NCBI GenBank assembly: GCA_037349105.1
Contig: JAYJMM010000083.1
Location: 992,001 to 1,056,000 of the forward strand
Source of the DNA: Limnomonas spitsbergensis
Lineage: Eukaryota > Chlorophyta > Chlorophyceae > Chlamydomonadales
DNA length: 64,000 nucleotides
Direction of reading: 5' to 3'
The notes beneath the pieces were generated by a model. It was not told the origin of the DNA and did no database searches. It was given only the letters and a program-made list of their open reading frames with translations. Made by a program: the position numbers and the translations under genes. Positions 1 to 64,000 of the stretch are shown here, one piece after another (the first letter of the stretch is position 1; each line of letters begins with the position of its first letter).

Positions 1-1213
1 GCGCATTTTTTAGATGCTCACCCGCGACTGGCAGCGCCTCCTTGATCCTGGCCACTCTGGCCAAGAGCAGGTCCGCTGCTGCCTCCGCCGTTGCCATCTT
101 GGCTGTGCTCCACAGGTCCGCCCCCACTCTGGAGGGAAAGGTGGGCCTCTGCCCAAACAGGACCTCGTATGGCGCCATGCGCGTGGCCTGCTGCGGCGAG
201 CAGCGGAATCCCATGGCCACCCAAGGCACCATTTTGTCCCAGGACTCGTCTCTGCTGCCCTCTTGACAACACTTGCGCAGTCCCGCCTTGAGGGTCTGGA
301 CAGCCCTATCGGACAGCCCGTCTGCCTGGGGATGGTTGGCAGAAGTGGTGCGGTGATCAATGAAGCAGTCCAGCAACATGTCATGGAACTCTCCCTGTAA
401 CTCTGTTCCCTGGTCCGTCACCACCTCTGCGCAGCCCCCGAATCGTGCGACGACATTTTGAAAGAAAGCCAAGGCCGTCACATCAGACGCCTTGCTTGGA
501 ATGGGGATCAACTCTACCCATTTGGAGTAATGCTCCACACACACCATCACACACCGATTGCCCCTGGGAGTGGTTGTGAATGGTCCACACATAATGTCCA
601 CTCCCCATCGAAAAAACAACCCCTCAATGGGCAGTGGGTGCAGGTTGGGCTGTGTGTGATTGAAGGTGGACGCCCTGGCCCTATCACACACACCACATTC
701 CTGCATCACCTTCTTGACCGCTGCTCTGAGCCCCCGCCACCAGTGTTGCTGCATGACCATGAAGGCCGTGCGGTGACTGCCAAAATGGCCAGTACATGCA
801 TGGGCCTCCTAGATCAGCCTGTCCTCTGGTCTGGGTACCACGCAACGTCTACCGTCGGGCATGAGCCTCATCAGCACTCCTCCCGACTCTGATTCCCACT
901 GGAATGGAGCTTCTCTGCGCTGTACCCTGGTCTGCTCTCCTAGCTCTGTTCCTGGAGCATGTGTTTTCTCGCGGAGATACCGCAACACAGGCTCATCTGA
1001 CCATACATCCACCCTGGCAGAAGGCCCTGCATGGCACCTTGGTGGTTCTTTCTCACCCCCTTTGGCCCCGTTCACATTGCTGCCAGCATCTGCCCTTGTT
1101 ATAGGCGTGTTCCCACCTGGTTCCTACGTTGCGTCGGCCCAATCTGCCGCAGCGGAATCTCCCAGGCACTGCCTGTATGACGCGGCCACTTCCCCACTGC
1201 CGGAGCACGCATC
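1..1213 (-). pseudogene. Integrase region of copy A (HHCC finger plus DDE core), broken and partial
   Basis: Translation in the frame matching copy B gives an HHCC-type zinc-binding segment, the first catalytic Asp within VDIMCGPF, the second within VTDQGTEL, and the NHPQADG stretch followed by a RAVQTL helix that holds the catalytic Glu position in B. A spacer (809-1,075) upstream of the finger matches B. A stop interrupts the frame just before the finger (ORF end at 809). Where B has a nonsense codon after the second Asp, A reads through, so the two copies carry different lesions. The function in the family is to insert the cDNA into the genome. The C-terminal part with the PHD finger lies outside the window for this copy. 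Confidence 0.75.
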
Positions 1214-1624
1214 TCATGCGGTAGCAAGGGCGTAGTGGCTGGACTTTAAAGTTGCACCAAGCGCAGGATCCCTGTCCGGGACCGGCAGCCGTGCTCTGCG
1301 CACCATTTCCCCTGGTATGATTTTAGCGCACTCTAGTGCTACATTGAGCCATGCTTCCAGTGCCCATGAATCCATGCACCTGCCCAGGGCTGCCCTCCTG
1401 GCAGCCTCTGGGAAGTCTGGGCGTGGCTGCATGGATCCTACAGTGTACCCCATGGCACGTCGGTTCATTTGCATTGGGCTGTTGCAGGTCCCTCATGGGC
1501 ATGTACACCATCCCATGTTGCCCGTTCCTAAAAGAATATGATCATGGAGTCGCCATCAAGCAGGGCAGCACCCTCCTGGGCTGGCCTGTCACGTTGATGC
1601 GATACCCCCCATTGTCAGGGCATG
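1214..1624 (-). pseudogene. C-terminal remnant of the DNA cytosine methyltransferase of copy A
   Basis: This stretch matches only the last part of the methyltransferase module of copy B. It has a RRAMGYTVGSM segment equivalent to the motif IX region and the ARRAALGRCMDSWALEAWL helix equivalent to motif X. Similarity to B stops abruptly after 1,624, in the middle of the sequence encoding SCPDNGGYR. Motifs I to VIII, including the catalytic Cys, are absent because the corresponding 829 bp of B (41,196-42,024) are replaced here by unrelated DNA. The remnant cannot be a working enzyme. Confidence 0.75.
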
Positions 1625-2924
1625 CTGTCACGACGTATGACTGCACCGTGCGTTTGACTGCGACAACTGCTTTTTCGGTTGGAAGTTTATGTGTGAACCT
1701 GAACAAGTGTGTTTGCCGTCTTAGAGGATCCCGAACTGGGTCCTTCACTTTTTCTTTCTTACTTTGATCTCACGGCCTTCAATAGACTCTTAACGTTTCT
1801 AGCTATTGTTCCTGATTATCAATCTGCAAGTTAATCGTCAATCCAAGTCTTACTAAGGGGAAACTGGCAGAGCAATTAGGCCAACAACGACTCTATACGC
1901 ATCAACAAGTCTCCTGATACGAAGCTGGCAGAGCACCTAGGCCAACAGTCGACCATCTGCAGGAATTAGCGTTATTCCTGCCTCTTAACAAGGCATATAT
2001 CCAGTCTACAGCTGGATATTACCACCAACCCACCATCACACCTCCAATCTACAGCCTTTCCTTTGGCTCCAAGTCGACCATCTGATTCATCAGAGATATC
2101 TTCAGTCACCAGAAGTCGCCAAGCAAGCGACTCATCACCACAGATCAACGGCCACAATCGCCCAAGATCGTCCCAATAAACCCATAAGTACCTCAAGTGT
2201 CGAGGCTTTACGAGATCTTGTCAACAGTATCGAAGAAGTCCAGGTGAAGTAGCACCGCTATCACCTGTTATCGAGCTGATTTCACTGAGTTACAGCAGTG
2301 GATCGAGAAGCTCCTACTATAACCTCTTTAAGAGTTTATTAGTACTTGTTTAAGAAAGAAAAAGTCCGATTAGGATCACCTCTACTCGACTGTGGCGGAA
2401 ATCGTTCGTTCCAAGATCGATAAAACGGTGAAGATGAGCGGGATAGGGGCTGTAGAAGTGCCCAAAGTCGCTCCAGAGATTGAGAAGGATAGTGTTGCTA
2501 AGAACACAAGGGGTGCTCTAGCAGCAAAGGGTGCGCCAGTTGGAGCCTCAGTTGCTGGAACCTTGTCTGATCCTCCAGTTTCGGTTGTGCAACCGAAGTC
2601 TATGTGGCAACAGATGTATGATAGGGCTGGACCACAAAGTAGAGTATGCATGGAGAAGCTAAAGCTCAAGCAAGAGATGGTTGATCAGGCGATGTCAGGT
2701 TTGGAAAGCAAACAAGATGCATGCAGCCTTGAGGAATTTGACGAGACGGCAAACACAATTCCTCCTATGGAAGATGAGAGGAACGAAGCTATCAAAGAAG
2801 CCCTGATTGCGTCACCTGCCCGGGTTCCAAAGAAATTCATAGACGACGTGGAAACAGGGAAAGAAGTGGAAATGCAATATGACAATCCTGTGTATATGTA
2901 CCTCAAGAAGGAGAGTCGCAAGTT
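1625..2924 (+). mobile_element. 1.3-kb foreign retroelement fragment replacing the methyltransferase core of copy A
   Basis: Copies A and B align on both sides but not across this segment; the breaks are at 1,624 (B 41,195) and 2,925 (B 42,025). The segment has an A/T-rich leader with an imperfect internal direct repeat (two copies of a motif like ggcagagca..taggccaaca near 1,868 and 1,927). An open frame from 2,392 follows. A leader followed by a Gag-like reading frame suggests the 5' part of a different LTR retroelement in opposite orientation. I found no target-site duplication, and 829 bp of A are missing. Replacement during repair or recombination therefore fits better than simple transposition. 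Confidence 0.6.
2392..2924 (+). pseudogene. Gag-like N-terminal fragment, 178 codons, fused to antisense of copy A
   Basis: The frame starts with MAEIVRSKIDKTVK and is rich in Lys, Glu, Ala and Ser, with no cysteines that would form a zinc knuckle. After about residue 178 it runs on into the antisense strand of copy A (to 3,195), which is meaningless as protein. The position right after a leader-like region and the low-complexity charged composition suggest the start of a Gag protein, but no family motif is visible, so this is an inference. It could also be a host exon captured by an element. Confidence 0.4.
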
Positions 2925-5130
2925 TGCCGTACTGACAGGCTGCGCCTGCTCATCATCGTCAGTGGCGGCAGAGGATATCTCCTGCCCCACCGGCGCTGTC
3001 ACGCAAGCTGCCTCTGCAGCACGCAACATCTGTACTCCTTCTGCCTTCCTGCGCCATGCGCACCATCTGGTCTGCATGCCACTGGTTCACTCTGCCCAAC
3101 CCCGTGAGCAAAGCTACCTGCTTCCCACTTGCCTCCTCCTTGACTGCTGGCTCGGGAGCGGCTGTATCAAGCCTGGCCCCCGTGCGGTCAGCTGAGGATG
3201 GGAGGGGCGATCTGGACGGGATGTCCGCATTCTGGTGGCATGCTCCTGAGCGGTGGACAATGGTAATGTCCAGCTCTTGGAGCATGAGAGCCCACCTAGC
3301 GTGCTGGCCCACCAACGTCTGATTGTCCATGAGGTAAGTGAGCGGCTCATGGTCAGTGATGAGATGCACCTTGCACCCAAACAGCATGTGGCGGTATGTG
3401 CGTGATGCATACACTGCGGCCAGCATCTCCCCCTGGAACGAGGAATAGTTCCTCTCGCTCTTGTTCAGGGATCTGGACGTGCATGCCACCATATACTCCC
3501 GCCCGCTGTCATCACACTGCCCTAGCACGGCGCCTATGCCCTGCTTAGAGAAATCTGTGTACAATAAGAACGGCCTTGGCGGCCCCTTGCCGTCTGGCCC
3601 TGTCCCACTGTAATCTGGTCTGCGCAGGACTCTTCCGCCCTCGCACATCTCTGTTTTGATCAACTGGAACGCCTGCGACTGCTCTGGCCCCCACACAAAC
3701 GGGACACCCTTGACCAGCAATGCGTTGATGCATGCCGCCTTTTTCGAGAAGTCCGGGACGTAGCACCGGTAGAAATTCAAGAATCCCATGACCTCCTGAA
3801 TGTTTTTCACCGATGTGGGCTCTGGCAGCGCCATAACCGCTGCTATCTTAGCTGCGTGCGGCGTCAGCCCCTGGGCCGACACATTGTGACCCATGTACTC
3901 TACCGTCGCACACCCAAACAGGGACTTGTCGGGGTGCGCCCTTAATCCTACACTGTGGAGCATGTCCAACATCAGCTCCACATGCCTGATGTGTTCTGCC
4001 GGTGTATCACTGTACACCAGTAGGTCATCAATGAATGCCACGCAGAACGCACTCAGGCCTGCCCTGGCAATCTCCTCTTCTATCATACGCTGAAAGAAGG
4101 GAGGCCCATTGCGCAGACCGAAGTTGAGCTTTGTGTACATCCAAAGCTCAGGTCCCATCCAGAAAGCCGTCTTAGGCTGGTCCTCAGCCTTGATCGGGAT
4201 CTGCATAAACCCTGACCGAAGATCAACCTTGCTGAATATCTTGGCTGTACCCAGGTTCTGAAAAATAGTTTCCATCCTGGGGATGGCAAACTCCTGCTTA
4301 GCCGTACGCAGGTTTAACCTGCGCATATCGTGCGCTATCCGGTGGTCAGTCCACTCGCCAGTCTCGGCACTCTTTTTGGCTGCTACAACTGAGTTGGCCG
4401 CAAACTTGATAGGCCCCCCCTGGGGTACTTTGACGATGATACCTGCATGTATCATTGGCTGGCATTTTTCTTTAAAAATGGCTGCTTTGGGGGGTGGCAT
4501 GTCCCTGGACTTCTGAAAGCACGAACTGACCTCGTCTTCTAAAGCCAGCGTAAACTCACCCTGCGTGCCGCAGTAGCCCGGTAGATCCTCCATTGAGTAA
4601 GCGAACGCTCTTTGGCGATCCCTGAGGCTCTGCTCAAGGCTCTCCTGCTGTTCCGCAGTGAAGTCGGGGTGCTGGCCCAGCAGCCATCCCTCTTTGGTTT
4701 TGACGTACTCTGCGGGCGGCTCCACTACTCCCCCCGGCTGGAACATGTCGATCATCTCAGCCGCCTGCGGGTCGTCCTCCGCGGGCGGCTCTTCCCTGCC
4801 AGTGTTGTTGTTGCGTTGCCAGCTCTCCTGCTGGCTGCAGGCACTCCTCCTGCTGGCACCCCCCATGGGGATTACTGCTGGCGGGCGCAACCAACCAGAT
4901 GACAGCTTCGCTGCTGCCTCTTGGCCAGACACAAAAGCCCCCTGGCTTGATATAAATCCTCCTCCTCGCACTCCCTGCTCGGTGGCTTGCGCCCCTGGTA
5001 CACACACCGACAGCAGGAGCCACACCAGTATCAGCTGGAGCGTCCCCGTAAGGATCCCCTTAAATCCTGTACAGGTGAGGAGTCCTCTGCAAGCTGGCAT
5101 CTGCCGCGTGGGTTCCTGCGGTAGGTGCAC
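2925..5130 (-). pseudogene. Reverse transcriptase and RNase H of copy A
   Basis: The open frame spans 2,959-5,130 (723 codons). It opens with a hydrophobic, signal-like segment (about residues 17-50) and then a spacer rich in Gly, Ser and Glu. The RT follows: palm motif SKVDLRSGFMQI, then FIDDLLVYS with the catalytic DD pair near 4,010-4,036. RNase H shows LLYTDFSKQ (Asp), SSFQGEMLAAV (Glu), LITDHEP (Asp) and the terminal HQNADIPSR. This order is typical of Ty3/gypsy Pol. The last roughly 30 codons diverge from copy B after QEGRR near 3,040, which indicates a small indel. Alignment with B resumes in another frame and then ends at the junction near 2,925. Confidence 0.85.
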
Positions 5131-5148
5131 TGTGGGCTGTACGCATGG

Positions 5149-5811
5149 CTATGCACTCTGCGCTGGCCTCTGCTGCCCTCTGGCCCACGTGATCTCCAGG
5201 TCTACTTGGCTGATCCTGAGAGGCAGGACTGGGCAGTCCATTCCCGGTCTGCTGTCACGGTCCCTGTCCGCGGCTGCCCTCTGCGCCTTTCCTGCACGTC
5301 GCCTAGCCTTCTTTGACTTTTTCCCCTGCAACTGGGCAGTGTCAGCCCAAGCCGTACCGGCCCTTTCTGGCCCTGCCCCTGGGGTCTGTCTTGTGCTGCA
5401 TTGTGCCAGCCGCTCCTGCCTGTGAGTAGCGCGCTGCACAGCCTTGCTGCTGTCTGCACCCGCGGGCTCCTCTGGCCCACAGCCCTGTCGCATGGCTTCC
5501 CGAGCGCTGGCAACCCGTCTTGCAAGGTCCTCCCCCCTGCTGGTTCGGGCTTGGCTGCTGCGGCTGTCCGACTGCTGTTGGGTGGCTACTCCCTTTGCTC
5601 CCATCGTTCTTAGGGCTGATATTCTCTCCGTCAGCTCCTCCTGTAGCTCCCTGACCGCCCTGCTGTAACCTCCCATCCTGGGGTTCGGATCGGGCTGTGG
5701 CAGCATTCTGAGTCGGAAAAGCAGGCTAGCCTCCTGGCTTGCCTCTTGCTGCCCCATTTCCTGCCTTCTTAGCACGTCCAGCTGATCCACGAAGTTCCTG
5801 AGCACTGCCAC
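5149..5811 (-). pseudogene. Pre-RT linker region of copy A with coiled-coil-like start
   Basis: A 220-codon frame that in copy B is continuous with the sequences on both sides. It begins MAVLRNFVDQLDVLRRQEMGQQ and has a helical, Glu/Leu-rich segment up to about residue 65. It then becomes Ala/Arg/Gln-rich with a basic KKSKKARRRAGKAQR patch. No known domain is recognised. It is separated from the upstream frame by TAG at 5,812-5,814, where copy B has TGG, and from the downstream frame by a stop near 5,140. The start codon at 5,811 is therefore just the first Met after a lesion. Confidence 0.6.
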
Positions 5812-7752
5812 CTAGCATCCCGTGCTGTATGATGCCGGGTCACCCCAGGGCTCCCTTGCTGCTGCCTGCGCTGGCGGGCTGATCTGGGCGTCCCCTGGGC
5901 GCCTGCTGCTCGCCTCGCCTGCTGCTGCCCCCTTGGGCTCGAAAGCGTACTGGTCTGCTGCCTGCCGCGGGCTGACCCCCACTGCGGCCTGGTGCGCCTC
6001 CTCTTCTAGTGCGATCTCGCTACCACGCTCTATCTCGGCTCTCCTGATTCTGCGCTCTTCCATGGCTGCTTGCTCCTGAACAACACTGCGCATCCACTCT
6101 TGCCGTAGCTGTAACAACTCCTCCTCGCGGCCCCACCCTGGACTCCCTGGTCCAGGGCCTGCGTCGGTTGGCTCTTCCATCCCATCTGCATCCCCGGCAT
6201 CAGCTCTTGTGATGCTGATCCTTTCTGGGAACGGGTTTCCGTCAGCGCCCCACTCCTCTTCCGACTCTGAATCCTGCACCAGTGATGGTGGCCCTTCCGA
6301 AGGGTCTTCATTCTCCTCTCCTAGCAGTCCCATGCCCTCCTGGCGGGGGCGAAGCTCTTCGCTGGACCTTGGATCCCTGCTGTCCAGGTCTCCTGCAAGT
6401 GGTCTGCTGGTACTGTCCGGGGGTGTCTGGGGCTCCGCCCGATCCCCGGTCTCAGCCTCCAGGGCTGACACCTCCATCTCCCCCATGGGCTCCAGCCATT
6501 CCCAAGAGGATGCTGTTGCCCCGAGTGTGGTGACGAAGGCGACATGGCCCTGCTCTGGTGGCTCGTATGCGTCCTGGATTGGTCCGTCACTGTCAGCAGC
6601 GGGGTCCCAATAGCGGGCACCCCACCTGCCCAGTATCCAGCGTCGCAGCACAAGCTGAGTCATCAGCTCTTCCAGTTCCTCCATGTAGGTATCCGATCCT
6701 GCTCCTCTGAACAAGGGATGCAGCGTGCGCACCCCTGCCGGGTGCGCCTGCCTCCACAGCTGTACTGTCATGCCGTTTGCCTGCCAATAAGGACCCACGC
6801 TGCTGGCCCTGTTGTCGCGCCACGCTCTTCTCTCCCAGCGCACCCACTGGTGCACGCACGCTTCTAACCGTTCCACTGCGAACGGCAAGCGCGCGAACTC
6901 CTCCTCGTCTTCCCACATGGGTCCATCTGCTGGCGACCTCTGGGTCCCATATGGCCATGTGGGGCAGTCTGTCATTTCCAGCGGCGCCCACTGATCATCC
7001 ACGCCCCAGACATGCCGCATGGCTGCCGACAGCTGTCCCGGAAGCAGAACCCGTTGCAACGCCATGAGCATGACTGCCCATGTCGCTGGGTCTGCTCCCC
7101 TGGCGTGCGTGTGCGCGTGGAACTCTGCCTCGTCGACTGATGCGCACTTGGTGATCGCCACGTTCCCTTCGCACCTTGCGAACAGGAAGACTGGCATATC
7201 ATCCCGCGACGCATGCATGTGGATCCATGCCGCTGAAACAGGCAGTTCTCCCTCTTCCAGCTCCTCGTAGTAGTAAGTTACCAGCTGCTGAACTGGGATG
7301 GCTGCCCTGGCTTCCCCAGGAGCCACTTCCCACGGTACAGCTTGCCCTGCGACCATCCTGGGGATGGTGACCGACGCCTCAACGGTGGCCTCACACCGCC
7401 TTGGCCTATCGGAATGGCACAGCCCTGCCCCGCCGTAGGTTCCATCTTCGGACCTGTCACCCCCTCCGTGCCCTCCTAAGGCCTGCACTGGCACGTAGAA
7501 AGCGCGGTCTCTGAGAGCGGGGTGCTCCATCAACTGATGGACGCAGTCCTCCGCCCATGGCGTGCGCATGAACCCGGGCTGCGCGCCCTGCCACACCCCC
7601 TCGGTGCGCGTGCTATCCGGCACGTCTGGATGCGCCCTGTCGGCTGCGGCCACCGCTGTGATGCCTTCTTTGACGGCAAGGTCCACCATCTCGCTGACGC
7701 AGTATGCGTAGATGGGGTGCTGTGACCACCCCCTCTGCATATAATCCTCCAT
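5812..7752 (-). pseudogene. Unrecognised long polyprotein region of copy A
   Basis: A 646-codon frame equivalent to B 45,777-46,900. The N-terminal two thirds look globular, with many Trp and His residues and conserved stretches such as MRTPWAEDCVHQLM and WGVDDQWAPLEM. The C-terminal third is acidic and Ser/Glu-rich with a charged helix near its end. The match between A and B is high in the globular part, which implies selection in the ancestor. I do not recognise the fold. The frame should connect upstream to the CCHC-containing region, but a deletion of roughly 16-17 bp near 7,800 relative to B shifts the frame. Confidence 0.6.
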
Positions 7753-7789
7753 CCTTGTGCTGGGCTGTATGAACCCCTTGAGTGCTGCA

Positions 7790-10700
7790 CCCAGCGTCCC
7801 ATGGAAAGATCAGTCTGGCCACTGCCTGCATGGCTGCCGCTATGTTGACACACGTCTGCGTCCTGCCTTCTAGGAGCCTGTGGTTCTGCACCCTACATAG
7901 CCCATCCTTGGACTGTGCTGGCAGAGTGATCATAGCCTCTGAAGACGACGCCTCTGGCATTTCTTCCCCCAGGCGGTACCACTGCACGAAGCACCTGCAC
8001 TCTGGCAATCTCGGCGGGTCTGGCTCAGGGCGAACCCGCCCTCTGCTGCCCGACCTGTCCTGGCGCCCTGTACCGCCCTGGGTGAACCGGGAATCCTCAT
8101 GCCATGCAGCGGGCCTCTCGCCCCTGCTGCGGCTGCGCTGCAGCCCTCTGTCCTCCTCTTCCCATCTGACAGTGTTGGACAGAGAGGTGGTACTGTGATG
8201 GGTCCTAACGGCCCCCGCCGTATTGTCCTCTGGACTCATAGCTGCTGCCTCCCTGGCCCTTGGGTGGTGAATCTGCACGCTGAGCCAATCCCGGGTCCCG
8301 GTGGCTGCTCCCGCTACCTCGCCGCCTATGTCGTTGTTGCCCTCCGGGGTACCTGGGCAGAGCATGACAGCTTCCTCCTCACGCACTGTTAAAGGAGCTT
8401 GAAGCTCATAGCCTTCCTCTGAGACGCTGGAGCCGTCCCCACTGGAACTGGTTTCCCATTCGTCTACCCTGTGCTGGAGTCCTGCCTCCTGCTCTAGCCT
8501 CTCAAACTCATCCATCTGGGCATTGTAGATGTCCCATTCTTTGTTGAGAAACTGCTGGAATATGCCAGGCCATCCCTCACATGGGGCCGGGCATCCCCTT
8601 TGCTGGAGGTTCCTGAGAAACTCCACTGCATGCGTCATGGACCTGGCTGACCCTGCGTGTCGAGTACCATAGTGATTCATGGCCAGGGCCTCTACTACCA
8701 TCTGCCAGTGGTGCCTTTGCTGGGCCACCTGCCCCTCTGGCACCACCTGGAACGTTACAGGCATTGCTGCGGCCTGGTGGCCCACAACTTGAGTCGCTGC
8801 GTTCTGCCCAAACCCCTCATGGACAGACATCATACACGTGTGCCTCTCCTGGCTGACCCACCTGGAGTTGTAAGACTGCCCTGCTGGCCCCGGCCATCCC
8901 GGCGGGCCTGGCAGCTCACTCGGGCTAGCTGTCTCCTGCTGCTTTTTCCATTCCTCAAAGGAGACCTCCTTGGCGGCTTCATAAGCTCGCCTCATGTTGT
9001 CTTCTGAAACCTCCTGGCTCCTGCCAGGTCCCCTGACTCCCCAGCTCCGTTCCGGGCCTACTGCTGCTCGCGATCGGTCAAACTGGCTGCTGTCACCTGG
9101 CTGCAAGGCCTCCCCCTGCTCTGGGCACGCATTAGCGAAGTGCCCTGGCTTCCCACAATTGAAGCATACTCCTCCATCATGGGGTCCGAGGACACTTTTC
9201 TGTCCCCCCATCCAGCTGCGCCCTGCCTGGGCCCTGCCCTGCGGACTCTGGCCGGAGGCTCCTCTTCTATCCTGCGCTCTCCCCTCCAGCTGGTATGGCC
9301 TGGCTTGGCTACCTGTGCCTCGCTCTTGTGACCTGCCCCTGGGCTGGCTCCCGCGATCCCCGCTGGGCGACTGCTGCCTCCTGCCTCTAGGCCGGTCGAA
9401 GCTATCATCGCGGCCTGGCCGCTGGGTTCGAGCCTCCGGTGTAGGCACCGCCCCGCGGCGTTCGACACTGCGGGCCCTCTGTGCGCTCCTGCTGCGCTCT
9501 CTGGTCTCCGTGTTTTTTGCAGCATCTGGGGTTGAACCCCTGTGCTGCGTTCGCTTCTCCCCTCTGGCCTGCCTGGCCCCTCCACTGCCCCCTGGTCCTT
9601 GCTGACCAGTGGCTTGCTGCTCCTGTTCCTGAAGCTTCTCCTGGCCCAGACCCTCGTCCTCATCTGCGAGCTCGGCCGTGGTTTGAAACATTATTCTCAT
9701 ATGCTCTGCCAGCTCCGGGTCTCCTGGGACTGTGGACTGCAGCGGCTCTCCTGCCTGCTGGTTCCCAAGGTTGGCGTAGAGTGCTCGCAGCTGGTCTGCA
9801 CGCAAGATGTACTGCTGCTGTACCTCCGTGAGCCGTATGTTGGCATCCTGGAGGCCTGTCCACCTGACCTGCTGCAACCTCAGGTATTCAATTGTTGCAG
9901 CCGCCTGGCGGAACAGCAGCTCCTCTCTTGCCTTGACGTCTTGCTGCAACAACTCTACTTGGTGCTGCAGCCTCAGCACATGCATGTACTTCTGACTGGT
10001 CCTTTGTTCATGGACCTCTTCCTCCTCTGACTCCTCTGGTTCTTCACTCTCCTCCTTGCCGCCAAGCTCCTCCTGGCCGCGGTTTGCTATTCCCCCCTGC
10101 GTTCCGTCTGCTGCTTCTGGGGCGTCTTCCCTAACGCCCCCATCAGCCGCACAGGCCCTCTCGTCTTTGCCAGGTACTCGCACCTCCGAGCGCCTGATTG
10201 ATCCCGCTGGTGCAGCTCTTGCTGCTGCGGCTCCCCCGAAGTCCACCCGCCTTTTGGCTCCTGGTGATGTCCCCTGGGCTGCGGGGACTGCCGCAGGCTT
10301 CTGCAGTATCTCCTGGATTCTCTGGTCACACTCCTCTGGTGAGTGCGGGCCAGGTAATCCGCACAAGACGCATGGGTAGCGTGGGCTTGCCTCCACGCAC
10401 CTCCTGATGATCTCCTTTTCATATGCTGGCTTCGACTCTGCCTTGCGTGCCATTGATACCTCAGCACTGGCCTCTGCCTGTGCTGCTGCCTGGTCTTGCT
10501 GTGACGCAGCGGCCTTGGCATCCACCTTGACCTCCTTGGGCACTGCAGCATGCGCTTGCCCGCGCTGGCGCGGCCTGGGAGTGGTCTCCTGTGGGCCCCC
10601 ACGGCTGCTCCTGCCCGCATCTGCGGTGCTTCTGCCTGCACCTGCGGCTGTTCCGCGGCTTTGTCCCACCTTCTGGTCTGTCCTCATGGCGGCACCTGCG

Positions 10701-11143
10701 TGTGTGGCCATGGCATGCTGTAAGAGCGGCTCGTGTTCTTCCTCCACACTGGCCGCGGGCCACCCTTCCCGTTCTGCAAATCCACACTGAATTCCTGCCC
10801 ATGCCACTGCTGCTGCCTGGTACCCCCCTGCTGGGGATGCTAGCACCAGCGGCAGCGTCAGGTCCCTGACCCCTCGTACTGTCTGGGGACCATCTCTGGG
10901 GCGTAAGGTCAGCCTTCCTGCTGCCTCCAAAACCCCACTGTACTTGAGGAACTCTGGGTTCCCCACCAAGTGTTCGTATGCATCGGGTGGCGTTTTAACG
11001 ACCCTGACCACCGTGGGTTCCATAATGGCATTGGGCCCCCCATATCCGTACACCACATAAATGAACAGTACCCCATACAGATCTGCCCCTGCATTGTCTG
11101 TAGTACGGATCTTCTCATCCGTCCGGATCAGTTCTGCCCCCAT
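7790..11143 (-). pseudogene. Post-protease polyprotein region with second CCHC knuckle, copy A
   Basis: The reading frame 7,613-11,143 opens with the end of the protease-like domain (GADLYGVLFIYVVYGYGG). It is followed by a long Gln/Glu/Ala-rich region, predicted coiled-coil, then an Arg/Ser-rich tract with SQERGTGSQ-type repeats. A CCHC knuckle, CFNCGKPGHFANAC, lies near 9,126-9,167. Downstream come a helical segment and an acidic stretch. After about 7,790 the frame is out of register with copy B, so the last 60 codons are not homologous. A nucleic-acid-binding role for the knuckle is family knowledge; the rest is unassigned. Confidence 0.65.
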
Positions 11144-11152
11144 GGCGACTAA

Positions 11153-12115
11153 CTATTCCGCAATGTTGACTGTGATCACATGACAGGAGCATGCTGAGTC
11201 CATGAGGGCCTTCTGAGCCACCAGGACCTTTCCTTTGACCATCAGTCCCACACATTGCTCCAGGTTGCTTCTGTCATTCTTAAAATACTGCAGCCTTGGT
11301 GCAGCTGTGACAGCCTTGCTTTCCTGCCTGCCTTTACTGGCCTTACCCCTGTGGTCTTCTGAACCCATGGGCATAGTGGTGAACGACAGCGATGTCAGCC
11401 TCTCGTTCAACTTGAACACCTGCAGTCGAATGTCAGACATATCGTCAGCCAATTTGCTCAAAACCAGCCTCTTTGCTCCTTTCCTGGAGGCAGGTTCCAC
11501 GAGCCTTTGCTCAGGTTCCTCCTCCTGGCAGGGCTCTGGCAAGAATGACCTAGGACGAGCGTTGTGAGCCGCCTGTTTGAATCCTGCGGGTTTGGGCACC
11601 AGCCCAACCTGCGTCATGAGTGCCACAGACTCGCTGAGCATCTCTGCCATAGTCTGCTGCCAGCCCTCTGGCTCGGCTTGCCCCGTTGGGCTGCTTAGGT
11701 GAGATACGTGTGCCGCTTGCTGAGCCTGACCCCCCTGGCCAGGCCCCGGCCGTTGGTACTGCCTGTTGTTCTGATTCCGCTCGTACGGCCTGCCTGCAGG
11801 TTGACCCTGCTGTGGCCTTGGCGGGAGCGGGTACTGCTGCTGCGGCGGCCTTGCCTGCCCAGCTGTAATGTCTGTAGCGAGTGGCGCAGGCCTGCGCTCA
11901 TCCCTGGGCCTGGGCGCCCTGCAGTCCCTGGCCAGGTGCGCCGTGCTACCACACTGGTAGCATGCCTTGGCCGCCCCTGCAGCGCCTTCTGCGCTGTAAT
12001 TTGGTGCCCCGGATTGATCTGTCCAGGTAACTCCTCTGGGTTTACCATCACTCCGCTGGTGCTGGGCAGCTGCTGCGCCTGCGGGGTTCACTGCCCCTTC
12101 AAGGCGTGTCCGCAT
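11153..12115 (-). pseudogene. Gag C-terminus with first CCHC knuckle and start of protease-like domain, copy A
   Basis: A 320-codon frame. It holds the CCHC knuckle CYQCGSTAHLARDC (about 11,921-11,963), a Pro/Gln-rich linker and a conserved helical region. It ends with the putative protease active site DSACSCHVIT just before a TAG at 11,153-11,155. Copy B has a Gln codon there and reads through into the rest of the protease-like domain. The active site reads D-S-A where retropepsins usually have D-T/S-G, so the assignment to a protease rests on position and pattern only. Confidence 0.65.
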
Positions 12116-12124
12116 CTCCCACTG

Positions 12125-15100
12125 TCATGTTCTCTCCTTCCTCGTTCTGTTGGACTGCGCCTCTCCCTGGCTAGGCCCACTGGCCATCTGTTTGAGGCTT
12201 GCGCCTCCTAGGTCCCCCATTTCCAGGGCAAACTTCTCCCACAGCACCACCTGCTGTGTGAGCACTGCAATCTGATCTTCATCCGTCATGCTGAGGTACC
12301 CTGGTACTGTCATCACAAACTTGCTCAGTTTGGCTTTAGCAAGCGCTGGAAGTCCGTCATGGAACAGATGCGAGACAGAGTGCCTCCTGCCGAAGTGGTC
12401 CACTGCATCCCTTGAGATCTGCAGCAACTCTGCTGTCGACAGTACTCTGTGAGCGAGTGCTTCCACCGTCTCCTCTGGCTTGACGTCAGGGTCGAGAGTG
12501 GTCTTCACTCCTAGCCTAAGATTGGAGATGGCTGTCCTCTCATCTGAGGTTGGCTTTCCCACTTCTGCTTGAACTACCTTGATCCACAAGGTTAGCAGCG
12601 AGGCTTCGCAACATTGCTCCTCTGCTGGGGCAATCCACATCCCCCTGATCCTCTCTGCTTCTCTGGCAGCCCTGTCTCCTGCGTGAGGCGCCGCCCTGAT
12701 GGCTACCATCAGCGGCCCCACGCTAGCCGGCTTGCTGTCCCATAGCTTGACCAATGATTTCACCAGCATCGTCATAGCTGATGGCGACTGGCACGACCCA
12801 GCTATTTCTCCGGCCACCACAGCCAGCGCTGGCGGGTCATCTGACAGCGCCAGCCTGTTGTGCGATCCCCAGTATCCACACGCCTGGCAATATTTCCTGG
12901 CTGCAACCGCGCCCGGGTGCGACATATCCAACACCGGCACGTTGCCTTGGATAGCCGGGATTTTGGTGAATTTGGCTACCCCTGCCAGCTGCAGGACCAT
13001 CTGCTGCTGCAGCTGCAGGTTCACCCTTGCCTGCTCCCTATCGAGCCTTTTCATTTCCTGGTCGCTGGACTCCTGCTTGGCTCCCGGCCTGCGCCTGTCC
13101 GTTCCTCCTGGTCCCGAATCTACTGATTCTGACCGCGACCCAGATCCTCCACCACCGCCCCTCGATGGGCTGCGACCTGAATGGTATCTGCCGTGTCTGT
13201 AATAATCTTCCTCCTGATCATGATCTTCTCGTGATGGCTGTCTGCCTGCTCTTCCTGCAGAGCTTCTACTTCCATCGGGTGGCGGCCGCTCTGATTCGCT
13301 TCTGCCTGGTCTGCTGTCAGAGCCAGGCCTCCAAGACTGTGCTCTGCCAGGCTCTGCCTGTCCCCTGGGCAGCTCCTGGTCTTGCCAATCCTGCTGCGCC
13401 TCTCTGTTGTGTTCCGCTGGTCCCCTGGGTTGCTCCTGGCTTTGCTGGCTTGGCTGTTCCCTGCCCTCTGCCTGCCCTCTGGGCGGCTCCTGGCTATGCC
13501 GGCTTGGCTGTTCCCTGCTATCTGCCTGCCCTCTGGGCGGCTCCTGGCTATGCCGGTTTGGCTGTTCTCTGCTGTATGCCTGCCCCCTGGGTGGCTCCTG
13601 GCTCTGCCAACCTGGCTGCGTCCCGCCTGTGTAATTCCTGGCATAGGAATCAGACTGCGTTTCCTCTCTGACTTCTTGCATTCTTGGACCACTGCTCCGC
13701 ACGCTGCCTGCATGCTCATTCCTCCTGGTTCCACTCGCTGTGCCCGCTTGCCTGTTCCTCAGGAATTCCTCGATGTAATCCACCTGGGTTTCCTGGCATG
13801 TGTTTTCTTTGTCCTCGACTATGCGTAGCAATGCATAAGACTCTTGCCTGTTTGCTCTGCGTGTTGCTATGCCTTGCTCTGCCATCCTGGCGAGTGATCG
13901 GCTGGTCAACTCCGCCCTTTCGCTGGCGGCTGGGCTGCTGGCTCTGGGCGCTTCCCTGCCCCTTGGTCGTCCTCTGAGGCTTGGCTCGCTGCTGACCTCG
14001 AAGACCTCAGATCTGAGTGTTGGGGTTGGCGCGGCTCTTGCCTGCTGCTGCCACCTTTGCACCTCCCTGAGCTCCTCCGGCCGCTGCACTGCTGTTTCAA
14101 ATCCTTCCCATGCCTGGTCCTCCTCCTCTTCTGGCTCGGATCCAGGTTCCACCTGATTTCCTGTTACCTCGTTGCACCATTCGTCTGCGAAGGCCTTAAC
14201 AGCCAGGGCTGCTTCGCGTCCCGCCCTTCCCTTGGATACCTGTCCAAGGGCGGCTAACAGCGTTGCCCTGTCCTGCCCTGTGTGGGGGATACCCATCATG
14301 GCCTTTGTTGCCCATCCCCGCAGATGATGGGCCTTGAACTCCTCAATGGCTGTGACCTGGTCCTGGAAATGCAAGAACGTCCTGGAGCAAACTTGCTTCC
14401 ACAGGTCCGTTGCCCACTGCAAAATTCCTGCCCAACCGATCGGCTGCATCTGTCCTTCTGACGCCTCCTCGCCGCACATTACTCCCCCAGCCCCGGAGCG
14501 CACAGGCTTTCTAGGGCTGGTATCCTGCGTTCTTGATGGATCGTGAAAAAATCCTCGCAGGATTTCCTTGTGGCTGCCGTCTCTCTGCCTCTGGCTGCTA
14601 GATCCCTCCTTGGATTTCTGCACAGGTCTGCCCACACTGGGCGGAAACCTGGACAGCGGCGTCCCATAGACTGTGGATCCAGCTCCTCTTCTAACCAGCA
14701 CCCTGCGCGGTCGCAGCTGCTGCCTTGGACGCAGCCCTGCCTTAGGCTGCTGCCCCTTCTCTTCCTGAACTGGGTCTGACAGTTCTTCCTCGGATATTAG
14801 GTCAGCCCAAGGCTTTCCTACCGGCGCAGCTGCTTTTTCCATTTCCTTGCCGACCTGCGGGCTCTGCCTGCCCACTGCTGGCTGGGGCTCAGCTTCCTCG
14901 TGTTTGACCCCTGCAGGCATACTCCTGGCTTCCACTTCCTCTGCTTTCATTCGCGGTTTGTCTGGACAGGTTTTATCACAGCATGCAACCCCTCTTGGTG
15001 CTGCGGCTACCTCGGCCCTTTGATCTGGCTGGCTGGGTTCGTCCTTGACCCGTTGTGCGACCCTTGCCACCCTGGGTGGATTCTGCTGGGGCGTGGTCTC

Positions 15101-15562
15101 AGGATCGCAGTTCTGCCGCGTGTCACAGCTCTGGGACAATTCCGTTGCTTGATCCAAAATCAGCTCTGGTGTTCCCGCTTGAGTCTGCCACTGCTCGAAG
15201 TCCAGGCTGCCCCTGAAATCAGCGGGCACTGGACCCCCTCGGCCGATGCCTTTACGCGTCACTAGCGCTGAGCCGTCTGCCTGCGCCCCTGCCTCTCTGG
15301 GCGGTACGCGGCCCGGTTCTGGCACCTTGCAGTCTCCTGCGGGTGGTCCCACTGGCCCTGCCAGCTTCGCCGCCACCAACAGGGCTTCTGCAGCCAGCTC
15401 ATCACTAGCTTCCATCAGGTTTACACCCGGCTCCAGCCCCCTCAGACGCCCACTTCTCCGTTGGGCGTCAGGGTGCTGGTGCCTATCGGGATTTAGATCT
15501 ACGTCTGTCATTCCTACAGGCAATTTACGAACCGCACGGTCCTGCAAGCGTGCTGGCGACAC
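12125..15562 (-). pseudogene. Gag-like protein of copy A, 1,145 codons
   Basis: The frame starts at the first Met after the leader. The N-terminal half is low complexity (Glu, Pro, Ala, Arg) with a short globular helix block around residues 360-470. An 18-residue tandem repeat follows, then an Arg/Ser-rich tract. The last 300 residues form a compact helical region starting MKRLDREQARVNLQLQQQM with a conserved CQACGYWGSH. This last region fits a capsid-like domain by position, directly before the CCHC knuckle. The frame ends in TGA at 12,125 where copy B has a Gly codon, so Gag and the CCHC part were one frame in the ancestor. Copy B has the same order. Confidence 0.65.
13380..13630 (-). repeat. 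18-residue (54-bp) tandem repeat inside Gag
   Basis: On the coding strand the protein repeats a unit like REQPSRHSQEPPRGQADS about four to five times with gradual divergence. The DNA unit is 54 bp, so frame is kept. Copy B has an equivalent but differently reshuffled set at about 52,600-52,920, where a frame change hides it. The repeat number differs between copies. Confidence 0.7.
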
Positions 15563-15815
15563 CCCCTACAGGATCTGCTAACGTTAGGCTTCTGCCCCCT
15601 TGTTCCTACTGCAATCTGGTGAGGGCTTGCAAGTCAAGATCGGACGGCAGGTACAGCAATATGCAGGATAGGCCTCGCCTTCCTGCTTTTCTGCTCACTA
15701 ATTTTAATCTGGCGGAATCCTCCTTCGCCTTTTCAGTTCTTCCCACCTTGCTGGCTGGGCTGCTTCTAGATGTCTCACGTCCTGCGTGGATGTCACACGC
15801 CCTGCGTGGATGTGG
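15563..15815 (-). other. 5' leader of copy A
   Basis: Non-coding leader between the Gag start and the LTR-like block. It matches copy B from 54,840 to 55,164. B carries an extra tandem copy of a stretch of about 45-50 bp containing aatctggcggaatcctcctt. I could not identify a primer-binding site. Confidence 0.5.
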
Positions 15816-16062
15816 CCTCTTGCGTAGTGTCCGCTCAGCTCTGCGTCCCTGTGGGGATCCTTTGGCACACCCACAAGATTTCAAACTTGGATGTTCTATC
15901 CACAAGTTCACTTCTGTCAATGATGAAAGATTGGATCCACCCGATCACAATCTGCAGTCACACAGGTAATTATCTGCTGGGTGTATAAATCCACAGCCAG
16001 ATCTTCAAGCCACTCCTGGACTCAACACTAAGCTGCCGCGCTCAGTGATTCTCAGGGTTTAA
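15816..16062. repeat. LTR-like repeat block, copy 1
   Basis: About 247 bp nearly identical to 63,753-64,000 at the end of the window, in the same orientation. In copy B the same block is separated from its leader by the 8.6-kb TIR element, which confirms that it belongs to the retroelement. It contains gtgtataaatcc (15,977-15,988), a TATA-like string on the plus strand, opposite to the element. LTR ends cannot be fixed because no second LTR of either copy is recognisable in the window. Confidence 0.55.
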
Positions 16063-17126
16063 CTTGGCAATCTCTCTCTGGAGATTACCACAGCAAAGTG
16101 CAGTTCAAACGCTGTCCAAGGTCGTTTGCGTGCAAACAAAATTCCAATTCCGCTGCACAAGCACCTTTAGCAGGAATTGGCAAATCAAGCTGATCAGGCT
16201 AAATCCACTTCGTCCCTATCTAAAGGACACGCGATGTGCGCTTCAGGTCCGTGGCGGACTTCTTTCCTCACTTCAGTGACGGACGCCTACGGGCAGGCTC
16301 AGTGACTCTTCACTGGCTGCGAGTGCTCAGCGAGTTAAGCAGCTGAGCTGGATATTTGTATGTATAGCAATAGACTATGGTAGCGTAGGCCTTCTGGCCG
16401 TCTGGGCGCGATCCAGCTGGGCTATGTTAAGGGCACTTACCGCGCGACTCGCGGTGAGGTGGCCGGGACGTAGGCTGCGTACTTCTTCTCTCGCAGGGTC
16501 TCGGTTCTCTACTGGGGTACTTGTCTCCAGCTAGTTCAGCTGAGGCTGAGCTAGTCTTGACTCGGGTTAAGGTACTGACTTATGTGAAAGCTGCAGGTCT
16601 CATACACGGATGACGGCCGGTGCTTGTTACAATAGAGGTCTGTCCTTTAGATAGGGACGAAGTAACTAGTTTAGGCAATTGCCGGGAATACAGGGACCCG
16701 GCAGGCCCAATTCAGAGTACGGTAGAACCTGTCAAATCACCCTGCGTAAGCGGGTTTCTAGGTCTCAGTTCAAATCCGGAGACTCCGCAGAGAAGCTGCG
16801 GAGGCCCCGAGGCCGCCAATTGCGGTCTAAACGGTTCTGTCACGTATACGGTAATATACTGTGACATATAGCCTGCATGCAGGAGTGAGATGCCCTGGCT
16901 TTTGTGAATGTGAAACTTAAGGTGAGTTTTTTGAAGGCTAGTCTCTTCAGTGGCTACATTACGTTTTGCCTGACCTTTTTGTTGTTTTTGTTGTTGGAAG
17001 GTGAACTTGCTTTCCTTTCATTCCTCTTGTGCCTTCTCTCTTGAATTTCCTACATGACTTTGTGTTTGCCGTGTTTATTTAAGCATGGCCCACGGTGGAA
17101 CGTCATTAACTCACTCATAACAACTC
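16063..17126. other. Non-coding stretch with a 23-bp inverted repeat
   Basis: No supported gene. The first half probably continues the LTR-like region of copy A. Two exact inverted copies of a 23-bp sequence containing ctttagatagggacgaag lie at about 16,207-16,229 and 16,643-16,665, roughly 410 bp apart. The remainder is intergenic DNA downstream of the TSSC4-like gene, with T-rich runs near 16,970-17,060. Confidence 0.5.
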
Positions 17127-17856
17127 TCACTCATGTACTTCATGTTCCTGCTTCTTGACTCGGAACTGGCGTTGCCGACCCCCACCCCCCCTGACCGGTC
17201 CCCCTGTTGCTGGGACATCTTTGTCTACACTCCCTTGGTGAAGGCCAGAGGCGGCTGCGCAATAGAGGCCACCTGCCCCATCTCCGCTGCCTGCTGACGT
17301 CCCATTGAATTTCCCGAGTTCCTCATCATCGCCACTATCCCCAAAGCCTGCGAATACCCGGGTCCCACCATCCCTCATGGCCGCAACTGCTGGCGGGGCA
17401 AACCCTGACGCCGCCGCTGCCGCCGCAGGCCGAATGCCCTCTGGCAGAACCCGATCAGACTTCAACGGCTCTGAAACAACGCCTCGCCTCCGGAACTGGA
17501 CGGCTCCACTGCCAAAGGCCAGTGGCGGTGGCGGGTGGTCATGTGACGGCTCCTTAGCAGCAGCTGCAACAACGTCATGATCGAGATGTGACCTCCTCAT
17601 GTCATGGCCTCCTACGCCCCCCATCGCCCCCATTGCAAGCCGCGCATGGATTGCGTCAGACAAGGTTGGGCTGCTTTTGTTGCCTGCAGAGGGTACACAT
17701 GCACGCCCCTCCGCAGCACCGACCGTGAGCGGTTCGTCGAGCACGTAAACCGTGTACCGCCCTGGGTTGACGACGTGGTCGGGCACAAAGCCCCGCAGCT
17801 GGCAGTCAGGTGTGGGAGCGCCTCGGCTCCTGCTCCTACCCTCACCACTGCCCGGC
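17127..17856 (-). CDS. TSSC4-like gene, last exon
   Basis: Starts after the acceptor ttgtgcag, completes the split Arg codon and runs 243 codons to TGA/TAA-type stop at 17,127. It contains the family motif VPDHVVNPGRYTVYVLDEP (about residues 25-43 of the exon) and a basic C-terminus. Confidence 0.65.
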
Positions 17857-20800
17857 CTGCACAACGGAAGACACTTGTCAAGAGGGGTTTCCGTCCAGAG
17901 GACGACAAAGAGGGAAATGCCTCGGTGGGCCTACCGTCCCCAACTGGACAGCGTTCACCAGGCACTCTCAATATTCAGCAAGCGGGAAAGTGTCAACAAG
18001 TTCAATGACGTTTCACCTCTGGGCCCTGCTCAAAAAGCAGGGGACAGTATCAACAAGGTAGGGGCCAGTGATCACAGGGCACTGGGCGGAGTCTCCATCA
18101 TAGCCACTCCGTCTCAAGGGCCTGACAGCACAGGGCATGATTGTGGAGGGGAGGGGATGTGTCAGCTTTGGGGGCCAGGGGACGAACAACAACCATTGCC
18201 ATCCCTACCTAGCTGTTCCTTGCAACATGCGCAGCGCATCAGCCCAATTTCCACAAATGCCACACAATAATGCCACCCATGGATTAAAACAAACACCACG
18301 AGCACCTCTCGGAAGAAAAACCCACCTGCCCCTGGCCGTTCCCGCCCCCCGCCCCCGCCGCGGCTGTTGCTCCTCCCGGCTCGGCCTGCCATCGCCACCG
18401 TCATCGAGAGGCCCAGTGCCCGCCTTGTCTTGGAAACGCACGCGGCGCAACAAGGACGCTCTAGCACCCGTGGCATCGGTTGCAACAGGTCCGCCACATG
18501 TGCCTGCTGCGTCAAACCTTGCCCGGGATCCCTTTGAGGCAGGCCGAATCCCTGCGGCCTCTGCAGCAACAGCGGTGGCAGCCAATGCCTTCAGGAGGGA
18601 GGCAGATGGCACGTGGCCTTGGCTGGCAGGGCACACATCCTCTTCATCGCTGCTGCTGCCGGCGCTGGCATTCCTCGGCCCTACCACCGCCTCCTGCGCG
18701 TGTGGGGGATGAGGAGGGGGGTACTCGAGAGGAGGGGGGCAGTTTGGGAAAGGCAGACCACCTTTCACACGTGGCAAGTACATATTAACATAAAACATAC
18801 CGTAGATTGACTTCAACTTTGCTCAAATGTCAATCTACGGTACCGGTAGACCCACTCAGTCAAACCACACAATTCATTTCTGGGTGGTCAAGGGCTACCC
18901 TGGAATCTTTGTCATGCGGGGTCAGCGATTTCGACCACCGGTAGTTGTTTTTACATACCGTAGTGATGCGATGATTTGGTGCTATGATGCCCTTTGTGAG
19001 AGATATTAAAAAGCAACTAAAAATTGGTGATCTTGGTTTGATGAACAGATTTGGCCGTGTTTCTGATGGTGATTAAGTTGGCGATTGACTTTTTTTACAT
19101 CACTGGTTATGGTTCAAGCAACACAAACCAAAAGGTCCATTAATGCTGTAATCCTCAGCATGATCCACAGCCCTTCACAGAGCACATACACATGCTGCAC
19201 CCCACGGACCTGGTTGTAGCAACAGCTGCAGCAAGCCTCAGAAGACCCTCATCATCTGCCTCCTCCTCTTCTACTGAATAACCTGACACCTCCTCTTCCT
19301 CCTCATCCTCCATGATGTTTGCTTGCTGAGTGCCCCATCCCATCCCACTGCTCCTCTGCTTGCCATTAGGCTCCCCACCCTCTTCCTCTTACCCAATCTC
19401 ACAGGACATCCCCTCATCATTAGCTGCCTCCTCATCCCCTGACTCATCCTCATCTGCTATTGCTGCACTGCCACGGCTTTGCTTGGTGGCCTGTTGCTAC
19501 CTCAGTCTATGCAGCTGCTTGGCGGTCTGCTGCTGTCTCGCTGCTGATTATAGCCTACCCATGCACCTGCCTGCTGCCACTCCATCCCTGGCTAGGGTTT
19601 AGGGTTTAGGGTTTAGGGTTTACTGGGTGTCCACTCCTCGAGTGTCTGGGAGGGGTGACTGAGCTGCATCTGTAGGCTGAGTTGCAGACTGCACATTCGT
19701 GTGCTCGTCATGCAGCTGCTTGAACATAAACTGAAAACTTGCACGTCGTGTGCTGGAGGGCCGATAGGATGCGAGGGAGATTTGAAGCTCCTGAGAGGGG
19801 GGTCAAGATTACCCTACACTGTCCTCATAGCGCCTATTCCTTTTGTTGCTGCAGCACTGGTGTTGAAGCACTTGACTGCCTCAGAAAAATACGGGGAATG
19901 CCTTCGACATCCGTTCAGTCATCCTTGTCAAGTGTGCCTAAATAGCCCTGCATAGTAACACTACTGGTGACTCAGATGAGCACTACCGGTACTCGCAGCT
20001 AGCATTACTGCTCAGTTCAGCCTCCATACACTTGGCTCGCCAGTCGAATCGCCAAAGCCTATCCTCCGCCTGCTCGGCCTTCCAATCCTCCTCATCCGCC
20101 CTCGCCTCCTCATCCTCCTCCCCCCCCTCCTCCTCCTCCCCCTCCTCCTCCTCCTCCACCTCCTTCCTGTCCTCCTTCTTCTCGTCATCCTTCTTCTCTG
20201 CCTCCTTCTTCTCGCCCTCCTCCTTCTCGACCCCCTCCTTCTTGGGTTTAAATAGCATAGGCTTAGGTAGTTTACGCTTCCTAGTACTAGTATTGTTCAT
20301 GTTCGAGGCAACATGGCTCGGTGACGGTGACGCCATTTGTAAGTGGTGGCGTAGAGCCGAGCATAATCCCGTTCGTAAAACAGTTGTACGGTTTGTGTCA
20401 CCTGATGTCCATGCCGCGCCTTGCATCTGACATAATTTGGTCAATGAAGCATTAAACATCTTTAAGAAAACTAGTGAGCTCAGCCAACAGGAGTTGACTA
20501 GGAACGCAGAGGCAAGGAAGCGAAGGGAGGAGGTGGAGGCTGACGCTCGTGAGGATGCCCGGGTGAGATGAAGGGGTTAGGGATATCTGATTCAATATAT
20601 GGTTTGCTTGTCCTGTCATTTCATGCATGGCATGTACGGTACATGATGTACCAGTACTTGCCTGCCATGTGCAGCAACATGGCTTGTCGTGTGTTCTAAT
20701 ATTTTGTCGTTTTTTTGCACGAACCCTTGGGTGGCCCCGAAGACATCCAATGCTGTGACAGTGGCCGCTGGCTTGGTGGCCAAGCCCAAGTGGAAGATGC

Positions 20801-23800
20801 TGCCGAGCAAGACTGGCAAGCAAAGTCACATGCAGGGCTAACAAGACCAAGGCGGCCAAGGCGAAGCAGGCAGAGAAGGAGGGGGAGGAGGACATGGAGG
20901 ATTAGGAGCAAGAGGAGCAGGTGGAGGAGCAGGCGGAGGAGGAGGTGGAGGAGAGGGAGTGGGAGGAGGAGGAGGAGAAGAAGGAGGAGGAGGAGACGGA
21001 GGATGATGATGACTATGCTGACTTTTGCTGACCGTGTACCGGAGGAGGATTGCTATACTGACTTTTGTTGACTTTTGATGATCGATGAGGTGGATGAATT
21101 TTGACTAACGTATGATGACTTTTGCTAACCTTGAGGGTTTTAACTAACTTTTACTGTACTGGCTGTAAGTGCTGCGCGGAAGGAAATTTAAATTATTTCC
21201 AGTGATGCGCGATGTTAAATTAAATTACCTGCTGTGCGACGTTAACTTAAATTAACATTTCGTCGTTGCGATTTTTTATTTAGGAATCTCCTTTATGGGA
21301 GACTGTGCCTAGAAAAAAAATCGTGGGGATCTTTGCCACCTTTCCCGGGTTTCTTTTGGTGTCTTTACTTTTCTTGAACCCTTCGCTCTTTTTCAGGGTT
21401 GTTTTCTTTCGGGTGCGAACAACCATCGGCTAACACCAGCAGGTATCGAACTCGCGACCTCCGCTTGATCAGCATTGTCGGTGCTAGGCTGTAAGCGACT
21501 GACACCAGTACGGCATTAGTCACGGTCGATTGGGTGGGTGGCGGGCGAGAGGTGTCATCGCTGCGCGGCCAAAAAGCTTCACAAATACACATCGCCTACA
21601 CCCGACGTTGAGTAAAATATAACCACATTGCTAATGCAATGCTTTCAATCGAGGCCGCACTTGCGGCATAACACTGCGTTGCCACCCAGGCCGTACATGC
21701 CGAGCGTCGCCACTCGTTTCGGTATGTAGCATGGGTGGTTGGCCGGCGAGAGATGTCATCGGCCCCCAATTCGCAGCGACTGCAATAACTTTTCGAATAC
21801 GTATCGCCTACACTCGACGTTGAGTGCATTAGAATCACAATGTCAATGCGCATCTTTTGATCGCCTGCCCGGTGCCTGCTGAGCGTCGTGAGCCGTCCAG
21901 GCCGGCATAGTAGGTTCTGCTGCGCGTCTTTGTTGTTTTTTTTTTTTTTTTTTAGTCACTTTTTTTTCCTAGGCACACTTTTTTTACAGTCTCCCATGAA
22001 GGAGATCCCTAAAAAAGTGACTAAAAAAAACGGTCGCCCAAACCTACTATGCCGAAGCGACGGCTCACGACGCTCCGCAGGCACAGGCCAGGGGTGGGTT
22101 GCCACGAAGTGTTCTGCCGCAAGCACGGCCTCGATCAAAAGAAACGCACTAGCAATGTGATTCTATTGCACCCAACGTCGGCAGTAGGCGATACGAATTC
22201 GAAAAGCTTTTGGGCCGCGCGGCGATGACACCTCTCGCCCGCCAACCACCCAAGATAATCACCAGTGACTAATACCGTACGGGTGTCAGCCGCTTATCGC
22301 CTAGCACCGACGACAGTGATGATACCTGCCGTTGGCAGAAAAGTTATCGCAGACCATGCGCCATCGCACTGACACGCCGATGGTTGTTCGCACCCGAAAG
22401 AAAACAACCCTGAAAAAAAGCGAAGGGTTAAAAAAAAAAAACGGGTAAGGTGGCGAAGATCCTCACTTTTTTTTAATTCTTTTTAGCGGCGCAACAAAAA
22501 AAAAAAATCTTTCTTTTGGGGTGCACGGAGTCTAAGTGGTTCTACAGTACTCAGGTGATTATTTTTGCTGCATTATTCCTCGTGACATTTGGTGATTCCA
22601 ATCACCAATCTACCATGGAACCGGATAGACTCACCACAATTTCATGTAATGTATGTTAATCACCGCGCATCAAAAAAGACATCGAAAACGGTTGCGCAAC
22701 AGCGAATATTTTGCAGATGATTTGAAATTCCATCGTGCATCAGGTACAATACTTTCATTTTGGTTCTGCACAGCCCTTTGAGCCACTACAGTCACCTCAG
22801 TCGAAACCCTGGATTGATGCCCGGAACAATAGTACTACCACTTCAGCAATACTACATGTCGTCCTCCTCCTCCTCAACTTCGCAACTGCCCAACTGTGTC
22901 ACTGGTAGTGTTATTCTGGACAACTTGATCAGACTCAACAAGGATCAATGAACAGATGTCTAATCAAACAGTCGCGCGCTAGTGCGTGATTCTTTTTTGA
23001 TGTTGCAGTTCTTAATTCATAGCGCGCACCCCCAAAAGAGTTACTTGGGGCCCTGGCTGAAACTGCGCGCAGCAGCGATTTTGAATTCATATTAGCGCGC
23101 AGCACAATCCGTGCAGGCCAAAAAAGATTACAAACGAAGTACAACCATTTCTACGGTATATCACCAAACCATCGTATGACTATGGTTTATTATGGACATA
23201 ATGTCGGCTTTCGGAGGCCCTCTTTGTTCAGTAATCACATAGTCCTACCAGAGCTGCATTTGGGAATCTACCTGGTACTAACGCAGTTTAAGACTGAGCG
23301 TTCAAGAGTGACCATGCCCCACATGGCTGGGTTTGGATGGTGACTAAGCTTTACCAGCAGATGTTAGGAGCCGGTCTCCTGACCCACCTTCTATTTTCAG
23401 ACCACAGACCGGCTCCTTATATTTCCGACCCAAGATGCCAATACTTGCATCCCACTGCATCAAGCCAGTGTTTGGGCAACATGACGGCATGCATACCAGT
23501 GAACTGCATAATTGTATACCACTTAAATGCATAATTTTAATACCAGTTAGCTGCATAATTTTAATACCGTAAAACGGGTTTGACTCTGCTATACTTAATT
23601 ATTTTTGAGATGCGCGGAGTATATGCGCGATACTAAAAATAATAAAAGAAAGTGTGCGCGGCCGGTCAGTTGCGGACCAAATCAACTATTTTGGGGGGTG
23701 CGCGGAGTAGTTTTTCCATAACTACCATCAAAAAAGCCGCGCGCTAGCGTGCGACAGATTGATTCGACATCCATACACTGATTGTTGACCGTGTACTGTT

Positions 23801-26800
23801 CTTTCAGGCATCAAACTAAGGTTTTGATTGAGTTGACCATACGTAGTGGCTGTAAGCGCTGCGTGGAGTGGGGTAAACGTCAGTCACTAAAACTGCAGCG
23901 CGGTGTTTAATTAATTGTTTCGGACCGGCTGCGCGATATAGCAAACAACTACCGTAGTGATACGATGAATTGGTGATACCAATTGGTGATTGGAATAACC
24001 AAATGTATCACCATATAAAATGCTGCGACAAACAATCACCAACCTAAATCACCGCGATTCAACCGCCCAAATTGTTGGAAACCGTCGAAAATTCGCGTCA
24101 GGCCAGGATAGGCGCGAAAATTTTCTCCAGGTGATATCTCTCGCGCTCTAAGGCCTCCGTCGAGGCAGCGGAACCTTTTCGATTTCATGCCCGGGGTTCT
24201 TCATTCCGGGGCAGCCTTGTGCTTCAACGAGGGATCTTGGAGACGCAGCGCAGGGTTGAACACGACCCTCGCTCAGTCGGGAGTTGCAAAGCGACCTCGC
24301 ATCCTGTCGGCGCCCCGACAGGCGATCGCCTCGCGTCGCGACGAGCAAGTTCGCAGTTAATTTTCGAGCAGCGCTCGCACCTGTCAGTACTCATCCCCCC
24401 CCCTGCCCAAGTTCCCAGAGCATGCATACTTACATTCGCACAGCTGAGGACAAAGAGTTGGTCAATCAGGCGTTTGACAAGGCTGGAATTAGAGCTTGCT
24501 TCACCAACCCCATGGAAGTCAGGCGGTCGCATGGAACCCCGCCGTAGGGCAAGCTATTCCCAAATACCGAGCCTGTTGTTGAGCCTGAGGAGGGGCCAGC
24601 TGATAATGCAGGGAGCACTGACGATGATGCCGCTCTGGAGAAGCTGCATGACCAGCTTGCGAATATGCAGCCCGCAACTCAGCCTACAGATTCAGCTCAG
24701 GCAACCCCAATGACAAACGAGGAGCGCATGACTCGAGTAGCTAAGGATGCAGCTGCCCACCCCCCTGGTGGCACAACATGGGCATGGACATGGACGTGGG
24801 CGTGTGGGGGCACGTAGGGGCGACAGAGGCCGACGGGGATGAGGATGCAACAAGGGGCAGGAGCAGGGGCAGGGACAGGTTGCCAAGCAGCAGTGGAGAC
24901 AGAGGCAGCAGCAGGTCGGCAAACAGCAGCAGAGGCAGGGACAGAGGTAGCGCAGCGATTGCCGATGAGGATGAGTTGGGGTATCAGCAGACATATAGGG
25001 ATGAGATGTCCTCTGAGATTGAGTCAGGGGGGGAGGGCATGCAGCATGATGGCAAGCGAAGGAGCAGCCAGCTGGGATGGGGCTCTAAGCAAGGAGAGCT
25101 CAGGGAGGAAGAGAAGGAAAAATAGGAGTGATCTGATGATGAGATGGGAGTCAGATGACGGGGGCAGATGAGGAGGAATCAGATGAGGAGGAGCTAGATC
25201 AGGGGTTGCAGAGGTTGGCTGCGGCTGTTGCAGCAAGCAAGTCCACGGGTGCATTAAGTGCAGGTGGTCTGTGAAGGGCTGTGGATCATGCCAAGGATGA
25301 CAGTGTTTATGGACCCCTGAGTTTGATTGAACCTAAGCTGGCGATGTAAAGAATCAATAACCAATTTATATCACCGTCGAAAACGGGGCCGAAACCATTA
25401 ACCAATTTATTATCACAATTTTTTATTTTCCGGGCCCGATTTTCATTCACCAATATCATCGTATCACCAATTCATCGTATCACTACGGTATTTAAAAAAA
25501 TCAGCTGCGCATGCGCGGAGTATGGTACTTTTTTGCTGCGCGACGAATTTGATATAATTATTCCGAATCGGGGTGCGCGGACCCTATACCGTTTTGCGGT
25601 ACCAGTTAACAGCATAATTTTAATACCAGTTACCGGCATAATTTTAATACCAGTTATCTGCATAATTTTAATACCAGTTATCTGCATAATTTTAATACCA
25701 GGTAACTGCATAATTTTAATACCAGTTATCTGCATAATTTTAATACCAGGTAACTGCATAATTTTAATACCAGGTAACTGCATAATCTTAATACCAGGTA
25801 ACTGCATAATCTTAATACCAGGTAACTGCATAATTTTGGCTTATAAAAATCCGTGAGCTGAATCCCCTGGCCTCACCGGGTGCACAGGGACGTCAAAGCA
25901 ATCTACCATCTCGACGTCCTCGGTTGCGCTGGCGGCAAGCGCAGGCGCGGGCAGCTCCCGGACAGAACCGCATCGGGCCGCATCGCCGTTGCTGGCGGCC
26001 CCAATCGCATCCTTGCCAGATGCTGCTGCTGCTGCTGCAACGACCGCGGTTGCAGCCTCCGCCATGATCCGCTGCGCCCAGCTACCTTCTCTGGGCCACA
26101 CCACGGAGCTCCCAGAAGAAGAGGGAGTCGTCCAGAGCAACGGGGGCGGGTACGGCACTGGTGCCAGATCCTGACCACTACTGCTGCAGATGTTACTACA
26201 GCCCGGCCCCGAGGTGATGGGCTCATTGACTTTATTCTGGTCCACGTCAACTCCGTCCTTCCCTGGATCTGTCCACGGGCTACCTGTCTGCTCACGCAGG
26301 GCGCTCGGATTTCGGAGATGCGTCATGCGATCGAATGCATTGTCTTCGGGCACCTGATCAGGAATGCATCAGGAGGAGGGGTCAGGACGCTCCTTCTGCT
26401 AGGACGATCCACTTCTACGCCGTGCAACACCGCGGGAGGGACGGAGGGGCCCATGTGGTATCAGGTACTGTATGACCACTTGATGTGCCTTGACAAGACA
26501 GGCCATGAGCAAATGTGCCAGCCATGATAAGCTACGACCATGCAGCCATGATAAGCAACAACCATGCAGCCATGACAAGCTACGACCACGCAGCCATGAT
26601 ATGCTACGACCATGCAGCCATGAAAAGCTACGACCATGCAGCCATGATAAGCTACGACCATGCAGCCATGACAAGCCACGACCATGCAGCCATGATAAGC
26701 TACGACCATGCAGCCATGATAAGACACGACCATGCAGCCATGACAAGCTTTGACCATGCAGCCAAGATAAGCTACAACCATGCAGCCATGATAAGCAACG

Positions 26801-28606
26801 ACCATGCAGCCATGATAAGCAACGACCATGCAGCCATGATAAGCAACGACCATGCAGCCATGATAAGCTACGAACATGCAGCCATGACAAGCTTTGACCA
26901 TGCAGCCATGATAAGCTACGACCATGCAGCCATGATAAGCTACGACTGTGCAGCCATGATAAGCTGCAACCATGTAGCCATGATAAGCTGCGACCCTGCA
27001 GCCATGATAAGCAGCGACCAAGCAGCCATGACAAGCTTTGACCATGCAGCCATGACAAGCTACGACTGTGCAGCCATGATAAGCTGCGACCATGCAGCCA
27101 TGATAAGCGGCGACCATGCAGCCATGATAAGCTGCGACCATGCAGCCATGATAAGCTGCGACCATGCAGCCTTGCGAAGCTGCGACCATGCAGCCATGAC
27201 AAGCTTTGACCATGCAGCCATGACAAGCTACGACCGTGCAGCCATGATAAGCTGCGACCATGCAGCCATGATAAGCTGCGACCATGCAGCCATGATAAGT
27301 TGCGACCATGCAGCCATAATAAGCTGCGACCATGCAGCCATGATAAGCTGCGACCATGCAGCCATGATAAGTTGCGACCATGCAGCCATGATAAGCTGCG
27401 ACCATGCAGCCATAACAAGCTACGACTATGCATCCATGACAAGCTTTGACCATGCAGCCATGACAAGCTACGACCGTGCAGCCAGAAGGTAACTGTGTGC
27501 AGCGGCGCAGAATATTTCGACAACATTACATGATGATGCAGTCATGCGGACATGCTACCTAGCTACGATGCAGCTGGACATGACAGTGTTTACTGAAATG
27601 TTCAGTAGGCTGCGTTTTGGCAGGCCACTAGTAGCTAGCCACCTCTGGGCCGCTGCAAATCAAGCCATGTCCAGCCCACAGCTAGGAGCCCAGGCAGCAG
27701 TGCATGCTGCAACAGTCCCGGCAAGACACCCTGTACGGCATGATGCCGTATTGTAGCCAAGCATGCAAAAAGACAGTGTCGGACACTGTTTTCACAGCAT
27801 CGATTCAGCCCCTTCTACGGCAGTATGATTGCCAGCGACCTCGCCACATTGAGGGGCATTTCACCCCCTGGGCTTCCTGAATGGTGCTGCGCATAGCATT
27901 TGGTATGGATGCATACAGGGGTGTGTGCATGACCACATCTTGTCACCTCGGTGCAGCCAGCCGGCTTCTCTGAACCTCGCTGGTACACCAGCACTGCTGC
28001 AGGGAGGCCGCGGCCTTCAGAAGCTGCAGCAGGCAGCAGACCCCCTAAGGCGCCTCCCACGGCCAGCCGGTCATACTCGTCCTCCTCGTCCTCGGCCTCA
28101 AACGCCTTGCGGTACTGTGCCGAGCATGAGGACAGGAAGGCCTCCTCGCTGCGTCGATCCTCGCCGAATGAGGGCCGTGGCAGTCTGCTACTGATGCTGA
28201 TATTTCTGCCACTGCCTTGCTTCTTGCCGAGGCGATGGGGGAACTTTCGCCTGCCGCCCGCTCCCGCTATGGGTTCGCACTCGTCGTCGCCGCTCCTCTC
28301 GTCTTCTTCGTCAAGCCCCGCTAAATCCTCCTCCTGCTCTTCGTCATCTTCTTCCTGCCGTTCCTGCAGCTTCGATGCTGTCTGCCCGTCTGCTTGATCG
28401 TCGTCGCTGTCCATTGGGCAGTGAGCCTTGGGGATCTCTTCATCGCTGCTGTATGCTTCCGGATCTATACCAGCATCAAAACTAAGGGCTGGAAGCTTCA
28501 AATTCCAGTTGTTGGCGCTCTTTATGCTTTCCGCGCCGGAGCTCGAGGGGCTCGGCAAAGATCCCAGCTTCCCGAACACAGACTCTAGACGCGAGGCCAG
28601 ATTCAT
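17127..28606 (-). CDS. TSSC4-like protein, four-exon gene model
   Basis: The proposed exons are 28,606-27,947, 26,353-25,877, 18,693-18,326 and 17,856-17,127. All junctions are GT-AG with matching phases (0, 0 and 2), giving 744 residues. Exon 1 starts with MNLASRLESVFGKLG and contains an acidic EEDEYDRLAVGG segment. Exon 3 has a KRVRF-like RRVRFQD, and exon 4 has VPDHVVNPGRYTVYVLDEP. From what I know of plant and animal TSSC4 proteins (U5 snRNP assembly factors), an FGxL-type N-terminus, an EEDEYDKVAVG-type segment and a VPD-V-xP-R-Y/W-T motif are family marks. Most of the rest is disordered and Ala/Gly-rich. Intron 2 is 7.2 kb and full of transposons. Exon 2 is the least certain. Protein identity is recognition, not a search result. 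Confidence 0.55.
18003..18050 (+). repeat. Short dispersed repeat, copy 1 (inside last intron of TSSC4-like gene)
   Basis: It shares the core cacctctgggccctgct with 28,803-28,858 and a slightly changed core with 58,378-58,432. This copy matches only the first half of the motif. Confidence 0.6.
18326..18693 (-). CDS. TSSC4-like gene, exon 3
   Basis: The acceptor is cacacgcgcag/GAGGCGG and the donor GGCAG/GTGGGTTT. Length is 368 bp, so the exon enters in phase 0 and leaves in phase 2, as exon 4 requires. It encodes a Ser/Asp/Glu patch (SSSDEEDV), an Ala-rich helix and RRVRFQDKAG. Confidence 0.6.
18798..18842. repeat. 45-bp perfect hairpin flanked by TA
   Basis: TA, then CCGTAGATTGAC, a 17-bp loop, GTCAATCTACGG, then TA. 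The ends CCGTAG/CTACGG are the same as those of the TA-target elements at 23,950, 29,362 and 31,132, so this looks like an extreme deletion derivative. Confidence 0.65.
18956..19830 (-). mobile_element. TA-target TIR transposon family D, copy 3 (reverse, right end lost)
   Basis: The left end TACCGTAGTGATGCGATG matches the terminal repeat of family D. The following sequence matches, in reverse orientation, the 3' region of copy D1 (25,140-25,400). At about 19,740-19,805 it matches the 5' region of D1 and D2. On the minus strand it retains a frame ending CSMCMCSVKGCGSC at about 19,155. The right terminal repeat was not found, and a TTTAGGG tract interrupts the copy at 19,593. Confidence 0.65.
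19593..19622 (+). repeat. Interstitial telomere-type repeat (TTTAGGG, about 4 units)
   Basis: Four consecutive TAGGGTT units, the telomere repeat used by many green algae and plants. It lies inside transposon copy D3, so it is not a chromosome end. Confidence 0.85.
19983..20459 (-). CDS. Lys/Glu-rich hypothetical reading frame
   Basis: 158 codons. A basic first third is followed by a long KKEE/EEEGEEEE tract (about residues 70-125) and a short C-terminus rich in Trp and Arg (EDRLWRFDWRAKCMEAE). It lies inside the large intron of the TSSC4-like gene. The composition comes from a GAG/CTC simple repeat, and the opposite strand is also open, so it may be spurious. The non-repetitive ends are the only hint of coding. 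Confidence 0.25.
   Translation of the reverse strand: MFNASLTKLCQMQGAAWTSGDTNRTTVLRTGLCSALRHHLQMASPSPSHVASNMNNTSTRKRKLPKPMLFKPKKEGVEKEEGEKKEAEKKDDEKKEDRKEVEEEEEGEEEEGGEEDEEARADEEDWKAEQAEDRLWRFDWRAKCMEAELSSNASCEYR
20460..21031 (+). other. Coding-like scraps with purine-rich low complexity
   Basis: On the plus strand short open pieces such as ELTRNAEARKRREEVEADAREDARV (20,480-20,570) end at a GTGAGA donor-like site. A second piece starts near 20,741 and runs into a GGAGGA-rich tract (20,870-21,010) coding mostly Glu. I cannot join them into a gene. Confidence 0.25.
21330..22470. repeat. Long imperfect palindrome with poly-A/T centre
   Basis: The left arm (about 21,370-21,600) and right arm (about 22,170-22,440) are inverted copies; for example ttttctttcgggtgcgaaca at 21,402 is mirrored at 22,385-22,410. 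Closer to the centre (about 21,950-22,030) the arms gtgactaaaaaa and ttttttagtcac flank a run of T. The left arm also contains two diverged direct copies of a block of about 200 bp with ggcgagag.tgtcatcg. A tRNA-like T-arm string (gcgagttcgatacctgc on the minus strand, near 21,445) lies in the left arm. No coding capacity is supported. Confidence 0.6.
22471..23490. other. Intron stretch without gene; GCGCGC-rich repeat relics
   Basis: No supported gene. It contains relics of family D (tggtgattccaatcaccaat near 22,570-22,600) and family E (repeated gcgcgcagc and gtgcgcgga-like strings with AATT blocks, 22,970-23,110). Confidence 0.4.
23490..23564 (+). repeat. 24-bp minisatellite, left part
   Basis: Diverged units of taccagttatctgcataatttt. 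The array continues at 25,602 after an inserted transposon. Confidence 0.75.
23950..25490 (+). mobile_element. TA-target TIR transposon family D, copy 1
   Basis: 1,541 bp with perfect inverted ends of about 28 bp beginning CCGTAGTGATACGATGAA, flanked by TA on both sides. It is inserted in element E3. The interior has coding remnants (see next entry). The subterminal regions are rich in ccaatttatatcacc-like strings that echo the ends. D2 at 31,132 is a deletion derivative and D3 at 18,956 a truncated one. Confidence 0.8.
24284..25290 (+). pseudogene. Degenerate protein gene of transposon family D
   Basis: Open pieces in shifting frames. One includes AEDKELVNQAFDKAGIRACFTNPMEVRR (about 24,450-24,530). 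A Glu/Ala-rich stretch with NEERMTRVAKDAAAHPPGG follows (to 24,775), then a Gly/Arg/Ser-rich part. A C-terminus KCRWSVKGCGSCQG ends in TGA at about 25,290. D2 and D3 keep the same Cys-containing end (CRWSAKGCGSC, CMCSVKGCGSC), so the Cys motif is a real family feature. Stops at 24,545 and elsewhere make this copy a pseudogene. It may be the transposase or an accessory protein; I cannot assign a superfamily. Confidence 0.45.
25602..25842 (+). repeat. 24-bp minisatellite, right part
   Basis: Ten units of a 24-bp repeat, consensus taccagttatctgcataatt plus tttaa, with alternating sub-variants (caggtaactg and cagttatctg). Because 24 is a multiple of 3, long open frames appear on both strands; I treat these as artefacts. 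Confidence 0.85.
25877..26353 (-). CDS. TSSC4-like gene, proposed exon 2
   Basis: A 477-bp open segment bounded by a good acceptor (ctgatcag/GTG at 26,353) and a strong donor (CCG/GTGAGG at 25,877), both phase 0. It fits exactly between the phase-0 donor of exon 1 and the phase-0 acceptor of exon 3. It encodes an Ala-rich protein segment ending TEDVEMVDCFDVPVHP. It has no motif of its own, so it could be optional or belong to something else. Confidence 0.4.
26520..27490 (+). repeat. 24-bp minisatellite, about 40 units, in intron 1
   Basis: The unit is ataagctgcgaccatgcagccatg. Higher-order variants recur at intervals: units with gctttgaccatgcagccatgac appear about every 6-7 units. The unit length is divisible by 3, so 325-codon (plus) and 330- to 375-codon (minus) open frames are automatic. 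No independent evidence supports translation. Confidence 0.9.
27947..28606 (-). CDS. TSSC4-like gene, exon 1
   Basis: 220 codons from ATG (context AAAATGA) to a GAG/GTGACA donor in phase 0. The open frame continues to 27,815 without a family feature, which supports splicing near here. GCC/GTGGGA, just after DEYDRLA, is an alternative phase-0 donor. Confidence 0.55.
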
Positions 28607-29361
28607 TTTGAATTTGGATGCCGTTGTTCATATCGCATCTATATAGTTAAGGGTGCGACTCGGTTGAAAGAGAGAAGGCGCCTGAGCATGGCTTGTGGAA
28701 TACGACATTTGAAATGCCGTACACCGGGCAACAGAAATTAAGTTGGTTAGGGAGGTTCGGTAAGGGATACAGGACAGTAATGTGCAGGGGAATTTTCCAG
28801 GTCAACGACGTTACACCTCTGGGCCCTGCTAAAGAAGGCTCGGCCTCGTGGGCGCCTAAGTAAAGGGTTGGGAGGACATAACGAAACAAACAGCAGGGGA
28901 CAGGAAAAAATCGGCCCCATCCCCCAAAGTTGTAGAGCTTCACGACAGCTCTCCTTAGCTGGTCTTCAAATGTTTTTTGAAGGTCTGTCGGCTGGCAGCG
29001 GCACCTCCGTGTACTTCATGCCAACATGAGTCTATTTACATCCTAAAATGTTGCTTGAATTACCACATGACCCCCTGGCCCCCCATTCTGAGGGTTTGGC
29101 TCTATTGGGCACTCCCCGGAACCAGCTGAGCCAGCCTTAGAAAGAGCTGCATAGCACGCAGCACATTATATTGTTGGTCTGGTGAAACCACGCAGCACAT
29201 TATAGTGTTGGTATCCCGTTTCACCCTTATCTACTCCTGCTGCTGCCCGTGGGTCTGGAGCTATCACTACGTTGGTCACATGCAGACAGCCCATCCCGAT
29301 CAGCAGCTGCCAGAGGCAGATGTGGCAAGCTATGCGGTGACGGTAGAGGAATTAGAGGGTA
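28607..29361. other. Upstream region of the TSSC4-like gene
   Basis: Expected promoter side of the minus-strand gene. It contains dispersed repeat copy 2 and a direct repeat of cgcagcacattata (29,158 and 29,191). I see no clear TATA box or other gene. Confidence 0.3.
28803..28858 (+). repeat. Short dispersed repeat, copy 2
   Basis: gacgttacacctctgggccc followed by a variable A-rich bridge and ggctcggcctcgtgggcgcc. It shares both halves with the copy at 58,378. Confidence 0.65.
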
Positions 29362-29918
29362 TACCGTAGAACCACATAGACTTTGCTCAGAAGTAATTAA
29401 TGAATTATTGGGTGCGCGGACATGGCTGTGCGCTAACATTAATTCAGAAATCGCTGCTGCGCAGAGTGTCAGACAGGTGCTCAAACAACAATTCTGGGGG
29501 TGCGCGCCGGGTGCGCGCTACGAATTAAACACAGCAAATGTCAAAAAAATCACGCGCTAGCGCGTATCTGTTTGATTTGACATCCGTCGAGTGATCCTCA
29601 CGGCTCACGCCAGTCCCCACGGCGAAGCTCGATCTTGGGGGCAGAGACGGGTGCTGATGACTGACGATTCAGGGCCCCAACAGCCACACGAGGCCAGGAA
29701 CCGGCCAGGGGGTTTACTGTACTGGCTGAAAGTGCTGCGCGGACGGAAATTAATATTATTTTAACTGATGCGCGACGTTAAATACAATTACCGGCTGCGC
29801 GACGTTGCTTTAAATTAAAATGTTGCTGCTGCGCGGCCGTTTCGTAAATTATTTTTGGCTGCGCGACGAAAAAGTAAATTATTTTTGGGCTGTGCGGACC
29901 CTAAATGGTTCTACGGTA
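29362..29918. mobile_element. TA-target MITE-like element E1
   Basis: 557 bp. The inverted ends are CCGTAGAACCA and TGGTTCTACGG, flanked by TA. The interior alternates gctgcgcgac/gcgcgga blocks with AATTTAAATT-like blocks, the same texture as E3 and as the relics at 21,170-21,260 and 22,970-23,110. No coding capacity. Confidence 0.75.
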
Positions 29919-31131
29919 GTGGGCAAAGAGCTCCGCTGAGGGAGAGGAAGAAGGCAGTGAGGGGGCTCATGGCCAAGATGAAGGCTGATGCCAGCGCATT
30001 GCCACCGCCATCCAGGCCATCTGCCTTCTGGAAACATGTGATCGCTAGGAAGCAGTAGTCGGTCAATAGACTGGCTGAGCTCAGTACTCAAATTGACTGT
30101 TGGCATGAATTGTGATCGCTAGCGAGTATTATTCGGTACTCAGTAGCCTGGCTGAGCTCAGTACGGTACCTAAATTGACTGTTGGCATGAATTTTTATCA
30201 CGCAACGAATTGAAATATACCGGTAGAGGCGCCTTGACGAGCTGATAAAAAATCACACCTTTCATGCCCTGTAATTTTGAATTCGGCTGAGATAGTTTGT
30301 TCTGCCCCCCCCTCGGGAAAAAGGGAAATCAAGTGAAGGGACAGACAAAAGGCTGGAAAATAAAGACAAAGGAAGATCAAGCCTCTGAAAAACGTCTACG
30401 CCTCAATGATAACTTCCACGTCTTCCACAAAAGCCAAGGCATCCCACCCAAGCATGCTCCGGAATAATTGAAAGAAGTGTCTAGCACCGCTCGGAGGTCC
30501 TGCCAGCCCCGCTCCCTAAGTTGATCCAGCACACTGGGGCATTGAAAGCATGCACGCATCCTCCACATGCTCGCCGTCGCCCCTAGCCCAACATCGCAGG
30601 CAGCACCATCTGTCACGCTGCTGACCGCTGTGCTCAGTTTTCCAGGTCACGATGTAAGCGCAAAATACTTGTATGGCATCGAATGGTATGACGTGTCAGT
30701 TTACCGAGGATGGAATCGATTTCGTAATTGGAGACAACATGCAAGCCAAGGCCTGCATGAACCGGACCAAAGATGAATCCACTTGTGCGAAGAAGGATGA
30801 TATGTGTATGAGAAGAGGGCGGGGATGGAGGGGGGGGGTGGATTGTGCAAGGTAGGTGGGACCCAAAGGGGCTTGGCTGGAGGGAGGATTGGTGCCAGAG
30901 AAACGGTCCAACCATTATTTTTGAGCAGGTGCATAAGTTGAGAATGCTGTTGGGTTTTACGTGTGTGGCACTGTTCGAAAGCAAGAGAATTTGGAGGTAT
31001 GACCGACCTCCACGACATGCACAATGCAAGTCTACTTAGGGCGAGATAATGTGTCTGAGCCGCAGGAGAATTTACCTGCAGTTTGAAGGCGCATAAATTC
31101 AGCATTCGGTAGACCTTGGACAAAAAGCAAA
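29919..31131. other. Gene-poor stretch with weak coding scraps
   Basis: On the plus strand the string GQRAPLRERKKAVRGLMAK ends at a stop near 30,058. On the minus strand a 79-codon frame (30,377-30,616) contains VLDQLRERGWQDLRAVLDTSF. An adjacent frame reads LGWDALAFVEDVEVIIEA to a stop near 30,397, which looks like a protein end reached through a frameshift. Two diverged copies of ctggctgagctcagtac lie at 30,070 and 30,150. I cannot assemble a gene. Confidence 0.25.
30377..30616 (-). pseudogene. Possible end of an unrecognised protein gene, frameshifted
   Basis: Two overlapping minus-strand frames each look protein-like over different halves: PSVLDQLRERGWQDLRAVL in one, and LFRSMLGWDALAFVEDVEVIIEA ending in a stop in the other. 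A single small indel would join them. No family is recognised. It may equally be chance. Confidence 0.2.
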
Positions 31132-31946
31132 TACCGTAGTGATTCGATGATTTGGTGATACCAATTGGTTATTGGAATAACCAAATGTATCACCATGTAA
31201 AATGCTGCGACAATCAATAACCAACTTAAATCACCGCAATTTAACCGCCCAAACCCTCGGAAACCCTCGAAATTTGCGTTAAGCCACTCAGGATAGCTGC
31301 GAAATATTTCTCTAGTTGATATCTCTTGCGATGGAGGGCCCCAGCGGTGGACCAGGTCCACCTCCAGGTGCTGCTAGCTCACTACTAAGACCTCCTGCGA
31401 GGCAGCGTAACCTTTTCGATTTCATGCCCCGCCCGGGTTCTTCCGGGGAAGCCTAGTGCTTCCACGCAATCCGTCAGGCTAGATCCTGAGGTACCGGGAC
31501 AAAAGGAAGAGAGGCTCTTGGAGACGCAGCGCAGGGCTCAACTCGACCCACACTCGGGAGCTGCAAAGCGCCCTCGCATCCTGTCGGCGCTCCGGCAAGC
31601 GACGAGCAAGTTCGCAGTTAATGTCCGTGCAACGCTCGCCAGCCTACTGGATCTGGAGCCAGCGCGCCTGTGCAGCAAGTGCAGGTGGTCTGCAAAGGGC
31701 TGTGGATCCTGCCGAGGATGACAGTGTTTATGGACCCCTGAGTTTGATTGGACCCCTGAGTCTGAGTGAACCCCTGAGTTTAAACCTAAGCTGGCGATGT
31801 AAACAAACAAAATGAATAACCAATTTAAATCACTGTCAAAAATGCGGCCAAATCCATCAACCAATTTTTTATCACCATTTTTTAATTTCCATCGATTTTC
31901 TTTAACCAATATCATCGTATCACCAAATCATCGTATCACTACGGTA
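31132..31946 (+). mobile_element. TA-target TIR transposon family D, copy 2 (deletion derivative)
   Basis: 815 bp, flanked by TA, with inverted ends CCGTAGTGAT(T/A)CGATGATTTG. The first 500 bp match the 5' part of D1, including ggagacgcagcgcagggctc. The last 260 bp match its 3' part, including the coding end CRWSAKGCGSC. The middle of the coding region is deleted, so the copy is non-autonomous. Confidence 0.8.
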
Positions 31947-32908
31947 TGGACGTAGTTTGTGACAATAATCACAGGAGTGGGGGAAAGTAGCGGGAAAGTA
32001 GGTGGTTTTCTGGTAACCATCCAACGGGGAAGACGGCTTTCATAGACAACACATGGGAGATTAGCACGGGAGGAGGCATCCATGATGGTAAAAGAGGATC
32101 CCAGGGAGCCATTGGCAATAGTAGTTTGGATTAAGCATACCGCTCGGGTGTGGCAGGCTTCTTCACAAGCACAAGAAGAGGGTGATGAACGACAATTTAT
32201 ACACTGCAAGCATTCTATCAACCTGCATATATGCTCAATCCAAATGCGCTAAGTATGAATTCATACAATCAAGAAATTTCTTACCTTCAAGCAACATCTT
32301 CAACCACTGATCATCGCCTAAAGGGAACTTTGCACTGTGCTGGAAGTTAAAAAATGTCTTGACTGAAAAATAAAAAAGTGAACAATTGACGGCAACGGTG
32401 TCTGCAGAGTCCTCGTTTCCTCGGAACGAAAGCCTTATCGCCCCAAGGGGCAGGCCAACCGGTACGTGAAGGTCACACCAGGGGTCACCCCTGGTCACAC
32501 TAAAAGTGCATGGCTAAGAGTGTGAGGACCAGACTTCGAGACTCCCAGAGAAGTCAAGATGGGACATCTTTTCCACGAGGATACCAGAGGCACCAGGGAA
32601 GAATATGTGGACACAATGAGATAGTTCGGAGGCGACAGGTTCGAAATAAAAGAAGAGTTACGCTTTGCTCCCGGTTGCCACGTTAATTATGATGTGTTGT
32701 GTTACCGCAGAAGTTGGGGAGGCGAGCGAGCCAGAACACGCGAGACTGAAGGGACCAAGCAAGGACGCAACGGCAATGCCGACATGAGAGGTGAGTGAAT
32801 TCCAATCGAATTCAACTGGATGGAGAAAGAAGAAGAATGGTGAGTGTTGTAAGGGACAGCGTTAGATTGTAACGCGTTAGAGTGTTTCAGGGTTCGGAGG
32901 GGCGCGTT
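31947..32908. other. Gene-poor stretch, one short minus-strand frame
   Basis: The only notable frame is at 32,235-32,498 (minus, 87 codons), containing LHVPVGLPLGAIRLSFRGNE. The G-AIRLSF string resembles the GSVRVSFG segment near the end of class V aminotransferase domains (for example molybdenum cofactor sulfurase), but the rest does not, and no partner exon is found. A tandem 'ggtcacaccaggggtcacccctggtcac' palindromic cluster lies at about 32,469-32,497. Confidence 0.25.
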
Positions 32909-32928
32909 GGGTTTAGGGTTTAGGGTTA
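32909..32928 (+). repeat. Interstitial telomere-type repeat (TTTAGGG, under 3 units)
   Basis: gggtttagggtttagggtta, the second telomere-type tract of the window. The flanks also repeat the string gcgttaga (32,865-32,970). Confidence 0.75.
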
Positions 32929-33699
32929 ATATAACCTTATATGGGTCAGAGCGTTAGATGTTAGACGTTAGATTCCAGATTTTTATAAGTTCAGCTCCAG
33001 TTATATCATTTTTTGGCGATACAAACGCCCTCGTGAGGTAATTTGGGCCAACGAAGCAACCAAGGGGGAGAGTACACACAAAACCGAATGAAAAACCGAA
33101 CACGAAACTCATCCGTTCCAATTCCGTGGCCAGCAAATTAGTAAAATATCATTTGGTGATAGCAACGTCCATCAATACAGTATTCGGGCTCATGCGGCCA
33201 TAACATAAAACAGGGGCAACGAGACAAGGCTACTACACTGCCATGCTCTTTCCACGGCAGCCAGCCCAGTCCTGTCAGTCTTGATTGAGCTCCTCGTTCT
33301 CGAATCGCCCTCTCCATCTTCTCGAGCACCTGTGACAGGTGTTGCGACATCGCTCCTAAGGTCAAGTGATTTCGTTCGGCCTATTTTTTTCATGAAGCCA
33401 ATGGCACACGTTCGCGCGCTCGCAACACTTCAGTATTCCCTATGCATCCTCGCAGAGCTCAGAGCATCAATCATGTCAACTTTTAGCGCAATAGGCTACC
33501 AGTATTCAGGGGCAGTGCGTGTCGCATTTCTGGAAATCACTGAGATGGCAACATGCCGAATGGACTTCATGTTGTATTCCTGGGTCGAACCCCTGGTCGA
33601 ACTCACTGTCAGGACGTCCTTGCCGAGCTTGGTCGTGGCCATGAACTGTATCTGTAAAAGTCCTAGGCCACTAGGGGACAGGAGCTTTTAATATCTACA

Positions 33700-34028
33700 G
33701 ACGGACTCACTGGTGCTAGTAGACGGAGAGTCCGGAGGGTTGAAGCGGCAGAGTCGAGTAGTCAGACAGGCGTCAGAAGGGCTCTGATGGGGACTGGACT
33801 GGACTAGAGATTTATAGTGGCACAGTCAGGTATTGAGCCTGATGGATTGATCTCGTCTGAGACTTGCCGATTACTAGCAGAGCTTCGATTTAATATGGAA
33901 GGTTGCAGGGTTAACCGGTGAGGGTTCTGGTCTCGGAGGTGGCCCTGTAACTTCCTTAGAGACGCAGAAGCGACGCTAGCGGGAATGTTGCAGGTAATTC
34001 TGGGCTAGGGGTTACGTGACTGCTACAC
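33700..34028 (-). repeat. Probable 3' LTR of element C
   Basis: On the minus strand a polypurine tract AGGGGGGAGGT (34,029-34,040) is followed directly by TGTGTAGCAGTCACG, the expected layout of a 3' LTR start with TG. The far end is not identified and no second LTR is present, so length and left limit are estimates. The plus-strand ORF at 33,281-33,691 has no recognisable feature. Confidence 0.4.
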
Positions 34029-34029
34029 A

Positions 34030-34567
34030 CCTCCCCCCCTGGCTGCGTGCCGAGCGCGGTGAAAGGTGAGTAACACAAGACTTGAGCTAGACTGTTGCAG
34101 AGTTTTAAAGAAATCTCAACAGGAAAATTCTGGTTCAGAAATATTAATTATGCTGGACATAACTGAATACTAGACTGTGCGGACTAGGAAGAATTTTAAT
34201 TCTCTAGACTAGACTGGATTGGACAAGTAAGAAATTTAATTCTCTGGATTTAGACGAGACTGGACTGGGCAAGGAACAAGATAATGAAGAATCATCTGGA
34301 TGTAGATGAGACTGGACTGGGCAAGGAGCAAGAGAAATCAGAAATTTAATTCTCTGGATTGGAACTAGACAAGTGACAGGATTGGAACTAGTGTCTAGGC
34401 TGGTACGAATTAGATTCAAGGACTAGGATGGACAGTGAAATTTTAATTTCCTGGAATTGGTACTGGACCTGGAAGACATTGATTCTCTGGAACTAAGAAC
34501 AGGAAAGGTTTCAAGAGTTAGGTCTCGATCTGGGACTTGCAGGGGTAACTGGTCACTCAAAAAGTTT
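34030..34567 (-). other. 3' non-coding region of element C with degenerate repeats
   Basis: Between the chromodomain stop and the polypurine tract. It contains diverged repeats of aatttaattctctggatt and gactggactgggcaagga (34,190-34,360 and around 34,440-34,490). No coding capacity. Confidence 0.5.
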
Positions 34568-35349
34568 CTAGGCAACAAGGAGTGATTCAGGAGTGAGGTT
34601 CTTGAGTGGCTCCCACGAATTGTGAGTATTATCGTAGCCAAGCCACTTGATTATAACTTGTTTGACTCGTTTCTTTCCATCTCGTCGAATGCAATGCGAG
34701 AGCAGAGACTCGACAATATACAAGGGTAACCCGTCGACGACTTGAGGTTCGACAGGTACAGGATTTGAATCTGGTCTGGGCTTGTACTGTCGCAACAGTG
34801 ACACGTGAAAGACTGGGTGAACTCGAGTGTCATTCTCGGGAAGTTGCACTTTAGCAGCGTTGCCACCAGAAGTCAAATTCATGATTGTAACTGGACCGAT
34901 ATACTTGGGATGAAGTTTCTTAACTCCGGCTTGGAACTTGAAGTTTTGCGTCGACAACAGGACTTGATCACCGGCTCGAAAAGTGTGAGGTGCGCGAAAT
35001 CTCTCGTCAGCGTACGTCGCCTGTCGATCCTGGGCAGCGCGTAACAGCTTCTGGACTTGAATAACAGTGTCATCAAGATAACTAAAGACAGAGTCGAGTG
35101 CTGGAATCTGCTTGTCTGGCTGCTGGATTGACAAGGGAGTATGTGGATTGCGACCACAGTTCAGGTAAAAAGGAGTATGCCTTGTGACACTAGATTTGGC
35201 ATTGTTGATGGACATGGCTACCACAGGCAGGAGTTCTTCCCAAGTGACATGGTTGCCATCAATGACATGCCTCAGCACTTCTTCAACAACTCGGTTCATT
35301 CTCTCAGTTTGACCATCTGTTTGGGGATGAAAAGCAGTAGAAAATCTGG
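34568..35349 (-). pseudogene. Integrase C-terminus and chromodomain of element C
   Basis: The frame 34,568-35,299 extends upstream to the hAT junction in the same frame, reading FSTAFHPQTDGQTER before MNRVVEEVLRHV. This is the hallmark region with the catalytic Glu of gypsy integrases. The GPY/F-like region contains KKLHPKYIGPVTI and VHPVFHVSLLRQYKP. A C-terminal chromodomain follows with YIVESLL and VKQVIIKWLGYDNTHNSWEP. In chromoviruses this domain targets integration to modified chromatin (family knowledge). This half is intact, but the insertion and loss of the 5' part make the element inactive. Confidence 0.85.
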
Positions 35350-36531
35350 GCTGGATACAGGGTTACCCAGTACGGGCCGTATTGGCCTAAAATCCCGTAC
35401 CGTATCCGTACCGTACCGTACCGTTTGCAACACGGCCAAGTACGGTCGCCATTTTCTGCACTGCATGATGACTGCATGAGAGCGATGGAGGTAGCGCTGA
35501 GAACAGGAATGCAGCGTACACGGCTGATTCGCATTGGATTTTGCAGCCGTCATCGAAGGCTGGCCAGGCCAAGCGTGGGCAATGCAAATTTTGTAATTAT
35601 ATTATCGTCAACACTACGCGATTTACCAATCAACTCGCGGGCATAACAGGACAAGTTGCGGCGTGTAAGACGATAGGACGGGTGATACAGGCATATTGCG
35701 GTGATGTCGTGTGATCGTCTCCCTCGTCTGGCAAATCCACACCGTCCACAGTCCACACATCCAGGGGATCAAAATCTACGTAAGCTCGCTCGCTTCCAGT
35801 GGTAAAGAGGCATTCGTTGCTCGTGAAAGTACAAGTCTAACCCAAAGTCTAGTGGCAATAAGACAGAACTTGGCGCCAAGTCACAATCCAAAGCTGCATA
35901 GAGGGAGGAGGCCAGGAGGCCAGGAGGAGTAGGAGCCCATGAGTCCAGGACTCCCAGGAGGGAGGCAAGACACAAGAGCTCCGTGTCTCCTTACGAAGTG
36001 ATTTCCATGCATGCCATGCAACTCAGCAACTATGCAAGGTGATTCTGAGGCCTCTTGTTTCTATTGCTATATTCAAGCATGTAAAATTTCATGTGCCATG
36101 CTGGTGGGTAGCGTTTATATGGACTAGCTGAATGACTGAAATGCTGAATGGCATGTTGGAACATTGTAATGGCGATCTGTGAGGTGTTTGGGATTGCATC
36201 AATGATCATGTTTTCTCCTATCATGTCAGCCTGGTAAATCTGCATGCATGCATGGAGATCCTTGGTGGTTATTTGGGGGCCATGCAAAAATTGCATGGGG
36301 ACTGTCATGCAGCCATGCAGTATGTCAGGATGTGCATGGGGTCAAACAGTCATGTGAGTGTTGCATTCATGTGTTTCTCTGTGTGGATCCTGCTGTTCCG
36401 AGCCTTGAAAGTGGGGAAAATCTTGGACCGTATTGGCCTACCGTACCGTCCCTTTCGTCCGTACCGTATCCGTACCGTACCGCACCGTATTCCCGTACCG
36501 TGTTTCCGTACCGGGTTACCCTGGCTGGATA
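35350..36531. mobile_element. Non-autonomous hAT-type insertion with 8-bp target duplication
   Basis: The insertion is 35,358-36,523 (1,166 bp). It is flanked by an exact 8-bp direct repeat, gctggata, at 35,350-35,357 and 36,524-36,531. The ends are inverted: CAGGGTTACCCAGTACGG on the left and CAGGGTAACCCGGTACGG read inward from the right. Subterminal CCGTACCGTA clusters sit at both ends (35,394-35,425 and 36,425-36,510). Removing the insertion and one target copy restores a continuous integrase frame, which confirms the limits. 8-bp duplications and CAGGG ends are typical of hAT. No transposase frame is present. Confidence 0.9.
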
Positions 36532-36773
36532 TGGAGCCTTGCACACATGGCTTTCCAAAACAGGGAGGTGAACCTTACATCTCTATCAGAGATGATGTTC
36601 CTGGGAAATCCATGATGTTGGAAGACATGAGAGATAAAGACACGTGCAATGTCCTCAGAAGTGCTGGATTTCCTGACTGGGGCAAGGCACACAAACCTGG
36701 TTAGCTTGTCAACAATGACCAGGATTCCATCATGACCACTGGCAGACTGGGGTAGATCAAAGACAAAGTCCAT
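36524..36773 (-). pseudogene. Integrase core of element C, 5' piece
   Basis: It encodes MDFVFDLP (first Asp), DGILVIVDKLTRF, then NIISDRDVRFTS (second Asp) and LHIQP, where the hAT element interrupts it. Sequence 5' of MDFVF is absent because of the junction at 36,776. Together with the downstream piece it provides the D, D and E of a gypsy integrase. Confidence 0.8.
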
Positions 36774-36782
36774 TGTGAAAGT

Positions 36783-37904
36783 GTGTCACGAGGTACCAGT
36801 GACCATGAAGTATCACTGCGCACAGCAATCACTGGCAAGCACCGGAGGCGTTCCCCGCTGGAGACTGATATCATGAACGAGCACATGCAGCCCTTATTGG
36901 CCGCGGGGTTCATAGAGCCTTGTCCCTTTGCTACCTTGACGCATGAAGCGGTGATTGCAGCAAAGAAGGATCCAGTCACTGGTGCCTGGACGGACAAGCG
37001 CTGCTGCATCAATTATGGTAAGGCTGCGGGGGGAATAAACGCCTTCACACCACCTGATCCCTACCCTCTGCCTTTACCTGAGGAGTTGTTCGCTGAAACC
37101 AAAGGCTGCAAGTTCTTTTCGGTGTGTGATATGAAGTCAGGGTTTGGGCAGACAAAGCTTGATCTTGCGTGCCAGCATCAGACTCCTTTCTGGTGGAATC
37201 GTCAGGTGTGGGAGGTGCTGCTGGAGTGCATACCTGAGGTATCGCCTCTGGCTGTACTGGTGAGCACCTGCTTCCACCAGCTGCTGATCGTGCTCAAGCA
37301 GCTGCTTCATTCCCCAGGTCTCGATGTGCTCTTTGCAGAGGCTAGGGCCCTAATCAGTGACGTGTCTCGCTGTCCTATGACCCTTAGCTCAGCAGATCAG
37401 AGCCAAGGGCCAGGGGTGGGCAGCGCATCTGCGGAAAGACCCTTTGACATCAGGGAGGCTGGCCATAGCCTGCTGGGGCTGTTGAGAAGAATCCTGCTTC
37501 TGGGGCTGGGTGCGATGCAGATGGATGGCGGAGGCAGTGCATATGCTGCTCTCTCACCCCTGGCACCGCCCCAGGTAGGAGGCAGTGGTGTGGCTGATGG
37601 CAGCAGCTGGGAGCTGGTCCGGGCAGAGCTGCTGCTGGGCCTGCCTGAGCACTTGTGGGGCACTGGTCCATGCTGCAGCCCCGCCTGCCTCCAGATGGGC
37701 GGCCCGTGTGAAATGACTGTCAAGACATTGGCATGTGCCGGCGGGTGTGGGGCGAGATACTGCTGCCAGGCCTGCCAGGTGCAGGCGTGGAGTGGCGGGC
37801 ACATGAAAAATTGTGTGGCCATGAAGGAGATGAGGGACAGGAGGCAGGATCGCCAGCAACCGTCGGTAGCAGGGGCCTCCCACAGGGTGGCAGCTGGTGT
37901 GTAG
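36783..37904 (+). CDS. Chimeric frame: truncated reverse transcriptase joined to MYND-finger protein end
   Basis: 373 codons. Residues about 25-140 are the N-terminal half of a gypsy-type RT (SPLETDIMNEHMQPLLAAGFIEP, then FFSVCDMKSGFGQTKLD with the first palm Asp), which stops well before the YxDD box. From about residue 142 the sequence changes to a Leu/Ala-rich protein. It ends in a MYND-type zinc finger: CCSPAC, then CAGGCGARYCCQACQ and GHMKNC (about 37,665-37,825). MYND fingers bind proteins, often in chromatin regulators, and such ends are common in chlorophyte proteins. The frame is open throughout, so an in-frame fusion is possible. The RT part is at least truncated and the MYND part lacks its normal start. 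Confidence 0.5.
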   Translation: MSRGTSDHEVSLRTAITGKHRRRSPLETDIMNEHMQPLLAAGFIEPCPFATLTHEAVIAAKKDPVTGAWTDKRCCINYGKAAGGINAFTPPDPYPLPLPEELFAETKGCKFFSVCDMKSGFGQTKLDLACQHQTPFWWNRQVWEVLLECIPEVSPLAVLVSTCFHQLLIVLKQLLHSPGLDVLFAEARALISDVSRCPMTLSSADQSQGPGVGSASAERPFDIREAGHSLLGLLRRILLLGLGAMQMDGGGSAYAALSPLAPPQVGGSGVADGSSWELVRAELLLGLPEHLWGTGPCCSPACLQMGGPCEMTVKTLACAGGCGARYCCQACQVQAWSGGHMKNCVAMKEMRDRRQDRQQPSVAGASHRVAAGV

Positions 37905-38772
37905 AAAAATGACGGTCCATGTGTCTTAGAGAGGTGTCCTTCTACTCATAAACACGGTACATTACCGTACACACAGACTCTTGTACTTCAGACAGGAGCT
38001 GTAACTGGCTACTGTAAGGTTCGGCCCTAGCAGGAAGTCTCTCTGCCTAGGGGTAAGGCCCGGGTGTCCCTGTCTTGAGGGTACCGCCCCTACTACTTCA
38101 CTCGCCCCCCCGCTCCTCAGCGTTAAGCCTAAAGGCATGCGCTGGGAGCCGGAAAAAGGGGTCGGTACTGAAAGAAACTTCTGGAAAAATATGTACGTAG
38201 AAGCTCAAATCACCTCAACCAATCTGCCTGGTTCAGGCCTTCTTCAAACAGAACTAAAAAAAAATCCACTGAGTCTCAACTGAAGCGCTATGCGCAGAAA
38301 CCTACAAATCCAAGCTGTTCAGCCCACTACTGGCTAGCAAACAGAGAAATTTCAAAGTTATCAGGTCAAGCTAAGAACAACCGCTGCTCTCGCCCCACTG
38401 CGCCATAGCCGCCTGGTCTTCAATGGCCACAGGAAATGTGCGCCGTAGCAGCGTGATCCGCCCCTGGCTGTGTTATCATAGTCTGAGTTGACTAATTCTC
38501 CTCGCTCATCATCGTCATAACATATGTACTACCGTAGCCCTGCTGCTATGGTGTTTGAGAAACAAATTTTCACTATGCTGCTGCGATATCTTTAACTTCT
38601 CTCCTGCATATTCCGTCTTCGGTCCGCTGGCTGCCGGCCCACTGCCTGCCGGGTACTAGGACAAGCCGCGCTGCGTCTGCATGTTCTGCTCTGTAGGTGT
38701 CTGCCCGTTCCTTGCCGGTTACGGCGTGGGTGACGTCACGTGCTCAGCGGCCTTGCCGCTCTGGGCTCGGCC
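37905..38772. other. 3' flank of copy B, possible LTR remnant
   Basis: No supported gene. On the minus strand a purine tract GAGCGGGGGGGCGAG (about 38,103-38,117) is followed by TGAAGTAGTAGGGGCGG, which could mark a 3' LTR start of copy B. The sequence beyond it does not match the LTR-like block at 15,816, so this is unconfirmed. Confidence 0.3.
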
Positions 38773-39960
38773 TTAGGTCTCGGTCAGCTCCTCAAGGGCT
38801 GACTCCTCTTCTTCCCTTGCTGCTTCCTTGGCCACCTTAGCCCTTCTTGTAACTGCTCTCGGGGTTACATTGGCCTCTCCCCGGCCAGTGGTGTACGAGA
38901 TGTCGTACAACCCGTTCGCCATTGGTCTTGCGATGCCCCGCTCCATTTGTCTTGTTGCTGGGTTGGTGGCCATGACTTCCACCTCAGGCCTGTCCATGAC
39001 ACTGGCCTCCTGGGCTGTTCTGGCAGCCGCTCTGGCTGCTGGGCTCGGCCGCCCCTGGGCCTTCAAACTGCGATCTTCTGTAGCGGGCCCTGCTGTTGCA
39101 GCGGGCCCAGCTTCCTTGTCATCAGGCGTGCATTTTGGGCACAACCACTCGCCCTCAGGCACCCTCTCGAGTGCTGGCACCAAGCAATCCATGTGCCAAC
39201 CTGAATTGCAGGCATCACACAAAAGCATCACCTCTCCGCGATCAGGCAGCTGGCATACCTCGCATGACAGGCTGTTATTGGGTCTGGTTCCGCTGAAATC
39301 AACCACTCCCCTGAGGTTGGGCAAGTGGCATGGGGAACAATTGACAGCATTCTCTGTTACGGTGAGGCCATCTGCCCCCTCCAAAACCAAGGTTCCCGTC
39401 GCCCCCAGTGTTTTCACCCTTAGGATCTCAGGCCTGGCCTTGGGATCGAGGCTGCGTCGTTCTGATGAATACTTTACATACACGTAATCTCCCTCTGCAA
39501 AACGCCTGACCTGGGGGACATACCCTCCCCCACGAATGCGTGCATATCGCAGCTTGTCGCGGTGCTGCGCAATTTTCAGATGCTCACCCGCGACTGGCAG
39601 CGCCTCTTTGATCCTGGCCACTCTGGCCAAGAGCAGGTCTGCTGCCTCTTCTGCTGTTGCCACCTTGGCTGTGTTCCAGAGGTCCGCCCCCACTCTGGAG
39701 GGAAAGGTGGGTCTCTGCCCGAACAACACCTCGTACGGCGCCATGCGCGTGGCTTGCTGCGGCGAGCACCGGAAGCCTAGGGCCACCCAGGGCACCATCT
39801 TGTCCCAGGACTCGTCGCTGCTGCCTTCCTCGCAGCACTTGCGCAGGCCTGCCTTGAGGGTCTGGACCGCCCTTTCTGATAGCCCGTCTGCCTGGGGATG
39901 GTTGGCAGAAGTGGTGCGGTGATCAATGAAGCAGTCCAACAACATGTCCTGAAATTCAAC
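38773..39960 (-). CDS. Integrase C-terminal part with PHD finger, copy B
   Basis: 390 codons from the first Met after a TAG at 39,961; in copy A the equivalent position is open, so this continues the Pol frame. The start covers the third integrase motif ([17 protein letters not shown] with the catalytic Glu). It continues through [13 protein letters not shown] and a helix-rich region to a [20 protein letters not shown] segment resembling the barrel at the end of integrases. A C4HC3 PHD finger follows (about residues 228-272): CEVC, CDAC, WHMDC, CPKC. The last 110 residues are basic and Ala-rich and end [11 protein letters not shown] fingers read histone H3 tails; here the finger takes the place where chromoviruses carry a chromodomain. 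Confidence 0.8.
39130..39265 (-). other. PHD zinc finger domain
   Basis: Eight ligands in C4HC3 order: C-x2-C, C-x2-C, H-x2-C, C-x2-C, with the Trp two residues before the last CxxC pair as in canonical fingers (GEWLCPKC). It sits at the C-terminal end of the integrase frame. H3K4 methyl or unmodified H3 binding is the usual role of this fold; the specificity of this one cannot be read from the sequence. Confidence 0.85.
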
Positions 39961-42900
39961 CTAGAACTCTGTTCCCTGGTCTGTCACCACTTCTGCGCAT
40001 CCTCCGAATCGTGCTACAACATTTTGAAAGAATGCCAAGGCCGTCACATCAGACGCCTTGCTTGGAATGGGGATCAACTCCACCCATTTGGAGTAATGCT
40101 CCACACAAACCATCACAAACCGATTGCCCCTGGAAGTGGTCGTAAATGGACCACACAGGTCTACTCCCCACCGGAAAAACAACCCCTCAATGGGTAGTGG
40201 GTGCAGGTTGGGCTGTATGTGATTGAACGTGGACGCCCTGGCCCTGTCACACACACCGCATTCCTGCACTGCCTTCTTGACTGCTGCTCTAAGCCCCCGC
40301 CACCAATGTTGCTGCATGACCATGAAAGCCGTGCGGTGGCTGCCAAAATGGCCCGTTCCTGCATGGGCTGTCTGGATCACTGCAAGCCTGTCCTCTGGCC
40401 TGGGCACCGCACAACGTCTACCGTCAGGCATGAGTCTCATCAATACTCCTCCCCTCTCTGATTCCCACTGGAATGGCGCCGCTCTGCGCTGTATCCTGGT
40501 CTGTTCTCCTAACTCTGTTCCCTGAACATATGTCTTCTCGCGGAGAAACCTCAATACAGGTTCATCTGCCCACACGTCAACCCTGGCCGATGGTCCTGCA
40601 GGACATCCTGGCGGGTCCTTCTCACCCTCTGTGTCCCCGGCCACCTCGATTTCAACCTCAACTGGTTCCTCAGGTGTGTTCCCACCTGGTTCCTGTGCCG
40701 CGTCGGCCCAGTCTGCAGCAGCGGATTCTCCTAGGCACTGCCTGTATGACGCTGCCGCCTCTCCGATGCCAGAGCACGCGTTTCCTGCAGTAGCAAGGGC
40801 GTAGTGGCTGGACATTAAAGTTGCACCAAGCACTGGATCCATGTCCGGGCCTGGCAGCTTTGCTCTGCGTTTCAATTTCTCTGATATGATTGTAGCACAC
40901 TCAAGTGCCACATTGAGCCATGCTCCTAGTGCCCACGAATCCATGCACCTGCCCAAGGCTGCCCTCCTGGCCGCCTCTGGGAAGTCTGGGCGCGGCAATG
41001 TGGACCCCACAGCATACCCCATGGCTCGTTCACGCTCGTTTGCATTGGGCTCCTGCAAGTCCCCCATGGGTCTGTACACCATCCCATTTTGCCCGTTCCG
41101 AAAAGAATATGAGGAGGGCGTGGCCATCAAACACGGCAGCACCCTCCTGGGCTGTCCTGTTACGTTGATGCGGTACCCCCCATTGTCAGGGCATGAAACT
41201 ATCTGGGCCTTGCTGCCCTTGTCCAGAATGTCGTCTACTATCCCCCCGTGGGGTCTGGTCGACGCACGAATCACAAACTCGATATCTGCTGCAGGGGCGA
41301 TATTCCCCCAATAGTTGCGGGTGCGGTGGGCGTAAGACCCCACCTGCGCTGCGTCAAACAACGCCGGTGTTCCCAGAATCCTGCACACCTCCTGAAAGGC
41401 CTCAACAACGGCCTTCACACTTTTCAGATTCAATTGCATTGCCACATTCTCGATTAGGTACGCTGGTGGCCTAGGCCCCTGCAGGGACTGCAGTGTACCC
41501 AACATCTCAACTAACGGGAAGAAAGACTTGCTTCTCTCTCCCGCGAGCCCACGCCCCTTGCCTGCTGACGAGAGGTCCTGGCACTCCCAGCCTGCTACCA
41601 TGAACCACTGGCGCCCCTCCTGGGCGCCCGCCTCCTGGAGGTGCTCCGCCGTAATGGCATATACATCTTGGGGCAACGCTCTGAAAGCTTTATCGAACGC
41701 TTTGACCGGAAGCAACTGAGGGTATCTCCTGTGCAACTGCACCAGGCGACCCCCTGCGATCTCTCTGACTTCCTCACTGATATCAGCATACAAGTACTGC
41801 ACCACTGGGATACCCGCCCTGAGCACCATTTCCAGCCCTGAGCACATACCTCCAAAGGGCTCGAAAAGGACGACTCCCTCGGTCTCCATGGCCCGCACAG
41901 CCCCACTCGACAGGCAAGCTGTGTCCAGGCCTGCATGGGAATGAGGGGGTGTCACCCGAGGCAGGTCAGCAAGTACATCACTGATCATCGTCCTGGCCCG
42001 CTCCCTGTTGCTGAACGCCTGTTCTGCCGTACTGACAGGCTGCGCCTGCTCATCATCGTCAGTGGCGGCAGAGGATATCTCTTGCCCAACTGGCGCTGTC
42101 ACGCAAGCTGCCTCTGCAGCCCGCAACATCTGTACTCTCCTTCTTCCCTCCTGCGCCATGCGCACCACCTGGTCGGCATGCCACTGATTGACTCTGCTCA
42201 ACCCTGTGATCAAAGCTACCTGCTTCCCACTTGCCTCCCTCTGGACTGCTGGTTCGGGAGCAGCTGTATCAAGTCTGGCCCCCGTGCGGTCGGCTGAGGA
42301 AGCGAGAGGTGACCTGGACGGGATGTCTGCATTCTGGTGGCATGCTCCTGAGCGATGGACAATGGTAATGTCTAGCTCCTGGAGCATGAGAGCCCACCTA
42401 GCGTGCTGGCCCACCAACGTCTGATTGTCCATGAGGTAAGTGAGCGGCTCATGGTCAGTGATGAGATGCACCTTGCACCCAAACAACATGTGGCGGTATG
42501 TGCGTGCTGCATACACTGCTGCCAGCATCTCCCCCTGGAACGAGGAATAGTTCCTCTCGCTCTTGTTCAGGGATCTGTACGTGCATGCCACCATATACTC
42601 CCGCCCACTGTCATCACACTGCCCTAGCACGGCGCCTATGCCCTGCTTAGAGAAATCTGTGTACAATAAGAACGGCCTTGGCGGCCCCTTGCCGTCTGGC
42701 CCTGTCCCACTGTAATCTGGTCTGCGCAGGACTCTTCCGCCCTCGCACATCTCTGTTTTGATCAACTGGAACGCCTGCGACTGCTCTGGTCCCCACTCAA
42801 ACGGGATCCCCTTGACCAGCAATGCGTTGATGCATGCCGCCTTTTTCGAGAAATCCGGGATGTAGCACCGGTAGAAGTTCAAGAACCCCATGACCTCCTG

Positions 42901-43194
42901 GATGTTTTTCACCGACGCGGGTTCTAGCAACGCCATAACCGCTGCAATCTTCGCCGCATGCGGCGTGAGCCCCTGGGCAGACACATTGTGCCCCAAGTAC
43001 TCAACTGTTGCACACCCAAACAGCGACTTGTCGGGATGCGCCCTCAACCCTACACTGTGGAGCATGTACAGCATCAGCTCCACATGCCTGATGTGGTCTG
43101 CCGGTGTATCGCTGTACACTAGCAGATCGTCAATAAATGCCACGCAAAAAGCACTCAATCCTGCCCTGGCAATCTCCTCTTCCATCATACGCTA
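39961..43194 (-). CDS. Pol of copy B: RT C-terminal half, RNase H, DNA methyltransferase and integrase core
   Basis: 1,075 codons bounded by TAG codons at 43,192 and 39,961. Order: RT from MMEEEIARAG with FIDDLLVYS (about 43,112-43,137); connection domain; RNase H with LLYTDFSKQ, FQGEMLAAV, LITDHEP and HQNADIPSR; a linker (to about 42,020); the cytosine methyltransferase (about 41,960-40,900); a spacer. The integrase follows with the HHCC finger (HAGTGH ... CGVC), VDLCGPF and VTDQGTEF. RT copies RNA to DNA, RNase H removes the RNA, and integrase inserts the cDNA (family knowledge). The methyltransferase is an extra domain not part of standard Pol. The frame is intact across all four domains, unlike the rest of the copy. 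Confidence 0.85.
40900..41990 (-). other. Cytosine-C5 DNA methyltransferase domain inside Pol
   Basis: It begins near MISDVLADL. Motif I is FEPFGGMCSGLEMVL (SAM site, 41,821-41,871). Motif IV is VAGWECQDLSSAGKGRG with the catalytic Cys (about 41,560-41,600). Motif VI is LIENV (about 41,441-41,456), motif VIII RTRNYWGN (about 41,303-41,330). A target-recognition-like stretch follows, then the motif IX region NERERAMGYAVGST (about 41,003-41,045) and motif X ALGRCMDSWALGAWL. The order I to X is unrotated. The MGY and LG-xx-D-S-W strings resemble Dnmt3-type enzymes. The usual Pro before the catalytic Cys is Glu here. The domain is about 350 residues, the size of a bare catalytic domain, and has no lesion in this copy. 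Confidence 0.85.
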
Positions 43195-46047
43195 AAAAAA
43201 AGGCGGTCCATTGCGCAGCCCGAAGTTGAGCTTTGTGTACATCCAAAGCTCAGGACCCATCCAGAAAGCTGTCTTAGGCTGGTCCTCGACCTTTATAGGG
43301 ATTTGCATGAACCCCGACCGGAGATCAACCTTGCTGAATATCTTGGCAGTTCCCAGATTCTGAAAAATAGTCTCCATCCTGGGGATGGCAAATTTCTGCT
43401 TAGCCGTTCGCAGGTTTAACCTGCGCATATCGTGCGCTATACGGTGATCTGTCCACTCCCCTGTCTCTGCACTCTTCTTAGCCGCTACCACCGAGTTGGC
43501 TGCAAACTTAATGGGCCCACCCTGGGGCACCTTGACTATGATGCCTGCCTCAATCATTGGCTGACACTTTTCCTTAAAAATCGCCGCCTTAGGCGGTGGC
43601 ATATCCCTGGACTTCTGAAAGCATGAACTGACCTCATCCTCCAATGCCAGTGTAAACTCACCCTGTGTGCCACAGTAGCCGGGTAAGTCCTCCATGGAGT
43701 AAGCGAACGCTCCTTGGCGGTCCCTGAGGCTCTGCTCGAGGGTCTTTTGCTGGTCCTCCGTGAATTCAGGGTGCTGGCCCAGCAGCCACCCCTCCTGAGT
43801 CTTGACGTACTCCGAGGGTGGTTCGACTACTCCCCCCGGCTGGAACATGTCAATCATCTCCGCCGCCTGCGGGTTGTCCTCCGCGGGCGGCGCTTCCTCG
43901 CCTGTGCTGTTGCCGCGCTGCCAGTCTTCATGCTGGCTGTACCCGCCCCCTGTCCTGCTGGCGCCCCCCAGCGGGCTGACTGCTGGTGGGCGCAGCCAGC
44001 CTGACGTGAGCTTTGCTGCGGCTTCCTGGCTGGACACAAAAGCTCCTTGGCCTGCTGTAAATCCTCCTCCTCTCACTCCCTGCCCGGTGGCTCGCGCACC
44101 CGGGATGCATACGGACAGCAGGAGCCATACCAACACCAGCTGGAGCGTCCCCATAAGGAACCCCTTAAAAGCCGTACTAGTGAGGAGCCCCCTGCAGGAT
44201 GGCAGCCGTCTTGTAGGCTCCTGCGGCTGGTGTGCTGCAGATTGTTTGCGTGGCCCTGCACTCTGCTCTGGCCTCTGCTGCTCCGCTTCCCATGTTATTT
44301 CCAAGTCCACCTGGCAGCTCCTGGAAGGTTGGCCTGGGCAGTCCACGCCTGGCCTGATACCGCGGTCCCTTTCCGCGGCTTTCCTCTGCGTCGCTCCTGC
44401 GCGTCGCCTGGCCTTCTTGGACTTCTTGCCTTGTAACTTGGCTGTGTCAGCCCAAGCTGCACCGGGCCTCTCTTGCCTTGCTGCTCGGGCGTGTCCCTTG
44501 CTGTTCTGCGCCTGTTGCTCCTGCCCGAGGGTGGTGTGCTGCGCATCCCCACTGACTCCTGCGCGCGTGGCCCTTGCTGGTCCTCCGTACCGCCTCGTGC
44601 CTCTCCTGTCATCGGCCATCTGTCTTGCTTGGCCTGCCTGCCAGCTGCTGGTGTGGCTGTTTTCTGCAGTAGCTGCTCCGCCAGCCCTATCCGCTGGCCG
44701 CGCCTGCTGCACACCTGGGGCCTGGCTGCTGTGACTGCCTGCGGTTTGCTGTGCAGCACTTGCGCCGGCCCTTGTTGCCCCAAGAGCTGATATCCTTTCC
44801 GTCAACTCCTCCTGTAGATCTCTGATTGCCCTGCTGTAACTTCCCATCCTGGGGTTAGGGTCGGGCTGTGGCAGCATTCTGAGCCGGAAAAGCAGGCTAG
44901 CCTCCTGGTCTGCCTCTTGCTGCCCCATGTCCTGTCTTCTCAGTACGTCCAGCTGATCTACGAAATTCCTGAGTACTGCCATCCAGCACCCCGCACTGTA
45001 TGATGCCGGGTCACCCCAGGGCTCCCTTGCCGCTGCCTGCACTGGCTGGCTGATCTGGGCGTCCCCTGGGCGCCTGCTGCCAGCCCCACTGGCTGCTGCC
45101 TCCTTTGAATCGCGCGCGCACTGGTCTGCTGCCTGCCGCGGGCTGCCCCTGAATGCGGCCCGGTACGTCCTCTCGCCCCGTGTTATCTCGTTACTGCGCT
45201 CTATCGCGGCTCTCCTGGCTCTGCGTTCCTCCATTGCTGCTTGCTCCTGAATGACGCTGCGCATCCATTCGTGACGCAGCTGTGTCAGGTCTTCCTCGAG
45301 GTCATGCCCCGGACTCCCTGGTCCTGGGCCTCTGTCGGATGGCATATTATCTCCTTCTGCATCCTGAGCCTCTGCTCTGGCGGCGCTATCCTGGTCCGGG
45401 GGCATGGCTCCTCCCTCGTACCACTCCTCTTCTGACCCCGTAATCTCCACCGGTGGTGGCGGCCCTTCCGAAAGGTCGTCGCTGTATCCTGGGTTCCTGC
45501 TGTACAGGTCCTCTGCAAGCAGGGCACCGGTACTGTATCGGGGTGACTGGGGCTCTGCCCGTCCCCTAGGCTCAGATTCCGGTGCAGACCCTCCCATTCC
45601 TTCCGCGGGATCCAGCCATTCCCATGAGGATGCGGCTGCCCCGAATGTGGTGACGAATGCTGCCTGGGTCCATTCTGGCTCTTCTTCCTGTGTAGGACCG
45701 TTGGTGGCGGCCGCAGGTTCCTCCGAGAAGGGACCGCGCCTGCCCACCAGCCAGTGTCCTATCCTTGGCTGGTTCCTCAGGGCCTCCAATTCCTCCTCAA
45801 TGCCGACCTCCCCTGCTCCTCTGAACAGGGGGTGCAGCGTGCGCACCCCTGCAGCGTGCGCACCCCTGCTGGGTGCGCCTGTCTCCACAACTGCGTTGTT
45901 ATGCCGTCTGCCTGCCAATAGGGTAGCACGCTGCTTGCCCTGTTGTCGTGCCACGCTCTCCTCTCCTGACGCACCCACTGGAGCACGCATGCTTCCAGTC
46001 GTTCTACTGCGAACGGCGAGCGCGCAAGCTCCTCCTCTCCTTCCCAC
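43192..46047 (-). CDS. Polyprotein region of copy B up to mid-RT
   Basis: 951 codons. The first third is an acidic Ser/Glu-rich region, then a helical MAVLRNFVDQLDVLRRQDM block and a basic KKSKKARRRAG patch. A hydrophobic segment GTLQLVLVWLLLSVCIPGARA follows (about 44,090-44,155), then a Gly-rich linker. The RT starts with FTLALEDEVSSCFQ and AIFKEKCQPMIEAGII and reaches the first palm motif SKVDLRSGFMQI. It ends at TAG (43,192) in PPFF*RMMEEE, where copy A has Gln. The apparent start at 46,047 follows a frameshift caused by a 17-bp tandem duplication near 45,850; the true frame continues upstream. Confidence 0.75.
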   Translation of the reverse strand: MGRRGGACALAVRSRTTGSMRAPVGASGEESVARQQGKQRATLLAGRRHNNAVVETGAPSRGAHAAGVRTLHPLFRGAGEVGIEEELEALRNQPRIGHWLVGRRGPFSEEPAAATNGPTQEEEPEWTQAAFVTTFGAAASSWEWLDPAEGMGGSAPESEPRGRAEPQSPRYSTGALLAEDLYSRNPGYSDDLSEGPPPPVEITGSEEEWYEGGAMPPDQDSAARAEAQDAEGDNMPSDRGPGPGSPGHDLEEDLTQLRHEWMRSVIQEQAAMEERRARRAAIERSNEITRGERTYRAAFRGSPRQAADQCARDSKEAAASGAGSRRPGDAQISQPVQAAAREPWGDPASYSAGCWMAVLRNFVDQLDVLRRQDMGQQEADQEASLLFRLRMLPQPDPNPRMGSYSRAIRDLQEELTERISALGATRAGASAAQQTAGSHSSQAPGVQQARPADRAGGAATAENSHTSSWQAGQARQMADDRRGTRRYGGPARATRAGVSGDAQHTTLGQEQQAQNSKGHARAARQERPGAAWADTAKLQGKKSKKARRRAGATQRKAAERDRGIRPGVDCPGQPSRSCQVDLEITWEAEQQRPEQSAGPRKQSAAHQPQEPTRRLPSCRGLLTSTAFKGFLMGTLQLVLVWLLLSVCIPGARATGQGVRGGGFTAGQGAFVSSQEAAAKLTSGWLRPPAVSPLGGASRTGGGYSQHEDWQRGNSTGEEAPPAEDNPQAAEMIDMFQPGGVVEPPSEYVKTQEGWLLGQHPEFTEDQQKTLEQSLRDRQGAFAYSMEDLPGYCGTQGEFTLALEDEVSSCFQKSRDMPPPKAAIFKEKCQPMIEAGIIVKVPQGGPIKFAANSVVAAKKSAETGEWTDHRIAHDMRRLNLRTAKQKFAIPRMETIFQNLGTAKIFSKVDLRSGFMQIPIKVEDQPKTAFWMGPELWMYTKLNFGLRNGPPFF
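44080..44190 (-). other. Conserved hydrophobic, signal- or membrane-type segment upstream of RT
   Basis: About 20 hydrophobic residues (GTLQLVLVWLLLSVCIPG) preceded by Lys and followed by ARA-TG. This is the layout of a signal peptide with an A-x-A cleavage site or of a membrane anchor. Copy A has the same segment at about 4,980-5,080 with conservative replacements only (V/I, I/V, G/A). Confidence 0.65.
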
Positions 46048-47720
46048 ATGGCTCCCGATGCTGGCGTCCTCTGTGGCCCATAAGGCCAGGTGGGACAGGT
46101 TGTTATGTCAATAGGTGCCCACTGCCCCTCTACGCCCCACACGTGCCGCATGGCCGCTGACAGCTGTCCTGGGAGTAAGACCCGCTGCAGCACCAGAAGC
46201 ATGAGCGTCCACACTGTTGGATCTGCGCCCCTGGCGTATGTGCAGGCGTGGAACTCTGCCTCATCCACCGACGCGCATTTAGTGATTGCCACGTTGTCCT
46301 GGTGCCTTGCGAACAGGTAGACGGGCTTGTCGTCCTGAGTGGCGTGCATGTGGATCCATGCTGCTGAAACAGGTACCTCCCCATCTTCCACCTCCTCATA
46401 GTAGTAAGTTACTAGCTGCTGGACCGGTATGGCTGACCTGGCCTCCCCGGGTGCCGTCCCCCATGGCACGGCCTGTCCTGCGACCATCCTGGGAATGACG
46501 ATGGACGCCTCAATGGTCGCCTCACACCTCCTTGGCCTGCCTGGATGGCACAGCCCTGCCTCGGCTGGGGCTTGCACTGCTGTCCCCTCAAACCCTGCGT
46601 ACTCGCCCATGGCTTGCACTGGCACATAGAATGCGCGGTCTCTGAGAGCTACGCTCCCCATCAGCTGACGCACGCAGTCCTCCGCCCATGGTGAGCGCAT
46701 GAACCCGGGCTGCGCACCCCGCCACAGCCCCTCTGTGCGCGCGCTGTTGGGCACGTCCGGGTGCGCCCTGGCTGCCGCCTCCACCGCTGTGATGCCCTCC
46801 GCGACTGCCAGAGTCACCATTTCATGTACGCAGCATACATAGATGGGGTGCCGTTCCCACCTGCGCGCCATGTAACTGGGCATGTTTGTGCTGGGCCGTA
46901 TGTACCCTTTGAGTGCTGCCAACAGTAATTCCGCAGTCACTGCATCCCCCGGGAAGATCATCCGGGCCACCGCCTGACTGGCTGCCCGCCTGTTCACGCA
47001 CATCTGCACGCCGCCTTCCTGGAGCCTGTGGTTTTGCACCCTACACAGCCCGTCCAAGCAATCTGCTGGCATGGTGAGCATGGCCATGGAGGTGGACGCC
47101 TCTGGCATCTCTTCCCCCAGGCGGTAATACTGCACAAAGGGCTCGCTCTCTGGTGGAGTCGGCGGATACGGCTTTATGTAGGCCCGCTCTCTGCTGTATG
47201 ATCTCTCTCTGCTGAAGGACTGGTCAAGCTGGCTGTCCTCGCCCCCTGCGTCGGACCTCCCTCCCCTCTCACTGCTGCGCTGCGTCTCTCCGTCCTCGTC
47301 TACTCCTCCCCACGCATTGCACCGAGAGGTAGTGCCTTTATGGGTCCTAACGGGCCCTGCTGGGCTGTTCTGCTGGCTCAATGCCGCGGCTCCCCTGGCC
47401 CCTGGGCGGCGACTGCGCTCGCTGGCTGGGGCCCTCCCGGTGGCTGCTCCTGCTACCCCTCTTCTTGTGTCGCGCTTGCCCTCCGGGGTACCTGGACATA
47501 ACACGGCAAACTCTGCCTCACGCAATGGTGATGGTTCCCGAGGTTCATATTCAGGTTCATAACCTCCTTCTGAAAGGTTGGAGCCATCCCAACTGGAACC
47601 GGTCTCCCACCCGTCTACGCTGTGCTGGGGCAATGCCCCCTGCTCGCGTCTCTCAAACTCATCCCACTGTGCATTGTACTTGTCCCACTCTACGTCGAGG
47701 AACCTCTGCAAAACGGCCAA
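45777..47720 (-). CDS. Unrecognised polyprotein region of copy B
   Basis: 647 codons. The N-terminal part has MAVLQRFLDVEWDKYNAQWDEFERR. A Ser/Arg-rich tract and a globular region rich in Trp and His follow (MRSPWAEDCVRQLM, WGVEGQWAPIDI). It matches copy A without large gaps. It ends out of frame because a 17-bp tandem duplication (gcagcgtgcgcacccct twice, near 45,838-45,871) shifts the frame. The upstream side is cut by the minisatellite at 47,713-47,897. No fold is recognised. Confidence 0.6.
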   Translation of the reverse strand: MAVLQRFLDVEWDKYNAQWDEFERREQGALPQHSVDGWETGSSWDGSNLSEGGYEPEYEPREPSPLREAEFAVLCPGTPEGKRDTRRGVAGAATGRAPASERSRRPGARGAAALSQQNSPAGPVRTHKGTTSRCNAWGGVDEDGETQRSSERGGRSDAGGEDSQLDQSFSRERSYSRERAYIKPYPPTPPESEPFVQYYRLGEEMPEASTSMAMLTMPADCLDGLCRVQNHRLQEGGVQMCVNRRAASQAVARMIFPGDAVTAELLLAALKGYIRPSTNMPSYMARRWERHPIYVCCVHEMVTLAVAEGITAVEAAARAHPDVPNSARTEGLWRGAQPGFMRSPWAEDCVRQLMGSVALRDRAFYVPVQAMGEYAGFEGTAVQAPAEAGLCHPGRPRRCEATIEASIVIPRMVAGQAVPWGTAPGEARSAIPVQQLVTYYYEEVEDGEVPVSAAWIHMHATQDDKPVYLFARHQDNVAITKCASVDEAEFHACTYARGADPTVWTLMLLVLQRVLLPGQLSAAMRHVWGVEGQWAPIDITTCPTWPYGPQRTPASGAMWEGEEELARSPFAVERLEACVLQWVRQERRAWHDNRASSVLPYWQADGITTQLWRQAHPAGVRTLQGCARCTPCSEEQGRSALRRNWRP

Positions 47721-47897
47721 CCTTCACGGCCAACCTTCACACGGGCCAACCTTCACGGCCAACCTTCACACGGCCAACCTTCACGGCCAACCTTCACGGC
47801 CAACCTTCACACGGCCAACCTTCACGGCCAACCTTCACACGGGCCAACCTTCACGGCCAACCTTCACGGCCAACCTTAACACGGCCAACCTTCACAC
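47713..47897 (+). repeat. 13- to 16-bp minisatellite expansion inside copy B coding region
   Basis: About 13 units of ggccaaccttcac with or without an extra acgg. Copy A has a single junction CEGWPGIFQQFLNKEW here with no array. The expansion is therefore specific to copy B and destroys the frame between CEGWP and FLDVEW. Confidence 0.85.
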
Positions 47898-50023
47898 GGG
47901 GCTGGGCACCCCCTTCGCTGGAGGTCCCTCAATAATCCCATCGCATGTGTCACTGATCTGGCCGACCCTGCTGGCATGGTCCCATAATGGTTCATGGCCA
48001 ACGCCTCTACTGCCATTGCCCAGTGGTTTACCTGCCTGGCCACCTGCCCTTCTGGCACCCTCTGTGGAGTCACCTGAGCTGGTGCTGCTTGGTGGACCTC
48101 AGACTGGCTGGCACCCCTGTCCTGGCTAAACCCCATGTGGCTGGTCATGAAACACGTCCCACCCCACCTTGGTTGTTCGCCTTGGCCTGTTGTTTCCTGA
48201 CGCTCCGGTGGTCCTGGCCACGCGCTTGAGCCCGCTGCTGCCTGCTGGCGGTCCCCTTCGCGGGGCGTCCCCATAGCAGTTTCAAAGTTCCGGTGCCGGT
48301 TTCCCTCGGGGGCATCTTGGCTTCTGCCAGGCCCTCTGGCCCCATAGCCCCGTGCTGGGCCTGCAGGTGCTCCTGGCCTGTTGCCTGTTTGTACGGCTTG
48401 CTCAGGGTTGGTGCATTCGTTGGCAAAGTGCTCTGGCTGGCCGCACCTGTAGCAGGCTCCCCCATGGCGGGGTCCTAGATTGCGTTTTGGCTCTGCCATC
48501 CCACTGCCTCCTGCCTGGGCCCTGCCTGGCGGACTCAGACCTGGGCCTCTCTGGTGTCCCGGCCCCTGCCTGTATGGCCTGGCAAACTCCTCTGGTCGCC
48601 GCTCCCTGGACCTGCCCCTGGGCTGTTCCCTGCTGGGTGACTGGTGCCTGCGGTCCCTTTCGGGTGACTGCCGCCTGCGGTCCCAGCCCCGCTCCTCGCT
48701 GGTGTTGCGCTGCGCCTTGCCCTGTCGCTGGGCCCTGGCTTCCGGTGTGGGCACCACCCCGTGGCGCTCCTCACTGATGGCCCTTTGCGCGCTTCTGCTG
48801 CGCTGTCGGAGTCTTCTGTTCCCTGAGTCGCTGGAGTCGTTGCTCTTAGCTTCCTGCTGACCCGCGGCCTGTTGCTCTTCTTCCTGCGGCTCCCCCTGGT
48901 CGGAATGCTCGCTCTCCACGTTTGATAACGGGGACGGGGTCTCCATCATTTTATTGAAGCATTCTGCCGTCTCTGGGTCCACTGCAACTGGGAGCGGCTG
49001 CCCGTGGTTTGGCAGCCCCCCCAAGTGCTGTGTTCCTAGGGCTTCTTGCAGCTTGGTCAGCTCATCTGCACGTAGGATGTACTGCTGATGGACTTCTGCC
49101 ATGGCTTGCTGAGCATCCTGGATGCTCTTCCACCTGCCCAGCTGGCCTCCTAGGTACTCGACGATTCCTGCCGCCTGCTTCCACATCTGGTTTTCTCTCC
49201 ACTTGAGAGCTTGTTTCAGCCCTTCAATACGCCCGGTCAGCTTGCCGATGTGTCTGTCTCGACTGCTGGTCCCTGGCTCTGGAACCTTTTCGCCGCTGCA
49301 CTCCTCCTCCTCCTCTTCCATCTCTTCTTCCTGCGCCTTGCCAGTGCTGCCGCTTGCTTGTTGCGCAGTGGGCCTTGCCACCTTTGGCTGCCCTTGCAGC
49401 TGCTGCTTTTGCGCCTGCCTGCCAGCGCCGCTGCTTGCCTGTTGCGCACTCGGCCCTGCCACCTGTGGCTGTTCTTGCAGCTGCTGCTTTTGCGCCTGCT
49501 CGCCCCTGCTGGGCACTGATTTCACTTGTGCAGCTCTGTCAGCTGCGGCTGTGCCGTATCCCCTCTGCCTTGCGACCGGCGGTGCTGCCTGCACCGCAGG
49601 CGCTGTCCCTGGGATCCGCGAAAGCTCCTGAATCCTCCTCTCGCACTCCTCCGCTGAGTGCCTGGCTGGCTTCCCGCACAAGGCGCACGGGTGGCTGGGG
49701 CATGCTGGCAAGAAGCTTCTGACGAGTTCTCTATCCTTGTCAGAGACTCCCGCGGCTCTGCGCGCTCTGGTCACCTCCTCTGAGGCTGCTGCGCCGGCCT
49801 CTGTCATTGCTGCCTCGATCGGCACCAGCATTTGTCTTTGGAGCCTAGGGTGTACTGTGTTGCCCGGCCCTGCGTCCTGTCCAGCTTTCGTAGCGGTACC
49901 TGCGCGTGTGGCCATGGCATGCTGTAAGAGCGGCTCGTGCTCTGCCTCAACTGTTGCAGCGGGCCACCCTTCTCTTTCTGCGAACCCACACTGGACTCCT
50001 GCCCACGCCACTGCTGCTGCCTG
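47876..50023 (-). CDS. Post-protease region of copy B with second CCHC knuckle
   Basis: 711 codons after TAA at 50,024 (a Tyr codon in copy A). A long Gln/Glu/Ala-rich helical region with QAQKQQLQGQPKVARPTAQQ-like repeats comes first, then an Arg/Ser-rich tract. The knuckle CYRCGQPEHFANEC lies at about 48,415-48,456. A helical segment ending RRGCPAPCEGWP follows, where the minisatellite begins. The arrangement equals that of copy A. Two zinc knuckles on either side of the protease-like domain are unusual for one element. Confidence 0.65.
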   Translation of the reverse strand, partial: QAAAVAWAGVQCGFAEREGWPAATVEAEHEPLLQHAMATRAGTATKAGQDAGPGNTVHPRLQRQMLVPIEAAMTEAGAAASEEVTRARRAAGVSDKDRELVRSFLPACPSHPCALCGKPARHSAEECERRIQELSRIPGTAPAVQAAPPVARQRGYGTAAADRAAQVKSVPSRGEQAQKQQLQEQPQVAGPSAQQASSGAGRQAQKQQLQGQPKVARPTAQQASGSTGKAQEEEMEEEEEECSGEKVPEPGTSSRDRHIGKLTGRIEGLKQALKWRENQMWKQAAGIVEYLGGQLGRWKSIQDAQQAMAEVHQQYILRADELTKLQEALGTQHLGGLPNHGQPLPVAVDPETAECFNKMMETPSPLSNVESEHSDQGEPQEEEQQAAGQQEAKSNDSSDSGNRRLRQRSRSAQRAISEERHGVVPTPEARAQRQGKAQRNTSEERGWDRRRQSPERDRRHQSPSREQPRGRSRERRPEEFARPYRQGPGHQRGPGLSPPGRAQAGGSGMAEPKRNLGPRHGGACYRCGQPEHFANECTNPEQAVQTGNRPGAPAGPARGYGARGPGRSQDAPEGNRHRNFETAMGTPREGDRQQAAAGSSAWPGPPERQETTGQGEQPRWGGTCFMTSHMGFSQDRGASQSEVHQAAPAQVTPQRVPEGQVARQVNHWAMAVEALAMNHYGTMPAGSARSVTHAMGLLRDLQRRGCPAPCEGWPC

Positions 50024-52303
50024 TTACCCCCCTGCTGGGGATGCCCGCATTAGTGGCAGCGTAAGGTCCCTGACCCCTTGCGCCCTCTGTGAGCCCTCTC
50101 TGGGTCGTAAGGTCAGTCTTCCTGTTGCCTCTAATACCCCGGTATACTTGAGGAACTCCGGGTTCCCTACCAAGTGCTCATATGCGTCTGGTGGCGTCTT
50201 AACGACCCTGACCACCGTGGGCTCCATAATGGCATTGGGCCCGCCATATCCATACACCACATAAATGAACAGCACTCCATACAGATCTGCCCCTGCATTG
50301 TCTGTGGTACGTATCTTCTCATCCGTGCGCACCAGCTCCGCCCCCATGGCAACTAATTGCTCTGCAAGATTGACAGTGATGACATGGCACGTGCATGCTG
50401 AGTCCATGAGGGCTTTCTGAGCCACCAGGACCTTCCCTTTGACCATAAGTCCCACACACTGCTCCAGATTGCTTCTGTCATTTTTGAAATACTGCAGCTT
50501 GGGTGCAGCTGTCATCGTTCTACTCTCTGGCCTGGTGTTACTGGTCTCACCCGCGTAGTTGTAGTTGTCTGCTCCCATTGGCATCGTGGTGAAAGACAGC
50601 GCTGAGAGCCTCTCGTTCAGCTTGAACACCTGTAGGCGGATGTCGGACATATCGTCAGCTAGTTTACTCAATACCAGCCTCTTTGCCCCCTTCCTGGAGG
50701 AAGGTTCCAGGAATCCTGGCACTGGTTCCTCCTCCTGCAAAGGTTCTGGCATATATGACTTAGGACGGGCGTTATGAACCGCCTGTTTGAAACCCGCAGG
50801 CTTGGGCACCAGCCCAACCTGCGTCATGAGTGCCACGGACTCGCTGAGCATCTCTGCCATGGTCTGGTGCCAGCCTTCTGGCTCAGCCTGCACCGTTGCA
50901 TTGCTGAGATGCGACACGTGGGCTGCCTGCTGCGCCTGACCCCCCTGGCCAGGCCCAGGCCTTGGATACTGCCTATTGTTCTGATTCCGTTCATACGGCC
51001 TGCATGCAGCCTGTCCCTGCTGCGGCCTTGGCTGTAGAGGGTACTGCTGTTGCTGCGGATACTGCTGTTGCGGCGGATACTGCTGTTGCGGCTGTCTGGC
51101 CGGTCCAGGTGTGATGTCTGTAACCAGGGGCATAGGCCTGCGCTCATCCCTGGCCATGGGCGTCCTGCAGTCCCTGGCCAGGTGCGCCGTGCTACCACAC
51201 TGGTAGCATGCCTTGGCTGCTCCAAGGGCGCCCTCTGCGCTGTAATTTGCCGTCCCTGTTTGGTCCGCCCAGGTAACTCCTCTGGGTTTACCATCCACCC
51301 GCAACTGTGGTACTGCTGCTGAGCCTGCGGGGTGCACTACCCCTTCAAGGCGTGTCCGCATCTCCCACTGTCCCGTTCTCTCTTTTCTGCCCCTGTTGGG
51401 CTGTGCATCTCCCTGGCTAGGCCCGTTGTTGGTCATTTGCCTGAAGCCGGTTCCTCCCAGGTCACCCATTTCCAGGGCAAACCTCTCCCACAGCACCACC
51501 TGCTGTGTGAGTACTGCGATCTGGTCTTCATCGTTCATGCTGAGGTACCCTGGCACCGTCATAACGAACTTGCTCAGCTTGGCTCTAGCAACGGCTGGGA
51601 GTCCGTCGTGGAACATGCGCGAGACAGAGTGGCTTCTGCCGAAGTGATCTACTGCATCCCTTGAGATCTGCAGCAACTCTGCCGTTGTCAGCACTCTGTG
51701 AGCAAATGCTTCCACCGTGTCTTCTGGCTTGACGTCCGGATCTAGAGTAGTCTTTACTCCTAGCCTGAGGTTGGTGATGGCTGTCCTCTCCTCTGAAGTT
51801 GGTTTTCCCACTTCCGCTTGGACCACCCTGATCCACAAAGTGAGCAGCGAGGCCTCGCAACCCTGCCCCTCTGCTGGGGCGATCCACTGCTGCCCGATCC
51901 GTTCCACCTCTGTGGCAATTCTGTTTCCTGCGTGGGGCGCTGCCCTGATGGCTGCCCTCAGTGGCCCCATGCTGGCCGGCTTGCTGTCCCACACCTTGAC
52001 CAGCGACTTGATCAGCAACGTCATAGCTGACGGCGACTGGCATGATCCAGCTATTTCACCGGCCACCACAGCCAGCGTTGGCTGGTCATCCGACATTGCC
52101 AGCCTGTTGTGCGATCCCCAGTATCCACACGCATGGCAATACTTCCTGGCTGCAACTGCGCATGGGTGTGACATATCCAGGACTGGCACGTTGCCTTGGA
52201 TGGCTGGGATCTTGGTGACCTTGGCCACCCCTGTCAGCTGCAGGACCATCTGTTGATGCAGCTGCAGGGTCACTCTCGCCTGCTCCCTGTCGATTCTCTT
52301 CAT
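50024..52303 (-). CDS. Gag C-terminal region, first CCHC knuckle and protease-like domain of copy B
   Basis: 759 codons. The first 290 residues form the helical capsid-like region (MKRIDREQARVTLQLHQQM ... YLSMNDEDQIAVLTQQVV). The knuckle CYQCGSTAHLARDC (about 51,168-51,210) and a Gln/Pro-rich linker with YPPQQQYPQQ repeats follow. The putative aspartic protease has the active-site-like ALMDSACTCHVITVN (about 50,370-50,410) and the downstream strand pair GVLFIYVVYGYGG. Copy A has a nonsense codon inside this domain while B reads through. D-S-A instead of D-T/S-G makes activity uncertain. Confidence 0.7.
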   Translation of the reverse strand: MKRIDREQARVTLQLHQQMVLQLTGVAKVTKIPAIQGNVPVLDMSHPCAVAARKYCHACGYWGSHNRLAMSDDQPTLAVVAGEIAGSCQSPSAMTLLIKSLVKVWDSKPASMGPLRAAIRAAPHAGNRIATEVERIGQQWIAPAEGQGCEASLLTLWIRVVQAEVGKPTSEERTAITNLRLGVKTTLDPDVKPEDTVEAFAHRVLTTAELLQISRDAVDHFGRSHSVSRMFHDGLPAVARAKLSKFVMTVPGYLSMNDEDQIAVLTQQVVLWERFALEMGDLGGTGFRQMTNNGPSQGDAQPNRGRKERTGQWEMRTRLEGVVHPAGSAAVPQLRVDGKPRGVTWADQTGTANYSAEGALGAAKACYQCGSTAHLARDCRTPMARDERRPMPLVTDITPGPARQPQQQYPPQQQYPQQQQYPLQPRPQQGQAACRPYERNQNNRQYPRPGPGQGGQAQQAAHVSHLSNATVQAEPEGWHQTMAEMLSESVALMTQVGLVPKPAGFKQAVHNARPKSYMPEPLQEEEPVPGFLEPSSRKGAKRLVLSKLADDMSDIRLQVFKLNERLSALSFTTMPMGADNYNYAGETSNTRPESRTMTAAPKLQYFKNDRSNLEQCVGLMVKGKVLVAQKALMDSACTCHVITVNLAEQLVAMGAELVRTDEKIRTTDNAGADLYGVLFIYVVYGYGGPNAIMEPTVVRVVKTPPDAYEHLVGNPEFLKYTGVLEATGRLTLRPREGSQRAQGVRDLTLPLMRASPAGG

Positions 52304-54826
52304 TTCTTGGTCGCTGGACTCCTGCCTGGTTCTTGGCCTGCGCCTGTCCGCTCCCCTTGGATCTGAATTCGGTGATTCTGAGCGCGATCCATATCCACCT
52401 CCGCTGCCTCCTGACGGGCTGCGTCCTGGACGGTATCTGTCGAATCTGTTGTCATTGTCCTCCTGATCATCCCTTGACGGCTGTCTGCCTGCTCTTCCTG
52501 CGGAGCTTCGACTCCCATCGCGTGGCTGCCTTCCGGTCTCGCTTCTGCTTGGTCTGTCGCTCGACCCGGGTCTCCAAGGATGTGCTCTGCCTGGTCATGC
52601 CTGCTCCCTGGGCGGTTCCTGGCTTTGCCGATCCTGCTGTGCTCCCCTGCCGCATTCATTGGTTCCTCTGGGTTGCTCCTGGCTTTGCTGCCTTGGCTGT
52701 TCCCGGCTGTCTGCCTGCCCCCTGGGCGGTTCCTGGCCTTGCCGCTCCTGCTGTGCTCCCCTGCTGCATTCATCGGCTCCTCTGGGTTGCTCCTGACTTT
52801 GCTGCCTTGGCTGTTCCCTGTTGTATCCCTGCTCTCTGGGTATTTCCTGGCTTTGCCAGTACTGCTGTCCTTCACTGCTTGCTTGCCCCCTGGGCTGCCC
52901 TCTGTACTGTCTTCCTGGCTGCGTTCCTCATGTGTAATTCCTGGCGAAGGAATCAGATTGCGTTTCCCCTCTGGCTTCCTGCCTTCTTGATCCGTTGCTG
53001 CGCACACTGCCTGCTGGCTCATCCTGTTGCGCTCCTCTTGCCGCTCCCTCTTGCCTGTTCCTCAGGAATTCCTCAATGTTATCCAATTGGGTCTCCTGGC
53101 ATGTGTTCTCTTTGTCCTCGACGATGCGCAGGAGTGCATAGGATTCCTGCCTGCTTGCTCTGCGCGTTGCTACGCCCTGCTCAGCCATCCTGGCCAGTGA
53201 TCGGCTAGTCAACTCCACTCTTTCGTTGGCGGCTGGGCTACTGGCCCTGGGTTCTTCCCTGCCCCTTGGCCGTCCCCTGAGGCTTGGCTCACTGCTGACC
53301 TCAAAAAACTCCGATCTGGGTATCGGTGTTGGCGCGGCCCTGGCCTGCTGCTGCCACCTTTTGACTTCCCTGAGATCTGCAGGTTGTTGCGCTGCTGTTT
53401 CGAATCCTTCCCACACCTGGTCCTCCTCATCTTCTGGTTCGGAAGTGTGCTCCACTGGATGTTCAGTCACCTCATCACACCACTCATCTGCGAAAGCCTT
53501 GACAGCTAGGGCTGCTTCACGTCCTACCCTTCCCTTGGACACCTGTCCAAGGGCGGCCAACAGCACTGCCCTGTCCTGCCCGGTGTGGGACATACCCAGC
53601 ATGGCCTTTGTTGCCCATCCCTGCAGATGATGGGCCCTGAACTCCTCAATGGCTGCGATTTGATCCTGGAGTTGCGAGAACGTCCTGGTACATACTTCTT
53701 TCCACAGGTTTGTTGCCCACTGCAAAAGTCCTGCCCAGCCGAGCGGCTGCATTTGCTTTTCTGGCTCCTCTTCGACGCTGACCTCTTCCACTGCCCTGGA
53801 GCGCTCTGGCTCGCTAGGTCTGGCATCCTGCGCCTGCGCTGGTCTTGGAAAAAATCCACGCCTGATTCCCTTGCTGCTGCCGCCTTGCATCTGGTTGCTA
53901 GACCACTCCTTGGGTGTCTGCACAGGTCTGCCCACACTGGGCGCAAACTTGGACAGCGGTGTCCCGTAGACTGTGGATCCCACCCCTCTTTTAACCAGCA
54001 CCTTGCGTGGTCGCATTGGCTGTCTTGGGCGCAGTCCTGTCACTGGCTGCCGCTCCTTCTCTTCTTGCATCGGCTCAGGCAGCTCCTCCTCGGATATTAG
54101 GTCAGCCCACGGTTTTCCCACTGGTACAGCTGACTTTTCCTGCGGTTTTCTGCTGCTCCGCGGGACCTGCCTGGTTCCCGACGTCTGGATCTCAGCTTCC
54201 ATGCGCGTGACTTCTGCAAGTATACTCTCAACTTCCATGTCCTCTGCTTCCATTCGCTGTTTGTCTGGGCAGGTTTTATCATTGCCTGCAAACCCGCCTG
54301 GGGCTGCGGCTACCTCGGCCCTGAGATCCGGTTGGCTGGGCTCATCTTTAACCCGTTGTGCAACCCTTGCCACCCTGGGCAGAATCTGCTGCGGCGCGGC
54401 CTCAGGTTCACCGCTCTGCCGCGTGTCACAGCTCTGGGACGCTTCCGTTGCCTGATCCAAGACCAGCTCTGGGGTTCCCGCTTGAGTCTGCCACTGCTCG
54501 AAATTCAGACTGCTGTCTGAACCAGCGGGCAATGGACCCCCTCGACCAATGCCTTTTCGCGTTACGAGCACTGCACCATCTGCCTGCGCCCCTGCCTCTC
54601 TGGGCGGTTCACGGCCCGGCTCAGGCATCTTGCGGTCCTCTGCAGATGGTTCCGCTGGCCCTGCCAGCTTCTCCGCCATTAACAGGGCTTCTGCCACAAA
54701 TTCAACGCTAGCATTCCTCAGGTCTACACCCGGCTCCAGCCCCCTCAGACGCCCACTCTTTCTTTGGACATCAGGGTGCTGGTGCCTATCGGGATTCAGA
54801 TCTACGCCTGTCATTTCCACAGGCAC
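52304..54826 (-). pseudogene. Gag N-terminal region of copy B
   Basis: The frame 52,928-54,826 (632 codons) matches copy A from MTGVDLNPDRHQHPDV onward: low-complexity Glu/Pro/Ala-rich DNA, a helix block (QVSKGRVGREAALAVKAFADEW) and Arg/Ser-rich ends. TGA near 52,928 breaks it where A has Gly (NYTGGTQPG). The 18-residue repeat region follows in an unannotated frame (52,600-52,920); a 240-codon frame overlapping it (52,300-53,022) is out of register. Confidence 0.6.
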
Positions 54827-54839
54827 TTTACGAACCGCA

Positions 54840-55164
54840 CGGTCCTGCAGGTGTGCTGGCTACACCCCCTACAAAGATCTGCTAACGTTAGGCTTCTGCC
54901 CCTTGTTCCTACTGCAATCTGGTGAGGATCTGCAAGTCAAGACTGGACGGCAGGTACAGCAATCAGCAGGATAGGCCTCGCCTTTCTGCTTTTCTGCTCA
55001 CTAATTTTAATCTGGCGGAATCCTCCTTCGCCCTTTTTTCTGCTTGCTAATTTTTAATCTGGCGGAATCCTCCTTCGCCCTTTTTAGCCCCTCCCACCTT
55101 TGCTGGCTGGGCTGCTTCTAGATGGCACACGTCCCGCTTGGATGTCTCGCGTCCTGCGCGGCGG
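54840..55164 (-). other. 5' leader of copy B
   Basis: Matches 15,545-15,815 of copy A. It includes a tandem duplication of about 45-50 bp (aatctggcggaatcctccttcgccc occurs twice at 55,008 and 55,060) not present in A. It ends exactly at the TA target of the 8.6-kb insertion. Confidence 0.6.
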
Positions 55165-55179
55165 TACGTCGGTAACATG

Positions 55180-56229
55180 AGAGCGCTTGATTTGGCCGCT
55201 TGATTTGCCCCCTATTTCAAGCCACTGGAAGACAGAGGCTTGAACGCACCTCGTTTCAAACGACAATCAGGCGTGTCCACTGAAAAGTCGAATTGACATC
55301 TATCGCCTGGAAATACTGTAAGTTACCAATTTTACCGAGGTAGATGTAGTGAATCACGACGGCGATTGACACAGGCGCCTATCGCAGGTCGCCTAGCGTG
55401 TACCGTAGGCAACCGACTTATAACAACTTTCAGCCGTGACTTTCTTACGCTTCGCAGGCTTTAAATGCGATCGAAAGTTGTACTACTGTGGTTAGGCATC
55501 AACTTACTGGGACGGCTAGCTCTCATTAACAAAGAAAGGTTGAGGGGCGCTTGAGGAAGTTGTATGATACCGTAAGCACCCCAAGGCTTCTAAGCAGCAT
55601 ACACAAGGTCGCTAAGGTCACTAAGGTCACTAAGCTGCAGCAGCGGAAGCCTACCAGCATGTGTGCAGAAGCAAGAGTTATCCGGCAGCTCATAATTTTG
55701 ACCGCCCTAAGCGAACGTCAGCAGATGCGACAAGAGTAAAGGAGACAGCAACAGAAGGATTCAGCGGTACAGCTCTCAGTGTCGGGTGGAGTCAGCACTA
55801 TGGGACTCGTTTTTGAGCTTGCATGTCTCGCATGTGTTGTGACTTGCCCATACCATATGCACATCGCCCAAGCGCAACGCCCCGCCCGCATGCGCACCAC
55901 CCTTCTTGCATGCGCATTTCCCTCGAGCAAGAGCAGCGCACCGCACGTATACTAGCACATCCTGGTCTTCCTATCACCGGCCTGTTTGCACAGTGCCCCA
56001 CCGGTACTTGAATCCGTAGCACCCGATCACCTCATGCGCATGCACATCGCCCCGACGGATGGGCAACGCCGTCTAAATGCCTCGCCAGCCTGCGGATTGG
56101 TGTAGTGCCCCACCCACCTGCAGTGCCCGCCCGTATTATTTACTGTGCACAGCGCCCGCCCGTATTACCGTGCCCCTCCGATGAGTGTAGTGCCCCACCC
56201 GCATGCACAGCGCTTGCCTGTATGAACAG
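55180..56229. other. Left part of the 8.6-kb element, no recognised gene
   Basis: Two cgcttgatttg-type strings (55,183-55,205) sit next to the left end. A short direct repeat ggtcactaa occurs three times near 55,610-55,635. Pyrimidine-rich sequence with cgcccgcatgcgcacc-like strings (55,880-56,220) leads into the 59-bp array. No supported coding region. Confidence 0.4.
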
Positions 56230-56930
56230 TGCCATGCAAGTGGGTGCTACGCTCTTTCCAGAGACACTGGCTTAAGAGGGTAACGCATCATGCCGTGCAA
56301 AACAACAACCCTAAACCATCAACGGTGTGCACCGCAACCGCCCATTTTTCCTGTGCCCTACCAATGGGTGCATCGCTTAACCGGTGGGTGCACCGCTTCA
56401 TCGGCATGCACCACAACCGCCCGTGTTTGCCGTGCCCTGCTGGTGGGTTTTGCGCTTCACCAGCATGCACAGTAAACGCCCTTATTTCCTGTGCCCTACT
56501 GGTGAGTGTTGCGCTTCACCAGCATGCACCCCAACCGCCCGTATTTCCTGTGCCCTACTGGTGGGTGTTGCGCTTCAGTAGCATGCACCGCAACCGCCCG
56601 TATTTCCTGTGCCCTGCTGGTGGGTGTTGCGCTTCACTGGCATGCACCGCAACCGCCCGTATTTTCTGTGCCGTGCTGGTGGGTGTTCCGCTTCACCATC
56701 ATGCACCCAACCGCCCGTATTTCCTATGCCCTGCTGGTGGGTGTTGCGCTTCAGTAGCATGCACCACAACCGCCCGTATTTCCTGTGCCCTGCTGGTCGG
56801 TGTTCCGCTTCACCGGCATGCACCCTAACCGCCCGTATTTCCTGTGCCTTGCTGGTGGGTTTTGCGCTTCACTAGGATGCACCGCAACCGCCCGTATTTC
56901 CTGTGCCCTGCTGGTGGGAGTTGTGCTTGA
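56230..56930 (+). repeat. 59-bp tandem array, about 12 units
   Basis: The unit contains aaccgcccgtatttcctgtg followed by ccctgctggtgggtgttgcgcttcac. The period is 58-59 bp, measured from successive catgcacc starts at 56,582, 56,641, 56,700, 56,758 and 56,817. The array continues into a short non-repeat tail with tgaaagattttgtgaagggt. Confidence 0.85.
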
Positions 56931-57149
56931 GGTTTCTATAGTGAAAGATTTTGTGAAGGGTCCTGAGTTCTTTAAGATTAATGTGTGGAAATGGGTCCGA
57001 GGGGAGCCTTGCACACAGGTATATGCCGTTACCCCCCAGTCTGATTCTGATTCCGAGTGATTCATGCTGATTTAGAGTGGACATTTAAATTATTATTATG
57101 CTTGAACTGAGTGTAACAGTAGATTGAACTGATTGTAACAGTATGTGTA

Positions 57150-58190
57150 CTCGATGCGCGGCTCATTGGCTTTTAGTCTAAGCGCCGTCTCTGTTGTGCT
57201 ATGAATGCTTGTTGGGCAGAAGCACCTACCATGACGGTCACTACACCACTACAAGTATCAATTCACGGACCTTATAACACAAAGTAAGATTCAGAACTAG
57301 ATGCGGGACTCATTGGCTTTCAGTCTAAGCGCCGTCTCTGTTGTGCTATGAATGCTTGTTGGGCTGAAGCACCTACCATGACGGTCACTACACCACTACA
57401 AGTATCCATTCACGGACCTTATTACACAAAGTAAGATTCAGAACTAGATGCAAGACTCATTGGCTTTCAGTCTCAGCGCCGTCTCTGTTGTGCTATGAAT
57501 GCTTGTTGGGTTGAAGCACCTACCATGACGGTCACTACACCACTACAAGTATTTATTCACGGACCTTATTACACAAAGTAAGATTCAGAACTAGATGCAA
57601 GACTCATTGGCTTTCAGTCTAAGCGCCGTCTCTGTTGTGCTATGCATGCTTGTTGGGTTGAAGCACCTACCATGACGGTCACTACACCACTACAAGTATC
57701 CATTCACGGACCTTATAACACAAAGTAAGATTCAGAACTAGATGCGGGACTCATTGGCTTTCAGTCTAAGCGCCGCCTATGTTGTGCTATGCATGCTTGT
57801 TGGGCTGATGAAGCACCTACCATGACGACGGTCACTACACCACTACAAGTATTTATTCACGGACCTTATAACACAAAGTAAGATTCAGAACTAGATGCGG
57901 GACTCATTGGCTTTCAGTCTAAGCGCCGTCTCTGTTGTGCTATGAATGCTTGTTGGGCTGAAGCACCTACCATGACGGTCACTACACCACTACAAGTATT
58001 TATTCACGGACCTCATAACACAAAGTAAGATTCAGAACTAGATGCGGGACTCATTGGCTTTCAGTCCTTACTGATGTGTTATATATGGTTGTTGGGCTGA
58101 AGCACCTACCATGACTGCAAGTACACCACTACTGATATTCATTCATGGACTTCATAACACACAGTTTAGAACGGTGCATACCCGCTGGGC
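57150..58190 (+). repeat. 147-bp satellite-like array, about 7 units
   Basis: The same string atgcgggactcattggcttt or its variants starts at 57,301, 57,448, 57,595, 57,742, 57,895 and 58,042: a period of exactly 147 bp except for one unit with a 6-bp insertion. The last unit is diverged. The units are very similar, so amplification is recent. Confidence 0.9.
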
Positions 58191-58377
58191 CATGCTTAAC
58201 GCTCGGCCGCGTGGGGCTGGTAGGAATGACTAGGCTCAATTCCAGCTACCCTGCACAGCCTGGGCCATGGTGCAGCCATGCCATCCTCCTATGTGAGGGG
58301 GCAGGAACATGGAACCCGGCATAACACAAATCATTATTGACTACATGCGGGACAGAATGCCACTCACGGACAAGTCA

Positions 58378-58432
58378 CTGACGTTACACCTTTGGGCCCT
58401 CCAAAAAAAGGCTCCGCCGCGTGGGCGCCCTC
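58378..58432 (+). repeat. Short dispersed repeat, copy 3
   Basis: gacgttacacctttgggccc, an A-rich bridge, then ggctccgccgcgtgggcgcc. It lies inside the 8.6-kb element, while copies 1 and 2 lie in or near the TSSC4-like gene. Confidence 0.65.
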
Positions 58433-58630
58433 AGAAACAAGTGCCCACACAAATGACGTGTGTGCAACCGAGTCAAGTTGAGCACCGCTTAGTAAATTAG
58501 AAATACGACTAAGTAACAGAAGCTTGCACCTGAAGACCATCAATCAGGCAATGGCTGACAGCCTTCAGTCACAACACATGCTTGCACCTCTCTGCATCAT
58601 GATATATGAATTTGAAAGCTACTTCATGTG

Positions 58631-61424
58631 TCAGCACAGGGCTGCAATGGCATCACATGGGACGCAGGGGATCAGGTGATTAACAGGGTAAGTGGTGTAA
58701 ACCGGCTTAACCACACCCTTGCCAACCACATACATGTGGTTGCGCGGCGCAGTGATCCCCATCACATCTGCGTGCGAGGGCCCACCGCTGTGAAGGAGGA
58801 AGGGATGGATAATTAGCGCTTGGTCAGGGTGCAACAGCAGGTCGCGCCGCACGAGCATGCTGTGGGCGCTCGCAAACACACCCACCCAATCCTTCATAGC
58901 CTCGTAATCCTTGCCATCCTCCTCGCCCCTTTTCACCCACTTGGCGAAGTCCATCATTAAGGTGTGGCTCCGAGGCACAACTGCGATGTACAATAGCTCT
59001 GTGGTGGTAATCACAACCCAACCATCTGGCTGCTCCGGCTGGATGAGGATGTCGGTGTGCTCCTGCTGTCTCCCAACTTTCTCCTTGCCATTCAGTATCC
59101 ACGCTGAAGAGGTGACTGTCAGCAACTCCCTGGCAGCTCCATCAGAGAGTCCACTGGCGCCGTTGACAAATGCTTGGAGGAGGCCACGCTTGCCGAGCTC
59201 CGACATGACGTACTCGTCAAACCTCTCCAAACCTCTGAGCTACATCCAGAGGAAGGGAGGGGGGGGGGGGGGACCAAAGTAAGAGGGGATAGTAGGGATT
59301 GGGGTTCCCCTCTAGTTTTCTAAAAATATAGTAGTACTAGGGTGGTGCGCAAGCAAGCTGGCCAGCAGTACTAGGGTGGTGCGCAAGCAAGCAGGCCAGC
59401 AGTACTAGGGTGGTGCGCAAGCAAGCTGGCCAACAGTACTAAAGTGGTGCGCAAGCAAGCTGGCCAGCAGTACTAGGGTGGTGCGCAAGCAAGCAGGCCA
59501 GCAGTACTAGGGTGGTGCGCAAGCAAGCGGGCCAGCAGTACTATGGTGGTGCGCAAGCAAGCTGGCCAGCAGTACTAGGGTGGTGCGCAAGCAAGCAAGC
59601 CAGCAGTACTAGGGTGGTGCGCAAGCAAGCAAGCCAGCAGTACTAGGGTGGTGCACAAGCAAGTTGGCCAGCAGTACTAGGGTGGTGCGCAAGCAAGCTG
59701 GCCAGCAGTACTAGGGTGGTGTGCAAGCAAGCTAGCCAGTAGTACTAGGGTGGTGCGCAAGCAAGCAAGCTGGCCAGCAGTACTAGGGTGGTGCGCAAGC
59801 AAGCTGGCCAGCAGTACTAGGGTGGTGCGCAAGCAAGCTGGCCAGCAGTACTAGGGTGGTGCGCAAGCAAGCAGGCCAGCAGTACTGGGGTTGTGCGCAA
59901 GCAAGCAGGCCAGCAATACTAGGGTGGTGCGCAAGCAAGCAGGCCAACAGTACTAGGGTGGTGCGCAAGCAAGCTGGCCAGCAGTACTAGGGTGGTGCGC
60001 ACGCAAGCAAGGTGGCCAGCAATACCAGGGTGGTGCTCAAGCAAGCTGACCAACAATACCAGTGTGGTGCGCAAGCAAGCTGGCCAGCAGTACTGGGGTT
60101 GTGCGCAAGCAAGCAGGCTAGCAGTACTAGGGTGGTGCGCAAGCAAGCAGGCCAGCAATACTAGGGTGGTGCGCAAGCAAGTCGGCCAGCAATACTAGGG
60201 TGGTGCGCAAGCAAGCTGGCCAGCAGTACTAGGGTGGTGCGCACGCAAGCAAGCTGGCCAGCAATACCAGGGTGGTGCGCAAGCAGGCTGTTCAGCAATA
60301 CCAGTGTGGTGCGCAAGCAAGCGGGCCAACAGTACTAGGGTGGTGCGCAAGCAAGCTGGCCAGCAGTACTAGGGTGGTGCGCAAGCAAGCAGGCTAGCAG
60401 TACTAGGATGGTGCGCAAGCAAGCAGGCCAGCAGTACTAGGGTGGTGCGCAAGCAAGCAGGCCAGCAGTACTAGGGTGGTGCGCAAGCAAGCAAGCCAGC
60501 AGTACAAGGGTGGTACGCAAGCAAGCTGGCCAGCAGTACTAGGGTGGTGCGCAAGCAAGCAGGCCAGCAGTACTAGGGTGGTGCGCAAGCAAGCGGGCCA
60601 GCTAGGGTGGTGCGCAAGCAAGCTGGCCAGCAGTACTAGGGTGGTGCGCAAGCAAGCTGGCCAGCAGTACTAGGGTGGTGCGCAAGCAAGCAAGCCAGCA
60701 GTACAAGGGTGGTGCACAAGCAAGTTGGCCTGCAGTACTAGGGTGGTGCGCAAGCAAGCAGGCCAGCAGTACTAGGGTGGTGCGCAAGCAAGCTGGCCAG
60801 CAATACTAGGGTGGTGCGCCAGCAAGCAGGCCAGCAGTACAAGGGTGGTGCGCAAGCAAGCTGGCCAGCAATACCAGGGTGGTGCGCAAGCAAGCTGGCC
60901 AGCAAAACCAGGGTAGTGCGCAAGCAAGCTGGCCAGCAATTACAGTGTGGTGCGCAAGCAAGCGGGCCAATAGTACTAGGGTGGTGCGCAAGCAAGCTGG
61001 CCAGCTAGTAGGGATTGGGGTTCCCCTCTAGTTTTCTAAAAATATAGTAGGTAAGCACATGATCAACAACGAGGTGCATGAGCCCATTGATGCAGCGGTT
61101 AAGGTATGTGTGCATTACCGAACCTGTCCATGTTTTATCCACTTTCTCTGTCTCCTCCGGATTGCCACCCCCCTTCTCCAGCACAGAGGAAATGTAGCAG
61201 TTAGGGACGTGCTTCCGCTGGCCGCTGGCCTTTGTCTCCGTACTCCTGCTTGTGTTTGAGGCCGAGACATCATCGAAGACGTTAACCAGGTCCTGATCCA
61301 TCCCCTTGGTGAGATTTAAGAGATGGGACCCCAGATCACTCGAGGATTCGAAGGTGCCAGCCAATCCTGACTTGTACAGGTCCTCTGAGCTAGGAAATAG
61401 CTGAACTATCAGGAAGCCGCCCAT
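58631..61424 (-). CDS. 2-oxoglutarate/Fe(II) oxygenase-like gene, at least two exons
   Basis: The last exon is 59,239-58,631 (acceptor gatgtag, phase 0, 202 residues). The upstream exon is about 61,424-61,060. The last exon has an HTD triplet (QQEHTDILIQ, 59,051-59,059), VVPRSHTLMMDF and, about 85 residues on, DQALIIHPFLLHSGGPSH with a His (58,790) and APRNHMYV with an Arg. An H-x-D ... H set with PRSH resembles phytanoyl-CoA-hydroxylase-type oxygenases. The spacing to the Arg is longer than usual, so activity is uncertain. The upstream exon (LGSHLLNLTKGMDQDLVNVFDD and a TWTGSVMHTYLNRC end) has no known motif. The intron between them holds the 34-bp array. The gene is cargo of the TIR element. 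Confidence 0.45.
59290..61052 (+). repeat. 34-bp minisatellite, about 49 units, bracketed by a 41-bp direct repeat
   Basis: The unit is agtactagggtggtgcgcaa plus gcaagctggccagc, 59,333-61,005, with variants of the cagg/ctgg/cggg position. The array is flanked on both sides by the same sequence containing gggattggggttcccctcta and ttttctaaaaatatagta (59,292-59,331 and 61,011-61,049). It lies in the intron of the oxygenase-like gene. There are no variable spacers between units, so it is not a CRISPR array. Confidence 0.9.
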
Positions 61425-61948
61425 GCCAGCCTGAGTGTGTGCCAGCCTGAGTGTGTGCCGCCCATGCTAGCCTGAGTGTGTCTTAAAAAAAGGTTTGACC
61501 AGCTGGCCTCTAACGAAATATGAAAGAAAGAAATGCACATGCCCGTCACACATGCTAGTGATTCTTCACACAAGGTCGGAATCGTCCCGCGCCATATCAC
61601 AACGTGGACTATCCACGTTGTGATAATGTGTGAACATCACAAGGCGGTGTTAGGTTTGTGTGGGGCATCTCTCCTATCCCCCCTCTGAAATAGAGAGGGG
61701 TGTGGGATAGATAGAGGCTGCTAAGAATACAAATAACCGAAGCGTTGCTCGAGGGGTTGTTGGTACGTAATACTAAGTTCGGACGGTGTGGACGTGTGCT
61801 CGTTAATGTGCCTGGATCCACCATACAGCTATTCGTCCAGACGCACTAGGGCATCAGCTCCCTATCTATTATTTCTGTCTTCTCTCCTATTCTCCCCTTT
61901 CCTTTACCCGCCCTAGAGTCGCTCAATAATTTGAAATCTGACTGAAGG
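61425..61948. other. Spacer between the two divergent cargo genes
   Basis: It contains three short tandem copies of gccagcctgagtgtgtg-like sequence next to the oxygenase-gene exon (61,427-61,482) and a near-perfect palindrome (61,595-61,625). It probably holds the promoters of both genes, since they point away from each other. Confidence 0.4.
61595..61625. promoter_or_regulatory. 31-bp palindrome between divergent genes
   Basis: Two 14-bp arms, tatcacaacgtgga and its exact complement, with cta in the middle. The arms contain ACGTGG, a G-box-like core. Its position midway between divergent genes suggests an operator or enhancer site; this is inference from symmetry and place only. Confidence 0.4.
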
Positions 61949-63107
61949 ATGTCCGAGGGCCGGGGTGCGCGCCTGAGGATTAGGACCTCCAAGGCCGCGC
62001 CTTCTGCACGCATCATAAAGGAATCGACACGTGCACAAAAGAAGGCTCGGAGGGCTGACGCGCAAGCAGATGCAATTGCTGGTTTCCTTTCAGCTGATAA
62101 ACCTGCAGCTGGAGGGTCAGCTGCGGCCGCTCTGCCGACACCAGCGAGCCTTCAGATTCTGAAGGATCTGACAGCGACGGTGAGATCAGACGTGAGAGAA
62201 TGCATTTCTGGCGGCCTATCCATACTTTCTGGTTCGCTAATTTCCGTATATTGCTATACAGAGAATGCGGTGGAAGAGGCGGAGGCTGTGGGAAAGAAGC
62301 GAAAGAGGGCTCTGTCCTTAGTTAGGCGTCTCTCCTCCGGCGGGGAAGACGACGAGCGAGGCAACGGGGCAGTGGCAAACAAGCATGGTGCGCAGTCAAA
62401 CAAAAGAGTAGTATGTCATGAAGCTTACCTAATACCTTAAGGCATGTTTACGAGCTTATATCCATCTCCCTGCTTTGTAGTGGAGCCAGTTTACGAAATC
62501 GCACCACCGCAAAGGTTTCACAAAGGCCCTGACAAAGACGGCCAGCAAGATTGAAGTCAGTGGACAACTTCAGGGCATGGGCTGATGGGCTGCTGGTGGA
62601 CAACATGTATAGGTGGGTACGTTTGAATGATATTGGTTCACTCCACCTACTGCCAACGAATCACAGGTTCTCCTCATATCATACATTGGCAATTTTGGAT
62701 TGTTATTGCATAGTCATTTGCTGATTATACCAACCCCTCACTCACATAGGTCTCTCCCCAACGGTGGCCCCTTCGACCATTATTGCTTTCAGGCATCGCC
62801 CGGGCACTGGAGCCGTCATCCGCATCGAGCATAAGCGCCCAGACCCGACATGCTCTCGCCAAAGTGATTGCGTCGCTGGAGCAGCTTGCCTTCTTCAGCT
62901 TCAAGGTATGATTATTTATTTTGTTTAAGCTATTCATGAATGGCCATGTTACTTGCATAACAGCTTAAACACCAGCGTATTATTCTGAATCTGAAAGATC
63001 CTCAAAAACCCTGTCTCATCCCAAAACATTCCTTATCTTTTGTTCCTGTCTACTCTTTTTAGGTCAAGGAGAGGCTACATAACAAGCCAGGGAGTGAGCC
63101 ATGCTAA
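61949..63107 (+). CDS. Spliced cargo gene of unknown function
   Basis: Exon 1 (61,949-62,410) encodes a basic N-terminus (MSEGRGARLRIRTSKAAP, RAQKKARR) and a helix (ILKDLTATVRSDVRECI). It ends at a strong donor GTATGT. Exon 2 starts at 62,481 (WSQFTKSHHRKGFTKAL) and appears to shift frame by one base before VDNFRAWADGLLVDNMYR (donor near 62,612). Exon 3 (about 62,752-62,909) encodes HALAKVIASLEQLAFFSFK. The last exon (63,063-63,107) ends VKERLHNKPGSEPC and a stop. GT-AG sites are good. The protein would be about 250 residues, basic and nuclear-looking. No family is recognised; it may be an element-encoded DNA-binding protein. The frame slip may mean this copy is broken. Confidence 0.4.
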
Positions 63108-63404
63108 GGACATCATCGAGGAGATGGCGATAGTTCAGGCCGAGGGAGATGCATATGGATGGGAGAAGATGATAATTCAGGTGTATGGCAAGAACTGCTA
63201 GCTCCATTGTGAGGCAGCGGTGACAACCACTGAATTGTTGGCATCCAGAGGTGTGACACTAGTGCTAACTTCAACTGAGTGTGGCCCAGGATATTTGCTG
63301 ATGAGCTAGGATTTTTTGTTGGCGGTCTAGGGTGAAGCGCTGGTGGCTTATGAATTTACTCCCGGTGGCTTAGGGATTATTGACTTTTGTAATGACCTTT
63401 GATT

Positions 63405-63705
63405 CGCTCTTGATTCAGGCTCAAATCAAACGGTGGAAATTTCGGCTTGATTCAAACGTTAACCCGCTTGATTCATGGTTTGATTCCGGCTTGATAAGAA
63501 CCCTTGATTCCGCTTGATTCCTGTTTGATAAGAACCCTTGATTCCCGTTTGATTTCGGCTTGATTCCATGCGCTTGATTCTTGCTTGATTCCCGCTTGAT
63601 ATCCGCTTGAATCAAGCTCAAATCAAGCGCTAGCTGCAGAGGCTTGATTTCAAAAAATCCCGCTTGATTCATAGTTTGATTCAAGGGTATGTTTCAAGCA
63701 GGATT
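63405..63705 (+). repeat. Subterminal repeat cluster of the 8.6-kb element
   Basis: At least 15 copies of cttgatt(c) in direct orientation with spacings of 10-30 bp, next to the right terminal repeat. Such subterminal motif clusters are typical binding regions for transposases. The left end has only two or three. Confidence 0.7.
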
Positions 63706-63751
63706 TTTTTCGTTTCAAGCGTGGATCAAGGGGCCCCATGTTACCGACGTA

Positions 63752-64000
63752 TCCTCTTGCGTAGTGTCCGTTCCTCTCTGCGGTCCTGCGGGGATCCTTT
63801 GGTACACCCACAAAATTTCAAACTTGGATACTCTATCCACAAGTTCACTTCTGTCAATGATGAAAGATTGGATCCACCTGATCACAATCTGCAGTCACAC
63901 AGGTAATTATCCGTTGGGTGTATAAATCCACAGCCAGATCTTCAAGCCTCTCCTGGACTACAACACTAAGCTGCCACGCTTAATGATTCTCAGGGTTTAA
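63752..64000. repeat. LTR-like repeat block, copy 2
   Basis: Continuation of retroelement B beyond the insertion, nearly identical to 15,816-16,062, including the tataaatccacagccagatc string. It is cut by the window end. Confidence 0.7.

What the first reader, a model, noticed from the sequence alone, without database searches (positions are those of the whole stretch)
38773..43194. Retroelement encoding both a DNA methyltransferase and a PHD finger around its integrase
Copy B carries RT, RNase H, a complete unrotated C5-cytosine methyltransferase, an HHCC/DDE integrase and a C4HC3 PHD finger in one Pol. Methyltransferases captured by retrotransposons have been described in some algae and dinoflagellates. 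A writer (DNMT) and a histone reader (PHD) flanking the integrase in one element would be a self-contained epigenetic module: methylate its own or target DNA, and choose chromatin by reading H3.
Basis: partly seen in the sequence, partly recalled or inferred. Interest (0 to 1): 0.92.

Follow-up and report, generated by a model that had tools for sequence, protein, structure and literature searches.

The report
Algal retroelement with methyltransferase and PHD
In a green-alga-like genome, a family of giant retrotransposons carries, in a single protein, an enzyme of the DNA-methylating kind and a finger of the histone-reading kind on either side of its integrase; the two copies first seen are decayed, but others in the same genome are recent and have open reading frames.

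The parts
37925..38772 (-). copy B 3' untranslated region; similarity to the C35 copy stops at 37925, and the B1-A2-B2 terminal repeats were not found there
   Evidence: utr3 match 38895-37925, 81%; no A repeat match nearby
38776..39105 (-). C-terminal tail of Pol after the PHD
   Evidence: pN/pS 0.25
39106..39279 (-). PHD finger (C4HC3)
   Evidence: Pfam PF00628 43.9 bits; solved relatives by sequence include CHD4, Lid, BAZ2A and ATXR5 PHDs
39301..39945 (-). integrase: end of the core and C-terminal region
39961..39963 (-). in-frame TAG inside the integrase core; copy A reads Q
39964..40488 (-). integrase H2C2 zinc domain and catalytic core
   Evidence: PF17921 43.9 bits, PF00665 29 bits
40489..40818 (-). 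linker between methyltransferase and integrase
   Evidence: pN/pS 0.21
40819..41928 (-). complete, unrotated DNMT3-type C5-cytosine methyltransferase domain
42289..43188 (-). C-terminal part of RT, and RNase H
   Evidence: PF00078, PF17917, PF17919; Ty3 in PDB, E 3.2e-34
43192..43194 (-). in-frame TAG in RT; copy A reads Q
43195..43794 (-). N-terminal part of RT
   Evidence: PF00078 21.7 bits, below its cut-off of 29.6; 96.0-96.5% identical to four recent copies
45777..54826 (-). Gag-like and N-terminal Pol region, broken into several ORFs in copy B; two CCHC knuckle matches, one of them under Pfam's cut-off
   Evidence: the matching region is open in four recent copies
54815..55161 (-). copy B 5' untranslated region, proximal part
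55162..63752 (.). about 8.6 kb of unrelated DNA with tandem repeats of 59, 147 and 34 bp, splitting copy B's 5' untranslated region
63753..64000 (-). copy B 5' untranslated region, distal part; the A1 repeat follows in the right flank
1..15562 (-). copy A coding region (3' end outside the window, PHD in the left flank); methyltransferase motifs I-VIII replaced by 1632-2921
15514..16226 (-). copy A 5' untranslated region
16227..16866 (-). copy A 5' terminal repeat A1
   Evidence: 89% to the repeat of the C35 copy

Best explanation
This is a lineage of giant (about 19 kb here) Ty3/gypsy-related retrotransposons, whose named hosts are green algae. It captured a DNMT3-type cytosine methyltransferase between RNase H and integrase and carries a PHD finger on the integrase C-terminus, where chromoviruses have a chromodomain. 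Shown: the architecture, the methyltransferase fold and conserved catalytic residues, constraint on both modules, recent insertions with 4-bp target duplications, and split direct repeats. Inferred: the PHD, of the sequence type that reads the unmodified H3 N-terminus, tethers the integration complex to a chosen chromatin state. The methyltransferase, packaged with RT, methylates the new DNA copy (probably at CG) before or at integration, so that it enters the genome already marked as host-like or silent.
Against: No activity was tested. The Pro of the usual PCQ motif is Glu in copy B and in 88 of 126 relatives, which could alter catalysis. PHD constraint (0.21) is no stronger than that of the linkers (0.19-0.21), and DNMT constraint is weaker than that of RT and IN. 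The CG signal is modest (odds ratios 1.6-2.3) and may be host methylation; CpG depletion of the element overlaps that of its flanks. 10 of 104 relatives have PHD but no DNMT, so the DNMT is dispensable.
Confidence: 0.6

Rival explanations
1. The two modules do separate jobs and do not form a module: PHD is simply a chromodomain substitute for target choice, while the DNMT protects or masks the cDNA from host defences (the idea in PMC5890265).
For: They flank the integrase rather than sit together. Elements with PHD but no DNMT exist: 10 of 104 with RT+IN+PHD; five of the nine that are in the RT tree fall, with unstarred support, among DNMT-bearing ones. So PHD works without the DNMT.
Against: 94 of 104 keep both over deep divergence (median pairwise identity 45-50% over the domains, n=87).
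Confidence: 0.4
2. The DNMT no longer methylates DNA and is kept as a nucleic-acid-binding or RNA-modifying domain.
For: Motif IV Pro is replaced (E 88, P 25, S 7, A 3, D 2 of 126; MCT in family 2). PMC5890265 reports that one retroelement DNMT (LINE type) did not methylate DNA in yeast (section 11 read).
Against: The catalytic Cys, the ENx Glu and the motif VIII arginines are nearly invariant, and the fold is complete.
Confidence: 0.2
3. Methylation serves the host: the element silences itself, slows its own spread and so is tolerated.
For: Self-methylation would give this. Old copies show a CG-biased decay.
Against: Four very recent copies with one open frame and 12 of 123 scored matches in frames of 5,000 aa or more point to ongoing success.
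Confidence: 0.15
4. Chimera: DNMT and PHD belong to separate nested elements or to an assembly error.
For: Copy A has an unrelated block exactly over DNMT motifs I-VIII.
Against: 24 own-genome copies in two families and dozens of database proteins on other contigs share the order.
Confidence: 0.01

Closest known systems
KnitGypsy-Dnmt3 of Klebsormidium nitens (de Mendoza et al. 2018, PMC5890265)
   Same: Gypsy-type Pol with an unrotated Dnmt3-type methyltransferase inside the Pol ORF; terminal repeats described in the Fig. 4 legend as the same as those of a DIRS retrotransposon; DNMT under purifying selection (section 9 read).
   Different: The main text has no occurrence of 'PHD'. Here a PHD finger follows the integrase, the named hosts with the full set are chlorophytes, and the ORF is about 5,250 codons.
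SymbioDIRS-Dnmt3 (same paper)
   Same: Retroelement Pol with a Dnmt3, reported to methylate CG de novo (abstract and section 11 read).
   Different: DIRS element with tyrosine recombinase; unrelated element class.
Chromoviruses (chromodomain Ty3/gypsy)
   Same: A histone-reader domain on the integrase C-terminus (chromovirus biology recalled; one such integrase end lies in this window at 34568-35299).
   Different: PHD instead of chromodomain; a DNMT between RNase H and integrase.
DIRS/PAT elements
   Same: Split direct repeats A1-ORF-B1-A2-B2 (PAT layout recalled).
   Different: DDE integrase and 4-bp target duplications instead of a tyrosine recombinase.
DNMT3A/3B
   Same: Methyltransferase fold and motif order; DNMT3 pairs a methyltransferase with a PHD-like ADD finger (recalled).
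   Different: No ADD or PWWP match reported in the two ORF pieces 39961-43188 and 38773-39945; a classical C4HC3 PHD lies on the far side of an integrase.

Membership tests
Ty3/gypsy retrotransposons | RT and RNase H of Ty3 type, then H2C2/DDE integrase downstream | tested here: met
   (Ty3 E 3.2e-34)
Ty3/gypsy retrotransposons | short target-site duplication made by a DDE integrase | tested here: met
   4-bp TSD in 4 of 4 copies examined
Ty3/gypsy retrotransposons | conventional identical LTRs at both ends | tested here: not met
   the 5' end has A only; the 3' end has B-A-B, in 4 of 4 copies
Ty3/gypsy retrotransposons | recognisable aspartic protease | tested here: inconclusive
   no Pfam protease in two pieces (3,586 residues) of the C35 copy upstream of RT; DTG triplets, sought in the second piece only, in unlikely context
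KnitGypsy-Dnmt3 kind | unrotated Dnmt3-type MTase inside a gypsy Pol ORF | tested here: met
KnitGypsy-Dnmt3 kind | DIRS-like terminal repeats | tested here: met
   against the figure legend; the figure was not seen
KnitGypsy-Dnmt3 kind | descent from the same capture as the Klebsormidium elements | not tested
   K. nitens element sequence not held; a Closterium DNMT (P0051, 40% identical) is the one streptophyte named
Chromoviruses | chromodomain at the integrase C-terminus | tested here: not met
   no PF00385 match in 38773-39945 at E 0.01; PHD instead
DIRS/PAT elements | split direct repeats | tested here: met
DIRS/PAT elements | tyrosine recombinase, no target-site duplication | tested here: not met
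   H2C2/DDE integrase and 4-bp TSDs
DNMT3 methyltransferases | fold and motif order I-X, unrotated | tested here: met
DNMT3 methyltransferases | de novo 5mC activity | not testable with these tools
   no biochemistry; only a modest CG decay signal
H3-reading PHD fingers | C4HC3 zinc ligands | tested here: met
   147 of 151 PHD matches
H3-reading PHD fingers | binding to H3 tail peptides | not testable with these tools
   kinship to H3 readers only by sequence

The most novel reading that the evidence does not exclude
Across chlorophyte algae, in whose transcriptomes a survey found no DNMT3, retrotransposons are the carriers of a DNMT3-like system rebuilt from parts. The methyltransferase and a PHD of the unmodified-H3 type travel in one polyprotein with the integrase and act together, as MTase and ADD do in DNMT3: the element chooses H3K4-unmethylated chromatin and imposes methylation on itself or its surroundings. 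It integrates with a DDE enzyme from a circular two-repeat intermediate opened at the palindromic B|A junction.
Probability: 0.25. Interest if true: 0.88.

Novelty: new variant of a known kind. Interest (0 to 1): 0.73.

Why it matters
The retroelements that I know of carry either a chromatin reader (such as a chromodomain) or a methyltransferase; here both sit on one integrase-bearing polyprotein. They have been kept together through deep divergence, and both occur in copies recent enough to show intact target duplications. That makes the question of whether a transposon writes its own epigenetic state, and picks its chromatin, directly testable in a living alga. It also puts DNMT3-type enzymes into chlorophytes, where a survey of MMETSP transcriptomes found none (PMC9998398, passages read), so methylome studies there must consider element-borne enzymes. 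Split direct repeats combined with a DDE integrase and target duplications loosen the usual link (recalled) between that layout and tyrosine recombinases.

Tried and rejected
Nested-chimera reading: rejected. TAG as a sense codon: considered, because both stops of copy B fall where relatives have Q; rejected because copy A has Q there and the long copies are open under the standard stop codons. LTRs inside the window: none found by self-comparison; explained once the A repeat from another copy was searched. Single-sequence structure prediction of the DNMT gave pLDDT 36 and was discarded; the aligned run replaced it. Viral contigs: no relative with the query protein; with alignment A1 only distant matches, best segments 24-47% identical among the 80 loci kept of 324, not pursued. 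Search from P0055's DNMT found 4 proteins including itself; the other three have the usual order, so the N-terminal placement rests on one protein. Terminal repeats of the second family were not found in the stretches fetched. Host DNMT donor: frames from 6 of the 8 own-genome loci L001-L008 match the retroelement DNMT profile weakly, 15.3-34.5 bits, and no donor was identified. Papers: of the ten searches no listing shows a paper on a PHD finger in an algal gypsy element; only 20 of 62 papers were listed. Beyond listings I read parts of PMC5890265 (abstract, passages, sections 9 and 11) and passages of PMC7722844, PMC6338049, PMC9998398 and PMC11244446. Subscription journals are mostly not held and preprints not at all. 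The organism was not identified.
Full report
What is there. On the minus strand the window holds two decayed copies of one giant retroelement. Copy B spans 37925 to past the right edge and copy A spans 1-16866, cut by the left edge; DNA identity between their matching segments is 64-87%. In copy B a single frame from 46047 to 38773 carries, in order, RT, RNase H, a C5-cytosine methyltransferase, an H2C2/DDE integrase and a PHD finger. It is broken by TAG at 43192-43194 and at 39961-39963, where copy A reads Q, so copy B is a fossil. Copy A has lost methyltransferase motifs I-VIII: the equivalent of B 41195-42025 is replaced by unrelated DNA. It keeps motifs IX-X, and its PHD lies just outside the window.

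Is it one element? Yes. A protein search with the methyltransferase found 55 proteins among 7,994 scored candidates. Of these, 41 show the integrase C-terminal region and 37 of the 41 also match the PHD; two of the four misses end at that region, two (P0024, P0030) run on without it. A search with integrase plus PHD found 244, of which 120 were listed. Pooled, 94 of 104 proteins with RT, integrase and PHD also hold the methyltransferase, and 10 do not (the pool of 166 mixes both searches, which inflates the share). Domain order is RT-DNMT-IN-PHD in 96 of 169 proteins; most others lack RT or an end, and one (P0055) has the methyltransferase before RT. Where a source names the organism it is a green alga. 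Haematococcus lacustris (P0105, P0127), Chlamydomonas eustigma (P0112) and Monoraphidium neglectum (P0164) have all five parts. Volvox reticuliferus, Tetrabaena socialis and Pleodorina starrii have methyltransferase (partial in Pleodorina), integrase and PHD without RT. Against this, one Haematococcus protein (P0150) has RT, integrase and PHD without methyltransferase, and three more (P0056, P0096, P0121) have integrase and PHD only. Most members come from unnamed metagenome sequences. That the window's own genome is a green alga is inferred from these relatives.

In its own genome. The window lies in a 260-Mb assembly of 124 contigs. The Pfam methylase model scored 123 matches of 664 candidates there, a lower bound; 12 lie in open frames of 5,000 aa or more and 9 in frames of 2,251-2,253 aa (counted from the table). 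Four of the long-frame copies were read in pieces. All have every domain in one open frame, of 5,243-5,260 codons from first Met to stop (positions). Twenty further copies, picked by their methyltransferase hit, all hold integrase and PHD behind it in order; in 13 of 20 the PHD is in the same unbroken frame, in 7 a stop or frameshift intervenes. RT is found in all 20, but only 19 residues of it in L036. Fifteen are the window's family (methyltransferase 87-95% identical) and five a second family at 42%.

Ends and integration. In the four long-frame copies the 5' end is a repeat A1 (633-644 bp) and the 3' end is B1 (231) - A2 (631-642) - B2 (229), in 4 of 4. A1 and A2 differ by 1-2 substitutions and two gap columns. 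The element starts TGTC and ends GACA, the B1|A2 junction reads GACAGCTGTC (a palindrome), a G-rich tract precedes B1, and each copy is flanked by a different 4-bp duplication. This is the split-direct-repeat layout of PAT/DIRS elements (recalled), but with a DDE integrase and target duplications. The layout equals a two-LTR circle (LTR = BA) opened at a B|A junction; a circular intermediate is therefore inferred, not shown.

Selection and evolution. Among 19 copies of the window's family (16-18 open per segment) pN/pS is 0.05 (RT/RNase H), 0.15 (methyltransferase), 0.04 (integrase), 0.21 (PHD) and 0.19-0.21 (linkers). Both extra modules are under purifying selection, but less than RT and integrase, and the PHD no more than the linkers. 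Across the wide family the PHD zinc ligands are complete in 147 of 151, and an Asp after the third ligand occurs in 138 of 147. On an RT tree of 98 rows (97 of 107 eligible proteins plus the window; 10 were dropped for short RT pieces) nine rows lack the methyltransferase. One single row and one group of four lie among bearers, on branches of 80-91 support without a star; the other four cluster with P0055 at starred support. This suggests losses and one second, differently placed capture, but the root is unknown, starred branches force fewer changes than the tree shows, and P0055 is a single protein. RT and methyltransferase distances correlate (Mantel r 0.61, maximum null 0.21, n=87); the PHD correlates more weakly (0.16-0.28, nulls up to 0.16), as expected for a 49-position domain, or because of exchange.

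Methylation trace. In changes specific to copy B (C35 copy as reference), C-to-T occurs at 100 of 837 CG, 234 of 3,066 CHH and 110 of 1,772 CHG sites; in copy A at 30 of 573, 66 of 2,357 and 33 of 1,382 (Fisher p 0.006 to 1e-6). With the C40 copy as reference the figures are close, 25 of 569 CG in copy A. CpG observed/expected is 0.56-0.58 in five fetched stretches that are mostly element, against 0.76 in window 17,501-34,000, 0.55-0.90 in seven flanks and 0.93 in one A1 repeat, so depletion does not set the element apart. This is a modest CG signal that fits methylation by either the element or the host.

How it most likely works. The integrase carries its reader at the place where chromoviruses carry a chromodomain, so the PHD most likely steers the integration complex. 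Its solved relatives by sequence include fingers of CHD4, Lid (KDM5), BAZ2A and ATXR5; several of these read the unmodified H3 tail (recalled). The methyltransferase sits between RNase H and integrase and would be present where cDNA is made. A retroelement enzyme of the same type, SymbioDIRS-Dnmt3, is reported to methylate CG de novo (PMC5890265, abstract and section 11 read). Methylation of the new copy is therefore the leading inference.

What is known. PMC5890265 describes KnitGypsy-Dnmt3: Dnmt3 inside a gypsy Pol, with DIRS-like repeats by its Fig. 4 legend. That makes the present family a variant of a known kind. The PHD is not mentioned in its main text, and the listings of ten paper searches show no description of the combination. 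PMC9998398 (passages read) reports no DNMT3 in green-algal transcriptomes of MMETSP, against which element-borne DNMT3-type enzymes in chlorophytes stand out.

Noticed in passing
window 1632-2921: In copy A a block of unrelated, stop-rich DNA replaces exactly methyltransferase motifs I-VIII.
   Followed up: partly
window 55162-63752: About 8.6 kb with tandem arrays of 59, 147 and 34 bp splits copy B's 5' untranslated region.
   Followed up: partly
window 34568-35299: Integrase end of another gypsy element with SH3_Tf2-1 and chromodomain: a chromovirus-type reader beside the PHD type in the same genome.
   Followed up: no
window 36783-37904: ORF with an RT-like stretch (36837-37211, 31% to copy B's Pol) and a weak, below-cut-off MYND-finger match, just beyond copy B's truncated 3' end.
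   Followed up: no
window 26399-27526: ORF made largely of a 24-bp tandem repeat with a Pfam match to the 4-fold beta flower protein; probably a translated repeat.
   Followed up: no
L001 (G000:C30:293433-294374) and L002 (G000:C93:390191-390736): Two other cytosine methyltransferases of bacterial or giant-virus look (by eye only); possible viral insertions in this genome.
   Followed up: no
L025, L039-L042: A second family in the same genome, about 42% identical in the methyltransferase, same domain order; the four copies L039-L042 lie in open frames of 2,253 aa (L025 in one of 1,627); motif IV MCT in the two read (L025, L039).
   Followed up: partly
P0055 residues 1-322: A relative with the methyltransferase N-terminal of RT and a PPC motif; its RT groups with elements lacking the methyltransferase, so it may be a second capture.
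   Followed up: partly
L017, just after repeat A1: A short perfect hairpin (CCTTT-AG-AAAGG) stands where a primer-binding site would be expected, in 4 of 4 copies; self-priming is conceivable.
   Followed up: no
L017 and L009, codons 1181 and 2112 of the frame: Two CCHC knuckle motifs some 930 residues apart in one frame, as if Gag were doubled; the first is below Pfam's cut-off.
   Followed up: no
L022 around 2248-2860 and 6870-8196: The right flank holds pieces of further related elements (methyltransferase 52%, PHD 50%, an A repeat at 84% in the opposite orientation to copy B).
   Followed up: no
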